A stretch of 64,000 nt of DNA from Comamonas endophytica (GTDB lineage Bacteria > Pseudomonadota > Gammaproteobacteria > Burkholderiales > Burkholderiaceae_C), in the NCBI RefSeq assembly GCF_023634805.2, contig NZ_CP106881.1, positions 1,364,001 through 1,428,000 on the forward strand, in the 5' to 3' direction. The position numbers were made by a program, and so were the translations under genes. Below the pieces are notes generated by a model. That model was not told the origin of the DNA. It was given only the letters and a program-made list of their open reading frames with translations, and did no database searches. Of this stretch, positions 1-64,000 are shown in pieces. Each line of letters opens with the position of its first letter. The first letter of the stretch is position 1.

Positions 1-355
1 CATGCTGCGCCGGGTCGCCCTGCCCGGACAGCATGCGCTCGGCCAGATGCACCAGCTGCTCCGGGTCCTCGAAGGCCTGGGCCGCATCCAGGTACTCCAT
101 GATGGCCTCGGCCCCCATGATCTCCAGGGGCCGGCCGGCTTCCTTCCTGCGCTCGGAGGAATGCTTGCTCTCCGCCTTCTCGGCATGGTGCATGCTGATC
201 TCTTCGGCCGCGTCGGACAGCATGGTGTCGACGCCATCCACCTGGATCCGCTGCCCGGAAAACTGCCCGACGGACGATTGGCTCCCCTGTCCGGCACGGC
301 TTTGCACTCCGGTGCCATCGACGGAAGCGGTATTGAACGGTTCTATTCGGGACAT
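1..355 (-). CDS. sctW: SctW (YopN/BopN/HrpJ family) T3SS gatekeeper, 3' part missing
   Basis: The reverse frame opens with ATG at 355 and stays open to the left edge, giving about 118 residues. The stretch HLAERMLSGQGDP near the cut end is typical of the HrpJ/YopN gatekeeper domain, and the polar, low-complexity N-terminus is usual for a protein that is itself secreted. SctW proteins sit at the base of the type III export gate and hold back effectors until the translocon is in place. The gene is divergent from the structural operon, and a GGAACC-N14-GTTAC motif lies about 45 bases upstream of its start. The C-terminal domain lies outside the window and cannot be judged. Confidence 0.85.
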   Translation of the reverse strand, partial: MSRIEPFNTASVDGTGVQSRAGQGSQSSVGQFSGQRIQVDGVDTMLSDAAEEISMHHAEKAESKHSSERRKEAGRPLEIMGAEAIMEYLDAAQAFEDPEQLVHLAERMLSGQGDPAQH

Positions 356-400
356 GGTGGGTTCGAGGTGGAGCGGCACGCGCAGGGGCGCGCCTGTGTC

Positions 401-426
401 TGTAACTCCACGGCCGCGCTGGTTCC
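401..426 (-). promoter_or_regulatory. Putative ECF-sigma promoter for sctW
   Basis: On the reverse strand GGAACC (426-421) is followed after 14 bases by GTTACA (406-401). The layout fits an ECF sigma promoter with a GGAACC -35 element, as HrpL-type factors use. The predicted transcript would begin near 394, about 40 bases before the sctW ATG. The same pair occurs at 459-486 on the other strand and at 18733-18758. Assignment to the sigma factor at 17144-17770 is inference. Confidence 0.65.
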
Positions 427-458
427 AACCTAGCAGCGCCCGGACTACAAAATTTCTG

Positions 459-486
459 GGAACTGGCTGACCTGCCCGGTTACTCA
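459..486 (+). promoter_or_regulatory. Putative ECF-sigma promoter for the T3SS operon
   Basis: GGAACT (459-464), a 14-base spacer and GTTACTCA (479-486) repeat the pattern seen before sctW and before the orphan gene at 18692. The expected start point near 491 leaves a leader of about 44 bases before the ATG at 535, close to the spacing at the other two sites. It probably drives the long forward transcript that runs to sctC. Confidence 0.65.
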
Positions 487-534
487 CCAGTACCTGAACT
501 ACGAAGCTTCGATGCCGGCATCGAAGGCAACGAC

Positions 535-825
535 ATGCGCAAAGACACTCCTGAAGCCATCCTGCTCCAGGCCCAGGAACTCATCGAGCGGGTGCAACGC
601 GACCTGGCGGACGGCGACGCCTTCTTTCGCGCGTCTGGCCTGGACCGGCAGGAATTCCATGATTACCTGCAGCACCAGTTGACGCCCCACGAGAAGGAAC
701 AAGCGCGCAAGGCGTTGCGGCAGCAGATGGCGGACATCGAGCAGGAGCTGCGCGAGGAAGCCACGCGCCGCTCCTTTGCCGAGGCTCCGCTGCGCGGCGT
801 GCGGCGCCCGCGCCTCATGGTCTGA
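535..825 (+). CDS. Small helical T3SS-linked protein of unknown function
   Basis: This 96-residue protein is charged, almost certainly helical and probably coiled-coil (Glu/Gln/Arg-rich from about 10 to 80), with no signal peptide or membrane segment. It is the first gene after the putative operon promoter and precedes the tip protein. Size, composition and position suit a small secretion chaperone or co-chaperone, such as those that sit beside YopN/BopN or the needle gene in other systems, but I recognise no specific family. The start has GAAGG about nine bases upstream. The gap to the next gene (826-955) shows no further promoter of the ECF type. Confidence 0.7.
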   Translation: MRKDTPEAILLQAQELIERVQRDLADGDAFFRASGLDRQEFHDYLQHQLTPHEKEQARKALRQQMADIEQELREEATRRSFAEAPLRGVRRPRLMV

Positions 826-955
826 GCAGCGAGACCTCTGGAAACGCGGTGCCTGGCAGCCTGCGTCCCTTTCCGCGCTACGGCTGCAAGCATCCGGTGG
901 CGCCAACCCATGACATGGATTCCTTCCCCCCGGGCAATCCATACAAGGAATATTC

Positions 956-1501
956 ATGAGCACCACCGCTGTAAATGCCATCCCTGAAGGACTGACGAGC
1001 GCGGAAATCAGAACCGTGGGTATCGAAACTTCTCTTCTGGCCGTGCAGGCCAACCGGGCCAGCCTCCTGGAAGACCTGCTGAAGGACCAGATGGAGACCT
1101 TGCAGAAGAAAAACGAGCAGATCGCCAAACTCAATACCCTCATGGCCAGCTTGAACGGCATTCTCACGAAATACACCCAGAATGCCAATCCACTCGATGG
1201 CATTCCTAATGGAATGTCAGAAGACGAGATAAAACAATTCAACGAAGCCCTCGCACCCACAGAGATGACAACTGAGAAACTGCTCGGATTTACCTCCGTC
1301 GAAAAATCGAACAAAAGTGCTCTCGACAAAGCCGTCACATCCATCAAGAGCAGCATTGACAACCTGAGCAATACGCAGCAAATGGACATGCTGCGCATAC
1401 AAAGCATTTCCAACAAACGCAATGAAGCCTTTGAAATGATGACCACCTTCATCAAGAAATTCAGCGACATGCTCAGCGCCATCATCAGAAACATGGCATA
1501 G
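956..1501 (+). CDS. T3SS needle-tip/filament protein, Bsp22/EspA-like
   Basis: A 181-residue protein without cysteines. Two long helical stretches (about 25-75 and 115-180) flank a loop, and the C-terminus has heptad character (KKFSDMLSAIIRNMA). EspA and Bordetella Bsp22, which polymerise into the filament between needle and translocon, share this helix-loop-helix plan and length range. The gene lies just before the LcrH-type chaperone and translocators, as bsp22 does in Bordetella. The start has AAGGA six bases upstream. The assignment rests mainly on architecture and synteny. A tip protein of the LcrV/IpaD class is less likely because the protein is too short. Confidence 0.65.
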   Translation: MSTTAVNAIPEGLTSAEIRTVGIETSLLAVQANRASLLEDLLKDQMETLQKKNEQIAKLNTLMASLNGILTKYTQNANPLDGIPNGMSEDEIKQFNEALAPTEMTTEKLLGFTSVEKSNKSALDKAVTSIKSSIDNLSNTQQMDMLRIQSISNKRNEAFEMMTTFIKKFSDMLSAIIRNMA

Positions 1502-1570
1502 GAATCACTGGGCCATGACGCTGCATGGCTTCACGGCGCAGATCCAGGGCATTTCCAACAGGAGAAGAAT

Positions 1571-2074
1571 ATGACGGCAAGCACGGCGGACGTTTCGGAA
1601 ACCGAGCAGCTTTCGGAAAGAATCGTCGAGTTCCTGAGCGCGGGCGGCACGCTGGGGGAACTGCACGGACATGGTGAGGCCCATCTGGAATCACTGTACG
1701 CCCTGGGCCACCATCTGTATTCGAATACCCGGTACCACGACGCCAAGTTGATTTTCGGCTATCTGGTGATACAGAACCACCGCGAGCCGCGCTACACGAA
1801 TGCCTACGCATCCAGCCTGAAGATGACCGGGGACGCAAAGGAGGCGATCAAGTACTACTCGATCTCCTCGATGCTGGACATGGACGATCCCTTTCCCACC
1901 TTCTACACCGCGGAATGCCTGCTGACCTTGAATTTCATCACGGAAGCCAAGGAAGCCCTGGGCTTCGTGCTGCAGCGGTGCGATGCGCCGCAATATTCCG
2001 AACTCAAGGCCCGGGCCGAAGCAATGCTGGGGCTTTTGGATACATCACCCACTGCCGCCCCAAAAAGCGAATAG
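1571..2074 (+). CDS. LcrH/SycD-type translocator chaperone (BcrH1-like)
   Basis: A 167-residue class II T3SS chaperone. The block LESLYALGHHLYSNTRYHDA and the following helical hairpins are the three tetratricopeptide repeats of the LcrH/SycD family (about residues 35-145). Such chaperones bind the hydrophobic translocators in the cytoplasm and keep them soluble and export-ready. The gene lies between the tip protein and the two translocators. An AGGAGA ribosome site sits six bases before the ATG at 1571. A second, divergent copy of the family follows the translocators at 4085. Confidence 0.85.
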   Translation: MTASTADVSETEQLSERIVEFLSAGGTLGELHGHGEAHLESLYALGHHLYSNTRYHDAKLIFGYLVIQNHREPRYTNAYASSLKMTGDAKEAIKYYSISSMLDMDDPFPTFYTAECLLTLNFITEAKEALGFVLQRCDAPQYSELKARAEAMLGLLDTSPTAAPKSE

Positions 2075-2083
2075 GAGAGATTC

Positions 2084-3184
2084 ATGGACTCGATCAACCC
2101 GGGACGCCAAAGCCAACCGATTTATCCAGTTGAGTCCTCGACTCCTGGCGCGCAAAAAGAAGCCCTGGCCAAGGCAATAAAAGATATTTTTGGCTTCGCG
2201 GCGGCCGCTACGGAAAAAAGCAGTTCCGTGAAGGATCATAACGATGCCCCCGTAATTTCGGAATCCAAGGCCATCATCAATCTGGCAGTGGACAGCGTTT
2301 CCGCGTTCATCACCATGATAGACAGTGACCTGCAGAAGAATCGTCAGGCCACGATGGAGCAGGAAATCACCAGGCTCACCGCGAAGTTGAAAAAATTGAC
2401 GGACGAGCGGCTCACCGCCCTCGAGAAGAACCGCGCCGAGCAGGTCAGGGTGAACGCGGAAAACGCGAAGAGAAAATCAAGTGGGGGAGGTTTCTTTGGC
2501 TGGCTGAAGAAAATCTTCAAGGCAGTGGTTGCGGTTTTCGTGACGGTCGCGGCGGTCGCGGCCACGGTAGCCACAGGTGGAGCGGCCGCACCCTTGCTTG
2601 CGTTGTCGGTGCTTTCGCTGGCATCGACCGCTCTCGACATCGCCAGTGACATCGACAAGGCAAGAGGCGGCAAGGGCTTCGACCATATCACGCAGTGGAT
2701 GGACCCCGGCAGCTTAATGGGCAAGGGCATGGGCGCGCTGGCCAAGAAGCTGGGCGCCAGCGACGCACAGGCAGCCATTGTCTCCACCACCTTCGCCATC
2801 GCGACAACGGTTGCCATCGCGGTCGCCACGGCGGTCGTCACGGCCGGCATATCGACTTCGTCGATCCTGAAGGTCGTAGGGCAGGCGGCAGCCATCGGAA
2901 CAGCGCTTACAGGCATTGTCGATGGCGCAATGACCATTGCAGATGGCCTCAAAGACAGGGAAATCGCAGCAATCGAACGCGATATCGCTTCAGTCCAGGC
3001 CCAACTGAAAAGGGTCATTGCCAACTATATGAAAGCCAGTCAATCGCGGGATGAAGTGATGGAAGACTTGAAGAATTTCCTGGAAGGAGCGAAGAAGATT
3101 CCGGAAATAGCATCCCAGATAGTCCAAGCCCGCGGCGCATCCGACTCGCAGATCATCGGCAACATGGCCCCACAAACCGCCTGA
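2084..3184 (+). CDS. sctE: Major translocator SctE (YopB/BopB/IpaB-like)
   Basis: A 366-residue protein with two long hydrophobic regions at about 147-190 and 228-285 (alanine, valine and threonine rich), flanked by amphipathic coiled-coil segments (about 75-130 and 295-345). This is the layout of the larger pore-forming translocator, which inserts into the host membrane as a hairpin. There is no Sec signal, as expected for a type III substrate. The gene starts ten bases after the LcrH-type chaperone, with a GGAGA site. It pairs with the single-pass translocator at 3206. Sequence conservation in this family is low, so the call rests on topology and context. Confidence 0.8.
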   Translation: MDSINPGRQSQPIYPVESSTPGAQKEALAKAIKDIFGFAAAATEKSSSVKDHNDAPVISESKAIINLAVDSVSAFITMIDSDLQKNRQATMEQEITRLTAKLKKLTDERLTALEKNRAEQVRVNAENAKRKSSGGGFFGWLKKIFKAVVAVFVTVAAVAATVATGGAAAPLLALSVLSLASTALDIASDIDKARGGKGFDHITQWMDPGSLMGKGMGALAKKLGASDAQAAIVSTTFAIATTVAIAVATAVVTAGISTSSILKVVGQAAAIGTALTGIVDGAMTIADGLKDREIAAIERDIASVQAQLKRVIANYMKASQSRDEVMEDLKNFLEGAKKIPEIASQIVQARGASDSQIIGNMAPQTA

Positions 3185-3205
3185 GCTTGAAACAAGGAAA
3201 ACACC

Positions 3206-4069
3206 ATGACCGTTTCTTCGACTCAAAACGCTGCACAACATGCAAGGCATGACTTGGTTGGATCGTCGGAAAACCAGGCTGCGAATCGTGCAGATTCCAA
3301 TGTTCTAGCCGAGCAAGCTTCCGTAAACACCCTCGCCCCTCAGGACATACTGGAACATTACAACTTTTCCTCTCTTCGTGAAAGTTTTGAATACTTCTCC
3401 TTGACCGAACCGGAAAAAGAAATCCAAGACAAGCTCCAAGACAAAATAAAAAACACCTTGGACAAGATCGAATCCATGGATGCCAAGACGGTATTGATGG
3501 ACATGGAAGACATCATGGGCCTGATGCTCCAGTTCGCCCAGGAGATGCGAAAGAATGGGCGGGAGGTGCGTGCAGCGAATATGCAGGCCAGCGTCGACAT
3601 GCTCAATGCCGCGGCCGATGAGATCAAGAAGGCCGGCGAGGCGAACTACAAAGCCGCGATGATCACGTCCGCATTGAAAATCCTCAGCGGCGTCATTCAA
3701 ATCGGAGCATCCGCCGCTGCATTCACCCAATCCATGAAATCCGCCAAGGCAATGGCTGCCAAGGATGAAGCCGGCGCTGCCGAGTTCAAAGGAAAGGCAG
3801 ACTTCATCAACGGCCTGGCGCAAAGCATCACCACCATGGCCGACGGAATAGGCGGCATGGTGACTGCGGGTCTCAAAATGGATGCAGCGGAAGCCGATTC
3901 CATGAGGGCCAAATTCGAGGCCTGGTCCAAACAGAAAGATGCCAAATCCAGCGAAGGTGGCGAAGACTTTGCCCACGCGGCCGATTTTATAAAGGCCGTA
4001 TTCGATGCAATGAACAGCACATATCAAGCAAACCATGCAATCAATCACGACATGATTCAAAACTTTTAA
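3206..4069 (+). CDS. sctB: Minor translocator SctB (YopD/BopD-like)
   Basis: A 287-residue protein with one clear hydrophobic stretch (about 150-175, AAMITSALKILSGVIQIGAS), helical flanks and a variable polar N-terminus. It fits the smaller single-pass translocator that completes the pore with SctE. An AAGGA ribosome site precedes the ATG at 3206. The gene is followed within 20 bases by the second LcrH-type chaperone, so both translocators are enclosed by chaperone genes. Codon use is more AT-rich (for example AAA and AAT) than in the neighbouring apparatus genes, a common trait of T3SS-secreted proteins. Confidence 0.78.
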   Translation: MTVSSTQNAAQHARHDLVGSSENQAANRADSNVLAEQASVNTLAPQDILEHYNFSSLRESFEYFSLTEPEKEIQDKLQDKIKNTLDKIESMDAKTVLMDMEDIMGLMLQFAQEMRKNGREVRAANMQASVDMLNAAADEIKKAGEANYKAAMITSALKILSGVIQIGASAAAFTQSMKSAKAMAAKDEAGAAEFKGKADFINGLAQSITTMADGIGGMVTAGLKMDAAEADSMRAKFEAWSKQKDAKSSEGGEDFAHAADFIKAVFDAMNSTYQANHAINHDMIQNF

Positions 4070-4084
4070 TTGATCTCCGAATAT

Positions 4085-4552
4085 ATGCCAGACACCTCAA
4101 ATGCAGATATCGTCAAAAAATTCATTGCCGATCTCGAGGCCCTGCCCTCGCGCGCGCGGCTGGATGATGACGACACGGAAATCATCTATGCAGAGGCCTA
4201 TCAGCTGGTGCAACAGGGCAATTTTGAAAAAGCCGTCAGTCTTTTTTCCATGATTTCCATTTACCGGCCGACCACTATCAAATACTTGGCCGGGCTGGCA
4301 ATCTGCGAGAAGAAGCTAGGGCGCCCTGAATCCGCGGCCGGCATCTATGCCTTCATGGCCCTGATCGAAACCGAGCAGCCACTGCATCACCTGTGCATTG
4401 CCGAATGCCTGCTGCAACAGGGAAAGAAACAGGAAGCGCGCGAAAGCCTGGCGCTGGTCGTGCAATTTTGCGAGGCGAACAGCGGCCACGAGAAGACCCT
4501 GGCGCGCGCCCGGGCCATCGACGCGCTGCTGGCGCATGCCAATGCTGCCTGA
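4085..4552 (+). CDS. Second LcrH/SycD-type chaperone (BcrH2-like)
   Basis: A 155-residue tetratricopeptide protein. Hairpins such as AYQLVQQGNFEKAVSLFSMI and IAECLLQQGKKQEARESLAL mark the repeats of the class II chaperone family. I chose the ATG at 4085; a TTG at 4070 directly after the sctB stop would add five residues, and neither start has a strong ribosome site. It probably serves one of the two translocators, while the protein at 1571 serves the other. Its end overlaps the start of the next gene, so the two are probably translationally coupled. Confidence 0.8.
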   Translation: MPDTSNADIVKKFIADLEALPSRARLDDDDTEIIYAEAYQLVQQGNFEKAVSLFSMISIYRPTTIKYLAGLAICEKKLGRPESAAGIYAFMALIETEQPLHHLCIAECLLQQGKKQEARESLALVVQFCEANSGHEKTLARARAIDALLAHANAA

Positions 4553-4967
4553 TGCCAGCGATATCCGCCTGCTGACCCAGGTCGGCTTCCTGGCCGCCGG
4601 CCGGGGCGACGTGCCGCGGGCGCTGCGCATCTTCAATGCCCTGGCATTGCTGCGGCCCGGCCAGGCGTTCAGCTTCGTGGGGCTGGCCTGCGCGCTGATG
4701 AATGCGGCGCGTGCGCCGGAAGCGGTGCAGAAGCTGCAGGCGGCCTGCCTGCCGCCCGGCCCCGAGTCGGACCTGGTGCAGGCCTTCCAGGGCCTGGCGC
4801 TGCAGCTGGCCGGGCGTGCGGGGGAAAGCACCTACCTGCTGCGCCAGATCGTGCTGCGCGCCGGCAATGACACCCCTTCCGAAGGTGCGCGGCTTGCCGC
4901 CAGCCTGCTGGGCGAAGACCTGGGCGCCGCAGCGCTGCCCGCGTCCGCACGGCCTCCGTCTTCTTGA
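4536..4967 (+). CDS. TPR-type T3SS chaperone, SctG/Bcr4-like
   Basis: A 143-residue protein of helical hairpins (AAGRGDVPRALRIFNALALL, LACALMNAARAPEAVQKLQA), resembling the HrpB1/YscG group of T3SS proteins. It lies immediately before sctI, where Bordetella has bcr4; as I recall, Bcr4 has been described as a chaperone for the inner rod protein. YscG-type proteins instead guard the needle subunit. Both roles fit a small tetratricopeptide-like fold. The gene overlaps the previous one by 17 bases; an ATG at 4542 is an alternative start. Confidence 0.6.
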   Translation: MPMLPDASDIRLLTQVGFLAAGRGDVPRALRIFNALALLRPGQAFSFVGLACALMNAARAPEAVQKLQAACLPPGPESDLVQAFQGLALQLAGRAGESTYLLRQIVLRAGNDTPSEGARLAASLLGEDLGAAALPASARPPSS

Positions 4968-4980
4968 TTCAGGAATTGCC

Positions 4981-5400
4981 ATGGAAATCACCGCCCTTCT
5001 TGCCGCTGCGCGCCCCGAGCCTCTGATGGGCGCGGGGGTGGCGCCGCCGCCGGATACCGCTGCGACGCAGCGCTTCGCGGCCCTGATGCAGGCGCCTGCC
5101 GCTGGCGATGTCGCCGCGGCCCCGCCTGCCCTGGCCCCGGCGTCCGTCGCTCCGGCGGCTCCGGACTCCCACAGCGTCGGAGACCGCATTCTCCAGGGCA
5201 TGCAGGGCGTGTCCACCGAGATGCGCTCCGCCTGGACCAAGGTCTCCGACATGCTGAGCCCGGGCCACCCGATGCTCAGCATGCAGGAGATGCTCGGCCT
5301 GCAGCTGCACCTGACGCAGGCTTCGATGCAGTTCGAGCTGGTGGGCAAGGGCATCAGCCGTTCCACGCAGAATTTCGACCAACTGGTGCGCGTGCAATGA
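4981..5400 (+). CDS. sctI: T3SS inner rod protein SctI (BscI/YscI-like)
   Basis: A 139-residue protein with a Pro/Ala-rich first half (to about residue 60) and a helical C-terminus that ends in the pattern LGLQLHLTQASMQFELVGKG, typical of YscI/PrgJ-type rod proteins that assemble inside the basal body. Its stop overlaps the sctJ ATG by four bases (ATGA). The Ala/Pro-rich part is probably disordered. The identification is supported by the conserved tail and by its position just before sctJ. Confidence 0.82.
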   Translation: MEITALLAAARPEPLMGAGVAPPPDTAATQRFAALMQAPAAGDVAAAPPALAPASVAPAAPDSHSVGDRILQGMQGVSTEMRSAWTKVSDMLSPGHPMLSMQEMLGLQLHLTQASMQFELVGKGISRSTQNFDQLVRVQ

Positions 5401-6206
5401 ACTTCCGCTTTTCTCCCCGGTGGCTGCGCCGCGGGTTGCAGCTGGCGCTCCTGGGAAGCTGCCTGGTGCTGGCCGCCTGCGTCGGCCGTGTGGAACTGAT
5501 GGGCGCGATTGCCGAGGAAGAGGCCAACGAAGTGGTGGCGGCGCTGATCAAGGCGCAGATTCCCACCGACAAGGTCGCGGGCAAGGATGGCATGGTCGGC
5601 GTGCGCGTGGCCGCCAGCGACGTGGGCCGCGCGCTGGAAGTGCTGCGCGCCAACGGGCTGCCGCGCGAGCGCTTTGCCGGCATGGGCCAGGTCTTCAAGA
5701 AGGAAGGGCTGATCTCCTCGCCGCTCGAGGAGCGCGCGCGCTATGTCTACGCGCTGTCGCAGGAGCTGTCGAACACCCTGTCCAAGATCGACGGCGTGCT
5801 GGCCGCGCGCGTGCATGTGGTGCTGCCCGAGCGCGGCACGGCCGGGGAAACCGGCGTCGTCTCCACGGCTGCGGTCTTCATCAAGCACCAGGACGGCTAC
5901 AACCTGGAAATCATCCAGCCGCAGATCCGCCGCCTGGTCACCAACAGCATCCCCAGCCTGAGCGCCGACCGGGTGTCGGTGGTGTTCGTGGCCTCGCAGG
6001 CGCGCGCCGGCGCCGTGCCCGCCGAGCCGGCGCAATCGGTCTGGGGCTTCGAGGTGCCGCAAGGCGCGGCCGCTGGCCTGTCCTGGCTGATCTGGTCGCT
6101 GGCCACCGTGGCGGCGCTGGCGCTGGCGGCGCTGGGTTATGGTGCCTGGCACTTCCGCGCGATGCTGCGACCCGCGCTGGCATCGTTGACCACGAGGGCC
6201 CCGTGA
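5397..6206 (+). CDS. sctJ: T3SS inner-ring lipoprotein SctJ
   Basis: A 269-residue lipoprotein of the YscJ/PrgK/FliF family, forming the inner membrane-side ring of the basal body. The signal peptide ends in the lipobox Leu25-Ala-Ala-Cys28. Two ring-building domains follow (about 32-90 and 100-195), with family hallmarks such as the stretch around EEEANEVVAAL and RVHVVLPE. A C-terminal membrane helix lies at about 220-245. It begins with ATGA overlapping the sctI stop and overlaps the next gene by four bases, so it sits within a tightly coupled operon. Confidence 0.93.
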   Translation: MNFRFSPRWLRRGLQLALLGSCLVLAACVGRVELMGAIAEEEANEVVAALIKAQIPTDKVAGKDGMVGVRVAASDVGRALEVLRANGLPRERFAGMGQVFKKEGLISSPLEERARYVYALSQELSNTLSKIDGVLAARVHVVLPERGTAGETGVVSTAAVFIKHQDGYNLEIIQPQIRRLVTNSIPSLSADRVSVVFVASQARAGAVPAEPAQSVWGFEVPQGAAAGLSWLIWSLATVAALALAALGYGAWHFRAMLRPALASLTTRAP

Positions 6207-6880
6207 ACACCGCGCACCCCGCCCTCTGGTCGCAGCCGCTGCAGCGCTTCAACCTGCTGCCCAGCCTTGGCCTGCATGCCAGCCGTGCGCAGCATTGGCT
6301 GCCCGGCCATGCCGACGCGGCCGCCTGGCTGGCACAGCCGGCAAGCCACAGGCAATGGCACCGGCGCTGGTCGCAACTGCTGCTCGAGCGCCTGCAAGCC
6401 GACGCCGAGCCGGTGCGCGACCTGGCGCATCCCGCGCTGCCGCTGGCGCTGGCCAGCCCGGCGCTGCTGCACGCCACGGGGCGCCATGCCGGATCGCTGC
6501 TGCTGGGCAAGGACCTGCGCCGGCGCATTGCGCGCGCCTCGGTGCACGAGGCCGAGCAGGCCATTGGCGCCGCGGCGCTGCGCTGGGTCTGTGCCCAGGG
6601 CGCCGCCTTGCATCCGGGGCTGAATGACCCGCAGCCCTGGCTGGGCCGGGGACTGGCCCAAGGCGCCGACGCGCTGGGCGCGGGCGTGCTGGCCCAGTGC
6701 TGGCATGACGCACCCGCGCCCCTGCGCCGGCGTGCCGACTGGAAGCTGCCCATGGACGCCGAAACTCCCGCCTCCCGCGAGGCCAGCGGCATGACACCCA
6801 TCCAGGCACGCCACATGTGCCTGCAGATCCTGCTTTTCCTGGAGCCCGAATGGCTTTCCTCGTTTCCCGCGACCCACTGA
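6203..6880 (+). CDS. sctK: T3SS sorting-platform protein SctK
   Basis: A 225-residue protein starting with GTG at 6203 (GTGA overlap with the sctJ stop). The pattern LLLGKDLRRRIARASV and the surrounding helices match the YscK/OrgA-type accessory protein that links the cytoplasmic sorting platform to the ring. It is soluble, leucine and alanine rich and without membrane segments. The order sctJ-sctK-sctL-sctN is standard. The family is weakly conserved, so synteny carries much of the weight. Confidence 0.8.
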   Translation: MNTAHPALWSQPLQRFNLLPSLGLHASRAQHWLPGHADAAAWLAQPASHRQWHRRWSQLLLERLQADAEPVRDLAHPALPLALASPALLHATGRHAGSLLLGKDLRRRIARASVHEAEQAIGAAALRWVCAQGAALHPGLNDPQPWLGRGLAQGADALGAGVLAQCWHDAPAPLRRRADWKLPMDAETPASREASGMTPIQARHMCLQILLFLEPEWLSSFPATH

Positions 6881-7491
6881 CGCCGCAGCGCAAGCTGCAG
6901 GCACGCATCGCGCCGGGCACCCGCGTGCTGCGCGCCGCGGACGTCGACGCCTGGACCCAGGCCGAAGGCCTGGTCGCTGCCGCCCGTGCCCAGGCCGAGG
7001 CAATCGTCGGCGCGGCCCAGGCAGCCCATGACGAGGAATGCCGGCGCGGCTACGCCGAAGGCCTGGCCGAAGCCCAGATGGTCCAGGCCGAGAAGATGAT
7101 GGAAACCGCGAGCCGCACCATCGAATATTTCTCCCAGGTGGAGACCGACATGGTGGCGCTGGTCATGGGCGCGGTGCGCAAGATCATGGAGGACTACGAT
7201 GATGCCGACCGGGTGGTGACCGTCGTCAGGAATGCGCTGGCGGTGGTGCGCAACCAGAAACAGATGACGCTGCGCCTGCATCCGCAGCAGGTAGAAACGG
7301 TGCGCTCGCGCATCAATTACCTGCTGTCCGCCTTTCCCGGCGTGGGTTATCTGGACATCGTCGCCGATGCCCGCCTGGGGCTGCATGCCTGCGTCGTGGA
7401 AAGCGAGATCGGCCTGGTCGAGGCGAGCATCGAAGGCCAGCTCGCGGCGCTGGAAAGAGCCTTCCAGAAAGTGCTGGGCAGCCGCATATGA
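6850..7491 (+). CDS. sctL: T3SS stator protein SctL
   Basis: A 213-residue member of the YscL/FliH family, which tethers and regulates the SctN ATPase and forms the spokes of the sorting platform. An alanine/glutamate-rich helix (about 35-85) is followed by the conserved C-terminal domain (about 100-210, including [20 protein letters not shown]). I chose ATG 6850, which overlaps the sctK end by 31 bases; a frame start at 6817 would add 11 residues. Its stop overlaps the sctN ATG by four bases. Confidence 0.9.
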
Positions 7492-8855
7492 ACCCCTCCG
7501 GCCCGCCCGGCGCGCGCGCGTTGCGCCAGTTCGACTACATCACCGAGATGATGCAGCTGGCGCTGGACGACGCGCCCATGCTGCAGATCAAGGGCCGCGT
7601 GACCCAGGTGATCGGCACCATCATCAAGGCCGTGGTGCCGACGGTGAAGGTCGGCGAGGTCTGCCTGCTGCGCAACCCGGGCGAGGATTTCGAGATGAAG
7701 GCCGAGGTCGTGGGCTTCGCGCGCGACGCGGCCCTGCTCACGCCCATCGGCGACATGTACGGCATCTCCGCCGCCACCGAGGTGATTCCCACGGGCCGCG
7801 CGCACCTGGTGCCGGTGGGCTTCGGCCTGCTGGGCCGCGTGCTCGACGGCCTGGGCCGGCCGCTGGACGTGGCCGAGCGCGGCCCGCTGGAGGCGAGCAA
7901 GTTCTACCCCGTGTTTGCCGAGGCCCCCGATCCGCTCGGGCGCCGCATCATCAGCCAGCCGCTGGAGCTTGGCGTGCGCGCGCTCGACTCCGTGCTGACC
8001 TGCGGCGAAGGCCAGCGCATGGGTATTTTCGCGGCCGCCGGCGGCGGCAAGTCGACGCTGATGGGCATGCTGGTCAAGGGCGCCGACGTGGATGTGACCG
8101 TCGTGGCGCTGATCGGCGAGCGCGGCCGCGAGGTGCGCGAGTTCCTGGAGCACGAGCTGGGCGAGGAAGGCCGCAGGAAAAGCGTCATCGTCTGCGCCAC
8201 CAGCGACAAGTCGTCGATGGAACGCGCCAAGGCGGCCTACGTGGCCACGGCCATCGCCGAGTATTTCCGCGACCAGGGCAAGAAGGTGCTGTTCCTGATG
8301 GATTCGGTGACCCGCTTCGCGCGCGCCCAGCGCGAAATCGGCCTGGCTGCGGGCGAGCCGCCGACGCGCCGCGGCTACCCGCCCTCGGTGTTCGCCACGC
8401 TGCCCAAGCTGATGGAGCGCGTGGGCATGAACGACAAGGGCTCGATCACCGCGCTCTACACGGTGCTGGTCGAGGGCGACGACATGACCGAGCCGATCGC
8501 CGACGAAACCCGCTCGATCCTGGACGGCCACATCGTGCTGTCGCGCAAGCTGGCTTCGTCCAACCACTATCCGGCCATCGACGTGCTGGCTTCGACCTCG
8601 CGCGTGATGAACGCCGTGGTCACGCCGGAGCACAGGCACATGGCCGGCCGCCTGCGCGAGCTCATGGCCAAGTACGAGGAGGTCGATCTGCTGGTCAAGA
8701 TCGGCGAGTACAAGCGCGGCGGCGATCCGGCCACCGACGAGGCCATCGACAAGATCGAGGCCATCCGCCGCTTCCTGAGGCAGCGCACCGATGAAAACTC
8801 CAGCCTGCCGCAAACGCTGGCGGCGCTGGAACAACTGACAGGCCGTGCGCGATGA
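7488..8855 (+). CDS. sctN: T3SS ATPase SctN
   Basis: A 455-residue ATPase homologous to the F1 beta subunit, FliI and YscN. It strips chaperones from substrates and helps to energise export. The Walker A loop reads AAGGGKST with the lysine at 188, and the Walker B region [21 protein letters not shown] is intact. Length and domain order are normal. Its ATG overlaps the sctL stop and its stop overlaps the sctO start. This is the most strongly conserved soluble T3SS component and fixes the identity of the locus. Confidence 0.97.
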
Positions 8856-9355
8856 ACATGCTCGACAGTCTGCTGGCGATCAAGCGCTTCAGGCAGGGGC
8901 AGGCGGAAACCGCCATGCGCCAGCAGCGCCAGGCCCTGGAGCAAGCCCGGCAGGAACGCGTTGCCGCCGAGGAACTGCTGACCCGGCTGCTGGCCGACGG
9001 CGTGCTGGCCGAACAGCGGCTCTACGCCGGCCTGTACACCCGGCTGGTGCACCTGGGCGACATCGAAGACGTGCGCCTGGCCGTGGCCGCGCTGCGCCAG
9101 GGCGAACAACGCCAGCAGGATGCACGGGACCGGGCACAGCGCGGACAGGAAGAAGCGCAACAGTATTTCGACCAGGCGCGCGCACGGCACCAGGAAGCGG
9201 CGCGGCAGACCTCCAAGTACATCGAACTGTCCAGCAGCTTCTCGGCCACCCGGGCGCTGGCGTCCGAGCGCCGCGAAGACCTCGAGATGGAAGAGGCGGC
9301 CAGCGTGCGCCGCGAACGCGAGAACTGGGGCGCAAGCGATGGAGACAACCCATGA
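8852..9355 (+). CDS. sctO: T3SS stalk protein SctO
   Basis: A 167-residue, cysteine-free protein made almost wholly of charged helix (Arg/Gln/Glu/Ala rich), the expected two-helix coiled coil of the YscO/FliJ family that acts as central stalk of the SctN hexamer. The start overlaps the sctN stop (ATGA) and the gene ends in ATGA at 9352, the usual coupling to the next gene. In this case the coupled start opens only a 24-codon frame (see 9352-9426). Confidence 0.85.
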
Positions 9356-9426
9356 GCTCCGCGCAGTCCCTCCATCCGCACCGTCTTGCCCTGGCTGCCC
9401 GCCCCGAGAGCACCTATGCCCTGTGA
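9352..9426 (+). CDS. 24-residue coupled ORF, upstream peptide or displaced SctP N-terminus
   Basis: An ATG overlapping the sctO stop in the same ATGA fashion as other junctions of this operon opens a frame encoding [20 protein letters not shown] and four more residues, then stops at 9424-9426. The sctP reading frame is a different one and its first ATG (9416) lies inside this ORF's end. Either this is a short leader that feeds ribosomes into sctP by reinitiation, or it is the original SctP N-terminus separated by a one-base indel. The sequence does not decide between them. Confidence 0.4.
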   Translation: MSSAQSLHPHRLALAARPESTYAL

Positions 9427-10789
9427 ACGCCCTCTTTCCCTGGACCGCGCCACGCCCTCCGGCATGGCGCCCGATACGCCCTGCGGCGCCACCAGCCATG
9501 CTGCGCCCGCTCCAGCGGCCGCGGCTCAGGTCAAATCCTGGCGCGAGGCCCGTGCCCGGCAGCGCGATCCCGGCGAAGCGCCCGAAGCGGAGACCCTTGC
9601 CATGACCGGTCCGTTCGACCTGTTTCAAAACACGTCCGCATCCCCCACCCCGAAGCCGGCAGAAGGTCAAGCCCAGGCCATTGGCGCTGCTGCACTGCAG
9701 CCGCAACCCGGCCTGTCTCCGGGGGCCCAGGTCCAGGATGGCCTGCCCCAGGATGGCCTGCCCCAGGATGGCCTGCTCCAGGATGGCCTGTCCCAGGATG
9801 GCCTGTCCCAGGATCGCCTGCCCCAGGATCGCCTGTCCCAGGATCGCCTGTCCCAGGATCGCCTGCCCCAGGATCGCCTGGCCGAGGATGGCCGGCCCCA
9901 GCCCCGGCCTGGCCTGGCCCAGGGCACGCTGCCCCACCTGGCCCCGCTCCAGGGTGCGCTGCCCGGGACTGGACAGCCCCAAGACATGCCGGCCGAGGGC
10001 ATGCCGGTCGAGGGCGTACCGGCCGAGGGCGTGCTGCCTCGAATGGCCCCGCCTCCAATGGGCACGCCTCAGATTGCATTGTCCCAGGGCGGCCTGCCCC
10101 AGGACGGCCTGCCTGGTGATGGCCTGCCCCAGGGAGGGCCGTCTCTGAACAGCCTGGCTCAGGGCGCTCTGCCGCAGGATCTGCTTCATGGCGGCCTGCC
10201 TCAAGGCAGCCCGTCCGAAACGGCGCAGGCCGAGCTGGCTGCCAAGGCCCTACCCAAGCCCTGGGAAATGCTTTCCTCGGCGCCAATGGCCGGCACCCCG
10301 CCGCAGGGCATGGATCGCTCCCAGGAAACGGCGCAGCCTGGCAATGCCGGGGCGCCCGCGGAACCGGCGCCCGCCGATTCCTCCGAAAGCAGCGCCCTGG
10401 TCAAGCCCTTCGATCTGTTCCACTCCCTGCCGCTCGCCCGCCCGGCGGAAACAGCGGACCCGACGGCGGTATCGGCTGCGCTGGAAAGCACCCTGATGCA
10501 GATGGCAACGCGTCTGCTGGTCAGTGACGGCAGCGACGGCCAGCGCCGGGTGCAGATCGAAATCGCGGAGGAACAGCTGCCCGGCGTGGTCGTGGATGTG
10601 TTCGAGGACGAGGGGCGTGTGGTCACCCGCTTCACCTGCAGCGATGAAGCCTCGCGCGAACGCCTGTGCTCGGGCGCGCCCTGGCTGGCGGACAGCCTGG
10701 TGGAGCGCCTGCAGCGCGACAGCCGCGTGCAGGTGCAGACCAACGATCCCGGGGATCCCCGCCTGCTGCAGATCGATGCCAACTGCTGA
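9416..10789 (+). CDS. sctP: T3SS needle-length ruler/substrate switch SctP
   Basis: A 457-residue protein if started at ATG 9416. The middle is low complexity and Pro/Gln/Gly/Leu rich, with 11 consecutive pentapeptides of the type QDGLP (residues about 107-161) and further related units near 225-265. The C-terminal 110 residues form the compact FliK/YscP-type switch domain (ESTLMQMATRLLVSDGSDGQ, IEIAEEQLPGVVVDVFEDEG). SctP sets needle length and switches export from early to late substrates. Alternative starts are TTG 9386 and ATG 9602, the latter with GGAG nine bases upstream. The short motif PFDLF occurs near residues 65 and 331, with a related KPWEML near 281. Confidence 0.82.
   Translation: MPCERPLSLDRATPSGMAPDTPCGATSHAAPAPAAAAQVKSWREARARQRDPGEAPEAETLAMTGPFDLFQNTSASPTPKPAEGQAQAIGAAALQPQPGLSPGAQVQDGLPQDGLPQDGLLQDGLSQDGLSQDRLPQDRLSQDRLSQDRLPQDRLAEDGRPQPRPGLAQGTLPHLAPLQGALPGTGQPQDMPAEGMPVEGVPAEGVLPRMAPPPMGTPQIALSQGGLPQDGLPGDGLPQGGPSLNSLAQGALPQDLLHGGLPQGSPSETAQAELAAKALPKPWEMLSSAPMAGTPPQGMDRSQETAQPGNAGAPAEPAPADSSESSALVKPFDLFHSLPLARPAETADPTAVSAALESTLMQMATRLLVSDGSDGQRRVQIEIAEEQLPGVVVDVFEDEGRVVTRFTCSDEASRERLCSGAPWLADSLVERLQRDSRVQVQTNDPGDPRLLQIDANC
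9734..9898 (+). repeat. 15-bp tandem repeat, 11 units, in the sctP ruler
   Basis: Eleven contiguous 15-base units of the form CAGGATGGCCTGCCC or CAGGATCGCCTGTCC code for QDGLP, QDGLL, QDGLS, QDRLP, QDRLS and QDRLA, with a final diverged EDGRP. The unit length is a multiple of three, so loss or gain of units would keep the frame. The G-type units (1-5) and C-type units (6-10) form two blocks, which points to stepwise local expansion. Confidence 0.95.
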
Positions 10790-10812
10790 TTTCCCTCTTT
10801 CCCCCATTCCCG

Positions 10813-11940
10813 ATGTCAAGCTCCCTCTCCGCCCCGTTCCTGTCGGCATTGCCGCAGCTGTCGCGCAACGAGGCGCAGGCAAGAACGACCATTGCCCAGC
10901 GCGCCAGGGAGATGCCCGTGCGCTGTGGTGGAACGCAGTGGCTGGCCAGCCTGCGTCCCGTCATCCAGTCCCCCTGGCCAGCGGTGGCCGGCGACACCGT
11001 TGCCGACATCGAATGGGCGGGCGCGCAGCTGCAACTGCAGCTGCCCGAAGCGGCCGCCGATCAAATGCTGTCGGCCTTGCTGGAGGGCGCAGCGCTGGCG
11101 CAGCTGCCCGGGGAAATGCAGGCCGCGGCGCTGAGCGCGGCCCTGAGCGAGCTGATGGACCGCCTGGAGCAGCTGGGCCGCGGCACGCCGCAGATACGCG
11201 GCATCGTGCGCGAACCGATGGCCGCCGCGCTGCCCCATGCGTTTGCCCTGCGGCTCGATGCCGTGAACGGCACGCAATCCATCGCCGGGCTGCTGCGCAC
11301 CGACAGCCTGGGCTTGCTGCTGATCGCCGGACTGGCCTCGGCCCTGCCGCCGCATGCGGGCCCATTGGCGAATGACTCCCTGCCCCTGACGCTGCGCCTG
11401 GACATCGGCTACGCCACCGTCTCGGTGCAGGAGCTGCAGCAGCTGGGCCTGGGCGATGTGCTGCCGATGGAGCGCAGCCTGGTGTCGGCCGAGCGGGTGC
11501 TGTGGCTGCAGGCGCCTGGCGCCGGCGGCCTGCACGTGCACCTTCCCGCCATGCCCGCCGAAACCGCCGCCACTGAAGTGTTTCCAGACGATGCGCAGTC
11601 CCTGGAGCCCGCGCGGGAAGCGCGCGCCGCAGCCCCCTTTCTCACCGTCGTACAGCCCTGGACCCCCGCCATGCCCACTCCTGAGAATCCCCCGGCCGAC
11701 GCTGCCGGTTTCGATGCCATCCCGGTGCGCCTGTCCTTCGACCTCGGCGAGATCTCCCTGGCACTTGCCGAAGTGCGCGCGCTCCAGCCCGGCCAGGCCA
11801 TACGCCTGGAGCACCCGGTGGCCAGCGCCGTGCGCATCCGCGCCAACGGCGCGCTGATCGGCGAGGGCGAGCTGGTCGAGATCGATGGGCAGCTGGGCGT
11901 GTCCATCAGCCGGCTGTTTGCCCCGAAGCCCGCGCCATGA
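10813..11940 (+). CDS. sctQ: T3SS C-ring/sorting-platform protein SctQ
   Basis: A 375-residue member of the YscQ/FliM-FliN family. The C-terminal SpoA domain (about residues 300-370) has the recognisable block LSFDLGEISLALAEVRALQP followed by GEGELVEIDGQLGVSISRLF. The protein forms pods of the cytoplasmic platform together with SctK and SctL. ATG 10813 is used; the open frame extends upstream only into sctP. An internal ATG at 11671 could yield the short C-terminal form known from YscQ, but I see no clear ribosome site before it. The stop overlaps the sctR ATG. Confidence 0.9.
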   Translation: MSSSLSAPFLSALPQLSRNEAQARTTIAQRAREMPVRCGGTQWLASLRPVIQSPWPAVAGDTVADIEWAGAQLQLQLPEAAADQMLSALLEGAALAQLPGEMQAAALSAALSELMDRLEQLGRGTPQIRGIVREPMAAALPHAFALRLDAVNGTQSIAGLLRTDSLGLLLIAGLASALPPHAGPLANDSLPLTLRLDIGYATVSVQELQQLGLGDVLPMERSLVSAERVLWLQAPGAGGLHVHLPAMPAETAATEVFPDDAQSLEPAREARAAAPFLTVVQPWTPAMPTPENPPADAAGFDAIPVRLSFDLGEISLALAEVRALQPGQAIRLEHPVASAVRIRANGALIGEGELVEIDGQLGVSISRLFAPKPAP

Positions 11941-12584
11941 ACACCTTCGACCCGATCACCCTTGCGGTTCTGCTGGCGCTGATGGCGCTGATGCCGGTCC
12001 TGGTCGTCGTGAGCACCTCGTTCCTCAAGATCGCCGTGGTCATGTCGCTGCTGCGCAATGCGCTGGGGGTGCAGCAGATGCCCCCGAACCTGGCCCTGTA
12101 CGGCATGGCGCTGATCCTGTCCGTGTATGTCATGGCGCCCGTGGGCATGCACATGTTCGACCGTCTCACGGCCCAGCCCGACACGCTCAAGAGCGTTCCC
12201 GCGCTGATCAGCGGCGTGCGCGACGGCGCTGAACCGCTGCGCGAATTCATGCTCGGGAACAGCCGGGTCGAGCAGCGTGATTTCTTCGTGCGCACCGCCC
12301 GGCGCCTGTGGGGGCCGCTGCTGTCGGAAGGCATGACGGAGCGGGATTTCATCGTGCTGATGCCGGCCTTCGTGGTGTCGGAGCTGACGGCCGCCTTCCA
12401 GATCGGTTTTCTCATCTATCTGCCGTTCGTGGTGATCGACCTGATCGTCTCCAACATCCTGCTGGCCATGGGGATGATGATGGTCTCGCCCGTCACGATC
12501 TCGCTGCCGCTCAAGCTGTTCCTGTTCGTGATGGTCGACGGCTGGTCGCGCCTGATCCAGGGACTGGTGCTTACCTACGTCTGA
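11937..12584 (+). CDS. sctR: T3SS export-gate membrane protein SctR
   Basis: A 215-residue member of the FliP/YscR family. Four hydrophobic segments (about 5-25, 40-65, 150-185, 190-210) and the signature VSTSFLKIAVVMSLLRNALG are present. SctR assembles with SctS and SctT into the helical export gate in the inner membrane. It starts in ATGA overlap with sctQ, and sctS follows 20 bases later. Confidence 0.97.
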   Translation: MNTFDPITLAVLLALMALMPVLVVVSTSFLKIAVVMSLLRNALGVQQMPPNLALYGMALILSVYVMAPVGMHMFDRLTAQPDTLKSVPALISGVRDGAEPLREFMLGNSRVEQRDFFVRTARRLWGPLLSEGMTERDFIVLMPAFVVSELTAAFQIGFLIYLPFVVIDLIVSNILLAMGMMMVSPVTISLPLKLFLFVMVDGWSRLIQGLVLTYV

Positions 12585-12604
12585 ACCGCACCCGAGGACC
12601 CGCC

Positions 12605-12874
12605 ATGCAATCCGTCGATGTCGTCTCGTACTTCACCCAGGCGCTGTATCTGGTGCTCTGGCTCTCGCTGCCGCCGATCGTCGTCGGCTCCATTGTCGGC
12701 ACGCTGTTCTCGCTGCTCCAGGCGCTGACGCAGATCCAGGAGCAGACCCTGTCGTTCGGCATCAAGCTGATCGCCGTGTCCGTGACCATCCTGCTGACCG
12801 CGCGCTGGGTCGGCGGGGAAATGTTCAATTTCACCGTGCAGATCTTCGACGCCATGCCTGCGCTCGGGCGCTGA
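12605..12874 (+). CDS. sctS: T3SS export-gate membrane protein SctS
   Basis: An 89-residue member of the FliQ/YscS family with two membrane helices (about 15-40 and 50-72) joined by the conserved loop ALTQIQEQTLSFGIKL. It packs around the SctR-SctT gate. Length and hairpin topology are as usual for the family. Confidence 0.95.
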   Translation: MQSVDVVSYFTQALYLVLWLSLPPIVVGSIVGTLFSLLQALTQIQEQTLSFGIKLIAVSVTILLTARWVGGEMFNFTVQIFDAMPALGR

Positions 12875-12900
12875 GCGCCCAGGCGCGGCCAAGGAACCCA

Positions 12901-13704
12901 ATGGATTTTCCGGTTACTTACGAGCAGGCCCAGTCGTACGTCAAGACGCTGGCTCTCACCCAGCCGCGCATCCTCGCCATGTTCCTCGTCCTGCCGCTGT
13001 TCAACACCCAGCTCATTCCCGGAATGCTGCGTTTTGCCGTGGCCGGTGCCCTGGGCCTGGTGCTGGTGCCGGCACTGTATCCCGCGGTGATGCCGGTCGA
13101 GATCAAGCCGATGGCGCTGGTGCTGCTCATGCTCAAGGAGGCGTTCCTCGGCTTCGTGATCGGCTACCTGGCAGCCATTCCCTTCTGGATCTTCGAGGCC
13201 GTGGGCTTCCTGGTCGACAACCAGCGCGGCGCCAGCATTGCCTCCACGCTCAACCCGCTCACCGGCAATGATTCCTCACCGCTGGGCATCCTGTTCAACC
13301 AGGCCTTCATCGTCTTTTTCCTGATCAGCGGCGGCTTCGCACTGCTGCTGGGAACGCTCTATGACAGCTTCACGCTGTGGAGCGTGTTGCAGTGGACACC
13401 CGAGCTGCGCGCCGAGTCGGTGCCCCTGCTGCTGGGACAGCTCGACCGGCTGGTACGCATGGCGCTGCTCCTGTCCGCTCCTGCCCTGGTGGCCATGTTC
13501 CTGGCCGAGTTCGGCCTGGCCCTGGTGAGCCGCTTCGCCCCCCAGCTGCAGGTGTTCTTCATGGCCATGCCGATCAAGAGCGCCCTGGCCATGCTGGTGC
13601 TGATGCTGTATGCCCCCTTCCTGTTCGACTACGGCGCCGACGAGGTGCTGGACGTGGGCCGGATCCTTCCCTGGCTGCGCGACCAGTGGGGGCCTGGCGG
13701 CTGA
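12901..13704 (+). CDS. sctT: T3SS export-gate membrane protein SctT
   Basis: A 267-residue, very hydrophobic member of the FliR/YscT family with about six membrane segments. The stretch EAVGFLVDNQRGASIASTLN PL is a clear family hallmark. It completes the export gate. It begins 26 bases after sctS and ends 15 bases before sctU. Confidence 0.95.
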   Translation: MDFPVTYEQAQSYVKTLALTQPRILAMFLVLPLFNTQLIPGMLRFAVAGALGLVLVPALYPAVMPVEIKPMALVLLMLKEAFLGFVIGYLAAIPFWIFEAVGFLVDNQRGASIASTLNPLTGNDSSPLGILFNQAFIVFFLISGGFALLLGTLYDSFTLWSVLQWTPELRAESVPLLLGQLDRLVRMALLLSAPALVAMFLAEFGLALVSRFAPQLQVFFMAMPIKSALAMLVLMLYAPFLFDYGADEVLDVGRILPWLRDQWGPGG

Positions 13705-13719
13705 ACGCCGGCAACGTCC

Positions 13720-14769
13720 ATGAGCGAGAAAACCGAGCAACCCACGGCCAAGCGCCTGCGCGATTCGCGCAAGAAGGGCGATGTCTCCTACAGCAAGGAC
13801 TTCACCCAGACGCTGCTGATCCTGGCCATCTTCGGCTACCTGCTGGGCAACAGCGGCCACATCGTCGAACGCCTGGGCCAGATGATCCTGATGCCCAGTG
13901 CCCTGCTGCGCCTGAACTTCGAGGAGGCGGCCAACACCCTGCTCATCGAACTGCTGAGCGCCGCCGCCTGGCTGGTGCTGCCCTTCGTCGGCATCGTGCT
14001 GGGCATAGGCATCCTGGCGGATGCCTTGCAGGTCGGCGTCCTGTTCGCTTTCGACAAGATCAAGCCCTCGGGCAAGAAGCTCAACGTGCTGGAGAACGCC
14101 AAGAACGTGGTGTCGAAGAAGAACCTGGTGGAGTTCCTCAAGTCCTGCATCAAGATCGGCTTCCTGTCCACCCTGCTGACCCTCCTGATCCGCGACGCCC
14201 TGCCGATATTGACCAGCATCCCGGACGCCGGGCTTGCGGGCCTGGGCCAGATCATGGCCAGCCTGCTCAAGACCATGCTGGTGCACATCGGCCTGGCCTA
14301 TTCCGCCATCGCGCTGGCCGACTTCGTCTGGCAGCGCCTGAACTACCGCAAGGGTCTGATGATGTCCAAAGACGAAATCAAGCAGGAATACAAGCAGATG
14401 GAGGGCGACCCTCACATCAAGCACCAGCGCAAGCAGCTGCACCAGGAGATGCAGCACGAAAGCGCGGTGCAAAGCGCGCGCGAAGCCACCGTGGTGGTGA
14501 CCAACCCGACCCACCTGGCGGTGGCGCTGCGCTATGACGAGGAGGAAACGCCGCTGCCGATGATCCTCGCCAAGGGCGAAGGGGCGCTGGCCCAGCGGAT
14601 GATGCAAGCCGCGCGCGAAGCCGGTGTTCCGGTGATGCAGAACATCCCGCTGGCACGCGCATTGACCGCGCAGGGAGAGGCTGGTCAATACATTCCCACC
14701 GAACTGATCGAGCCGGTGGCCGAAATCCTTCGGCTGCTGCAGCAGCTCGACCAGCAACCGCCGACCTGA
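13720..14769 (+). CDS. sctU: T3SS autocleaving switch protein SctU
   Basis: A 349-residue member of the FlhB/YscU family. Four membrane helices (about 30-55, 80-115, 140-165, 185-205) lead into a cytoplasmic domain with the autocleavage motif Asn262-Pro-Thr-His265 intact. Cleavage there, together with SctP, switches substrate specificity. The N-terminus EKTEQPTAKRLRDSRKKGDV is canonical. All key residues are in place, so the export apparatus looks functional. Confidence 0.97.
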   Translation: MSEKTEQPTAKRLRDSRKKGDVSYSKDFTQTLLILAIFGYLLGNSGHIVERLGQMILMPSALLRLNFEEAANTLLIELLSAAAWLVLPFVGIVLGIGILADALQVGVLFAFDKIKPSGKKLNVLENAKNVVSKKNLVEFLKSCIKIGFLSTLLTLLIRDALPILTSIPDAGLAGLGQIMASLLKTMLVHIGLAYSAIALADFVWQRLNYRKGLMMSKDEIKQEYKQMEGDPHIKHQRKQLHQEMQHESAVQSAREATVVVTNPTHLAVALRYDEEETPLPMILAKGEGALAQRMMQAAREAGVPVMQNIPLARALTAQGEAGQYIPTELIEPVAEILRLLQQLDQQPPT

Positions 14770-14781
14770 AGGTCCACGCCC

Positions 14782-15189
14782 ATGCAGCCCATGCACATTT
14801 CCACGCAGGCCACGGCCTCCCTGCTCGGCCGCTATGCAGCGCACCACGGCATTCCAATGGCGCCGGGCGCCTCCACCTTGCAGCTCGTCATCGACCGCCG
14901 CTATCAGCTGCGGCTGCAGGCGCTTGCCGGCGAGGGCGTCATGGTCAGTGCCTACCTCAAGCCCCTGCCCGAGGCCGGCCGGGCGCGCGACGATCTGCTG
15001 CTGGCCTTCGCCCGGATGGCCTGCGGCACCATGAAAGAGCAGCCCACGACCTGCAGCGTGGACGCACGCGAGCGGGCCGTATGGCTGCAGTTGCCCGCCC
15101 GTGCCCAGAGCCTGCAAGACATCGACGATGCCGTGGGCACCTTCGTCAATTCACTTGCCTTTTGGTCCAAAGCCAGCGCCACCCTTTGA
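14782..15189 (+). CDS. Putative class I T3SS chaperone (BscW position)
   Basis: A 135-residue acidic-to-neutral protein with an alternating strand and helix pattern (LQLVIDRRYQLRLQ, MVSAYLKPLP, RAVWLQLPAR) like the CesT/SycE-type chaperone fold. It lies between sctU and sctC, where Bordetella has bscW. Such proteins bind effectors or the gatekeeper. ATG 14782 is used and 14791 is possible. No specific partner can be read from the sequence. Confidence 0.6.
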   Translation: MQPMHISTQATASLLGRYAAHHGIPMAPGASTLQLVIDRRYQLRLQALAGEGVMVSAYLKPLPEAGRARDDLLLAFARMACGTMKEQPTTCSVDARERAVWLQLPARAQSLQDIDDAVGTFVNSLAFWSKASATL

Positions 15190-15217
15190 ATGCGGCCCTT
15201 GCCGGCGCTTTCCTTCC

Positions 15218-17092
15218 ATGAACCTGCTCCCGCTTCCGCCCGCTTTCCGGCGCTCCCTCCACGCTGCGCGCACCGCTGCCGGCAAGGCCCGCCGGGCGCT
15301 GCTGGCACTGGCCTGCGCCAGCTGCTTCAGCGCCTGCTGGACCGTTGCCCAGGCCGCTCCCCCGCCATGGACCGAGGCGCCCTACAGCTACTACGCCGAC
15401 AACACCCCGCTGCCCCAGGTGCTGCGCGACTTCGCCAGCAGCTTCAGCCTGTCGCTGGAGCTCTCGCCCCAGGTCGCGGGCAAGGTGCAGGGCAGGTTCA
15501 ACAGCGCCAGCCCGACCGAGTTCATCGACCGGCTGGCCAGCGTCTACGGGCTCACCTGGTTCACCCATGCCGGGACGCTCTACGTGGGCCGCACCACCGA
15601 AGCCGCCACGCGCAGCATCAGCGCGGGCGGCGGCAGCATCGCCACCGTGCGCCAGGCGCTGCTCAGCCTGGGCGTGCTGGACGCGCGCTTCGGCTGGGGC
15701 GAGCTGCCCGAGCAAGGCATGGCGCTGGTATCGGGCCCCGCGCCCTATGTGGCACTGATCGAGCGCACCATGGCCCAGCTGCCGCAGATGGCGGGCGGCC
15801 AGCAGGTCGCGGTGTTCCGCCTCAAGCATGCATCGGTCGACGACCGAACCATCCTCTACCGCGACCGCCAGATCACCACCCCGGGCCTGGCCCAGGTGCT
15901 GCGCAACCTGATCGGCGGCCAGTCGGGCAGCTCGGGCGTGAACAATGCGCTGGCCGCCGCATTGGCCCCCGGCCAGGGCCTGCCCGGCCTGGCGGGCATG
16001 GCCGGCGCCGCCAACGTCGCGGGACTGAATTTCGACCCCGGCAGCTCCGGCCTGCCCACCGGCCCCTTTGCCTCGGCCAACGGCACGGCGAACGCCACCG
16101 GCGCGCAGACCGGCGCCGGCGCCGACCCGAAGGTGGCCGCCGCGGCCATGGGAATGCGGCGTGCCACCCCCTCGATCCAGGCCGACTCGCGGCTCAACGC
16201 CATCATCGTGCAAGACACGGCCGAGCGCATGCCGCTCTACCGCAGCCTGATCGAGCAGCTCGATATTCCTTCGCCGCTGATCGAGATCGAGGCCATGATC
16301 GTCGACATCAACTCCTCGCGCCTGGACGAGCTGGGCATCGCCTGGAACGCGCGCCGCGGCGGCATCGTGGCCGGCTTCGGCTCGATGACCAGCAGCGGCG
16401 ACGGCAACGACCTGGTGCTGGGGTCGGTGGCGCGCGGTGCCACGGTCGATCCGACCAGTCTGGTGGTGAGCTCCGGCAACTTCCTGATCAACCGCATCCG
16501 GGCGCTCGAAGGCACGGGCGAGGCGCGCATCCAGTCGCGTCCCTCGATCCTGACCATCGACAACATCGGCGCGCTGCTCGACCTCTCCGAAACCTTCTAT
16601 GTGCGCACCATCGGCGAGCGCGTGGCCACCGTCACGCCGATCACCGCCGGCACCACGCTGCGCGTCACGCCGCACTATGTGCAGCGCACCGGCGGGCCGG
16701 TGATCCAGCTGGATGTCGACATCGAGGATGGCCAGATCCAGGAAACCCGCACCGACACCCTGCCCCGGGTGCGCCGCAGCGTGGTCAGCACCCAGGCCAT
16801 CGTCGGCGAGGGCCAGACGCTGCTGATAGGGGGCTACAAGAGCACGCAATCGACGCGCGACGTCAACAAGGTGCCAGGCCTAGGTTCCTTGCCCGTCATT
16901 GGCCTGCTGTTCTCCAATCGGGTCGAGAACCAGCAGTCCAGCGAGCGCCTGTTCATGATCAAGCCCCGGCTGGTGAGCCTGCCCGTGGGTGTCGCGACAG
17001 ACCTGCAGGCGCTGCGCGAGCCAGCGTCGGCCCTCGTGCCTGCGCCGCTCGAGGCCCGGCCGCCCGCGACCATCGTGGAGCCAGCGCCCTGA
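15218..17092 (+). CDS. sctC: T3SS outer-membrane secretin SctC
   Basis: A 624-residue secretin. A long basic N-terminus with a Sec signal ends near AQAAP (about residue 45). N0/N1-type periplasmic domains follow (LPQVLRDFASSFSLSLELSP), then a Gly/Ala/Asn-rich insert (about 235-310) and the C-terminal barrel-forming domain with the secretin hallmark around VVSTQAIVGEGQTLLIGGYK and VPGLGSLPVIGLLF. It makes the outer ring through which the needle passes. It is the last gene of the forward operon and ends 51 bases before the convergent sigma gene. Confidence 0.95.
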   Translation: MNLLPLPPAFRRSLHAARTAAGKARRALLALACASCFSACWTVAQAAPPPWTEAPYSYYADNTPLPQVLRDFASSFSLSLELSPQVAGKVQGRFNSASPTEFIDRLASVYGLTWFTHAGTLYVGRTTEAATRSISAGGGSIATVRQALLSLGVLDARFGWGELPEQGMALVSGPAPYVALIERTMAQLPQMAGGQQVAVFRLKHASVDDRTILYRDRQITTPGLAQVLRNLIGGQSGSSGVNNALAAALAPGQGLPGLAGMAGAANVAGLNFDPGSSGLPTGPFASANGTANATGAQTGAGADPKVAAAAMGMRRATPSIQADSRLNAIIVQDTAERMPLYRSLIEQLDIPSPLIEIEAMIVDINSSRLDELGIAWNARRGGIVAGFGSMTSSGDGNDLVLGSVARGATVDPTSLVVSSGNFLINRIRALEGTGEARIQSRPSILTIDNIGALLDLSETFYVRTIGERVATVTPITAGTTLRVTPHYVQRTGGPVIQLDVDIEDGQIQETRTDTLPRVRRSVVSTQAIVGEGQTLLIGGYKSTQSTRDVNKVPGLGSLPVIGLLFSNRVENQQSSERLFMIKPRLVSLPVGVATDLQALREPASALVPAPLEARPPATIVEPAP

Positions 17093-17143
17093 AAGCTGCC
17101 AGGGTGCCCTGCGGGGGACGCCCCGGGGCTTCACGATACGGTG

Positions 17144-17770
17144 TCAGAAATCGAGTTCGATGCCGCGTGCCAGCAACTTGACGCGCAGGGCGGCGCGTGC
17201 GCGCGAGAGCCGGCTGCGCACCGTGCCCACGGGGATGGTCAGCAACGCCGCGGCCGACTCATAGGACATCTCGTCCACGGCCACCATCAGCAGGATCGAG
17301 CGCATGCTTTCGGGCAGGTCTTCCAGCGCCGCCTGCAGGTGCCGCATGCGCTGGGTCTGCTCGAACCTCTCGTCCGGTGCCAGCGCATCGGCGGGCATGT
17401 CGGACAGCGCCGATTCATCGGTGAATTCGTGGCGCCGCTGCGGAGCGCGGGACAGGTGGTTGCGCACCAGGTTCATGGCAATGCCGTACAGCCAGGTCGA
17501 CAGTTCGGATTGCCCCTTGAAGGAACTGTAGGAACGCACGGCTTCCAGGAATGCCTGCTGGGCCAGGTCCTGGGCATCGCCTGCATTGCCGATGTTCTTG
17601 ATGATGAAACGCTGCAGGCGTGCGCCATGGGCCTGCACGAGAGACTGGAAGAGCGCGTCACGCTGGGCCAACGACTGTTCGTCCATCGCTGGCATGGGTT
17701 CGCTGTCGGCATACGCTTCGAGACTCTGGGAACTGCCTTCCCACGATTGCCCTATGGATTCATCATTCAT
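17144..17770 (-). CDS. ECF sigma factor, BtrS/HrpL-like, probable T3SS regulator
   Basis: A 208-residue sigma-70 family factor. Region 2 (AQDLAQQAFLEAVRSY through GIAMNLVRNHLSR) and region 4 (LPESMRSILLMVAVDEMSYE through GTVRSRLSRARAALR) are intact, with no extra C-terminal domain. I chose ATG 17770; the frame reaches 17824. No anti-sigma gene is adjacent. As I recall, Bordetella bronchiseptica controls its T3SS with the ECF factor BtrS encoded beside the bsc genes, and this gene occupies a comparable place. Its own upstream region lacks the GGAACC/GTTAC pair, so it is probably controlled from elsewhere. Confidence 0.88.
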   Translation of the reverse strand: MNDESIGQSWEGSSQSLEAYADSEPMPAMDEQSLAQRDALFQSLVQAHGARLQRFIIKNIGNAGDAQDLAQQAFLEAVRSYSSFKGQSELSTWLYGIAMNLVRNHLSRAPQRRHEFTDESALSDMPADALAPDERFEQTQRMRHLQAALEDLPESMRSILLMVAVDEMSYESAAALLTIPVGTVRSRLSRARAALRVKLLARGIELDF

Positions 17771-18095
17771 ATCGGACACCACCCGCGGCTGAATTAAGCA
17801 AAATGGGCTTACCCACGTAACCAATTCTTACATGCTGCGTTGGGTTTGTATACCTTGGCATTAATCCAACGTTGCACGACCACAGCAGCGGTTTTGCCAG
17901 CTGGCCCAAAGTGTCGCCTGCACGGGTTTTCAGAGGGGAAACCAGTACTCCAATGGAGTGAACCAATGGATTGCCGGCTATATATCCATGATGCTCAAAG
18001 AGTGCTTTTGCACCGCATCCGGTGTGCCAGCCCGGCCTGAAACCAAGCGCTTGAATCGGGTATTTGTAACAAATACCGCAGCAATCAGATGCGTT
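17771..18095. other. Intergenic region upstream of the sigma gene
   Basis: The stretch of 325 bases is AT-richer than its surroundings and contains no convincing gene. It should hold the promoter of the sigma gene (reverse strand, start at 17770). It contains an interrupted palindrome at 18059-18077 and a partial one near 18014-18024. No GGAACC/GTTAC pair was found. Confidence 0.6.
18059..18077. promoter_or_regulatory. Interrupted palindrome, possible operator
   Basis: GGTATTTG-TAA-CAAATACC gives two perfect 8-base arms around three bases. It lies just downstream of the orphan gene (stop at 18096) and about 290 bases upstream of the sigma gene start. There is no T-run on either strand, so a dimeric repressor or activator site is more likely than a terminator. 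No regulator can be assigned. Confidence 0.4.
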
Positions 18096-18692
18096 TCAGC
18101 GCGTGGGCAGGTCGCGTTCCAGCAGCTCGGCCTGCAACCACTGGCGTGCGGTTTCAGGCGCCACCGGCATCTGCTTGAGGCGTGCTGCCGCGGCAAAGCG
18201 CTGCTGCATGCGCGCATCGATGGCCGCCCGCTGGGGCGCGCTCACGTCCTCTGGCGCCAGGCCTGCGGCATGGCAGGCGTCGACGAACTCCGCCGTGTGG
18301 ATCGCGGCGCTGAATTGCATCTGCGTCATGAAATCCACCCCCTGCAGGGCCTGTTCGCTGGCCTCGGCCATGGCAATGGCCTGCAGCACCAGGCGCGACT
18401 GCAGCGGCTTGCCGGGCCGTGGTTCGAGCGCCAGCTCGCGCACCACCGCCTCCTGGATGCCGCGCGGAAACGACCGCCCCAGGACCTCGATGAACACCGC
18501 GGTGCTGTCCACCTCGGCCTCCGAGCCCATGTGCCTGGTGCCGGCATCGGCTGCCGTGCCGGCGGCTGTCACTTTCCATTCGGAAACGTCCCAGCCTACT
18601 TGCAATGCCTCTGCGGTGCATGCAAGATCACGGAAAGATTGAAGCGACAGCTGGGCCGCATCCACAGGGATGGCGAGGACGGTAGTAGTCAC
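18096..18692 (-). CDS. Orphan protein, candidate T3SS effector or accessory protein
   Basis: A 198-residue protein starting with GTG at 18692. It has no signal peptide or membrane segment and a mostly helical, Ala/Gln/Glu-rich C-terminal half (about 85-198) with a less regular, Ser/Thr-containing N-terminus, as is common for type III substrates. I do not recognise a family. A GGAACC-N15-GTTAC motif lies 41-66 bases upstream, the same pattern as before sctW and the T3SS operon. This suggests co-regulation with the T3SS. It could be an effector, a chaperone or a regulator of the sigma factor next door. Confidence 0.65.
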   Translation of the reverse strand: MTTTVLAIPVDAAQLSLQSFRDLACTAEALQVGWDVSEWKVTAAGTAADAGTRHMGSEAEVDSTAVFIEVLGRSFPRGIQEAVVRELALEPRPGKPLQSRLVLQAIAMAEASEQALQGVDFMTQMQFSAAIHTAEFVDACHAAGLAPEDVSAPQRAAIDARMQQRFAAAARLKQMPVAPETARQWLQAELLERDLPTR

Positions 18693-18732
18693 GGCGATGG
18701 AGACCTTCTCGTAAAGGAGCTTCTAGTTTTTA

Positions 18733-18758
18733 GTAACGATTCGCCGGCTCGTGGTTCC
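18733..18758 (-). promoter_or_regulatory. Putative ECF-sigma promoter for the orphan gene
   Basis: On the reverse strand GGAACC (18758-18753) is followed after 15 bases by GTTACTAA (18737-18730). The start of transcription would lie near 18725, about 33 bases before the GTG at 18692. The match to the two sites at 401-426 and 459-486, in both elements and in leader length, is the main evidence. Confidence 0.6.
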
Positions 18759-18942
18759 AGCGCAGACAGCCAATGTGCAAAGGGCGTGTGCGCATCCTAC
18801 CGCCTGCGCCGCATGAGGGGAAAAATATAGTCCTGAATCTGGTATGAATTCAACCAGTCCTGTCGCTGTGACGCGACCCCATGCCCGCAGCAATGGCGCA
18901 TCCTCATGAGGTCGGCAATAATCCGCAGCGGAGGTGTTATTG

Positions 18943-20442
18943 GTGACCATTTCTCTCGCAACCGGTCTGGACTTTGAAGACATGTTCGACCTTGCCCCTG
19001 TATCCCTGTGGATGGAGGATTACAGCGGGCTCAAGCAACTGTTCGACCGGTGGCGTGCCGACGGTGTCACGGATCTTCTGGCCCATCTGCGCGAAGATCC
19101 GGAACGGCTTCGGCGCTGCAGCCAGTCCTACAAGGTGCTGCGCGTCAATCAATACACTCTCGACCTGTTCAAGGCGGCGGACCAGCAGACGCTGCAAAGC
19201 CGGCTGCACGAGGTGTTCCGCGGCGACATGCTCGACAGCATCCTGGTGGAACTGCTCGCGCTGTGGGACGGGCAGCAGGGCTTTGAAACCCGCTCGGTGA
19301 ACTACGCGCTCGACGGCCGCCGGCTGGATGTCCAGGTGCGCGCCCGCGTCCTGCCGGGCTATGAGGACAACTGGAGCCGGGTGCTGGTTTCGCTCGAGGA
19401 TGTGACCGCCGAGGTGCAAAGCACGGAAAAGCTCAAGCGCAGCGAGCAGTATGCGCGCGATCTCTTCGAGCATTCGCCGGTCTCTCTGTGGGTCGAGGAT
19501 TTCAGCGAGGTCAAGCGCCTGCTCGACGAGGTGCGCGCGCGCGGCATCAGCGACTTCCGCACCTTCCTCAAGGTGCACCCGGAGTTCGTCACGCGCTGCA
19601 TGAAGGAGATCCGCGTGATCGACGTCAACCGGCAGACGCTGGAGATGTTTGGCGCTCCGAGCAAGCCCGAGCTGCTGCAGAACCTGTCGCGCGTCTTTCG
19701 CGGGGAGATGTACGACTCCTTCGCCGAGCAGCTGATGGACCTCTGGGACGGCAGGCTGGTGCAGCAACGCGAGGTGGTCAACTATTCGCTCAACGGCGAC
19801 ATCCTGCACATCCATCTGGAATTCTCGATCAACGTCCACGCGCAGAACTGGGAACTGGTGCTGCTGTCGCTGGTCGACATCACGGCGCGCAAGAAAGCCG
19901 AGGCCTACCTCGAGTACCTGGGCAAGCACGATGTGCTGACCCAGCTGCGCAACCGCGCATTCTACATGGAGGAGCTCAACCGCCTGTCGCGCAAGGGCCC
20001 CTGGCCGCTGGCCGTCATCGCGATCGACATGAACGGCCTCAAGGCCGTGAACGACGAGCATGGCCATGCCGCCGGCGATGCGATGCTGCGCCGCCTGGGC
20101 GAGGTGTTGGCCAAGGCGGTCGACGACCCGGCCTGCGTGGCGCGCATCGGCGGCGACGAGTTCATGGTGTTGCTGCCGGCCACGGATGAGCGCGGTGCGC
20201 AGGCCATGCAGGAGCGCATCCTGTCGCTGCTCGAGCTGAACAACCAGTTCTATCCGGGCCATACCATCCATCTGGCCATGGGCCATGCCGTGGGGCAGGA
20301 AGGCGCATCGATGGAAGGCATCGTGCACCGTGCCGACCAGGCGATGTATGCCGACAAGCTGCGCTTCTACGAGGCCGACGAGCGCGATCGGCGCGCGGCG
20401 GCGGCTGCCCCGCTGGCTGTGGCGCCTGTCAGCGTGGCCTGA
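18943..20442 (+). CDS. Diguanylate cyclase with duplicated PAS-like sensor domains
   Basis: A 499-residue cytoplasmic protein. Two homologous N-terminal units (about 8-140 and 172-305) share the block SPVSLW(M/V)ED(Y/F)S, a following helix and VFRGxMxDS; they look like PAS-type domains with an unusual insert. The C-terminal GGDEF domain (about 325-480) has an intact active-site IGGDEF. The allosteric I-site position preceding it reads DDPA instead of RxxD, so feedback inhibition by cyclic di-GMP is probably absent. GTG 18943 is preferred because GGAGG lies eight bases upstream; GTG 18934 is an alternative. No membrane segment is present. Confidence 0.85.
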   Translation: MTISLATGLDFEDMFDLAPVSLWMEDYSGLKQLFDRWRADGVTDLLAHLREDPERLRRCSQSYKVLRVNQYTLDLFKAADQQTLQSRLHEVFRGDMLDSILVELLALWDGQQGFETRSVNYALDGRRLDVQVRARVLPGYEDNWSRVLVSLEDVTAEVQSTEKLKRSEQYARDLFEHSPVSLWVEDFSEVKRLLDEVRARGISDFRTFLKVHPEFVTRCMKEIRVIDVNRQTLEMFGAPSKPELLQNLSRVFRGEMYDSFAEQLMDLWDGRLVQQREVVNYSLNGDILHIHLEFSINVHAQNWELVLLSLVDITARKKAEAYLEYLGKHDVLTQLRNRAFYMEELNRLSRKGPWPLAVIAIDMNGLKAVNDEHGHAAGDAMLRRLGEVLAKAVDDPACVARIGGDEFMVLLPATDERGAQAMQERILSLLELNNQFYPGHTIHLAMGHAVGQEGASMEGIVHRADQAMYADKLRFYEADERDRRAAAAAPLAVAPVSVA

Positions 20443-20524
20443 CGCGGGCACGGCGCCCAGACCTGCCCGGTCCATGCGCCGCCCTGCCTAGAGTGGGACC
20501 GCAACCTCAGAAAAGGAGTACGGA

Positions 20525-20731
20525 ATGTCCACAGACAAGCAGGAACCCGGCACGGGCAAGGTCGAGAACGACCACAACCGCCAGGGCAACCAGGCGCCCA
20601 CGCAGAAGAACGAGGGCCAGCGCACCCCCGAAAGCCGCCACGACCGCGAATCGCAGGTCGGCAGCAGCAACCAGAACCAGTCGCGCCAGAACACCGGCGG
20701 CGGCGGCCGCGACGGCCGCGGCGCAGGCTGA
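20525..20731 (+). CDS. Small hydrophilic Gln/Asn/Gly-rich protein
   Basis: A 68-residue protein without hydrophobic residues to speak of: Lys, Gln, Asn, Arg and Gly dominate, and it ends in a glycine-rich tail. It has a good ribosome site (AAGGAGT) nine bases before ATG 20525 and a terminator-like hairpin downstream, so it looks like a real gene. It is predicted to be disordered. Such small proteins are often stress-associated in Comamonadaceae, but no function can be assigned. Confidence 0.6.
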   Translation: MSTDKQEPGTGKVENDHNRQGNQAPTQKNEGQRTPESRHDRESQVGSSNQNQSRQNTGGGGRDGRGAG

Positions 20732-20780
20732 TGGCCTGAACGCGAGAAATGCGCCCTGAGGCGCATTCCTTTGCCGGCAA

Positions 20781-20804
20781 GCAGGGCGCCTCGGGGCGCC
20801 CTGC
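20781..20804. terminator. Terminator-like hairpin between convergent genes
   Basis: GCAGGGCGCC and GGCGCCCTGC form a perfect 10-base stem with a TCGG loop, followed by GCCTTTC. It lies between two converging small genes and probably stops transcription from both sides. The T-run is weak. Confidence 0.65.
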
Positions 20805-20809
20805 GCCTT

Positions 20810-21154
20810 TCAGCGCGCGTCCTTGCGCTCGCTCGGGCCGTTGCTGTCCGAAAGCACTTCCGAAGGCGGCTTCAGATCGCCGCTGTCGCCGCCTTCGGCC
20901 TCCCAGGTGCCGCCGTCGCGCGCCGTGTTGCCGCGTGGATGGCCCATGTCGGTGCCGTCGTCGAAATTGAGCGGACCGTCCTGCGGCAGGTCGTCGAAAC
21001 GATGGGCCGACACCTCGTCCAGCGTGTCGGCGACGTCGGTTTCCGCGCTCAGGTAGTCGTTGATGTCCTTGCCTTCGGGCAGGTCGGCATTGGCATCCTC
21101 GCTGCGGTCGAGGTGCGGCTTGCCGGCTTCTTCGGGGGTGATGGGTGTACGCAT
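20810..21154 (-). CDS. Small acidic hypothetical protein
   Basis: A 114-residue, strongly acidic protein (many Asp and Glu) with Pro and Gly, probably disordered, without signal or membrane segments. ATG 21154 has GGAGATA upstream at normal spacing. The open frame extends to 21220 but without a better start. No known domain is recognised. It converges with the small gene at 20525 and the two share a hairpin. Confidence 0.6.
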   Translation of the reverse strand: MRTPITPEEAGKPHLDRSEDANADLPEGKDINDYLSAETDVADTLDEVSAHRFDDLPQDGPLNFDDGTDMGHPRGNTARDGGTWEAEGGDSGDLKPPSEVLSDSNGPSERKDAR

Positions 21155-21265
21155 GTCTATCTCCGGTTGCGGCATGGCCCACATGGCCAGCCCATGCGCC
21201 AAGCCTGACCGCGCAGCCACTTGCCCGGGGTCGGTGCAGCACCATCCATCGGGTAGGAGGCGCGC

Positions 21266-21820
21266 CTACTTTTCCTTGAACATCTCCACGCGCCTGGCCT
21301 GCAAGCTGTAGCCGCTCGCGCCAAGCTCGGATTTTGTGCGCGCGCGCCCCAGCTTGCCGCTGACCCAGACCGCGCTCATGGTCTTGAAACCCTTCGCCGG
21401 CGGGTCCGATTTCACATGGATGATCTGGTTGGCCGGCGGCGGCGGCGTGTGGATGCAGGCACCGAAGTACGGCACCAGCAGGAATTCGCGCAGCGCCTTC
21501 TCGTTGCCTTCGAGCGGCACGATGAAGCCCGGGATCCTCACCGCCCGGCCATCGAGCGAGGCCACCGTGGGCGCCTCGTCCCAGACCTTGCGCATGCGCT
21601 CGTACAGCGCCTGCACGCGGGGGTCCGAATCCGGCAGCTCGGTGAGCTTCTGCAGGTCCTCGAAGGACTTCGTCGGGTCCCATCCGGGCGGCACCAGCGC
21701 CTCCCAGCCGATCTCGGCAAAGGGCGCGGCCTGCAGCGCGGGCGCCGCACCCAGGCAGGAGGCGGCCAGCGCCTGCAGCAGGCGCCGCCGCGGCATGTCG
21801 GGGGATAGGGAAGAAAACAT
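21266..21820 (-). CDS. DUF3299 protein of a putative zinc-uptake operon (PA4066-like)
   Basis: A 184-residue exported protein. The N-terminal signal (RRRLLQALAASCLGAAPALQA) resembles a twin-arginine or Sec signal, and the body carries the DUF3299 pattern (AVRIPGFIVPLEGNEKALREFLLVPYFGACIHTPPPPANQ). It is the last gene of a four-gene reverse operon (DUF2796 protein, ATPase, permease, DUF3299) with a two-base gap to the permease. The same set, PA4063-PA4066 in Pseudomonas aeruginosa, is as I recall zinc-responsive. The Cys and His in the block are candidate metal ligands. Confidence 0.82.
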   Translation of the reverse strand: MFSSLSPDMPRRRLLQALAASCLGAAPALQAAPFAEIGWEALVPPGWDPTKSFEDLQKLTELPDSDPRVQALYERMRKVWDEAPTVASLDGRAVRIPGFIVPLEGNEKALREFLLVPYFGACIHTPPPPANQIIHVKSDPPAKGFKTMSAVWVSGKLGRARTKSELGASGYSLQARRVEMFKEK

Positions 21821-21822
21821 CG

Positions 21823-23094
21823 TCAGATCCTTGGAGACAGCCCGTCGGCCAGCGACAGGCGGTAGGCGCGCCAGCCCGGCAGCAGGCTCGCGAGCCAGCC
21901 CGCGAGCAGCAACCCTGCCAGCAGCAGCCACTGCATGGAGGTCACCTGGCGCAGATCCAGCGTCAGGCCGAAGTGCGCCTGCAGCCAGGGGTTGAAGGCC
22001 AGCACGCAGATCACCAGCGCCAGGAGGCCCAGCGCCATGCCGGCCAGCGTCAGCAGGATGCCCTCGAGGGCCAGCAGCGCCAGCACCTGCCAGGGGCTTG
22101 CGCCCACGGTGCGCAGCACGGCAAGCTCGCGCCGGCGCTCGTTCAGCCCCGCCAGGATCACCGACATCAGGCCCGCCATGCTGACCAATGCCACCAGCCC
22201 CGACATCAGCAGCAGCGCCTGCTCGCCCGCGCCCACCACGTCCCAGAGCTCGTCGAGCGCCACGCCGGGCAGCACCGACATCAGCGGCTCGGCGCCGAAA
22301 TTGTTCACCTGGCGCTGCACCGAGAACACCGCGGCGCGGTTGTGCAGGCCCACCAGCGCCGCGGTCACGCTGCGCGGCTGCAGCTGCAGCGCGCGCGCCT
22401 CTTCGGCACTGATGCTTTTGCCCGGCAGCGGCGCGCCCGCCATCCAGTCCACGTGCAGGGCCTCCATGGCCTCGAGGCTGATATGCGCGGTGCGGTCCAC
22501 GGGCGTGCCGGTGCGCGCCAGGATGCCGCTGATGGTGAAGGGCTTGTCGTCGTGGCCCGCGCCCAGGCTGATCTCGCCCGTGCCGTGCGCCAGCGCGATG
22601 CGCTGCCCGATGCGGTAGCCGAGCCGGTCCGCGAGCTCGGCGCCGATCACCACCTCGTAGAGATCGCGAAAGCGCTGGCCTTCGCGCAGTTGCAGCGGCT
22701 GCTGCTCGCCATAGCGGAAATGCGCGAAATAGGCCGGCGTGGTGCCCAGCACCGGAAAACCGCGGTGCGAGTCGCCCAGCGACAGCGGCACCACCCACGC
22801 CACGCCGCGCAGCTGCTCCAGCGCCTCGACGCTGCTCCAGCGGATGTTGTTGGTGGCCGCGCCCACATGGAACACGGAATACAGCAGCAGCTGCACGGAG
22901 CCGGTGCGCGCGCCGACGATCAGGTCGGTGCCCGACACGGCCGAGCTGAAGCTGCTGCGCAGATCGGTGCGCACGCGCTCCACGCCCAGCAGCATGAAGG
23001 TCGACAGCGCAATCGAGAACACCGTCAGCGCCAGCGTGAAGCGCCGGTTCCAGGCACTGCGCCAGGCCAGGCCCAGCAGGAAGGCCCGGCTCAT
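21823..23094 (-). CDS. ABC transporter permease, MacB/LolC-FtsX type
   Basis: A 423-residue permease with one N-terminal membrane helix (about 15-40), a large periplasmic domain (about 45-270) and three C-terminal helices (about 285-310, 330-365, 380-405), the FtsX/MacB topology. Proteins of this class act on periplasmic or membrane partners rather than moving ions through a channel. It overlaps the ATPase gene by four bases. The neighbouring histidine-rich DUF2796 protein suggests a role in zinc handling. Confidence 0.87.
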   Translation of the reverse strand: MSRAFLLGLAWRSAWNRRFTLALTVFSIALSTFMLLGVERVRTDLRSSFSSAVSGTDLIVGARTGSVQLLLYSVFHVGAATNNIRWSSVEALEQLRGVAWVVPLSLGDSHRGFPVLGTTPAYFAHFRYGEQQPLQLREGQRFRDLYEVVIGAELADRLGYRIGQRIALAHGTGEISLGAGHDDKPFTISGILARTGTPVDRTAHISLEAMEALHVDWMAGAPLPGKSISAEEARALQLQPRSVTAALVGLHNRAAVFSVQRQVNNFGAEPLMSVLPGVALDELWDVVGAGEQALLLMSGLVALVSMAGLMSVILAGLNERRRELAVLRTVGASPWQVLALLALEGILLTLAGMALGLLALVICVLAFNPWLQAHFGLTLDLRQVTSMQWLLLAGLLLAGWLASLLPGWRAYRLSLADGLSPRI

Positions 23095-23807
23095 GCCCCC
23101 TCCCCGGCGCCGCGCGCCGCGCGGTTGATTCCCGGCAGCGACACCTGGCGCGCGAAGCGCTGCGCGCTGCGCCGGTCATGGCTCACGAACACCAGCGCGC
23201 TGCCGGCCGAAGCGCAGGCCGACAGCAGCAGGTCCAGAAAGACATCGCGCCGGTCCTCGTCGAGCGCCGAGGTCGGCTCGTCGGCAATCACCAGGTCCGG
23301 CTGGCCCACCAGCGCGCGCGCCGCGGCCACGCGCTGCTGCTGGCCCACCGACAGCGCGTGCGCGGGCCGGCTCCAGGCCGCGGCATCGAGCCCCATGCCG
23401 GCCAGCCAGCGCTGCGCTTCGGCCTGCGGCGAGCCGGCAAGGCGCTGCGCGGCCTCGCGCCGCCGGGCGGAGAAACGGCAGGGCAGCAGCACGTTCTCCA
23501 ACGCGCTGAGATAGGGCAGCAGGTTGAACTGCTGGAAGATGTAGCCCACATGGTCGACGCGGTGCCGGTCGCGCGCGCTCGGCCGCAGCACTTTCCATTC
23601 GATGCCATCGAGCGCCACGCGCCCGGCCTGCGGCAGCAGCACCCCGGCCAGCAGCGACAGCAGCGTGCTCTTGCCGCAGCCGCTCGGTCCATGCAGGAAA
23701 ACGCTTTCGCCGGCCTCGACCTCGAGCGCGGCGATGTCCAGACAATCCTGCGTACTACCCGGCCAGGCGAAGCGCAGGTCCTCGAGCTGCAGAAGGCTGC
23801 CCGCCAT
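23091..23807 (-). CDS. ABC transporter ATP-binding protein (PA4064-like)
   Basis: A 238-residue LolD/MacB-type ATPase. The Walker A loop GPSGCGKST, the Q-loop (YIFQQFNLLPYL), the signature and the Walker B region (DLVIADEPTSALDED) are all present; the signature reads LSVGQQQR rather than LSGGQQQR. ATG 23807 is chosen; a TTG at 23819, overlapping the previous stop, is possible. It pairs with the FtsX-type permease that follows. Confidence 0.9.
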   Translation of the reverse strand: MAGSLLQLEDLRFAWPGSTQDCLDIAALEVEAGESVFLHGPSGCGKSTLLSLLAGVLLPQAGRVALDGIEWKVLRPSARDRHRVDHVGYIFQQFNLLPYLSALENVLLPCRFSARRREAAQRLAGSPQAEAQRWLAGMGLDAAAWSRPAHALSVGQQQRVAAARALVGQPDLVIADEPTSALDEDRRDVFLDLLLSACASAGSALVFVSHDRRSAQRFARQVSLPGINRAARGAGEGA

Positions 23808-23815
23808 CGTGCCGC

Positions 23816-24397
23816 TCAACGCCCCGCCAGGTCCAGCCGCGCGGCGCGGGGCCCCAGGGTGCGCCTGAACTGCTTTTGCGGCGCGGCGACCTGGACATCG
23901 ATGCTGCGCAGCCGTGGGTAGGCCTCGAACAGCGGCTTCGCGTCGATGAAGCGCGCTTGCGCGGCCCTGGTGCAGGTGAAGACGATGTCCACCGCGATAT
24001 CGGCATGCTCGGCTTTCCCGTCATGGTCATGGCCATGGCCGTGGGCGCCGCGCAGCCCCAGGACGGCGGAATCGAGCTCGACTTTCTGCAGCCTGCAGCC
24101 GGCCGCCGCGTCGGGCTGGAACAGGCCATCGGCAGCCTTGAGGCGTGCCACCATGTCCGCCACCCGCTTGCGCTCGGCGTCGTTGCGCGGCGCACGCTCG
24201 AAGCCCAGGAAGCCATCGAGTGGCCCCTCGAGCGCCAGCGTGACGGTCTGCGCGTCGATGGCCACAGCCAGGTCCATGTGGCCATGGGTGTGGGCATGCG
24301 GATGGGCGGCGGCCGGCAGCGCTGTGGCCAGGACGCCGGCCGCCAGGGCCAGGGCGCGCACCGTGGCAAGACCGGGAATCAGGGAGGGTGGGAACAT
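23816..24397 (-). CDS. Histidine-rich DUF2796 periplasmic protein (PA4063-like), probable zinc binder
   Basis: A 193-residue exported protein. The signal peptide ends near LPAAAHP, and the mature N-terminus reads HPHAHTHGHMD. A second cluster, HGHGHDHDGKAEH, lies near residue 120. This layout is that of the DUF2796 family, whose Pseudomonas member is a zinc-binding periplasmic protein. It is the first gene of the operon. The 101 bases before it contain TATAAC on the reverse strand (24470-24465), usable as a -10 box and resembling half of a Zur site; a full Zur palindrome was not found. Confidence 0.82.
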   Translation of the reverse strand: MFPPSLIPGLATVRALALAAGVLATALPAAAHPHAHTHGHMDLAVAIDAQTVTLALEGPLDGFLGFERAPRNDAERKRVADMVARLKAADGLFQPDAAAGCRLQKVELDSAVLGLRGAHGHGHDHDGKAEHADIAVDIVFTCTRAAQARFIDAKPLFEAYPRLRSIDVQVAAPQKQFRRTLGPRAARLDLAGR

Positions 24398-24498
24398 CGG
24401 CAACTCCGGGAGCACAGGACAGGCCCGGCGCGGCGGCTGGCCTGCGCCCGGACCGGGAGCCGCTGTTATAGCACCACTGTGCCGGGCTCCCCGCAGCC

Positions 24499-26406
<1,908 letters not shown>

Positions 26407-26547
26407 GGGATGCTCCTGATGAAAGACAGGCGATGCTATGCTTTCAGCCTGGAAATAACTGATCGTTATATTTGCTTATATGAAATTTTATTTCTTATGT
26501 GTCAAATAAAGAAATCCAGTTCCATATTTGCAATCCATATGAAATAA
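26407..26547. promoter_or_regulatory. AT-rich divergent control region glmS / Lrp-type gene
   Basis: These 141 bases are strikingly AT-rich for this genome. ATATGAAAT occurs twice (26478-26486 and 26537-26545), and other half-palindromes such as CATATTTG lie between. Lrp/AsnC proteins bind such sites and usually control their own gene. The second repeat ends directly before the regulator's ATG (26548), which has no visible Shine-Dalgarno sequence, so binding there would cover the translation start. Confidence 0.5.
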
Positions 26548-27027
26548 ATGCTTGACGATATCGACCTTCAACTTCTGGATCTGTTGCAGCACGACGCCAG
26601 TCTGAGTAATCAGGCGCTGGCCGAGCGCGTGAATGTCTCGCCGCCCACCTGCCTGCGCCGCGTGCGGCGGCTGCATGAGGAAGGCATCATCGAGCGCCAG
26701 GTCGCCTTCCTGCAGCCCGAACGTCTGGCGGCACTGGTCGGGCACGGTCTCACGGCCTGGGTGGAAGTCACGCTGGACCGCCAGGACGCCCAGGCGCTCG
26801 ACCGCTTCGAGGCGCGCGCCGTGGCCGAAGAGGCGGTGCAGCAATGCTGGCGCGTCTCACCCGGCCCCGACTTCATGCTGGCCACCCACACGCGCGACAT
26901 GCCCGAGTACCTGGCGCTGACCCAGCGGCTGTTCACGCAGGACAGCAATGTGCGCAACGTGCGCGCCTTCTTTGCCACCAAGCGCGCCAAGTTCGCGACC
27001 CGGGTCCCGCTGGCGCGCCCGCGCTAG
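26548..27027 (+). CDS. Lrp/AsnC family transcriptional regulator
   Basis: A 159-residue protein with an N-terminal winged helix-turn-helix (about 5-60, LSNQALAERVNVSPPTCLRRVRRL) and a C-terminal RAM ligand-binding domain (about 65-150, with the VSPGPDFML strand typical of the family). It is divergent from glmS and probably controls itself and perhaps glmS. Its stop shares the bases CTAG with the convergent kinase gene. The effector amino acid cannot be deduced. Confidence 0.92.
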   Translation: MLDDIDLQLLDLLQHDASLSNQALAERVNVSPPTCLRRVRRLHEEGIIERQVAFLQPERLAALVGHGLTAWVEVTLDRQDAQALDRFEARAVAEEAVQQCWRVSPGPDFMLATHTRDMPEYLALTQRLFTQDSNVRNVRAFFATKRAKFATRVPLARPR

Positions 27028-27824
27028 GCCGGCGCGGGCGCGGGCCAGCGCAGCTCGACCCGGCAGCCCTGCCCGGGTGCGCTGTGCAGCGCGATGTCGG
27101 CGCCCTGCTGGTGCGCCGCGGTCTGCGCCAGCGCCAGGCCCACGCCCACGCCGTCGAATTCGCTTTCGCGGTGCAGGCGCTGGAACAGCCCGAAAGCCTG
27201 ATGGGCGCGCGTGCCGTCGCAGCCCACGCCGTTGTCCTCGACCTGCCAGCGCAGCCCGCCGCCGGGCAGGGCCTCGGCCTCCAGGCGGATGCGCGGCAAT
27301 GGCCGGCCGCGCGAGAACTTGAAGGCGTTGTCCAGCAGCGCCGCCAGCAGCGGGCGCAGCAGCTGCGGATCGGCCTGCAGCGGCACGGGCGATGCCGGCA
27401 ACTGCCACTGCGCCTGCGCCGCCGCGGGTTCGGCGGCCATCAGTGCCGCCCACGCCTGGCCGGCCAGCTGCGCCAGGTCCACGGACTGCAGCTGCGGCCT
27501 GGCGCGCTGCATCCGCGCCAGCTCCAGCACGCCGTCCAGCATGCAGCCCATGCGCCGCGCGCCCTGCTCCATCACACCGAGGAACTGCTCGGCATCCTGT
27601 GCATCCGGCCCCTGCAGGCCCGCCGCATGCAGGGTCTCGCGCAGCAGCGGCGCATAGGAAGTGATGTGGCGCAGCGGCGCGCGCAGGTCATGCGAGAGCG
27701 CGCGTGTCCAGTCCTCCTGGCTGGCACGCAGCGCCGCCAGTTCCTGCTCGCGCCGGGCCAGCAGCGCCAGCGCCTGCGGCAGGTCTCGGGGAGGCGGCAG
27801 GCCGCCGGCAGGGTCGGGCATCAT
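27024..27824 (-). CDS. Short sensor histidine kinase without a sensor domain
   Basis: A 266-residue kinase. A short coiled coil (about 15-40) leads to the H-box SHDLRAPLRHITSY with the phosphorylatable His near residue 47. The ATPase domain has an N-box (LLAALLDNAFKFSRGR), a G1-like DNGVGCD and a G2-like GVGVGLALAQT. There is no membrane segment or PAS domain and no partner response regulator nearby. The ATG overlaps the glmU stop (ATGA), suggesting co-expression with glmU. Confidence 0.85.
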   Translation of the reverse strand: MMPDPAGGLPPPRDLPQALALLARREQELAALRASQEDWTRALSHDLRAPLRHITSYAPLLRETLHAAGLQGPDAQDAEQFLGVMEQGARRMGCMLDGVLELARMQRARPQLQSVDLAQLAGQAWAALMAAEPAAAQAQWQLPASPVPLQADPQLLRPLLAALLDNAFKFSRGRPLPRIRLEAEALPGGGLRWQVEDNGVGCDGTRAHQAFGLFQRLHRESEFDGVGVGLALAQTAAHQQGADIALHSAPGQGCRVELRWPAPAPA

Positions 27825-29272
27825 GGCTTGGGCAGCTTGGCCGGGCGTTTCCAGTGGCCGATGTTGGACTGGCGGCCGCGCGCCACGCCCAGCGCGCCCG
27901 CGGGCACGTCCTTGGCAATGGTCGAGCCGCCGCCGACGGTGGCGCCCGCGCCCACCGTGACCGGCGCCACCAGCACGCAGTTGCTGCCGATGTGCGCATC
28001 GGCCTCGATGACCGTGCGGTGCTTGTTGGCGCCGTCGTAATTGGCGGTGATGCTGCCGGCGCCGTAGTTCACCCGCTCGCCCACCGTGGCATCGCCCAGG
28101 TAGGCCAGGTGGTTGGCCTTGGCGCCATCCGCCAGGGTGCTGTTCTTGACCTCGACGAAATTGCCGATATGCACCTCGCGCCCGAGCTGCGCGCCGGGCC
28201 GCAGCCGCGCAAACGGCCCGATCAGCGCGCCTGCGCCCACCGACACGCCCAGCCTGTCGCCGTCGATATGGGTATAGGGGTGGATCACCGCGCCCGCGCC
28301 GATCGACGCGTTGGCAATGCAGCAGTGCGCGCCTATCGATGCGCCTTCGCCGATGGCCACCGCTCCGGTGAAGATGCAGCCGGCATCGATCTCCACGTCC
28401 TGCCCGCATTCGAGCGCGGCGCGCGCGCCGCTGCGCGCATCGTCGCGCAGGTCGAAGCGCGCGGGATCGGCCAGCCGCACGCCCTGCTCCATCAGCCGCT
28501 GCGCCTGGCGCAGCTGGTGCGCGCGCTCGAGCTGCGCCAGCTGCAGCGGGCTGTTGACACCCGCCACCTGCAGCGCGTCGTCGATGCAATGCGCCACCAC
28601 GGGCACGCCATCGGCCACCGCCATGGCCACGATATCGGTCAGGTAGTACTCGCCCTGGGCGTTGTCGTTCGTCAGGCGCGCCAGCCAGCCGGCAAGCCGC
28701 CGCGCGGGCACGGCCATGATGCCGCTGTAGATCTCGCCGATGCGCCGCTGCGCTTCGCTCGCATCCTTGTGCTCGACGATGGCCTGCACCGCGCCCTCGG
28801 GCGTGCGCACGATGCGGCCATAGCCCGTGGGATCGGGCAGCGCCACGGTCAACAGCGCCAGCCGCTCGCTGCCCGCGGCAGCGACCAGCGCCCGCAGCGT
28901 CGCGGCTTCGGTCAGCGGCACATCGCCCGACAGCACCACGGCCACGCCATCGTCGGGCAGCAGCGGCACCGCCTGCTGCACCGCATGGCCCGTGCCCAGC
29001 TGCGGCTCCTGGCGCGCGAATTTCAGCGCAAAAGCTGCGGGGGAGGCCTGCGCCGCGGAGGTGATCGCATCCTCCACCTGCTGCGCGCCATGGCCGGTCA
29101 CGACCACCGCGCTGCGCGCGCCCAGATGCGCGGCCTGGTCCAGCACATGCTGCAGCAGCGGCCGCCCCGCCAGGCGCTGCAGTACCTTGGGAAGGCGGCT
29201 TTTCATGCGCGTGCCCTTGCCCGCGGCCATGATGATGAGATCCACTGCTGCTGTCATTTGATTGCCTGTCAT
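27821..29272 (-). CDS. glmU: Bifunctional GlmU (N-acetylglucosamine-1-P uridyltransferase / acetyltransferase)
   Basis: A 483-residue enzyme that acetylates glucosamine-1-phosphate and joins it to UTP to give UDP-GlcNAc. The N-terminal pyrophosphorylase domain has the nucleotide loop LIIMAAGKGTRMKSRLPKVL. The C-terminal part is a left-handed beta helix of hexapeptide repeats (about 260-460), including NFVEVKNSTLADGAKANHL. It is slightly longer than most homologues. A start at ATG 29257 (MTAAVDLI) is also possible. Confidence 0.96.
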   Translation of the reverse strand: MTGNQMTAAVDLIIMAAGKGTRMKSRLPKVLQRLAGRPLLQHVLDQAAHLGARSAVVVTGHGAQQVEDAITSAAQASPAAFALKFARQEPQLGTGHAVQQAVPLLPDDGVAVVLSGDVPLTEAATLRALVAAAGSERLALLTVALPDPTGYGRIVRTPEGAVQAIVEHKDASEAQRRIGEIYSGIMAVPARRLAGWLARLTNDNAQGEYYLTDIVAMAVADGVPVVAHCIDDALQVAGVNSPLQLAQLERAHQLRQAQRLMEQGVRLADPARFDLRDDARSGARAALECGQDVEIDAGCIFTGAVAIGEGASIGAHCCIANASIGAGAVIHPYTHIDGDRLGVSVGAGALIGPFARLRPGAQLGREVHIGNFVEVKNSTLADGAKANHLAYLGDATVGERVNYGAGSITANYDGANKHRTVIEADAHIGSNCVLVAPVTVGAGATVGGGSTIAKDVPAGALGVARGRQSNIGHWKRPAKLPKP

Positions 29273-29442
29273 GATCGAAGACTGTGCCTCGCGGCACAGG
29301 AAGTGGCTGGAATTATCGCGCCCCCATCCGGCCCTGCCTGTCGCCCGCAGCGCCAGGCCACGGCAAGCAGGGATCTTTTACATTTCAGGCCTGCGCATCA
29401 CCCTGGTGTCCGCGACGCCGTATTCCCGCCCTGGAGCTGCCC

Positions 29443-30414
29443 ATGCCCTCATCGCCTCCCCCTTCGCCCGGCCCCACGGCGCTGCGCACGCGCGCCGTGG
29501 CGGCGGGCCATCTGCGCGCCTTCGTGGCCGCGGCCGAGCACCTGAACTTCCGCGCCGCGGCCGATGCGCTGGCGCTCACGCCCTCGGCCGTGAGCCGGCA
29601 GATCCAGGCGCTGGAGGACGAGGTCGGCGTGCCGCTGTTCCTGCGCCACACGCGCGCCGTCGAGCTCACGGGCGCGGGCGTGCAGCTGCTGCGCGCCGTG
29701 GCGCCCGGCCTCGAGCGCATCGACGCCGCCGTGCGCCAGCTGCGCCGGGCGGCCGGGCGCAAGAGCGTGGCCATCACCACCTGGGCCAGCTTTGCCGCGA
29801 TGTGGCTGATTCCCCGGCTCGAGGCCTTCCAGCGCGAGTTCCCCGACATCGACATCCGCATCGATACCTCGGACACGGTGATGGACATGGAGACCACCGA
29901 CGTGGACCTGGCGCTGCGCTACAGCGGCACGCCCGAGAGTGCCTCCGCCGAGCATCTGTTCGGCGAGCAGCTGGCGGTGGTCGCCAGCCCCTGGCTGCTG
30001 CGCAGCCAGCCGGCCATCCGCACGCCCGCCGACGCCGCGCGCTTCACGCTGATCGAGACCGGCGATGCCCAGCGCCTGCCGCAGCTGGCCTGGCTGGGGT
30101 GGCAGCGCTGGTTCCACGCCCATGGCTGCGAGCCGCTGCAGCCGCCGCGCTGGCTGTATTTCAATTACGCCCACCAGATCGTGCAGGCCGCGCTGGCCGG
30201 CCAGGGCCTGGCCATTGCGCGCCTGCCGCTGGTGGCCGACGCGCTGGCCAGCGGCGATCTGGTCGAGGTGCTGCCCGCGCACCGGCTCGACTCGCCGCTG
30301 GCCTATTGGCTTTTGCCCGGGCCGCGCAGCGCGGCGCGGCCGGAGGTGCAGGCCTTCTGCAACTGGCTCAGAGAACAGGCCGCGCTGACACGCGCGGCCA
30401 TGGGCCCGCCCTGA
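29443..30414 (+). CDS. LysR-type regulator, GcvA-like
   Basis: A 323-residue regulator with an N-terminal helix-turn-helix (about 28-85, LNFRAAADALALTPSAVSRQ) and a substrate-binding domain of the GcvA type (WASFAAMWLIPRLEAFQREFPDIDIRI). The first 25 residues are a proline-rich extension. The frame opens upstream at 29284, but ATG 29443 fits the family. It is divergent from glmU; its target genes are unknown. Confidence 0.87.
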   Translation: MPSSPPPSPGPTALRTRAVAAGHLRAFVAAAEHLNFRAAADALALTPSAVSRQIQALEDEVGVPLFLRHTRAVELTGAGVQLLRAVAPGLERIDAAVRQLRRAAGRKSVAITTWASFAAMWLIPRLEAFQREFPDIDIRIDTSDTVMDMETTDVDLALRYSGTPESASAEHLFGEQLAVVASPWLLRSQPAIRTPADAARFTLIETGDAQRLPQLAWLGWQRWFHAHGCEPLQPPRWLYFNYAHQIVQAALAGQGLAIARLPLVADALASGDLVEVLPAHRLDSPLAYWLLPGPRSAARPEVQAFCNWLREQAALTRAAMGPP

Positions 30415-30416
30415 AT

Positions 30417-31649
30417 TCAGCCCAGGGTCACCCGGGCGAATTTGCGCTTGCCGACCTGCAGCACATAGGTTCCCGCATCCAGCTTGAGCCCGCGGTCGCT
30501 GATCACCGCGCCATCGATGCGCACGCCGCCGCCATCGATCAGGCGGTTGGCCTCGCTGCTCGACGGCGCCAGGTTCGCCTGCTTGAGCAGCGCGCCAATG
30601 CCCAGCGGCGCGCCGGACAGCTGCACCTCGGGGATCTCGTCGGGCACGCCCCCCTTGCTGCGGTTGATGAAGTCCTGCTCGGCGGCATCGGCCGCGGCGG
30701 CCGAATGGAAGCGCGCGGTGATTTCCTTGGCCAGCATGACCTTGGCATCCTTGGGATTGCGCCCGCCTTCGACCTCGGCCTTGAGCGCGGCGATCTGCGC
30801 CAGGCTCTTGAACGACAGCAGCGTGTACCAGTCCCACATCAGCGTGTCGGAGATGGACAGCACCTTGGCGAACATGGTGTTGGCGTCTTCGGTGATGCCG
30901 ATGTAGTTGTTCTTCGACTTGGACATCTTCTCGACGCCGTCGAGCCCCACCAGCAGCGGCATGGTGAGCACGCACTGCGGCTCCTGGCCGTATTCCTGCT
31001 GCAGGTGGCGGCCCATCAGCAGGTTGAACTTCTGGTCGGTGCCGCCGAGCTCGAGATCGGCCTTGAGCGCCACCGAGTCATAGCCCTGCAGCAGCGGGTA
31101 GAGGAATTCATGCAGCGAGATCGACTGGCCGCCATGGAAGCGCTTGTGGAAATCGTCGCGCTCCATCATGCGCGCCACGGTGTATTTGGCCGACAGCTCG
31201 ATCATGCCGCGCGCGCCCAGCTTGTCGCACCATTCGCTGTTGTAGCGCACCTCGGTGCGCGCCGGGTCGAGCACCATCGCCGCCTGGCGGTAGTAGGTCT
31301 CGGCGTTGACCTTGATCTGCTCGGCGGTAAGCGGCGGGCGCGTGGAGTTGCGCCCCGACGGGTCGCCAATCAGCGTCGTGAAATCACCGATGAGAAAAAT
31401 CACCTGGTGGCCGAGGTCCTGCAGCTGGCGCATCTTGTTCAGCACGACCGTGTGACCGATATGAATATCCGGTGCTGTAGGATCGAGACCGAGCTTGACG
31501 CGAAGCGGCACTCCGGTGGCTTCGGAACGCGCCAGCTTGCGCGTCCATTCGTCCTTTGGAAGCAGCTCTTCGACACCGCGCAACGTGGTTTCAAGCGCTT
31601 GTCCTACACGCTCAGTGATTGGATATGTTGTAACAACAGGTTGATTCAT
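30417..31649 (-). CDS. tyrS: Tyrosyl-tRNA synthetase
   Basis: A 410-residue class I synthetase of the TyrZ-like type. The class signatures are DIHIGHTVV (HIGH) and EKMSKSKNN (KMSKS). An S4 RNA-binding domain ends the protein (about 345-410, [20 protein letters not shown]). ATG 31649 is used; the frame continues upstream without support. It is divergent from the M23 peptidase gene. Confidence 0.97.
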
Positions 31650-31836
31650 AAGGGTTTTTTTCGATCCCGGGGAAGTCGACCCCGCTATAATTCGTGGCTT
31701 ATCGCTGTGGCGAATTCTAGTAGGGTCCCAAAACGGCATCTGCCGAATGACTTGCACCCCCTGGAGCGCGCGTCCTGCCACACCTCTTCTCGCCCGACTT
31801 GTTTGCTTAGACGCGCACCGACACAGGAACTCCATT

Positions 31837-33195
31837 TTGAAATCTGGTCTGATCATTGCTGGCAACACCGTGCTGGCCCATGTTCGCAACACTCTGCAAC
31901 GTCATCCCAAGCGCGTTACCGGCGTGCTGGCAGCCTTGTTGCTCACGGGCGGTGGCGGAGCATTTGCCGTCGCGTCACTGGGTCCCGACCCGTCCGATCT
32001 TCCGGTGCGCACGCTGACCCAGCAGGTCGCCTCGCTGGCCGATGACACCCCCCTGGTCGAGCTGAACGAACTGCAGGACTTCGCCCTCTACCGCTCCGAC
32101 CTGTCGCGCGCCAACGACAGCGCCGAATCGCTGCTGCAGCGCCTGGGCATGGCCGACCCCGAAGCTTCCGCCTATCTGCGCAGCAACGAACTGGTGCGCC
32201 AGAACCTGCTGGCACGCGGCGGCCGCCTGATTTCCGCCGAAGCCACGAACGACCACCAGCTGACGCGCCTGACGGCACGCTGGGCACCCGACGACGAAAG
32301 CACCAAGTTCCAGCGCCTCGTGGTCGAGCGCCAGGGCAAGGGCTTCGTGACGCGCCTTGAAACCGGTGATCTGGTGGCCAACCAGCGTCTGGCCGGCGGT
32401 GTCATCCAGAGCTCGCTGTTTGCCGCGACCGACGCCTCCAACATTCCCGATGCCGTGGCTTCGCAATTGGCCGAAGTGTTCAACGGCAAGATCGATTTCC
32501 GCCGCTCGCTGCGCAAGAACGACCGCTTCGCGCTGGTCTATGAAACGCTCGAAGCCGATGGCGAACCCCTGCGCAGCGGCCGCCTGCTGAGCGCCGAGTT
32601 CAACAACAACGGCACGACGCACCAGGCCATGTGGTTCCAGCAACCCGGCACCAAGGGCGCGTACTTCGCCCTCGACGGCTCAAGCCTCGAGCGCTCCTAC
32701 CTTTCGGCTCCGCTGGCCTTCTCGCGCGTGAGCAGCGGCTTTGCCATGCGTTTCCACCCGGTGCACAAGACCTGGCGCGCGCACAACGGCACCGACTTCG
32801 CGGCCCCCACGGGCACCGCGGTACGCACCGTGGCCGACGGCGTGGTGGAATTCGCCGGTGTGCAGAACGGTTACGGCAACGTGGTCTTCGTCAAGCATCC
32901 CGACAACAACGTCACGGTCTACGCCCACCTGAGCCGCATCGACGTGCGCAAGGGTGCCAGCGTCGCCCAGGGCAGCAATATCGGCGCCGTCGGCTCCACC
33001 GGCTGGGCCACCGGTCCGCACCTGCACTTCGAAGTGCGCGTCAACGGCAAGGCCCAGGACCCGATGACCGTCATTGGCCAGGCCCAGGCCGCGCGTCCGA
33101 TCTCTGCCGCCGTGCGTGCGAGCTTCGACCGCCAGGCCGCGCAGATGCGCCTGGCCCTGGAATCGGCCCAGCAGACGCTGGCCAGCGCCGAGTAA
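31837..33195 (+). CDS. M23 family metallopeptidase (cell-wall hydrolase)
   Basis: A 452-residue membrane-anchored periplasmic protein. An N-terminal membrane helix lies at about 25-50. The region from about 65 to 290 includes an OapA/LysM-like part. The C-terminal LytM domain (about 295-400) contains [12 protein letters not shown] and [10 protein letters not shown] with the zinc-ligand histidines and aspartate present, so it is predicted to be an active endopeptidase that cuts peptidoglycan crosslinks. I chose TTG 31837 because AGGA lies eight bases upstream; ATG 31747 gives 30 extra residues without a ribosome site. A TATAAT at 31686-31691 may be its -10 box. Confidence 0.9.
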
Positions 33196-33215
33196 ATCGT
33201 CGCTTCCCGCCTTTG

Positions 33216-33243
33216 AAAAAGCCGCCGCCCAGCGGCTTTTTTT
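33216..33243 (+). terminator. Rho-independent terminator after the M23 gene
   Basis: AAAAAGCCGC and GCGGCTTTTT pair around a six-base loop and are followed by further T residues. It lies 21 bases after the peptidase stop and before anmK. Confidence 0.85.
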
Positions 33244-33280
33244 GCGTCTGGCGGATTGCTGCACCACTACCATTGCGTCC

Positions 33281-34408
33281 ATGACCGTTTCAACCTCCAC
33301 CCCGGATCTGTACATAGGCCTGATGTCGGGCACCTCGCTCGATGGCATTGATGGGGTGCTGGTTGATTTCCAAGGCCGCATGAAGGTATTGCAGCATGCG
33401 AGCACACGCTTCGCTGTCGGACTACGCGCCGAGCTGCTGGAGCTCAACACCCCAGGCGAAAACGAGCTGCACCGCGCGGCGCTGGCGGCCAATGCGCTGG
33501 CTGAAAGCTATGCCGAAGTGGTGCAGCTGCTGCTGCGGCAGGCCGGGCTGCGCGCCTCCAGCGTGCGCGCCATCGGTGCCCATGGCCAGACGGTGCGCCA
33601 TCGGCCGCAGATGTTCGATGGCACCGGCTATACGCTGCAGCTGAACAACCCGGCCCTGCTGGCCGAGCGCTGCGGCATCAGCGTCGTCGCCGACTTCCGC
33701 AGCCGCGACGTGGCCGCCGGCGGCCAGGGCGCGCCGCTGGTACCGGCCTTCCATCAGAGCGTGTTCGGCCGCCCCGGGCAGGCGCTGCTGGTGCTCAATA
33801 TCGGCGGCATCTCCAATCTCAGCGTGCTGCCCGCCGATGGCGAGGTTGGCGGCTTCGATTGCGGCCCGGGCAATGCGCTGATGGATGCCTGGTGCCAGCG
33901 CCATACCGGCCAGCCCTATGACGACAACGGCGCCTGGGCGGCCAGCGGCAGCGTGCTGCCGGCACTGCTCGAACAGCTGCTGGCCGAACCCTTCCTGCAG
34001 CAGCCCCCGCCCAAGAGCACGGGGCGCGATCTCTTCAGCCTGGGCTGGCTGCAACAGCAGCTCGCCGCGCTGCCGCCCGGCACCCGCGCCGAGGATGTGC
34101 AGGCGACGCTGACCGAATTCACCGCGCGCGCCTGCGCCGATGCCGCGCGGCGCTGGGGGCGCGACGCGCAGCAGCTGCTGGTGTGCGGCGGCGGCGCGCT
34201 GAATGGGCATCTGATGGCGCGCATCGGCGCGCTGCTGCCGGAGGTGCATGTACAGTCCACCACCGCCAGCGGCCTGCCGCCGCTGCAGGTCGAGGCCGCC
34301 GCCTTTGCCTGGCTCGCGCGCCAGACGCTGCGGGGCCTGCCCGGCAACCTCGCGCGCGTGACCGGCGCGCATGGGCCACGCGTGCTGGGCGCAATCTACC
34401 CGGCGTAG
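33281..34408 (+). CDS. anmK: Anhydro-N-acetylmuramic acid kinase
   Basis: A 375-residue kinase that converts 1,6-anhydroMurNAc to MurNAc-6-phosphate in cell-wall recycling. The start YIGLMSGTSLDGIDGVLVDF, the block VADFRSRDVAAGGQGAPLVP and LNIGGISNLSVL are diagnostic. ATG 33281 is used although no strong ribosome site precedes it. It follows a cell-wall hydrolase, so the two neighbours act on related material. It ends four bases from the convergent exporter gene. Confidence 0.96.
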   Translation: MTVSTSTPDLYIGLMSGTSLDGIDGVLVDFQGRMKVLQHASTRFAVGLRAELLELNTPGENELHRAALAANALAESYAEVVQLLLRQAGLRASSVRAIGAHGQTVRHRPQMFDGTGYTLQLNNPALLAERCGISVVADFRSRDVAAGGQGAPLVPAFHQSVFGRPGQALLVLNIGGISNLSVLPADGEVGGFDCGPGNALMDAWCQRHTGQPYDDNGAWAASGSVLPALLEQLLAEPFLQQPPPKSTGRDLFSLGWLQQQLAALPPGTRAEDVQATLTEFTARACADAARRWGRDAQQLLVCGGGALNGHLMARIGALLPEVHVQSTTASGLPPLQVEAAAFAWLARQTLRGLPGNLARVTGAHGPRVLGAIYPA

Positions 34409-34411
34409 GTC

Positions 34412-35779
34412 TCAACTCCCCCGCTCGAGCCTGGAAAAGATAGTCGCCGAAAAAAGCGTCAGCAGGCCCATGCAGGCAAAGGTCGCCTGGAAGGCATGCA
34501 GCACGGCTTCGGGCCGGGCCTGGCCCCACAGGGCATGGAAGCCCGCCAGCACCGCGCCCGCGATGGCCACGCCCAGCCCCATGGCCAGCATCTGCACCAT
34601 CGACAGCAGGCTGGTGCCGCTGCTGGCGTGGTGCGCCTCCAGGTCCTTGAGCGTGACGGTGTTCATGGCAGTGAACTGCATGGAATTGGTGGCGCCGAAG
34701 ATCAGCAGCTGCAGGATCCTGAGCCACTGCGGCTGCTCCGGCGTGACCAGGGCGAAGCTGGCGATCATCAGCGACAGCAGCAGCGTATTGCCCACCAGCG
34801 TGCGCCGGTAGCCCCAGCGCCCGATCAGCGCCGAAGCCACGCGCTTGACGGTCATGCTGGCCAGCACCGTGGGCAACATCATCATGCCGGCCTCCATCGG
34901 CGAATAGCCCAGGCACACCTGCAGCACCAGCGGAATCAGGAACGGAATGCACGAGCCGCCCAGGCGCGAGAACAGGTTGCCCAGCAGCCCGATGCGCAGG
35001 CTGCGCACGGCAAACAGCGCCGGCGCGAACAGCGGGTCGGGCCGGCGGCGCGCATGCCGCCAATAGACCAGCAGGCTGCCCGCGCCCGCGCCCAGCAGCG
35101 CCATCGCTCCCGCCACGCCCAGCAGCGCCAGGCCCTCGAGCGCCATCGACACCGCGACCATGGCAAAAGCCAGCAGTGCATAGCCGACGGCATCGAAGCG
35201 CCGGCTGGGAATGGGCTCGGCATCGCGCATGTAGCGCAGCGTGGCGGCAAGCCCCACCAGCCCCACCGGCACATTGACCAGGAAGATCCAGTGCCAGGAG
35301 GCATATTCGACCATCCAGCCGCCCAGCGTCGGGCCGATCAGCGGGCCCAGCAGACCGGGCAGCGTGACGAAGCTCATGGCCTTGAGGAACTGGTCGCGTG
35401 GAAAGGCGCGCAGCACCGCCAGGCGCCCGACGGGCAGCAGCAGCGCGCCGCCGCAGCCCTGGACGATGCGCGCCAGCACCAGCTGGTTCAGGCTTGCGGC
35501 AATCGCGCACAGCAGCGAACCGAGCACGAACAGCGCAATCGCCGTCAGATACACGCGGCGCGTGCCGAAGCGGTCGGCCACCCACCCCGAGGCCGGGATG
35601 ACCAGGGCCATGGTCAGCGAGTACGCCACGATCACCGACTGCATGCGCAGCGGGCTTTCGCCCAGCGCCTGCGCCATTGCGGGCAGGGCGGTGTTGACGA
35701 TGGTGGCATCCAGCGTCTGCATGAAAAAGCCCAGCGCCACCAGCCACAGCAGCACAGAATTCGAGCGAACGAAGGTCAT
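34412..35779 (-). CDS. MFS multidrug exporter, DHA2 family (MdtD-like)
   Basis: A 455-residue transporter with 12-14 membrane helices. Motif A (GWVADRFGTRRVYL), motif C (LPGLLGPLIGPTLGGWM) and the early DATIVNTALPAMAQ are typical of the EmrB/QacA-related proton antiporters and closest to MdtD. The substrate is unknown and no adaptor gene lies nearby. Confidence 0.87.
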   Translation of the reverse strand: MTFVRSNSVLLWLVALGFFMQTLDATIVNTALPAMAQALGESPLRMQSVIVAYSLTMALVIPASGWVADRFGTRRVYLTAIALFVLGSLLCAIAASLNQLVLARIVQGCGGALLLPVGRLAVLRAFPRDQFLKAMSFVTLPGLLGPLIGPTLGGWMVEYASWHWIFLVNVPVGLVGLAATLRYMRDAEPIPSRRFDAVGYALLAFAMVAVSMALEGLALLGVAGAMALLGAGAGSLLVYWRHARRRPDPLFAPALFAVRSLRIGLLGNLFSRLGGSCIPFLIPLVLQVCLGYSPMEAGMMMLPTVLASMTVKRVASALIGRWGYRRTLVGNTLLLSLMIASFALVTPEQPQWLRILQLLIFGATNSMQFTAMNTVTLKDLEAHHASSGTSLLSMVQMLAMGLGVAIAGAVLAGFHALWGQARPEAVLHAFQATFACMGLLTLFSATIFSRLERGS

Positions 35780-35807
35780 GGAGAGATATCAGCGCTGCGC
35801 GCGGACG

Positions 35808-35834
35808 TAAAAAAACCGCCTGGAACAGGCGGTT
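35808..35834 (-). terminator. Rho-independent terminator after erpA
   Basis: AACCGCCTG and CAGGCGGTT form a 9-base stem with a GAA loop (35814-35834). On the reverse strand it is followed by a run of T. It lies 20 bases past the erpA stop. Confidence 0.88.
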
Positions 35835-35853
35835 GGGAGGAAATACTGCGGGT

Positions 35854-36219
35854 TCAAGCCGAGAAGCTGGAGCCACAGCCGCAGGTCGTGGTCGCATTCG
35901 GATTCTTGATCACGAACTGCGCACCCTGCAGGTCTTCCTTGTAGTCGATCTCGGCGCCGACCAGGTACTGGTAGCTCATGGCGTCGATCAGCAGCGACAC
36001 GCCATTCTTGGTCATGGTGGTGTCGTCTTCGTTGGTGATTTCATCGAAGGTGAAACCATATTGGAAGCCCGAGCAGCCGCCGCCCTGCACGAACACGCGC
36101 AGCTTCAGCTCCGGGTTGCCTTCTTCGGCGATCAGGTCCGCCACCTTGGCCGCAGCGCTGTCGGTGAAGATGATGGGAGAAGGCATTTCGCTCTGGATGT
36201 TTTCTGCAACGGCGCTCAT
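35854..36219 (-). CDS. erpA: Iron-sulfur cluster insertion protein ErpA
   Basis: A 121-residue A-type carrier. The three conserved cysteines are in [11 protein letters not shown] and the C-terminal TTCGCGSSF. It hands clusters to enzymes of central metabolism and isoprenoid synthesis. ATG 36219 is used; the frame runs further upstream to 36483 through the rpsI terminator region and is not coding there. Confidence 0.96.
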
Positions 36220-36340
36220 GTGGGTACTCCGGTATTCAAGGTTTGAGGGGAATGGTACTGCAGATCGCTCGGGAATTCCGACCGCCTCCGGCTTGACGGC
36301 GAAGCGAGTGGGGCCATTCACCGGCGTTCCTGCGAAAAGC

Positions 36341-36364
36341 AAAAAGCCACCCGAAGGTGGCTTT
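36341..36364 (-). terminator. Terminator after rpsI
   Basis: AAAGCCACC and GGTGGCTTT pair around CGAA. On the reverse strand the stem is followed by T residues. It separates the rplM-rpsI operon from erpA. Confidence 0.85.
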
Positions 36365-36409
36365 CCGTAGGCCCGCCAGAGAATTCCGGCAGGCTGCAGT
36401 GCTTTGGGC

Positions 36410-36802
36410 TTAACGCTTGGAGAACTGCTTGGCGCGGCGAGCGGAGCGCAGGCCGACCTTCTTGCGTTCGACTTCACGGGCATCGCGCGTCACGAAGCCG
36501 GCTTGGCTCAGGACGGACTTCAGGCCTGCGTCATAGTCGATCAGGGCACGGGTGATGCCGTGGCGGGTGGCACCGGCCTGGCCGGATTCACCGCCGCCGT
36601 GCACGTTCACCTGCACGTCGAAAGCTTCGAGGTTTTCCGTGAGTGCCAGCGGTTGCTTAGCAATCATGATGGAGGTTTCGCGGCCGAAGTACTGCTGAAT
36701 GTCTTTGCCATTCACAGTGATCTTGCCGGAACCCTTCTTCAGAAACACGCGGGCGACGCTGGACTTGCGACGGCCGGTGCCATTGTTCCAATCACCAATC
36801 AT
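36410..36802 (-). CDS. rpsI: 30S ribosomal protein S9
   Basis: A 130-residue ribosomal protein with the expected N-terminus ([20 protein letters not shown]) and the basic tail [12 protein letters not shown] that reaches toward the P-site tRNA. It lies 11 bases after rplM in the usual two-gene operon. Confidence 0.98.
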
Positions 36803-36813
36803 CTCAAGGCTCC

Positions 36814-37242
36814 TTAGATTTCCAGCGCTTTGGGCTGCTGTGCGGTGTGGGGATGCTCGGCACCGCCATACACCTTGAGTTTCTTGATCATGGCGTAACC
36901 CAGGGGGCCCTTGGGCAGCATGCCCTTGACGGCCTTTTCCAGGGCGCGACCGGGGTGCTTCGACTGCATGTCACGGAAGTTCGTGGCAGTGATGCCGCCG
37001 GGGAAACCGGAATGACGGTAGTACACCTTGTCCAGGGACTTGGTGCCGGTCACTTTGAGCTGGGCTGCGTTGATGACGACGATGAAGTCGCCGGTGTCAA
37101 CGTGAGGCGTGTAAATGGCTTTGTGTTTGCCGCGCAGACGGAGGGCAACTTCGCTGGCTACCCGGCCGAGCACCTTGTCGGTGGCGTCAATCACAAACCA
37201 CTCGTGTTGCACCTCAGCGGGTTTTGCGCTGAATGTAGACAT
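36814..37242 (-). CDS. rplM: 50S ribosomal protein L13
   Basis: A 142-residue L13 with the family blocks [18 protein letters not shown] and [20 protein letters not shown]. It is the first gene of the rplM-rpsI pair. The ATG at 37242 is preceded by an AAGAG site. The leader between it and rlmJ (37243-37516) probably holds divergent promoters; I see no defined element there. Confidence 0.98.
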
Positions 37243-37516
37243 GAGATTGCTCTTTTCAATAAGAGGGTTTGACGGTTCTTTTCCACGGTCGGCGCTTCTC
37301 TGAAGGAAGCCTCTTAGGTGGCGATGCATGAAGCCGGCGCACGGTTGCGTGGCCGCATACACTCCGCCGCGGAACCTAAAAATCGCTGCGAAGCCCACCA
37401 TTATACGAAATGCGGCAACCCCTGTGCTGCATGCCCTTTGCCGGCATGTGAAAATACCTGCCCGATTCCAAAGACCCGCTGCTTGCCACCTGGCTGTGGC
37501 TGGCTACCATTGCCCC

Positions 37517-38383
37517 ATGTTCAGTTACCGCCACGCCTTCCATGCGGGCAACCACGCCGATGTGCTCAAGCACACGGTGCTGATTGCCACCTTGCAATAC
37601 CTCACGCAGAAAGACGCGGCGCTGACCGTTCTGGACACGCATGCCGGCGCCGGCCTGTACCGCCTGGACGGCGACTACGCCAGCAAGAGCGGCGAGGCCA
37701 GCGAGGGCGTGCTCAAGCTGGCCCAGGCGCCGGTTGCCGAGCTGGCGCCGATCCTTCAGGACTACCTGGCCATGGTGCGCTCCTTCAACCAGGGCAGCGG
37801 TATCCGCAACTATCCGGGCTCGCCCTTCATCAGCCAGGCGCTGCTGCGCTCGCACGACAAGCTCAAGCTGTTCGAGCTGCATCCCACCGACATGCGCTCG
37901 CTGGCCGGCAACGTGGCCCAGCTCGAAGCCGGCCGCCAGCTGGCCGTGCTGCATGAAGATGGCTTCGAGGGCGTGAAGAAATTCCTGCCGCCGGTCTCGC
38001 GCCGCGCGCTGCTGCTGTGCGACCCGAGCTACGAGCTGAAGACCGACTATGGTCGCGTGCTGGACATGGTGGCCGACAGCCTCAAGCGCTTCCCCACGGG
38101 CTGCTATGCGGTCTGGTACCCGATCATCCCGCGCCCCGAGGCCCACGACCTGCCGCGCCGCCTCAAGACCATGGCCGTCAAGGCCGGCAAGAGCTGGCTG
38201 CATGCCACGCTCACCGTGAAGAGCAACAAGACTTCCGAGCGCGGCGGCCTGCCCGCCAGCGGCATGTTCCTCGTCAGCCCGCCCTTCCAGCTCAAGGAAC
38301 AGCTCAAGCCGGCGATGCCGCAGCTGGTCAAGCTGCTGGGGCAGGATGGGAATGCGACGTTCACATTGGAATCCGGCGGTTGA
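37517..38383 (+). CDS. rlmJ: 23S rRNA (adenine2030-N6)-methyltransferase
   Basis: A 288-residue SAM-dependent methyltransferase. The N-terminus MFSYRHAFHAGNHADVLKH and the catalytic DPSYE motif (in LLLCDPSYELKTDY) identify RlmJ. ATG 37517 is chosen over the longer frame that starts at 37328. Confidence 0.96.
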   Translation: MFSYRHAFHAGNHADVLKHTVLIATLQYLTQKDAALTVLDTHAGAGLYRLDGDYASKSGEASEGVLKLAQAPVAELAPILQDYLAMVRSFNQGSGIRNYPGSPFISQALLRSHDKLKLFELHPTDMRSLAGNVAQLEAGRQLAVLHEDGFEGVKKFLPPVSRRALLLCDPSYELKTDYGRVLDMVADSLKRFPTGCYAVWYPIIPRPEAHDLPRRLKTMAVKAGKSWLHATLTVKSNKTSERGGLPASGMFLVSPPFQLKEQLKPAMPQLVKLLGQDGNATFTLESGG

Positions 38384-38397
38384 ACGCAGGTCCCGTG

Positions 38398-38590
38398 CCG
38401 TTCGTCCTGAGCTTGCCTGGGCGGCCCCGTCGAAGGATCGAACCATGGACGGCCTGTCTTCAAGACCTGAGCATAGGCCTTTCATCCTTCGATCCTTCGA
38501 CAAGCTCAGGCTCAGGACGAACGGTTATTACGCCGTTCGTGGTGAGCCTGCCTGGGCGGCCCCGTCGAACCATGGATGGCCTGCCCTACA
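38398..38590. repeat. Extragenic repeat cluster, CCGTTCGT type
   Basis: A first unit runs from CCGTTCGTCCTGAGC (38398) to ACGAACGG (about 38525), with inverted ends and internal inverted segments such as GTCGAAGGATCGAA / TTCGATCCTTCGAC. A second, partial unit (about 38533-38590) repeats CCGTTCGT, GCCTGCCTGGGCGGCCCCGT and CATGG. The same family occurs at 41137, 42945 and 46096. They fill the gap between rlmJ and the RlpA-like gene and probably form RNA or DNA hairpins. Confidence 0.85.
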
Positions 38591-38598
38591 AATCACCT

Positions 38599-39384
38599 TT
38601 AGCGCCTGTTGCGCGCCTGCTTCTTCACCGGCGCCTTCTTGCGCGCCACGGCGTTCGCCTTCTCGGCCGGGGCCTTCAGCTTGCGCCCGGCATAGCTGCG
38701 GCCGCCCTCCTCCAGCATCTCCGGGCATTCGTCCTCGTCTTCCTCCAGCTGCCATAGCTCGACCGGCTTGATGCCCAGGCCGACCATGCCCAGCGCCTCG
38801 GCCGCGCCCTGGCTCAGGTCGATCACCCGGTTATGGGAAAACGGCCCGCGGTCGTTGATGCGCACCACCACGACCTTGCCGGTGACGGCGCTGCGCACGC
38901 ACACGCGCGTGCCGAAGGCCAGCGTGCGGTGCGCGGCCGTGAGCTCCTGGCTGTCGAAGCGCTCCCCGCTGGCGGTGCGCCGGCCGTGGAAACGCTCGCC
39001 ATACCAGGAGGCCAGCCCCTGCTGGTCGCTTTCGCGCGGCGGCGACAGTTCATAGGGGGAAGCCGGGGGCGCGGGCTCGCCCACGGGCGGAATCACCACC
39101 GCGGGCCGCGGCGGCGTGCGCGGCATGCGCGGCTTGGGCGGATCGAGCTCCACCAGGGGATCCAGCGGCTGCAGCGGCGGCAGCGGCACGGACGGCTTGG
39201 CCGGCTCGGGGCAGGGCTGGGTCGAGATATCGCCCTCGCCGCCGCCGACGGGCAGGCGGCAGGCCGGCAGGTCTTCGGGCGTCTGGGCCACGGGCAGGGG
39301 CGCGCAGGCCGCGAGCCACAACGACAGACTGATCAAGCCGCACCGGCGGATCCACCGCGCGCTGCGGCTGTTGCTTTCATCCAT
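38599..39384 (-). CDS. RlpA-like septal ring lipoprotein
   Basis: A 261-residue lipoprotein. The signal ends in Leu24-Ala-Ala-Cys27. A proline-rich linker (about 50-130) leads to the double-psi beta-barrel domain of RlpA (about 145-225, GLASWYGERFHGRRTASGE and VRINDRGPF with the catalytic aspartate). RlpA-type enzymes cleave glycan strands lacking stem peptides. The usual C-terminal SPOR domain is missing; instead there is an acidic segment and a Lys/Arg-rich tail. Confidence 0.88.
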   Translation of the reverse strand: MDESNSRSARWIRRCGLISLSLWLAACAPLPVAQTPEDLPACRLPVGGGEGDISTQPCPEPAKPSVPLPPLQPLDPLVELDPPKPRMPRTPPRPAVVIPPVGEPAPPASPYELSPPRESDQQGLASWYGERFHGRRTASGERFDSQELTAAHRTLAFGTRVCVRSAVTGKVVVVRINDRGPFSHNRVIDLSQGAAEALGMVGLGIKPVELWQLEEDEDECPEMLEEGGRSYAGRKLKAPAEKANAVARKKAPVKKQARNRR

Positions 39385-39428
39385 TGGTCTTCCTGGAATT
39401 GCGGACCGGCCCGGCCAGTCCGCAATGC

Positions 39429-40268
39429 TTACAAGCCCAGGCGCTCGCTGATGGCCAGCACGGCAGCGCTCTGGTTCATGGTGTAGAAGTGCAGGCTCGG
39501 CGCCCCTTGGGAGCGCAGGCGTTCGCACAGTTCGGTCACGACATCGAGGCCGAAGGCCTTGATCGATGCGGTGTCATCGCCATAACCCTGCAGCTGCAGC
39601 CGGATCCAGCGCGGGATCTCCGCACCGCAGGCATCCGAAAAGCGCAGCAACTGCGTGGAATTCGTGATCGGCATGATGCCAGGGACCACGGGAATGTCCA
39701 ACCCCAGCGCGCGCACGCTGTCGACGAAGCGGAAATAGGCGTCGGCGTTGTAGAAGTACTGGGTGATGGACGAATCGGCGCCGGCCTGGACCTTGGCCGC
39801 AAAAGCCTGCAGGTCGGCCTGGGGCGAGCGCGCCTGGGGGTGCATCTCGGGATAGGCGGCCACCTCGATATGGAAGGCGTCGCCGAATTCCGCGCGGATG
39901 AAGGCCACCAGATCGCTGGCGTACTGGAACTCGCCGCCCAGGCCGTAGCCGCTGGGCAGGTCGCCGCGCAGCGCCACCAGGCGCGAAATGCCCATGGACT
40001 GCAGCTCGCGCAGTTCGGTGCGCACGCTTTCGCGCGTCGCGCCCACGCAGGAGAAATGCGAGGCCGCGCTCATGCCCTCCTGCTGGATCTCCTGCACCAG
40101 GCTGAAGGTGCCCGACTGGGTCGAGCCGCCCGCGCCATAGGTCACCGAGCAGAACTCGGGCGGGCGCACCCGCAGCTGCTGGCGCACGGCGCGCAGCTTT
40201 TCCACGCCTTCGGGCGTCTTGGGCGGAAAGAATTCATAGCTGACGGGGAAAGCGTTGGCCTGGATCAT
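39429..40268 (-). CDS. metF: 5,10-methylenetetrahydrofolate reductase
   Basis: A 279-residue flavoenzyme providing methyl-THF for methionine synthesis. The opening block VSYEFFPPKTPEGVEKL and YGAGGSTQSGTF are diagnostic. Its ATG overlaps the tlyA stop by four bases. AhcY, the other methyl-cycle gene here, lies about 1 kb upstream on the same strand. Confidence 0.97.
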   Translation of the reverse strand: MIQANAFPVSYEFFPPKTPEGVEKLRAVRQQLRVRPPEFCSVTYGAGGSTQSGTFSLVQEIQQEGMSAASHFSCVGATRESVRTELRELQSMGISRLVALRGDLPSGYGLGGEFQYASDLVAFIRAEFGDAFHIEVAAYPEMHPQARSPQADLQAFAAKVQAGADSSITQYFYNADAYFRFVDSVRALGLDIPVVPGIMPITNSTQLLRFSDACGAEIPRWIRLQLQGYGDDTASIKAFGLDVVTELCERLRSQGAPSLHFYTMNQSAAVLAISERLGL

Positions 40269-41047
40269 GCGCTCCTCCGCGCGTGCACAAAGAATTCACG
40301 GTTGCCGTCGCCGCCGGTGATCGGGCTGTCGATCCAGCCGCACACCTGCAGGCCCAGCTCGGCCAGGCATTCGCGGATGCGCTTTTCCACCACCGCGTAC
40401 GAGGCCGGGTCGCGCACCAGGCCGCCCTTGCCGATATGCTCGGGCTGGAGCTCGAACTGCGGCTTGACCAGCATCAGCAGGTCGCCTCCGGGCGCCAGAA
40501 AGGGCACCACGGCCGGCAGCACCAGCGTCTGCGAGATGAAGGACAGGTCGCCAACGATCAGGTCGAACTGCTGGGAATCATCGGGCGCGCCCTCGAACGC
40601 GCCCGCGTCGAGCAGCGTGTCCAGATCCAGCGTGCGCGCATTGACGCGCTCCAGGCAGACGATCCTCTCGTGGCCGCGCAGCGCCAGGTTCAGCTGGTCA
40701 TGGCCCACGTCCACGCCCACGACGCGCGCGGCGCCATGCTGCAGCAGGCAGTCGGTGAAGCCGCCCGTGGATTGCCCCACGTCGAGGCACCACTTGCCCT
40801 GGGCCGACACCTTGAATGCCGCCAGCGCGCCTTCGAGCTTGAGCCCGCCGCGCGACACATAGCGCGCCTCGGCCACGTCCAGCAGCCGCAGCTCGGCGTC
40901 CGCGGCGAGGTCTTCGCTGTTCTTCTTGATGGCCTGCCACTGGCCCGTGGCCGCGGTGTGCCATTCGACGCCCGAGGCAATCAGGCGCTGGGCCTGCGCG
41001 CGCGAAGCGGCGAGTCCCTGGTCTACAAGCAATTGATCGGCTCGCAT
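40265..41047 (-). CDS. TlyA family rRNA 2'-O-methyltransferase
   Basis: A 260-residue protein with an N-terminal S4 RNA-binding domain (about 1-60, MRADQLLVDQGLAASRAQAQ) and an FtsJ-like methyltransferase domain (WCLDVGQSTGGFTDCLLQHGA). Family members methylate ribosomal RNA riboses, and some are reported as haemolysins. It is co-transcribed with metF, so it links the methyl donor pathway with a methylase. Confidence 0.92.
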   Translation of the reverse strand: MRADQLLVDQGLAASRAQAQRLIASGVEWHTAATGQWQAIKKNSEDLAADAELRLLDVAEARYVSRGGLKLEGALAAFKVSAQGKWCLDVGQSTGGFTDCLLQHGAARVVGVDVGHDQLNLALRGHERIVCLERVNARTLDLDTLLDAGAFEGAPDDSQQFDLIVGDLSFISQTLVLPAVVPFLAPGGDLLMLVKPQFELQPEHIGKGGLVRDPASYAVVEKRIRECLAELGLQVCGWIDSPITGGDGNREFFVHARRSA

Positions 41048-41136
41048 GGAATCTGTCTAAAAAAGGAATCGCTACCGTCGGCACGTGGGCCGATGGCAAA
41101 GGGCCCTCAGGCGGCAACTCCAGCCGATCGAAGATT

Positions 41137-41227
41137 CCGTTCGTCCTGAGCCTGTCGAAGGATGAAGGGCCTGTGCTCAAGTTTCGAGGACAGGCCGTCC
41201 ATGGTTCGGCAGGCTCACCACGAACGG
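41137..41227. repeat. Extragenic repeat, CCGTTCGT type
   Basis: A complete unit of about 91 bases bounded by CCGTTCGT and ACGAACGG. It contains GCCTGTCGAAGGATGAAGG and its partly inverted partner TTCGGCAGGCTCACCACG. It lies between tlyA and ahcY. Confidence 0.85.
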
Positions 41228-41269
41228 TTCGGCTGTCTGGCATTGCCTCGGGGGCGGAAATATCTGGAA

Positions 41270-41292
41270 GCCATGCCGTCACGCGGCATGGC
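41270..41292 (-). terminator. Hairpin after ahcY
   Basis: GCCATGCCG and CGGCATGGC make a perfect 9-base stem with a five-base loop, 11 bases past the ahcY stop. On the reverse strand the following bases are only moderately T-rich. Confidence 0.65.
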
Positions 41293-41302
41293 CCGACCGC
41301 CA

Positions 41303-42733
<1,431 letters not shown>

Positions 42734-42798
42734 GGTTTTCTCCGTTACGGATGGCAAAACCACGCTCTGGGGGAAGGCACTCACCGCACAGACAACGT

Positions 42799-42906
42799 GG
42801 GTGAGCGTCGTTGCGAACGCCGGGCCGAAGGCCTCAGCGGGTTCCGAGCCTCACGCACTGCCTGGCACCTGTGGAAGGTGCGGGGTGCGCTGCAACGCTC
42901 CTCGGA
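42799..42906 (-). promoter_or_regulatory. S-adenosylhomocysteine riboswitch upstream of ahcY
   Basis: Read on the reverse strand, CCGAGGAGCGTTGCAGCG (from 42906) is followed by GAGGCTCGG and, near the end, AACGACGCTCACC. These are the three conserved blocks of the SAH riboswitch: GAGCGTYG pairs with the final AACGACGCTC, and CCGAG pairs with CTCGG in a pseudoknot-type core. It lies 65 bases upstream of ahcY and should raise expression when SAH accumulates. TACAAT at 42920-42915 is a suitable -10 box. The call is from pattern matching by eye. Confidence 0.85.
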
Positions 42907-42944
42907 AAACGGCTATTGTACTTAAAAGCCTCAGCGCTTGCTCC

Positions 42945-42983
42945 TTCATCCGTTCGCCCTGAGCTGGTCGAAGGGTGAACGTC
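42945..42983. repeat. Short extragenic repeat, CGTTCGCCCTGAGC type
   Basis: A reduced, near-palindromic member of the repeat family: CGTTCGCCCTGAGC and GTCGAAGGGTGAACG can pair. It lies between the ahcY promoter and the stop of the MFS gene, both of which point leftwards. Confidence 0.7.
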
Positions 42984-42993
42984 CTCCATCCAG

Positions 42994-44229
42994 TCACACA
43001 GCGGGCCTCCCCTGCCGCGCCAGCCCCCGCACCCGCACCCCCAATAGAAACACCCCCGCCAACAACACCAGCATGCTCGCCACCAGTCCCGCCCAGCCCG
43101 TGTGCTGCATGAACCACCCCCCACCCGCCCCCAGCAGGCTGGATCCCAGGTAATAGCCCAGCAGGTACAGCGACGACGCATGCCCCTTGGACTGGGTCGC
43201 GAGCCGCCCCACCCAGCCACTGGCCACCGAGTGCGCCGTGAAGAAGCCCATGGTCATCAGCATGATGCCCGCGACGATGGAGGCCAGCGCGGCGCCCAGC
43301 GTCAGCAGCAGGCCCAGCGCCATGAACGCCACGCCGCCCAGCAGCACCGGCGCGCGCCCGAAGCGGTCGGCCAGCGCGCCTGCGACCGGCGATGCCACCA
43401 CGCCGAACAGATAGGCATAGAACACATGGCTGACCTGCAGCGGGCTCAGCGCGTAGGGCTCGCCCGCCAGCAGGAAACCCAGGTAGTTGTAGATGCTGAC
43501 GAACACGCCCATCAGCCCGAAGGCGATCAGGAACAGGCACAGCAGTCCCGGCTGCGCGAGGTGCGCGCCCCAGGCGCGCAGGTGGTAGGCCGCGCCCAGG
43601 CCGGTCTTGCGCTGGAAGTTGCGCGAGGGCGGCAGCAGCAGGTAAAAGCCGATGGCGGCCAGCAGGTTGACCAGGCTCAGCGCGGCCAGCGCCCAGTGCC
43701 AGTCGATGTATTCGGTCATCGCCCCCATCGCCACGCGTCCGAGCATGCCGCCGAGCGCCGAGCCGCCGACATACAGGCCCATGGCAAAGCCCAGCCCCGC
43801 CGGTTCGATCTCCTCGGACAGATAGGCCATGGCCACGGCCGGCACCCCGCCCAGCAGCAGGCCCTCGAGCGCGCGCGCCGCCAGCAGCGCCTCCCAACCC
43901 GGCGCCAGGCTGGCCGCGAGATTGCACAGCGCGGCCAGCAGCATCGACACGAACATCAGGCCGCGCCGCCCCAGCCCTTCGGACAGCGCACCGGCCAGCA
44001 CGATCGCCACCGCCAGGCAGCCCGTGGTCAGCGACAGCGACAGCGCGCTGGCCGCGGGCGTCACGCCGAAATGCGCGACGAATGCCGGCAGCAGCGGCTG
44101 CACGCAGTACAGCAGCGAGAAGGTCGCGAATCCCGCGAGGAACAGGGCCAGGCTGATGCGGCGGTAGGCCGGCGATCCGCGCACGACCCAGGAAGGCTGC
44201 GGCACGGCGCCGCTGGAAGGGGAAGACAT
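42994..44229 (-). CDS. MFS transporter, YnfM-like
   Basis: A 411-residue transporter with 12 predicted helices. Features include [20 protein letters not shown] in helix 1 and the motif A-like [16 protein letters not shown] between the halves. This resembles the YnfM/AraJ branch. ATG 44229 is used; the frame extends upstream without coding character. The substrate is unknown. Confidence 0.87.
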
Positions 44230-44448
44230 GGCCAAAGCGGTGAGAGGACGAAGCCCCGATTGTGCGGTGCAACACAAGAGCGCGGGCGCAGGTTGATTAT
44301 TCCTGCCGCACCCATTGCAGCGCCGCGCCGCTAAAATCACCGGTTTCCCGGGCCCGTCGGCCGGCGCTGCACAGCGCCCGGCACGCGCGCGCCCGTCCGC
44401 CTTCCTGCCGCGCGCCTCACCGCAAGCGGCCACGCACCCGTACAAACA

Positions 44449-46074
44449 GTGTCCTACGCTTCAGAAACCCGGCGGCGCCGCACGTTCGCCATCATTTCCC
44501 ACCCGGACGCGGGCAAGACCACGCTGACCGAAAAGCTGCTGCTGTTCTCGGGCGCGATCCAGATCGCCGGCGCCGTCAAGGGCCGCAAGGCCAGCCGCCA
44601 CGCGACCTCGGACTGGATGGAAATCGAGAAGCAGCGCGGCATCTCGGTGGCCTCGTCGGTCATGCAGATGTCCTACCGCGACCATGTGGTCAACCTGCTC
44701 GACACGCCGGGCCACAAGGACTTCTCCGAGGACACCTACCGCGTGCTCACCGCCGTGGACTCGGCGCTGATGGTGATCGACGCGGCGAACGGCGTCGAGG
44801 CCCAGACGCGCCGCCTGATCGAGGTCTGCCGCCAGCGCGACACGCCGATCATCACCTTCGTCAACAAGATGGACCGCGAGGTGCGCGATCCGCTCGACAT
44901 CATGGACGAGGTCGAGCGCGAGCTGGGCATGCCCTGCTGCCCGATGACCTGGCCCGTGGGCCAGGGCAAGAGCTTCGGCGGCATCATCAACCTGCGCACC
45001 CGCACCATGACGGTGTTCGAGTCGGGCAGCGAGCGCCGCCCGCAGGACTTCGAGACCATCCCGTTGTCCGACGCCGACAAGCTGCGCGCGCGTTTCGGCG
45101 ACACCTTCGACACCGCTATGGAAAGCATGGAGCTGGCGGTGGGCGCCTCGCCCGAATGGGACCACGAGGCCTTCCTGGCGGGCAAGCTCACGCCGGTGTT
45201 CTTCGGCTCGGGCGTGAACAACTTCGGCGTGATGGAAGTGCTCGACGCGCTGGTCGACATGTCGCCGCCGCCGGGCCCGCGCACCAGCACGCTGGTGGTG
45301 AACAAGCAGCCGGTGGTGAAGACCATCGAGCCCGAGGACAAAGGTTTCTCCGGCGTGGTCTTCAAGGTCCAGGCGAACATGGACGCCAACCACCGCGACC
45401 GCATTGCCTTCGTGCGCGTGGCCTCGGGCCGCTACACCCCGGGCATGAAGCTGCGCGTGCAGCGCACCGGCAAGGACATGCGCCCGACCTCGGTCGTGAC
45501 CTTCATGAGCCAGCGCCGAGAAGCCGTCGAGGAGGCCTACGCCGGCGACATCATCGGCTTCACCATCCACGGCGGCGTGCAGCTGGGCGACACCATCACC
45601 GATGGCGCGGCGCTGCAGTTCACCGGCCTGCCCTTCTTTGCCCCGGAAATGTTCATGACCGTGGTGCTGAAGAACCCGCTGCGCACCAAGCAGCTGCAGC
45701 AGGGCCTGGCCCAGCTCGGCGAGGAAGGCGCGATCCAGGTGTTCAAGCCCGATGCCGGCGGCAACATGCTGCTGGGCGCCATCGGCCAGCTGCAGTTCGA
45801 GGTCGTGCAGCACCGCCTGAAGGCCGAGTACGACGCCGACATCCGCCTTGAAGGCTGCCAGTACACGGGCGCGCGCTGGATCACGGCCGACAGCCCGGCC
45901 GAGCTGCGCGAGTTCGAGAATGCCTATGTGCTGCGCATGGCGCACGACGCGGCGGGCACCCTGGCCTTCCTGTGCACTTCGCCCTATGACGTGCGCCTGG
46001 CGCAGGAGCGCTTCCCGAAGATCCACTTCCACCCGCTGCGCGAGCACGCGGGGCTGTCGCTGAGCAATAGCTGA
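44449..46074 (+). CDS. prfC: Peptide chain release factor 3
   Basis: A 541-residue GTPase that recycles RF1/RF2 from the ribosome. The G1 loop ISHPDAGKTTLTEKLLLFSG, the G3 DTPGHKDFSEDTYR and the G4 VNKMDRE are intact. Translation starts at GTG 44449. A normal length and no disruption. Confidence 0.97.
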   Translation: MSYASETRRRRTFAIISHPDAGKTTLTEKLLLFSGAIQIAGAVKGRKASRHATSDWMEIEKQRGISVASSVMQMSYRDHVVNLLDTPGHKDFSEDTYRVLTAVDSALMVIDAANGVEAQTRRLIEVCRQRDTPIITFVNKMDREVRDPLDIMDEVERELGMPCCPMTWPVGQGKSFGGIINLRTRTMTVFESGSERRPQDFETIPLSDADKLRARFGDTFDTAMESMELAVGASPEWDHEAFLAGKLTPVFFGSGVNNFGVMEVLDALVDMSPPPGPRTSTLVVNKQPVVKTIEPEDKGFSGVVFKVQANMDANHRDRIAFVRVASGRYTPGMKLRVQRTGKDMRPTSVVTFMSQRREAVEEAYAGDIIGFTIHGGVQLGDTITDGAALQFTGLPFFAPEMFMTVVLKNPLRTKQLQQGLAQLGEEGAIQVFKPDAGGNMLLGAIGQLQFEVVQHRLKAEYDADIRLEGCQYTGARWITADSPAELREFENAYVLRMAHDAAGTLAFLCTSPYDVRLAQERFPKIHFHPLREHAGLSLSNS

Positions 46075-46095
46075 CCGGCTTGCGTTCGGGCCGGA

Positions 46096-46150
46096 GTCCT
46101 GAGCCCTGAACCTGTCGAAGGGCTTCGACAGGCCCAGCCCGAACGGTGTC
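46096..46150. repeat. Short extragenic repeat after prfC
   Basis: TCCTGAGCCCTGAACCTGTCGAAGGGCTTCGACAGGCCCAGCCCGAACGG is shown here in outline only: CCTGTCGAAG and CTTCGACAGG are perfect inverted arms. It is a reduced form of the CCGTTCGT family and could also help to end prfC transcription. Confidence 0.7.
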
Positions 46151-46173
46151 CCCACCATCGAACCAAATTGACA

Positions 46174-46983
46174 ATGTCCCTGGAAAACTTGCTGCCCCTC
46201 GGGCAGTGGCCCCGTCCTGCCGCGGGCCAGCTGCTCGGTGTGCTCACCGACATCGACGACACCCTGACCACCGACGGCCACGTGCCCGAGCATGTGGTCG
46301 CCTCCATTGCCGCGCTGCGCGACGCCGGCCTCAAGGTCGTGCCGATCACCGGCCGGCCCGTGGGCTGGAGCGAGCCCTTTGCGAGCGTTTGGCCCGTCGA
46401 CGCGATCGTCGCCGAGAACGGCGCCGTGGCGCTGCGCCGCAATGCGGCCGGCGGCCTCGACAAGCTCTACCAGCAGGATGCGGCCACGCGCGCCGCCAAC
46501 TATGCGCGCATGCAGCAGGTGCTCGAGCAGATCGAGGCCAGCGTGCCCGGCGCGCGGCGCGCCACCGACTCGGCCGGCCGCGAATGCGACATTGCCGTGG
46601 ACCACAGCGAGTTCACGCAGATGCCCCAGGCACAGATCGACCAGTGCGTGGCGATCATGCGTGCGGCCGGCATGAATGCCACCGTGAGCTCGATCCACAT
46701 CAACGGCTGGTTCGGCGCGCACAACAAGTGGCAGGGCGCGCAATGGATCGTGCGCACGCTGTTCGACCGCGACCTGGCGGCCGAGCTCGACCGCTGGGTC
46801 TACATCGGCGACTCGACCAACGACCAGCTGATGTTCGAGCGCTTCGGCCACAGCTTCGGCGTGGCCAATATCGCGCGCTTCGTGCCGCAGCTCACGCACC
46901 TGCCGCGCTATGTCACGCCCAGCGAGCGCGGCGACGGCTTTGTCGAGCTGTCGCGCGCGATCCTGGGCGAAACGGTGGTCTGA
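46174..46983 (+). CDS. HAD superfamily (IIB type) phosphatase
   Basis: A 269-residue hydrolase. Motif I reads LTDIDDTLT with both catalytic aspartates, motif II is PITGRPVGWS, and motif IV is YIGDSTNDQLMFERF. The cap domain lies at about 95-190. It resembles sugar-phosphate phosphatases such as mannosyl-3-phosphoglycerate and trehalose-6-phosphate phosphatases, but the substrate is not clear. ATG 46174 is used rather than TTG 46168. Confidence 0.87.
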   Translation: MSLENLLPLGQWPRPAAGQLLGVLTDIDDTLTTDGHVPEHVVASIAALRDAGLKVVPITGRPVGWSEPFASVWPVDAIVAENGAVALRRNAAGGLDKLYQQDAATRAANYARMQQVLEQIEASVPGARRATDSAGRECDIAVDHSEFTQMPQAQIDQCVAIMRAAGMNATVSSIHINGWFGAHNKWQGAQWIVRTLFDRDLAAELDRWVYIGDSTNDQLMFERFGHSFGVANIARFVPQLTHLPRYVTPSERGDGFVELSRAILGETVV

Positions 46984-47158
46984 AGGCGGCCGCGCGCGCA
47001 TTCGGCGATGACGCACATCGCCAATCGCGCGCGCCGCCAGGGCGAATGTCGGCAATGTCCGACAACGCCCATGCAATGGGCTCTTCCTCCAGGGCAACAG
47101 CACCTAAAATGCGCCAGCGTTTTCCCCTCTCATACCTCACCCAAAAGAGACAATTGCC

Positions 47159-48145
47159 ATGCGCCTGATTCGCCGCTCCTTCGTTGCCACCTGCGTTGCC
47201 GCTGCTGCCGCTGCCGCCGCAATGCCTGCCCTGTCCCAGTCCAAGGAAGTGAAGATCGGCTACGCGCTGGCAATCAACTCGCATTACGGCGCGGCTGCCC
47301 AGGCCTGGGCCGACTCCGTGGAAAAGAGCACCAGCGGCGCCTTCAAGTTCAAGCAGTTCCCCGCCTCCGCGCTGGGCGGCGAGCGCGAGCTGATCGAGGG
47401 CCTGCAGCTGGGCACCGTCGAGGCGGTGATCGTCTCCACGGGTGCGCTGAGCAACTTCGTGCCCGACGTCGGCGTGGTCGACATCCCCTTCCTGTTCCGC
47501 GACACCGCCCATGCGCGCGCGGTGCTGGACGGCGCCTTCGGCCAGGAGCTGCTGGGCAAGTTCCACAAGCGCGGCCTGATCGCGCTGGCCTGGGGCGAGC
47601 AGGGCTTTCGCCACCTCACCAACAACAAGCACGCGGTGCAGAACGTGGCCGACCTCAAGGGCCTGAAGATCCGCGTGACGGAAAACCCGGTGCACATCAC
47701 CGCCTTCCGCACGCTGGGCGCCTCGCCCACGCCCATGTCCTGGCCCGAAGTGATCGGCGCGCTGCAGCAGGGCACCATCGACGGCCAGGAAAATCCGATT
47801 TCCGTGCTGTCCTCAGCCAAGCTGTGGCAGGTGCAAAAGCACCTGACGCTGAGTGCGCATGTCTACGCCCCGGTGGCGCTGATCGTCTCGCCTGGCTTCT
47901 GGTCCAGCCTGAACGCCACGCAGAAGGCCGCCTTCACCGAAGGTGCCAAGAGCGGCGCGCTGGCCTCGCGCGCGTTTGTCGACGCGGTCGAGAAGAAGGG
48001 CGTCGAGGAAGCCAAGTCGCATGGCATGCAAGTGGTCGAGAAGGTCGATCAGGCTGCCTTCCGCAAGGCGCTCGAGCCCGCGTACAAGCAATACGCCACC
48101 AAGTTCGGCCAGAAGACGCTCGACACCATTTCCGCTACCAAGTGA
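47159..48145 (+). CDS. TRAP transporter substrate-binding protein (DctP family)
   Basis: A 328-residue periplasmic receptor. The signal peptide ends near MPALSQ (about residue 26). The central block LKGLKIRVTENPVHITAFRT with its conserved arginine binds the carboxylate of the ligand. It is the first gene of a complete P-Q-M operon. The ligand is probably a C4-dicarboxylate or another organic acid. Confidence 0.93.
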   Translation: MRLIRRSFVATCVAAAAAAAAMPALSQSKEVKIGYALAINSHYGAAAQAWADSVEKSTSGAFKFKQFPASALGGERELIEGLQLGTVEAVIVSTGALSNFVPDVGVVDIPFLFRDTAHARAVLDGAFGQELLGKFHKRGLIALAWGEQGFRHLTNNKHAVQNVADLKGLKIRVTENPVHITAFRTLGASPTPMSWPEVIGALQQGTIDGQENPISVLSSAKLWQVQKHLTLSAHVYAPVALIVSPGFWSSLNATQKAAFTEGAKSGALASRAFVDAVEKKGVEEAKSHGMQVVEKVDQAAFRKALEPAYKQYATKFGQKTLDTISATK

Positions 48146-48151
48146 TTTGCC

Positions 48152-48171
48152 GCGCGGCCTTTAGGCCGCGC
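48152..48171 (+). other. Intercistronic hairpin after the dctP-type gene
   Basis: GCGCGGCC and GGCCGCGC form a perfect 8-base stem with a TTTA loop, seven bases after the receptor stop. There is no T-run. Such a stem can stabilise the upstream message so that far more receptor than membrane subunit is made. Confidence 0.6.
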
Positions 48172-48265
48172 ACCGCATGCGCCGGGCCGGCCCCGGCGCG
48201 CGCCGTGACTCCTTTTCAGAAAGCGACTGTGCCCGCGCCCTCCCCGGCGCCCTGCCGCAGCCGAC

Positions 48266-48787
48266 ATGCCTATGCTTGAACGAATCGAACGCGCTCTGGT
48301 CGCCTGCAACCGCTGGCTGCTCATCGTGCTGCTGCTGGCCATGGCCTGCATCGTCTTTGCCAACGTGGTGCTGCGCTACACCACCGGCGACTCCATCGTC
48401 TGGGCCGAGGAAGTCGCGCGCCACATGATGATCTGGGTCACCTTCCTGGGCGCCGGCCTGGTGCTGCGCTTCGGCGGCCATGTCGCGATCGACAACCTGC
48501 ACCGCGCCGTGAGCACGCGCACCGCGCGCTTCCTGCGCGCCGTCGTCGTGCTGGGCATTGCCGGCTTCTGCGTCTTCATGACCTATTTCTCGGTGCTCTA
48601 CGCCTGGGCCACGCGCTTCCAGACCACGGCCGCCACCGACATCCCGATCTCCTATATCTATCTGGCGATGCCCGTGGGCTTCGTGCTGATGCTGGTGCAC
48701 CTCATGTTCGTGGCGCGCAACTACATCACGGCTGGCAGCTACGCCCAGTCCGAAGAGATGAATGCGGACGCCGCAGCGTCCATCTGA
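48266..48787 (+). CDS. TRAP transporter small membrane subunit (DctQ family)
   Basis: A 173-residue protein with four membrane helices (about 12-35, 48-70, 88-110, 128-150) and the family block TGDSIVWAEEVARHMMIWVTF. It pairs with the large subunit that follows 14 bases later. ATG 48272 is an alternative start. Confidence 0.93.
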   Translation: MPMLERIERALVACNRWLLIVLLLAMACIVFANVVLRYTTGDSIVWAEEVARHMMIWVTFLGAGLVLRFGGHVAIDNLHRAVSTRTARFLRAVVVLGIAGFCVFMTYFSVLYAWATRFQTTAATDIPISYIYLAMPVGFVLMLVHLMFVARNYITAGSYAQSEEMNADAAASI

Positions 48788-48801
48788 GCCAAAGGTCCAC
48801 C

Positions 48802-50088
48802 ATGGGTATCACCCTCTTCATCGCCATCGTCGTCCTGCTCGTGCTGGGCTTTCCGGTGGCCTTCGCGCTCGCCATCTCGGCGGCGCTCGCCGTGCTCGTC
48901 GGCGGCCGCTACCCGCAGCTGGTGGTGTTCAAGGAAATGTTCACCGGCATCGACAGCTTCCCGCTGATGGCGGTGCCCTTCTTCATCCTGTCGGCCGAGC
49001 TGATGTCGGGCGGCGCGCTCACCCATGTGCTGCTGCGCTTCGCGGCGCAGTTCGTCGGCCACCTGCGCGGCGGCCTGGGCTATGCCAACGTGCTGTCGCT
49101 GACGCTGTTCTCGGGCATCTCCGGCTCGGCGCTGGCCGACGCCGCGGGTCCGGGCTCGATGATGGTCAAGATGATGGACAAGGCCGGCTACGCGCGCCCC
49201 TATGCCGCGGCGCTCACCGCCAGCACCGCCATCGTCGGGCCGATCATTCCGCCCTCGGTGAGCATGATCATCTATGCGATGCAGGACGAGAACGTCTCGG
49301 TCGGCGGCCTGTTCATGGCCGGCTTCATTCCCGGCATCCTGATCGCGCTGGCCATGGCCGGCGTCAACTGGTGGGTCTGCAGGAAGCGCAACTACCTCAC
49401 GAGCGCACCCCGCCCGACGGCGCGCGAGATGTGGGTCACGAGCTTCAAGGCCATTCCGGCGCTGATGCTGATCGTGCTGATCGTCGTCGGCATCCGCTTC
49501 GGCATCTTCACCCCGACCGAGGCCTCGGTGGTCGCGGTGTTCTATGCGCTGGTCTGCGGCAAGTGGATCTACCGCACGCTCGAGTGGAAGGCTATTCCCG
49601 GCATCACCGCGCGCTCGGCCATGCTCACCGCCTCGGTGCTGCTGGTCATGGCGACCTCGGCGGCCTTTGCCTGGGTGCTCACGGTGGAAGGCATTCCGCA
49701 GTATCTGTCGGAGCTGATCGTGAGCTGGGAGCTGTCGCCCACCATGTTCCTGATCGCGGTCAACATCCTGCTGCTGGTGTTCGGCATCTTCATGGAACCG
49801 CTGCCCGGCGTCATGATCCTGGTGCCGATCCTGGCACCCATCGCCTTCAGCCTGGGCATCGATCCGACCCACTTCGCGATGGTGGTGATCGTCAACCTGA
49901 CGCTGGGCATGATCACGCCGCCGGTCGGCGGCCTGCTGTTCGTGACCGCGGTGGCAACCCGCGTGTCGATCACCGACCTGACGCGCGAGATGCCGCTGTT
50001 CCTGATTGCGCATCTGGTGGTCCTGATCCTGCTGACCTTCATTCCCGAGCTGTCGACCTGGCTGCCGCATTCGCTGGGATTCCAGTAG
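48802..50088 (+). CDS. TRAP transporter large membrane subunit (DctM family)
   Basis: A 428-residue sodium-coupled permease with about 11-12 helices. Signature segments include SGISGSALADAAGPGSMMV and GPIIPPSVSMIIYAM. It carries the transport path and works with the preceding two genes. A terminator follows. Confidence 0.95.
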   Translation: MGITLFIAIVVLLVLGFPVAFALAISAALAVLVGGRYPQLVVFKEMFTGIDSFPLMAVPFFILSAELMSGGALTHVLLRFAAQFVGHLRGGLGYANVLSLTLFSGISGSALADAAGPGSMMVKMMDKAGYARPYAAALTASTAIVGPIIPPSVSMIIYAMQDENVSVGGLFMAGFIPGILIALAMAGVNWWVCRKRNYLTSAPRPTAREMWVTSFKAIPALMLIVLIVVGIRFGIFTPTEASVVAVFYALVCGKWIYRTLEWKAIPGITARSAMLTASVLLVMATSAAFAWVLTVEGIPQYLSELIVSWELSPTMFLIAVNILLLVFGIFMEPLPGVMILVPILAPIAFSLGIDPTHFAMVVIVNLTLGMITPPVGGLLFVTAVATRVSITDLTREMPLFLIAHLVVLILLTFIPELSTWLPHSLGFQ

Positions 50089-50111
50089 ACCGCTCGCCTC
50101 TCATGTCATAC

Positions 50112-50137
50112 AAGGCCCCGCATGTCGGGGCCTTTTT
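50112..50137 (+). terminator. Rho-independent terminator of the TRAP operon
   Basis: AAGGCCCCG and CGGGGCCTT pair around CATGT and are followed by six T residues, 23 bases past the dctM-type stop. Confidence 0.93.
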
Positions 50138-50234
50138 TATTGCGCGCGGCATTGCCGCATCTTCAGTTTCCAGCATGCGCCACTGAAGCTACTTCCATCT
50201 CTGCCATATGGATTTGGAGACTTTGAATATCAGT

Positions 50235-50533
50235 TTCACAATGCCATCAGGGCACAGCAATGCGGCCCAGGCCTGACCGGCGGGGAGAGCTCCATCGAGT
50301 TGTCCTGCAAAGTCATCGCCCCTTCCAGCGCATGAAGGGGCGCATCAGCGGTTGCTTCCTGCAGCCGGAACAACAAGCGCATGCTCCGCGCGCCTCGGAG
50401 AGCCAGGAACCTGGCAGGCGCCCTGCTCCCACTACGGGGCGAAGTTGCATCCATCTTTGCGCCTTGCCACTGCCCCACCCTTGCATATGCACAGATGCAT
50501 TGCGTTGGCACTTCTTCACGCAGGGAGATGAAC
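50235..50533 (+). promoter_or_regulatory. Conserved leader of cassette 1
   Basis: No gene is apparent here. About 300 bases match the leader at 52435-52736 with substitutions and small indels. A hairpin GCCCCTTC-N8-GAAGGGGC lies at 50318-50341. TTGCATATGCACAGATGC (about 50483-50500) corresponds to a perfect palindrome in the second copy. The leader ends in the ribosome site AGGGAG before ATG 50534. It is probably a promoter with an untranslated leader. Confidence 0.55.
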
Positions 50534-51082
50534 ATGACACAACTTTGGAAAATTGGAGTGCCGGCCCTGTTGCTGACAGCCATGGTTGCAGGCTGTGGCG
50601 GTAGCAGCAGCGACGGACCTGGAGGCGGCACTGCCGGGGGCATCCCGACATCGTTCTCTTTCAAGGAGGCTTTTGAAAAGCTCGAGGCTTCGGGGCAATT
50701 GCCGGTTCTTGACCGCAGCGACAGCATTACCGGCATCGACGCCAACGCCAATGGCGTGCGCGATGACATGGATCGATACATCGATAGCAAACCGGATACT
50801 CAGCCGCAGAAAAACAGCCTCAAGTCTCTTCACCGCGCATTCAACAGAGCGATGACCGTCGACACTAAGGATCGCAACGCGCTCCGTGACGTGGCCAATA
50901 GCATCAACCTTTCCGTGATCTGTATTCATCAGACCTACCCTTCGGAAAAGGCATCACCCGCGGGGCGCGAAATAGAGAAGCTGACCGTAAACACCCGGGG
51001 ACGCTATGACGCGTATATGAAATTCAACTCTGCCATGAATGGCACGGTAATGAGCGACGTAAAGGGGGTGAAATGTGACTAA
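50534..51082 (+). CDS. Cassette lipoprotein, copy 1, with a calcium-loop motif
   Basis: A 182-residue predicted lipoprotein. The signal ends in Val-Ala-Gly-Cys (about residue 20) followed by a Gly/Ser-rich linker. The segment DANANGVRDDMDRYID (about 73-88) has the D-x-N-x-N-G-x-x-D-D spacing of EF-hand or thrombospondin-type calcium loops. The rest is helical with two further cysteines near the C-terminus. ATG 50534 is best placed for the ribosome site (GGGAG six bases upstream). Its end overlaps the hydrolase start by eight bases. The family was not recognised. Confidence 0.78.
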   Translation: MTQLWKIGVPALLLTAMVAGCGGSSSDGPGGGTAGGIPTSFSFKEAFEKLEASGQLPVLDRSDSITGIDANANGVRDDMDRYIDSKPDTQPQKNSLKSLHRAFNRAMTVDTKDRNALRDVANSINLSVICIHQTYPSEKASPAGREIEKLTVNTRGRYDAYMKFNSAMNGTVMSDVKGVKCD

Positions 51083-52400
51083 CCCCACTTGCGCGCAGCT
51101 GCGCGCCACTTGTCTGACTGCTGTCTTGCTGCTGACCGGGGCGCTGCCAGTCTATGCTGCCGAAAGCAATCTCTGCAATACCCGCGGCTACACGGTAGGC
51201 TTCTTCAACGGTGTCTGGAACACCCCGTACATGGCATACGATGCACGCGTGTTTTTGAAGAATTTGCTAGGCATCGAGTACACCGGCGAGTCCGTTGAAT
51301 ACGAAAACTTCTACAACACCACCGGCGAAGAAAATGGCGCCACCATGGCTCAGGACATTGCCGAGACATTCATTCAACGTGCCGATGAGATCGACTCCAG
51401 CGGAGAACTGGCGCGGCGCTTTGAATATCTTTGGGACGCAGCCAGCGACCCGCGCAGGCCCTTGTGGGCACGGCTGGTCGATGTGCTGAAGGTGCCCATT
51501 GCAATGGCGGAAACCATCTACACCGCCATTTCCACCAAGCTGGTTGCAGGCTTCGCCAGGATGCTGAGCAATCCGCCCACGGAGATGGACTATGCCGAGC
51601 ACCGCCTGCTCGTCGACAAGCTGACCACCGAAGGCCAGAAGATATTGCTGGTCGCGCATTCGCAGGGCAATCTGTTCATGAACCCAGCCTACGATTACGC
51701 CAAGACCAAATTGACGACCGACAGCGTCGCGACCGTGCATATCGCACCGGCATCGATGACCGTGCGCGGCCCGCACCTGCTGGCCGATATCGACCTGGTG
51801 ATCAATGGCTTGCGCGCCTTTGGCTGGAGCGCCGTGCCGGGAATCAATCTGGCGCTGCCGTCCTCGGGCATTGACAAGAGCGGCCATACCTTGGATGGAA
51901 CCTATCTGGATGACAGTCGCCCGGGCCGCATGCATGTGCGGCAGATGGCCGATCAGGGCCTAGCCTCGCTGGTGACGCCGCCGGCCTCGGGCAACCGCGG
52001 TTTCTTCACCACCATGCTGACCTGGGATGGCGTTGGCGATGTCGATCTGCACACCACCGAACCTGAAGGGACATATGTCAACTACGCGAACAGGACCGGA
52101 CAGGTCGGCGCGCTGGACGTCGACAACACTGTCGCCAACGGTCCCGAGCATTACTACGCCTCGTGCAACCTGGACCAACTGAAGGAGGGCACATACCGCT
52201 TCGGCATCAATAACTACCGCAATGCCACCGGCAGAAAGGCCACCATGCAGGTCACGCTTGCACAGGGCGGCCAACCCGTAACCCGGGTGGTGGACGTTGG
52301 CCCGGAACGTGGGCCTATGGGCAACAGCAGCCCTATCGAGGTGATGGCCGTGAATGTCACCAAGGACGCCAATGGCAAGTTCGTTGCCACTGCGCAGTAA
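51075..52400 (+). CDS. Secreted alpha/beta-hydrolase-like protein with DUF2135-like tail, copy 1
   Basis: A 441-residue protein starting with GTG 51075, six bases after AAAGGGGG. A Sec signal peptide ends near PVYAAES (about residue 29). GFFNGVWNT (about 43-51) looks like the oxyanion strand and loop of alpha/beta hydrolases, and LLVAHSQGNLFMN (about 193-205) like the nucleophile elbow (serine in A-H-S-Q-G). The C-terminal part, with TWDGVGDVDLHTTEPEGTYV and GALDVDN, resembles DUF2135 (YfaP-like) beta domains. A lipase or esterase activity is plausible but unproven. It is coupled to the lipoprotein gene and repeated at 53281. Confidence 0.78.
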   Translation: MTNPTCAQLRATCLTAVLLLTGALPVYAAESNLCNTRGYTVGFFNGVWNTPYMAYDARVFLKNLLGIEYTGESVEYENFYNTTGEENGATMAQDIAETFIQRADEIDSSGELARRFEYLWDAASDPRRPLWARLVDVLKVPIAMAETIYTAISTKLVAGFARMLSNPPTEMDYAEHRLLVDKLTTEGQKILLVAHSQGNLFMNPAYDYAKTKLTTDSVATVHIAPASMTVRGPHLLADIDLVINGLRAFGWSAVPGINLALPSSGIDKSGHTLDGTYLDDSRPGRMHVRQMADQGLASLVTPPASGNRGFFTTMLTWDGVGDVDLHTTEPEGTYVNYANRTGQVGALDVDNTVANGPEHYYASCNLDQLKEGTYRFGINNYRNATGRKATMQVTLAQGGQPVTRVVDVGPERGPMGNSSPIEVMAVNVTKDANGKFVATAQ

Positions 52401-52434
52401 GCCAAGCGCGGCAGAGACTTGGGAATATTGAATG

Positions 52435-52736
52435 CCAGTTTCACGATGACATCGGCGCACAGCAGTGCGGCCCAGACCTGACCGGCGAGGAGAACTCCAG
52501 CAAGTTGTCCTGCAAAGTCATCGCCTCTTCCAGCGCATGAAGGGGCGCATCAACGGTTGCGTCTAGCAACTGAATAACAAGCGCACACTCCGCGCGCCTC
52601 GGAGATCCAGACAACTGGCAGGCGCAGAGCTCCCAGCTACGGGGCGAGGACGCATCCATTTTTGCGCATGCAACTTCCCCACCCTTGCATATGTACATAT
52701 GTATTGCCTGGCACTTTTTCACGCAAGGAGATGGAC
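52435..52736 (+). promoter_or_regulatory. Conserved leader of cassette 2
   Basis: No gene is apparent. The stretch parallels 50235-50533. The hairpin is kept as GCCTCTTC-N8-GAAGGGGC (52523-52546), in which the changed base still allows a G-U pair in RNA. CATATGTACATATG (52688-52701) is a perfect 14-base palindrome 35 bases before the ATG, a possible operator. CAAGGAG precedes the start. Confidence 0.55.
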
Positions 52737-53288
52737 ATGACACAACTTTGGAAACATGGAGTGCCGATCCTGCTGTTGACGGCCATGGTCGTGGGCTGTG
52801 GCGGCAACAGCAGCGACGGCCCTGGAGGCGGCACTGCCGGGGGTATGCCGACGCCGTACTCATTCAGAGAGGCTTTTGCCAAGCTCGAGGCTTCGGGGCA
52901 ATTGCCGGTGCTTGACCGCAGCGACAGCATTGCTGGCCCGGATGTCAACGCCAATGGGGTGCGCGATGACATCGAGCGTCATATCGACAGCAAACCTGAT
53001 AGTCAGGCGCAGAAAAACAGCCTCAAGGCCCTCAGCCGCGCGTTGACCCAGGCTATGACCGTCGACACCAAGGACAAGAACGCGCTGCGCGATGTGACCA
53101 ACAGCATCAACATTTCGACAGGCTGTATCTGGAAGACCTATCGCACGGGTGCAGTCGCCTCCCCCTTGGGAGACGAGATCGAAAAGCTGACCGTGAATAC
53201 CCGGCGCCGCTACGACGCCTACATGAAATACAACTCCGCGATGAATGGCGCGGTGATCAGTGCACCAAAGGGGTTGAACTGTGATTAA
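52737..53288 (+). CDS. Cassette lipoprotein, copy 2
   Basis: A 183-residue homologue of the protein at 50534 with the same lipobox (Val-Val-Gly-Cys), the calcium-loop-like DVNANGVRDDIERHID and the C-terminal cysteine pair. It differs from copy 1 at many positions, especially near residues 85-165. It overlaps the second hydrolase gene by eight bases in the same way. Confidence 0.78.
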   Translation: MTQLWKHGVPILLLTAMVVGCGGNSSDGPGGGTAGGMPTPYSFREAFAKLEASGQLPVLDRSDSIAGPDVNANGVRDDIERHIDSKPDSQAQKNSLKALSRALTQAMTVDTKDKNALRDVTNSINISTGCIWKTYRTGAVASPLGDEIEKLTVNTRRRYDAYMKYNSAMNGAVISAPKGLNCD

Positions 53289-54606
53289 ACGCATCTGCGC
53301 ACCGATGTGCGTCACTTACCTGTCGGCTGCTCTGCTTCTGGCCGTGACATTGCCTGTCCAGGCGGCCGAAAGCAGCCTCTGTGAAGCCCGTGGCTATACC
53401 GTGGGCTTCTTCAACGGTGTCTGGAACACAACGCGCCAGGCAATCAATAGGCGAAATTTTCTGGAGGAAATGCTGGGGAGCGAATACGACGGCGAACCTA
53501 TCGAATACGAAAACTTCTACAACACCACCGGCGAAGAAAATGGCGCCACCATGGCCCAGGATATCGCCGAGGTGTTCATTCAGCGCGCCGACGAGATCGA
53601 CTCCAGCGGCGAACTGGCGCGGCGCTTTGAATACCTGTGGGACGCAGCAAGCGATCCGCGCCGGCCCTTGTGGGCACGGCTGGTCGATGTGCTGAAGGTG
53701 CCCATTGCAATGGCGGAAACCATCTACACCGCCATTTCCACCAAGCTGGTTGCAGGCTTCGCCAGGATGCTGAGCAATCCGCCCACGGAGATGGACTATG
53801 CCGAGCACCGCCTGCTCGTCGACAAGCTGACCACCGAAGGCCAGAAGATATTGCTGGTCGCGCATTCGCAGGGCAATCTGTTCATGAACCCAGCCTACGA
53901 TTACGCCAAGACCAAATTGACGACCGACAGCGTCGCGACCGTGCATATCGCACCGGCATCGATGACCGTGCGCGGCCCGCACCTGCTGGCCGATATCGAC
54001 CTGGTGATCAATGGCTTGCGCGCCTTTGGCTGGAGCGCCGTGCCGGGAATCAATCTGGCGCTGCCGTCCTCGGGCATTGACAAGAGCGGCCATACCTTGG
54101 ATGGAACCTATCTGGATGACAGTCGCCCGGGCCGCATGCATGTGCGGCAGATGGCCGATCAGGGCCTGGCCTCGCTGGTGACGCCGCCGGCCTCGGGCAA
54201 CCGCGGTTTCTTCACCACCATGCTGACCTGGGATGGCGTTGGCGATGTCGATCTGCACACCACCGAACCTGAAGGGACATATGTCAACTACGCGAACAGG
54301 ACCGGAGAGGTCGGCGCATTGGACGTCGACAACACTGTCGCCAACGGTCCCGAGCATTACTACGCCTCGTGCAACCCAGCCCAACTGAAGGAGGGCATAT
54401 ACCGCTTCGGCATCAATAACTACCGCAATGCCACCGGCAGAAAGGCCACCATGCAGGTCACGCTTGCACAGGGCGGCCAACCCGTGACCCGGGTGGTGGA
54501 CGTTGGCCCGGAACGTGGGCCCATGGGCAACAGCAGCCCTATCGAGGTGATGGCCGTGAATCTCGTCAAGGATGCCAACGGCAAGTTGGTGACCACGGTG
54601 CAGTGA
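53281..54606 (+). CDS. Secreted alpha/beta-hydrolase-like protein with DUF2135-like tail, copy 2
   Basis: A 441-residue protein of the same length as copy 1, starting with GTG 53281. The signal peptide, GFFNGVWNT, AHSQGN and the DUF2135-like tail are all conserved. The first 125 residues differ at many sites (for example residues 52-75), whereas the following 270 or so are practically identical. The gene ends 27 bases before a terminator. Confidence 0.78.
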   Translation: MIKRICAPMCVTYLSAALLLAVTLPVQAAESSLCEARGYTVGFFNGVWNTTRQAINRRNFLEEMLGSEYDGEPIEYENFYNTTGEENGATMAQDIAEVFIQRADEIDSSGELARRFEYLWDAASDPRRPLWARLVDVLKVPIAMAETIYTAISTKLVAGFARMLSNPPTEMDYAEHRLLVDKLTTEGQKILLVAHSQGNLFMNPAYDYAKTKLTTDSVATVHIAPASMTVRGPHLLADIDLVINGLRAFGWSAVPGINLALPSSGIDKSGHTLDGTYLDDSRPGRMHVRQMADQGLASLVTPPASGNRGFFTTMLTWDGVGDVDLHTTEPEGTYVNYANRTGEVGALDVDNTVANGPEHYYASCNPAQLKEGIYRFGINNYRNATGRKATMQVTLAQGGQPVTRVVDVGPERGPMGNSSPIEVMAVNLVKDANGKLVTTVQ

Positions 54607-54632
54607 AGCGGTTCCTGCTGCAGCTGCAAGTA

Positions 54633-54667
54633 AAAAAGGCCGACCTGCAACGGGCCGGCCCTTTGCA
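54633..54667. terminator. Bidirectional terminator after cassette 2
   Basis: AAAAAAGGCCGACC and GGGCCGGCCCTTT can pair (with one bulge) around TGCAAC. T residues lie on one side and A residues on the other, so it can serve the forward cassette and the reverse YkgJ-like gene. Confidence 0.75.
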
Positions 54668-54675
54668 GACGATGC

Positions 54676-54999
54676 CTAATCCACCCGCAGATCCGCATCG
54701 CAGCCCACGCCTGCCGCGATCCAGCGCCGCGCCATGCGCAGCCAGACCTTTGCGCGCCATCGCTGCCAGCGCCCGGGCGCCACGCCCGAGGCCTTGGCAT
54801 CTTCCAGCACGCCGCAGCGGTAATGCCCGCCCTGATCGTCCCAACGCAACGCGCTGCAGGCACCCGTGCGCCGGCGCGAGACCAGCATGCCCATCGGGCA
54901 GGGCTCGGCCAGGCAGCACAGGCCGCAGCCATTGCAGGGCGCGCCCAGCGGCGGCTTGGCCGGCGCCCGGGGGTGCCACAGCACGGCGTATTCCCGCAT
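54676..54999 (-). CDS. YkgJ-type CxxCxxCC protein
   Basis: A 107-residue protein with the cluster CNGCGLCCLAEPC near the N-terminus, typical of the zinc- or iron-chelating YkgJ family. Two more cysteines follow (ACSALRW, YRCGV). It begins at the uvrA stop; GTG 55002 overlaps that stop as GTGA, and ATG 54999 shares one base with it. Co-expression with uvrA is likely. The function of the family is not established. Confidence 0.75.
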   Translation of the reverse strand: MREYAVLWHPRAPAKPPLGAPCNGCGLCCLAEPCPMGMLVSRRRTGACSALRWDDQGGHYRCGVLEDAKASGVAPGRWQRWRAKVWLRMARRWIAAGVGCDADLRVD

Positions 55000-57900
55000 C
55001 ACTGCCTTGCCAGTACGGGAGCGATGGCGTTGCCGGTATGCGTTCCCTGCTCGACCAGCGTCTCGGGCGTGCCCGCGGCCACGATGCGGCCGCCGCCGTT
55101 GCCGCCCTCGGGGCCCAGGTCGATGACCCAGTCAGCCTCGGCGATGACATCGAGATCGTGCTCGATGACCACCACCGAATGCCCGGCATCGACCAGGCGG
55201 TGCAGCACCTCGATAAGCTTCTGCACGTCCGACATGTGCAGGCCCACCGTGGGCTCGTCCAGCACATACAGCGTGTGCGGCGCCTTGTTGCCGCGGCGTG
55301 CGATGTCATCGCGCACCTTGGTCAGCTCGGTCACCAGCTTGATGCGCTGCGCCTCGCCGCCGCTGAGCGTGGGCGAGGGCTGGCCCAGCGTCAGATAGCC
55401 CAGGCCCACGTCCTTGAGCAGCTGCAGCGGGTGGCCGATGGCCGGCATGCTGGCGAAGAAATCGACCGCCTCGTCGACCTCCATCTGCAGCACGTCGCCG
55501 ATGCTCTTGCCGCGCCAGGTCACGGCCAGCGTTTCGGGGTTGAAACGCGCGCCGTGGCAGGTGTCGCAGGGCACCTTGACGTCGGGCAGGAAGCTCATCT
55601 CGATGGTGCGCAGGCCCTGGCCCTCGCAGGTCGGGCAGCGGCCCTCGCCGGTGTTGAACGAGAAGCGCCCCGGACCATAGCCGCGCGCGCGCGCCTCGAG
55701 CGTGTCGGCAAACAGCTTGCGGATCGTGTCCCAGAAACCGATGTAGGTCGCGGGGCAGGAGCGTGGCGTCTTGCCGATCGGGGTCTGGTCGACTTCGAGC
55801 ACCCGGTCGATGCTCTCGAAGCCGCGCAGGCCCGCGCAGCCGACCAGCGGCGGCGCCTTGCCCGCATCCATCGCTTCACGCCCGGCCAGGGTGCTGCGCT
55901 GGCCGACCCAGGCCGCAACATTGGTCCACAGCACGTCGCGCGCCAGCGTCGACTTGCCCGAGCCGCTGACCCCGGTGATCGCCACCAGGCGCTTGAGCGG
56001 CACATGCGCATCGACGCGCTGCAGGTTGTGCAGGTCGGCGCCCAGCACCGTGAGCCAGCGCTGCGGTCCGCTGCCGCCGCGCACCACGGGCTGCGTCAGC
56101 GCCGCATTGGCAGCGGCGCTGTCGGCCTGCAGGGCGGCAGCCGCATCGGCAGCGATCTGCTTCTTGGTGCGCTTCTTTGGCGCTTCGGTCACTTCTGCCA
56201 CCGCCGCCTGCGCCACCGGCGGCCAGACCACGGGACGGCGCGGCTGGAACGGATGGCGCATCGCATGCAGCAGGTAGCGGCCCGTGACCGAGTCCTCGGC
56301 CTGCATAACGTCCTCGGGGCTGCCCTGGGCGACCAGCCGGCCGCCGCGCTTGCCGGCGCTCGGGCCGATGTCGATCACATGGTCGGCGCGGCGGATGGTG
56401 TCCTCGTCGTGCTCGACCACGACCAGCGTGTTGCCCTTGTCGCCGAGCTTGTGCAGCGCGTTGAGCAGGATCTGGTTGTCGCGCGCATGCAGGCCGATGG
56501 TCGGCTCGTCGAGCACGTAGCACACGCCCTGCAGGTTGCTGCCGAGCTGCGCCGCCAGCCGGATGCGCTGGGCCTCGCCGCCGCTGAGTGTCGGTGCGCC
56601 ACGGTCCAGCGTCAGATAGCCCAGCCCGACCTCCTCGAGGAATTCGAGCCGGCCCTGGATCTCGGGCAGCAGGTCGCGCGCAATGCCGGCCTCGCGGCCG
56701 CTCAAAGAGAGCGCCTGGGCCCAGACGCGCACATCGGTGACCGAGAGCCGCGCGATGTCGGTGATGCCCACGTCGTGGAAGCGCACGGCGCGCGCAGTGG
56801 CATTGAGCCGCGTGCCCGAGCAGCAGGGACAGGTGACCTCGGCCAGGTCCTCGACCTCCTGGCCCTCGAACTTGACCTCGCGGCCGCGGTTGTCCTCGGC
56901 CAGCAGGGTGTCGTCATAGACCTGGCGCTGCTCCTTGCTCAATTGCACGCCCGTACCCACGCACTCGGGGCACCAGCCGTGCTTGCTGTTGTACGAGAAC
57001 AGCCGCGGATCGAGCTCGGCGTAGCTGGCCGCGCAGACCGGGCAGGCGCGCTGGGTCGAAAAGGCCTGCAGCTTGCCCAGGCCGGCCGTGCTCCGGCCGC
57101 CGGCCATGGCCGCGCCCAGGTCGTCGATGCCGCTGAGCACATGCACCACGCCCTTGCCCAGCTCCAGCGCCTGCGCCAGATGCAGCCGCAGCTCGGCTTC
57201 GTTCTGCGGCGTGACCTCGACGCTGGCCACCGGCAGGTCGATGCTGTGCTCCTTGAAGCGGTCGAGCCGCGGGAAACCCGTGGTCGGCAGGAACTCGCCA
57301 TCGACGCGCAGATGGGTATAGCCGCGCGGCCGCGCCCAGTCGGCCAGCTCGGTATAGACGCCCTTGCGGTTCACCACCAGCGGCGAAAGCAGGCCGATGT
57401 GCTGCCCGCGGAACTGCGTCATCAGCTGCGCGGCAATGCTGTCAGGGGTCTGCGGCTGCACGGCCGCGCCATCGTGGATGCAGTGCTGCACGCCCAGCTT
57501 CACGTAGAGCAGGCGCAGGAAGTGCCAGACCTCGGTGGTCGTGCCCACGGTGGACTTGCGCCCGCCGCGCGACAGCCGCTGCTCGATGGCCACGGTGGGC
57601 GGAATGCCGTAGACCGCGTCCACCTCGGGCCGGCCTGCGGGCTGGACGATGGAACGCGCATAGGCGTTGAGCGATTCGAGGTAGCGGCGCTGGCCCTCGT
57701 TGAACAGGATGTCGAAGGCCAGCGTCGACTTGCCCGAGCCGCTGACGCCGGTGACCACATTGAACTTGCCGCGTGGAATCTCGACCGACAGCTGCTTGAG
57801 ATTGTGCTCGCGCGCGTTGACGATCTCGATCACGTCCTTGTCGGACGCCAGCGGCGCCTTGCGATCGCCCCGCGGGTAGAGCATGGGCGCCACCTCGGTG

Positions 57901-60900
57901 ACCAGCTGGCCGCCCACGCCCATCGCCAGGTCGTATTCGCGCAGCGCCTGCGCGGTGTGCGAGCTCGGATGCTGGCGCACGTCCTCGGGCGTGCCCTGGG
58001 CGACGATCAGCCCGCCGCCCTCGCCGCCTTCGGGACCCAGGTCGATGAGCCAGTCGCTGGCACGGATCACATCGAGGTTGTGCTCGATGACGATCAGCGA
58101 ATGCCCGGCTTCCAGCAGCTTGCGCAGCGCGCGCATCAGCTTGGCGATGTCGTCGAAATGCAGGCCCGTCGTGGGCTCGTCGAACAGGAACAGCGTGCCC
58201 TTGCGCGCCACGGCCTGGCGCGACTTCGACGCGGTCTTCGCCGCCTCGGCCAGGAAGCCTGCAAGTTTGAGGCGCTGGGCCTCGCCGCCGCTGAGCGTGG
58301 GCACGGGCTGGCCCAGCTTCACGTATTCCAACCCGACCTCGACGATGGGCTGCAGCGCGCGCAGCACCTCGCGGTCCTGTGCAAAGAGCGTCGCGGCCTC
58401 GCTCACCGTGAGCTCGAGCACGTCGGCCACGCTCAGGCGGCGCGGCTGCAGCTCGCCCACGGCATGGCGCTCGATATGCACCTCGAGGATTTCCGGGCGG
58501 TAGCGCTGGCCGTCGCAATCCGGGCAGCGCAGGTAGACGTCGGACAGGAACTGCATCTCGACATGCTCGAAGCCCGAGCCGCCGCAGGTCGGGCAGCGCC
58601 CGTCGCCACTGTTGAAGCTGAACTTGGAGGCGGTATAGCCGCGCTGGCGCGCCAGCGGCGCGACCGCGAACAGCTCGCGGATGCTGTCCCAGGCGCCCAC
58701 ATAGCTGGCCGGGTTCGAGCGCGCGGTCTTGCCGATCGGCGACTGGTCGACGAACACCACGTCGCTCAGGTGGTCCGCACCCATCAGGCGCTCGAAGGCG
58801 CCCGCGGCATCGGTGGGCTTGCCGAAGTGGCGCAGCAGCGCCGGCGCCAGCACGTCCTGGATCAGCGTGGACTTGCCCGAGCCGCTGACGCCGGTGACGG
58901 TGACCAGGCGCTGCAGCGGGAAGTCGATGTCCAGATGGCGCAGGTTGTGTTCGCGCGCGCCCTCGAGGATCAGCCGCGGCGTGGATTCCGTGACCATGCG
59001 CTTGAAGCCGAAACCCACCTGCTTGCGCCCGCCCAGGTAGGCGCCGGTGAGCGTGTCGGCCTGGCGCAGCGCATCGGGCGTGCCGTCGAACACGATCTGG
59101 CCGCCGCGCGCGCCCGGGCCGGGGCCCATGTCGATCATGCGGTCGGCGGCAAACATGACGGCCGGGTCGTGCTCGACCACGACCAGCGTGTTGCCCGCGT
59201 CGCGCAGGCGCTGCATGGCTTCGGTGATGCGCTGCATATCGCGCGGGTGCAGGCCGATGCTGGGCTCGTCCAGCACGAACAGCGTGTTGACCAGCGAGGT
59301 GCCCAGCGCCGTGGTCAGGTTGATGCGCTGCACCTCGCCCCCGCTGAGCGTGCGGCTTTGCCGGTCCAGCGTCAGATAGCCGATGCCCACGTCGACCAGG
59401 TACTTGAGCCGGGTGTGGATCTCCTCATGCAGCATCTTCAGCGCCTGGGCCTCGCCGTCCGAGGCCTGGGGCTGGTCGCTGGGCGTGAGCGTGGCGAAGA
59501 ACTCCTGCAGCCGGTGGATGGACAGGCGCATCAGGTCGTGCAGGCACAGCCCGGGCAGTGCCTCGAGCTGCTCGCGGCTCCAGGACACGCCCGCGGGCAT
59601 GAAGCGCTGCGCCGGCGGCAGCACGGCATCGGCACCTTCCTTGCTGCCAAGGCGCCACAGCAGGCTCTCGGTCTTGAGGCGCGCGCCGCGGCAGGTCGGG
59701 CATTCGGTGTAGCTGCGGTACTTCGACAAGAGCACGCGGATGTGCATCTTGTAGGCCTTGCTTTCCAGGTACTCGAAGAAGCGCTTGATGCCGTACCACG
59801 TCTGGTTCCACTTGCCGTTCCAGTTCGGCGAGCCGTCGAGTACCCAGGCCTGCTGCTCGGGGCTCATCTTGGCCCAGGCGGTGTCGCGCGGAATGCCCTC
59901 GGCCTCGGCATGGCGCATCAGGTCGTCCTGGATCTCCTTCCATGCCGGCGTCTGGACGGCCTTGACGGCGCCGGTGCGCAGCGTGAGCTTTTCGTTGGGA
60001 ATCACCAGCCCCCAGTCCACGCCGATCACGCGCCCGAAACCACGGCAGGCCTCGCAGGCGCCAACCGCGGAGTTGAACGAGAACAGCGAGGGCATGGGCG
60101 CGGTATAGGACAGGCCGCTTTCCGGGCAGTGCAGGCCCAGCGAGAAACGCCACAGCGCGGGCTCGCCCTCCTCGGGCAGGCTGTAGACGGTCATGTGGCC
60201 GGTGCCGCGCTTGAGCGCCACCTCGATGGCTTCGATCACGCGCGCGCGCTCGGTGCGGCTGAAGCGAAAGCGGTCGGCAATGACGTCCAGCATCTTGACG
60301 CGCGTGGGTGCGGCTGCGGCCTTCTTGCCCTTGCCCTTGGCGGCCTCGGGCGCCGCCAGCTCCACTTCGCGCTCGGCCTGGACCTTGGTGAAGCCGCTGG
60401 CGGACAACCACTGCTCCACCTCCTCGGCCGTGGTGCTGGCCGGCAGCTCGACGGCAAAGGTGATCGCCAGCCGCGGGTCGCCCGCGGCGGCGCTGCGCTG
60501 CGCCAGCTCCTCGTAGATCGACTCGGGCGTGTCGTGCCGCACGGGCAGCGCCGTGACCTGGTCGTGCAAATGGGCCGCACGCGCATAGAGCAGCTTGAGG
60601 TGGTCGTTGAGCTCGGTCATCGTGCCGACCGTGGAGCGCGAGTTGCGCACCGGATTGGTCTGGTCGATGGCGATGGCCGGCGGCACGCCTTCGATGCGGT
60701 CCACGGCCGGTTTGTCCATGCGGTCGAGGAACTGGCGCGCATAGGCGCTGAAGGTCTCGACATAGCGCCGCTGGCCCTCGGCATACAGCGTGTCGAAAAC
60801 CAGGCTCGACTTGCCCGACCCGCTCGGACCCGTGACCACCGTCAGCTCGCCGGTGCGAATATCGAGGTCGACGTTCTGGAGATTGTGCTGGCGCGCGCCG

Positions 60901-60926
60901 CGGATGCGGATCAGTCCCTGGGGCAT
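54999..60926 (-). CDS. uvrA: Double-length UvrA (tandem fusion of two UvrA units)
   Basis: A 1,975-residue protein, about twice the usual 940-960. Each half has two ABC ATPase modules: Walker A loops GPSGSGKSS (about 35), GVSGSGKST (about 682), GVSGSGKST (about 1062) and again near 1657, four LSGGE signatures, and four Walker B/D-loop segments of the type LDEPSIGLH. The boundary lies near residue 1030. The second half keeps all cysteines of UvrA zinc finger 1 (CPVC...CPEC), but the first half reads CPES...CEAC and lacks one ligand. A linker with KKRTKKQ lies near 1590. It recognises DNA damage with UvrB in nucleotide excision repair; whether both halves do so is unknown. Confidence 0.92.
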
Positions 60927-61058
60927 ACAGGCAGTCTTTCTGAATGATGGCGGACCATTCTAGGACTGGACCTCAGGGGCACGCTGTCGGACAAAACATT
61001 GCCTGGCAATTACTGTGTATTTATTCAGTGAAACCTTTTGCTTGCCAGCCCAGCCCAT

Positions 61059-61090
61059 AAAAAAACCTCCCCGCACCAGGCACGGGAAGG
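61059..61090 (-). terminator. Terminator after porin 1
   Basis: On the reverse strand CCTTCCCG and CGGGGAGG pair (with one G-U) and are followed by seven T residues, 31 bases after the porin stop. Confidence 0.88.
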
Positions 61091-61120
61091 TCAAGATTGG
61101 CCGCAGCCCAGGCTCCATGC

Positions 61121-62134
61121 CTAGAAGTTATGCCGCACCCCCACCGCCACCGAGCGGAAGTCGGCCCCCGGCGTTCCACCCAGGTAGTTGATGTTCGCGC
61201 CGTGGTCGATCCTGGTGAAGTAACCATAGAGCTTGGTGCGCTTGCTCAGGTTGTGGTTGTAGCCCAGCGTCCACTGGTTGGCGGCCGTCCCTCCCAGCTT
61301 GCTGCCGCCGAGCTTGACCTTGTCGGCGCGGCCGAAGTTGGCGTGGAACTCGGACGCACCCACGGAGTACATCGCCGCCAGCCGCACGGCATGGCGCTTG
61401 GCGTCGGCCGTGCCGTTATTGGCATTGCCGACCGTCGCGTACTGGTAATAGGCACCCAGCTTGAAGCCGCCCAATGCGTAGGACGCGCGCAGTGCAGCCT
61501 GCTGGGCTTCACCGGCATAAGTACCGAAGATGCCGGTTGCGCCTTTGTTGCGGCTGTAACCCAGGCTCAAGCCGACAGGACCGGCGCCATAGACCAGCGC
61601 CAGGTCATAGGCATTGTGCGCACCCGGCTCCTTTTCGGCCAGCGAGACCGCGCCTTCGGCATTGAACGCCCCCAAGGCCGGCAGACGGTAGGCGATCTTG
61701 TTGATGTCGCGCATCACATAGGTGTAGAGCACGTCGGCCGACGAACCGGTGTCGTGGTTGTGCAGGCTGGTCGTTTCCAGCGTGGTGTTGTACGACTCCG
61801 CAGTGAAATTGCCCAGGCGCAGCAGGCCAAAGTCGCCGCCCAGGTTCAATTCGCTTTGGCGGCGGAAGAACACGGGGTCGGACACGCCGGTGTCGGAGGA
61901 AAACCCGCTTTCGATCTGGAAGCCAGCCTTGAGGCCGCCGCCGAGATCTTCCGAGCCACGCAGACCGAAACGCGAGGAGTTGTTGAACATGCCGGTGAGC
62001 TTGGTGCTTCCGTTCTTTTGCTGTTCAAGCGTCGTATTGACGCGGCCGTAAAGAGAAACGCTGCTCTGCGCCAGTGCCGCTGACGTACCGGCAATGGCCA
62101 CGGCGGCAAGCAATGCAAGTTGGATCTGCTTCAT
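61121..62134 (-). CDS. Gram-negative porin, copy 1
   Basis: A 337-residue outer-membrane porin of the betaproteobacterial OmpC/Omp32 type. The signal peptide ends at SAALAQ|SS, the mature chain begins SSVSLYGRVNTTLEQQ, and the protein ends in phenylalanine (VGVRHNF) for barrel assembly. The stretch FGLRGSEDLGGGLKAGFQIESGF is a family hallmark. ATG 62134 has AGGGAG upstream; the longer frame to 62191 is not needed. It closely resembles porin 2. Confidence 0.94.
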   Translation of the reverse strand: MKQIQLALLAAVAIAGTSAALAQSSVSLYGRVNTTLEQQKNGSTKLTGMFNNSSRFGLRGSEDLGGGLKAGFQIESGFSSDTGVSDPVFFRRQSELNLGGDFGLLRLGNFTAESYNTTLETTSLHNHDTGSSADVLYTYVMRDINKIAYRLPALGAFNAEGAVSLAEKEPGAHNAYDLALVYGAGPVGLSLGYSRNKGATGIFGTYAGEAQQAALRASYALGGFKLGAYYQYATVGNANNGTADAKRHAVRLAAMYSVGASEFHANFGRADKVKLGGSKLGGTAANQWTLGYNHNLSKRTKLYGYFTRIDHGANINYLGGTPGADFRSVAVGVRHNF

Positions 62135-62317
62135 GGAGGCTCCCTGGAGTTTTGGTTTCAGGCGAAGCCAATAGAAAACCGCAGTGGACACTCACTTCGC
62201 CATGAAAAAATTCTAGGATGCCGATTTGCAGGGAAAAAGCTCCAGGATCCGTGGCATTGGCGCACTTCGAGGCATTTCAGCAACAGCCTGAAGGCTGTGC
62301 AGTGCCTCCACTTCGCG

Positions 62318-62368
62318 TGCATCCCGGGTTTCACGCACGAACGGCGCGCCGATGATCGCCCTCAGCGT
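62318..62368 (-). pseudogene. Relic of an MFS gene end between the porins
   Basis: On the reverse strand this stretch reads RAIIGAPFVRETRDA, matching TAIIGTLFVRETKDV from the intact MFS gene at about 63700-63750. The DNA CGCACGAACGGCGCGCCGATGAT parallels CGCACGAACAGCGTGCCGATGAT there. The remainder of the gene is absent. It is the left-over end of a segment duplicated together with the porin. Confidence 0.75.
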
Positions 62369-62406
62369 CGGCCCGAAGCCGAGGCAGAAAAGCCTTCTGC
62401 ACGCAT

Positions 62407-62437
62407 GAAAAAACCTTCCGCACCACGGCACGGAAGA
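62407..62437 (-). terminator. Terminator after porin 2
   Basis: On the reverse strand CTTCCGTGCC and the following GTGCGGAAG pair and are followed by six T residues, 32 bases after the stop of porin 2. It is the duplicated counterpart of the one at 61059. Confidence 0.88.
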
Positions 62438-62468
62438 TTCAGGGCTGGCCTGCGCCCGCCATCACGCG

Positions 62469-63482
62469 TCAGAAGTTATGCCGCACCCCCACCGCCACCG
62501 AGCGGAAGTCCTCGCCCGCTGCGCCGCCCAGGTAGTTGATGTTCGCGCCGTTGTCGATCTTGGTGAAGTAGCCATAGACCTTGGTGCGCTTGCTCAGGTT
62601 GTAGTTGTAGCCCAGGGTCCACTGGTTGGCCGCCGTGCCCGGCAGCTTGCTGCCGCCGAGCTTGATCTTGTCGGCGCGGCCGAAGTTGGCATGGAATTCG
62701 GATGCTCCCAGGGTATACATCGCCGCCAGACGCAGGGCATGGCGCTTGGCTTCGGCGGTGCCGCCATTCACACGGTCCAGCGTTGCGTACTGGTAATACG
62801 CGCCCAGGTTGACGTCGCCCAGTGCATAGGAAGCGCGCAGTGCGATCTGGTCGGCTTCGCCCGCATAGGCGCCAAACACGCCAGCCGCGCCCTTGTTGCG
62901 GGTATAGCCCAGGCCCATACCCAGGGGGCCGGCGCCGTAGTTCAGCGCCAGGTCAAATGCATTGCGCGCGCCCGGCTCCTTCTCGCTCAGCGAGACCGCG
63001 CCTTCGGCGGTGAAGGCGCCCAATGCCGGCAGGCGGTAGGAGAGCTTGTTGATGTCGCGCATCACATACGCATACAGCGCGTCGGCCGACGAGCCGGTGT
63101 CGTGGTTGTGCATGCTGATGGCGTCGGCCGTGGCGTAGTACGACTCGGAGGTGAAGTTGCCCAGGCGCAGCAGGCCGAAACCGCCGCCGAGGTTCACTTC
63201 GCTCTGGCGCCGGAAGTAGACTGGCTCGGAAACGCCGGTGTCGGAGGCAAAGCCGCTTTCCAGCTGGAAGCCGGCCTTGAGGCCACCGCCGAGGTCTTCG
63301 GAGCCGCGCAGGCCCCAGCGCGAAGCGTTGTTGAACAGGCCGGTGAGCTTGGTGCCGCCGTTCTTCTGCTGTTCGACCGTGGTGTTGATGCGGCCGTAAA
63401 TGGTGACACTGCTCTGTGCCGTGGCTGCCGAGGTGCCGGCAATGGCCAGAACGGCCAGCAAGCTGCGTTGGATATGGTTCAT
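62469..63482 (-). CDS. Gram-negative porin, copy 2
   Basis: A 337-residue porin of the same length as copy 1, with signal peptide SAATAQ|SS, mature start SSVTIYGRINTTVEQQ and terminal VGVRHNF. Differences from copy 1 are spread over the loops (for example the AVATADAIS region and the YYQYATLDRVNGG strand), which suggests different pore properties. It probably feeds the inner-membrane carrier encoded just upstream. AGGAGT lies upstream of ATG 63482. Confidence 0.94.
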   Translation of the reverse strand: MNHIQRSLLAVLAIAGTSAATAQSSVTIYGRINTTVEQQKNGGTKLTGLFNNASRWGLRGSEDLGGGLKAGFQLESGFASDTGVSEPVYFRRQSEVNLGGGFGLLRLGNFTSESYYATADAISMHNHDTGSSADALYAYVMRDINKLSYRLPALGAFTAEGAVSLSEKEPGARNAFDLALNYGAGPLGMGLGYTRNKGAAGVFGAYAGEADQIALRASYALGDVNLGAYYQYATLDRVNGGTAEAKRHALRLAAMYTLGASEFHANFGRADKIKLGGSKLPGTAANQWTLGYNYNLSKRTKVYGYFTKIDNGANINYLGGAAGEDFRSVAVGVRHNF

Positions 63483-63686
63483 GGGGGACTCCTGGAATTG
63501 TGGTTTTGCGGCGGAGCAGTCAGGACCGAACTGCTTTGGAAGCGCTCACTCCGGCTGCGGCAAAATTCTAGGTCGCCCCCCTGGGGACAAAAAGCTTCAG
63601 GCCTGTGACGCCTTCCACTTTATGCATCCGCGCAACGCTTTCGGCCCCTGCATCCTGCAAGGCGCAGGGGCCGCGTGCAGTCTTTC

Positions 63687-64000
63687 TCAGTCACCCGCGT
63701 AGATATCGACGTCCTTGGTTTCCCGCACGAACAGCGTGCCGATGATGGCCGTCATCGCCGCGATGATGATCGGATACCAGAGGCCGCTGTACATGTTGCC
63801 GGTCTGCGCCACGATGGCAAAGGACATGGTGGGCAGCAGGCCGCCGAACCAGCCATTGCCGATGTGGTAGGGCAGGCTCATCGAGGTGTAGCGGATGCGC
63901 GTCGGGAACAGCTCGACCAGCATGGCGGCGATGGGGCCATAGACCATGGTCACCAGCAGCACCAGGTAGGTCAGGATGACGACCATCATCACCTTGTTCA
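63687..64000 (-). CDS. MFS transporter C-terminus (MHS/organic-acid type), truncated by the window edge
   Basis: The reverse frame is open from 64000 down to the stop at 63687, giving about 104 residues. Two membrane helices and the segment VELFPTRIRYTSMSLPYHIGN are typical of the metabolite:proton symporter (MHS) branch, as in ProP and KgtP. The protein ends FVRETKDVDIYAGD. It lies 205 bases upstream of porin 2 on the same strand. The substrate cannot be told from this end. Confidence 0.85.
   Translation of the reverse strand, partial: NKVMMVVILTYLVLLVTMVYGPIAAMLVELFPTRIRYTSMSLPYHIGNGWFGGLLPTMSFAIVAQTGNMYSGLWYPIIIAAMTAIIGTLFVRETKDVDIYAGD

Follow-up and report, generated by a model that had tools for sequence, protein, structure and literature searches.

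The T3SS island of Comamonas endophytica opens in both directions from one short gap, and two sites of the same bipartite form lie in this gap, back to back. The question that the locus raises is whether these sites are promoters and, if so, which sigma factor reads them. The window analyzed here is the whole 64,000-nucleotide stretch of DNA, and the island fills its left part and runs on beyond its left end.

The divergent site pair between sctW and btc22

The first-pass annotation placed GGAACC-N14-GTTAC (minus strand) and a GGAACT-N14 counterpart (plus strand) within 401-486, and both are found there, GGAACC-N14-GTTAC at 402-426 and GGAACT-N14-GTTAC at 459-483; this earlier observation is correct and, given the counts below, stronger than claimed. 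The features of the gap and of its flanks are as follows.

1-355, minus strand: sctW, bopN-type gatekeeper, 5' part (the gene runs on left of the window)
399-426, minus strand: candidate sctW promoter, with GGAACC at 421-426, N14, GTTAC at 402-406 and A at 399; in full, GGAACC-N14-GTTACAGA
427-458: 32-bp centre between the two sites, a possible UP-like element or regulator site
459-486, plus strand: candidate btc22-operon promoter, GGAACT-N14-GTTACTCA
535-825, plus strand: btc22-like T3SS chaperone gene that heads the rightward operon (NF051897, E 6e-21, 74.7 bits, under the cut-off of 100)
956-17092, plus strand: remainder of the rightward T3SS operon (LcrH chaperone, translocators, sctN, sctR, sctT, sctU, sctC and others)

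The motif is thus present both at sctW and at the bsp22-side operon. From the end of GTTAC to the start codon there are 46 nt on the sctW side (ATG at 355) and 51 nt on the btc22 side (GTTAC end at 483, ATG at 535), so that the sites combine the properties of ECF promoters: two parts, near-fixed spacing and promoter distance to the start, with the longest nearby frame taken as the start. The centre contains AAATTT, one of 3 copies in the window; this word occurs in 6 of the 14 divergent-pair centres compared, 2 of those 6 belonging to close relatives.

Two conserved half-sites at near-fixed spacing would also suit a dimeric regulator, that is, a bipartite operator bound by a transcription activator instead of -35 and -10 elements. 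This reading is very improbable: the two half-sites do not repeat each other in either inverted or direct orientation, they lie at promoter distance from the start codons, the A three bases after the core resembles the hrp-box -10, and no sigma-70 promoter match was found within 300-600.

Spacing of the motif across the genome

In the window, GGAACY-N14/15-GTTAC has four matches, against 0.01 expected from dinucleotide shuffles, and the two beyond the earlier pair are at 12893-12920 (plus strand) and 18730-18758 (minus strand, N15). Across the whole genome, GGAACY-N-GTTAC with gaps from N6 to N30 has 19 matches, of which 13 fall at N14 and 2 at N15, with only 4 for the other 23 spacings (15 of 19 in 2 of 25 spacings, binomial p 1e-13); with the two sites of the first-pass annotation omitted, the peak still holds 13 of 17. 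This spacing control, in which both words are unchanged and the gap is varied, took over from the reversed pattern as the main control because the words of the latter differ in frequency. The reversed pattern yields 13 own-genome matches, against 15 for the motif, a count that taken by itself would suit chance matches; chance is nevertheless a negligible explanation, being contradicted by the spacing control, the nature of the downstream genes and the recurrence across species.

The third base after GTTAC, a position outside the search pattern, is A in all 15 own-genome N14/15 matches. When any base is allowed before TTAC, only two extra correctly spaced sites appear, and therefore the G matters. 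Of the concrete binding rule proposed in the first-pass annotation, the motif itself holds, but the rule is too narrow and should read GGAAC(C/T, sometimes G)-N14/15-GTTAC-NNA.

The sigma factor gene and further sites in the island

Beyond the end of the rightward operon, a sigma factor gene and its neighbor are encoded on the opposite strand.

17144-17824, minus strand: ECF sigma factor gene, BtrS type (Sigma70_r2, Sigma70_r4_2; likely ATG at 17770)
18096-18692, minus strand: bspR/btrA, anti-sigma factor gene (NF052467, 166.8 bits, cut-off 160)
18730-18758, minus strand: candidate bspR promoter, GGAACC-N15-GTTACTAA, with the GTTAC end 40 nt 5' of the bspR start

The sigma factor is assigned to the Bordetella BtrS kind because a BspR-family anti-sigma factor gene adjoins its gene and because of the T3SS gene set, the arrangement of a BtrS/BspR-type regulon within a T3SS locus. 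The locus is of the Bordetella Bsc/Btr kind. In its leftward arm, SctW, SctX, SctY, SctV and SctD exceed the curated cut-offs, with both SctW (TIGR02568) and TyeA (TIGR02511) above cut-off for the gatekeeper (L009:11246-12355), and SctF is slightly under its own; in the rightward arm, SctN, SctR, SctT, SctU and SctC exceed theirs, and LcrH-type chaperone and translocator-like genes are present. A phosphatase-like gene near the leftward arm (L009:47-835, plus strand), with sub-threshold SpoIIE/RssB matches, is possibly BtrU-like.

One more site emerges once the Y is dropped from the GGAACY pattern: GGAACG-N14-GTTACTCA, with the GTTAC end 66 nt 5' of the sctX frame (G000:C1:1362812-1362839). The 335 bp 5' of btrS contain no GGAAC-N-GTTAC. 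A motif site is present in the bspR locus of 11 out of 12 genomes, counting G000, and relatives of an Achromobacter genome have one in 17 of 20 loci. As an aside on the sigma relatives, a record titled Pantoea (L035) encodes a sigma factor 81% identical to BtrS and is listed directly above Acidovorax records, so that its label looks wrong or mixed.

The motif copy at the sctT start

The remaining match in the window overlaps a coding sequence.

12893-12920, plus strand: motif that spans the sctT ATG (12901) and places GTTAC in codons 5-6

Among 14 tabulated sctT starts, 11 encode VTY at the place of the motif and 10 of these 11 carry it, whereas the remaining three have neither VTY nor the motif. 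The sctT start of L043 encodes VTY but with GTGAC, and fails the motif rule. Elsewhere in the 11 VTY-encoding sctT genes, GTT is rare, at 7 of 231 valine codons, so that the motif retains an otherwise uncommon codon. Outside the tabulated starts, those of L036 and L069 have a copy as well; altogether, the loci with the sctT-start motif are L035-L042, L044, L060 and L069. This copy is likely to be an internal promoter for sctU onwards, the rival explanation being an effect of the translation start on codon choice combined with GGA as a ribosome site. A frame in L046 that, by eye, resembles SctU has a site 108 bp upstream.

Genes preceded by the motif outside the island

The first-pass annotation proposed to test whether genome-wide hits concentrate before T3SS and effector genes, and the outcome is positive. 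Four of the 15 exact matches are in the island (sctW, btc22, the sctT start and bspR); of the 11 outside it, 5 precede effector- or chaperone-type genes with families above cut-off, 2 are weaker cases, 3 were counted neither way and 1 was rejected. The ten retained outer sites precede or adjoin the following.

Site 1 (L149:455-3016, minus strand): IpgD/SopB-family protein of 854 aa, Pfam 177 bits against a cut-off of 22, with the motif just upstream
Site 2: CesT chaperone, then a protein of 659 aa whose PI3/PI4-kinase match is sub-threshold
Site 3 (L153): CesT chaperone, then a 697-aa protein
Site 4: three consecutive CesT chaperone genes
Site 5: ankyrin protein of 590 aa
Site 6, weaker (L152): Btc22-like, far under its cut-off (NCBIfam 24.6 bits, cut-off 100; E 0.035 in direct comparison)
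Site 7, weaker (first site of L153): 141-aa frame without a family; over 130 residues, it is 42% identical to part of the downstream 697-aa protein
Site 8 (L151): 185-aa protein whose similarity to the L150 protein is limited to 23 residues (E 4e-4)
Site 9 (L155): beside an Ala-Pro repeat region
Site 10 (L157): 351 bp before an adhesin-like gene

The eleventh site lies inside proS (L148) and was rejected as a chance match; as exact matches in the own genome, this site and the three counted neither way are a counterpoint to the reading of the motif as the BtrS signal. The recurring signal is likely to front genes for injected proteins and their chaperones, and can therefore be used for finding such genes.

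Recurrence and controls in other genomes

A single scan of genome contigs gave 54 loci with relatives of the sigma factor, of which 49 (905,548 bases) were used, leaving out a 43-residue fragment (L084) and four Planctomycete-type loci (L085-L088). In these 49 loci, GGAAC-N15-GTTAC, which has the same gap as GGAACY-N14-GTTAC, has 50 matches and the N16 form 5, with 2 for the remaining gaps between 8 and 25. Of the two controls on these loci, the word-swapped one has 9 matches overall and the reversed one has 41, with 2 at N15 and 3 at N16. A count against the motif comes from 3 of 12 relatives (G401, G407 and G409), in which the reversed pattern outnumbers it (totals, 148 against 103).

The divergent arrangement itself recurs. 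SctW was detected in 25 of 41 genomes queried, and 23 of the 25 sctW loci contain at least one GGAAC-N15/16-GTTAC, with a divergent pair in 13 of the 25; these counts take in some loci that are cut off where a contig stops and a few sites that have no +3 A. In ten orthologous site pairs, picked for their match to the motif, identity of the spacer and flanks averages 29-33%, and the unselected +3 A is present in 20 of 20 sites. The 99 distinct sites give the following consensus: A at +3 in 97, T or C after GTTAC in 92, C or T after GGAAC in 91, and a weak AT directly 5' of GGAAC (48 sites with T next to it, 48 with A one base further out).

The peak goes together with BtrS. In 16 relatives chosen for having no bspR match (12, together with all four same-genus genomes listed), there is no spacing peak, with 8 of 147 matches at N14/15 against 11.8 expected; in BtrS-bearing genomes, the corresponding figure is 39 of 138 for the five of 16 genomes listed in full. 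A pattern extended by the +3 A and open to any base after GGAAC puts 68 of 136 matches at the peak spacing in 8 of the 20 BspR-positive genomes. Three genomes show a weak peak, namely, G407 (9 of 51), G405 (5 of 22) and G518 (2 of 10). In G495, 22 of 39 matches are at N15/16 (L208, L209, L211-L224); one of these is the bspR promoter, and the other 21 precede 11 ankyrin genes, one CesT gene, one gene for a SpoIIE/Cache-domain phosphatase, one aspartyl-protease-like gene and 7 genes without a family. The ankyrin-repeat genes behind these sites make up a large set of candidate effectors, and the phosphatase gene is perhaps BtrU-like.

Two of the 8 control matches at N14/15 lie near a sigma factor gene of G014 that is 40% identical to BtrS.

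L210:2272-2296, plus strand: motif site near the BtrS-like sigma factor gene
L210:3522-3546, minus strand: motif site near the same gene
L210:3562-4179, minus strand: the sigma factor gene

No T3SS genes were noticed around it in 8 kb inspected by eye. One of the two sites precedes a 131-aa frame that matches no Pfam family and has a leader-like stretch ending in GG.

These comparisons bear on a further alternative, namely, that the sites are genuine ECF promoters but that their sigma factor is a different ECF factor, such as one of the RpoE-like kind, with BtrS as a bystander. The own genome holds six matches to the BtrS query, five of them besides BtrS itself, and because GGAAC-like -35 elements are common to several ECF groups, such a factor keeps a small share of the probability. 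Its role is nonetheless unlikely: each of the 16 bspR-less relatives has between 3 and 16 matches to the sigma factor query and yet they lack the spacing peak, the sites are dense at BtrS loci and T3SS genes, and the 40%-identical sigma factor of G014 likewise has two sites nearby.

A model of probable divergent promoters

Very probably, then, the two sites supply the -35 and -10 elements of divergent promoters, and the sigma factor that reads them is the island's own, of the BtrS (BrpL) type. The best reading of the promoter is the BtrS (BrpL)/BspR kind of ECF promoter, GGAAC(C/T)-N14/15-GTTAC-N-N-A. RNA polymerase with BtrS would recognize GGAAC(C/T) at -35 and GTTAC-N-N-A at -10 across a gap of 14-15, and transcription would start a few bases 3' of GTTAC. 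Leftward transcription would then produce sctW and its neighbors, and rightward transcription btc22 and the translocator/apparatus operon, while the same code would fire sctX, bspR and the scattered effector and chaperone genes. By analogy with Bordetella, BspR may close a feedback loop by holding BtrS until BspR itself is secreted.

A broader proposal, which we favor by a modest measure, is that the BtrS-family sigma factors across beta-proteobacteria share a distinct, deeply conserved code, GGAACY-N14/15-GTTACNNA, that a scan for it, with the spacing control and the +3 A applied, recovers whole, mostly unnamed effector regulons, and that it includes the sctT-start promoter and also serves the sigma factor of G014.

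The model yields a sequence rule, concrete enough to be checked, for a T3SS sigma factor that does not belong to the HrpL group of plant pathogens. In many little-studied beta-proteobacteria, T3SS-linked genes can thus be sought by a simple genome scan, with the spacing peak as an inbuilt control. With one site before sctX and another inside the apparatus operon, the predicted regulation may differ from that in Bordetella.

Comparison with known systems

The hrp box of HrpL is GGAACC-N15/16-CCACNNA, and RpoE/AlgU-type ECF promoters have the form GAACTT-N16/17-TCTGA. The present motif shares with the hrp box the GGAACC -35, the distance to the -10 core (15-16) and the A three bases after the core, and in both cases the sigma factor drives T3SS and effector genes. 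The difference lies in the -10: the core is TTAC, nearly always after G, instead of CCAC, so that GTTACNNA stands in place of CCACNNA. The hrp-box pattern GGAACY-N14..17-CCACNNA has no match in the window, a weak test given 0.09 expected. The first-pass annotation treated GGAAC as the -35 of HrpL-type factors; it is not distinctive in this respect, as many ECF sigma factors use a GGAAC-like -35. RpoE/AlgU-type promoters, too, have a GGAAC-like -35, but differ in the -10, and the targets here are T3SS genes.

The closest parallel is with BtrS (BrpL) and BtrA (BspR) of Bordetella, where, in the account given by a review, the sigma factor gene likewise adjoins a BspR-family gene (BP2234/BP2233 in its Table 3) (PMC7498569). 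According to the same account, BtrS activates bsp22 and bopN, and the secreted BtrA/BspR is thought to antagonise BtrS, although the binding data conflict; in B. bronchiseptica, bscC-bscO and bcrD-bscF are described as depending little on BtrS (PMC7498569). Set beside the sites at sctX and the sctT start, this low dependence counts against the model. Compared with the Bordetella regulon as this review presents it, the island described here differs in having sites at sctX and at the sctT start, and the genome in having many scattered effector-type targets.
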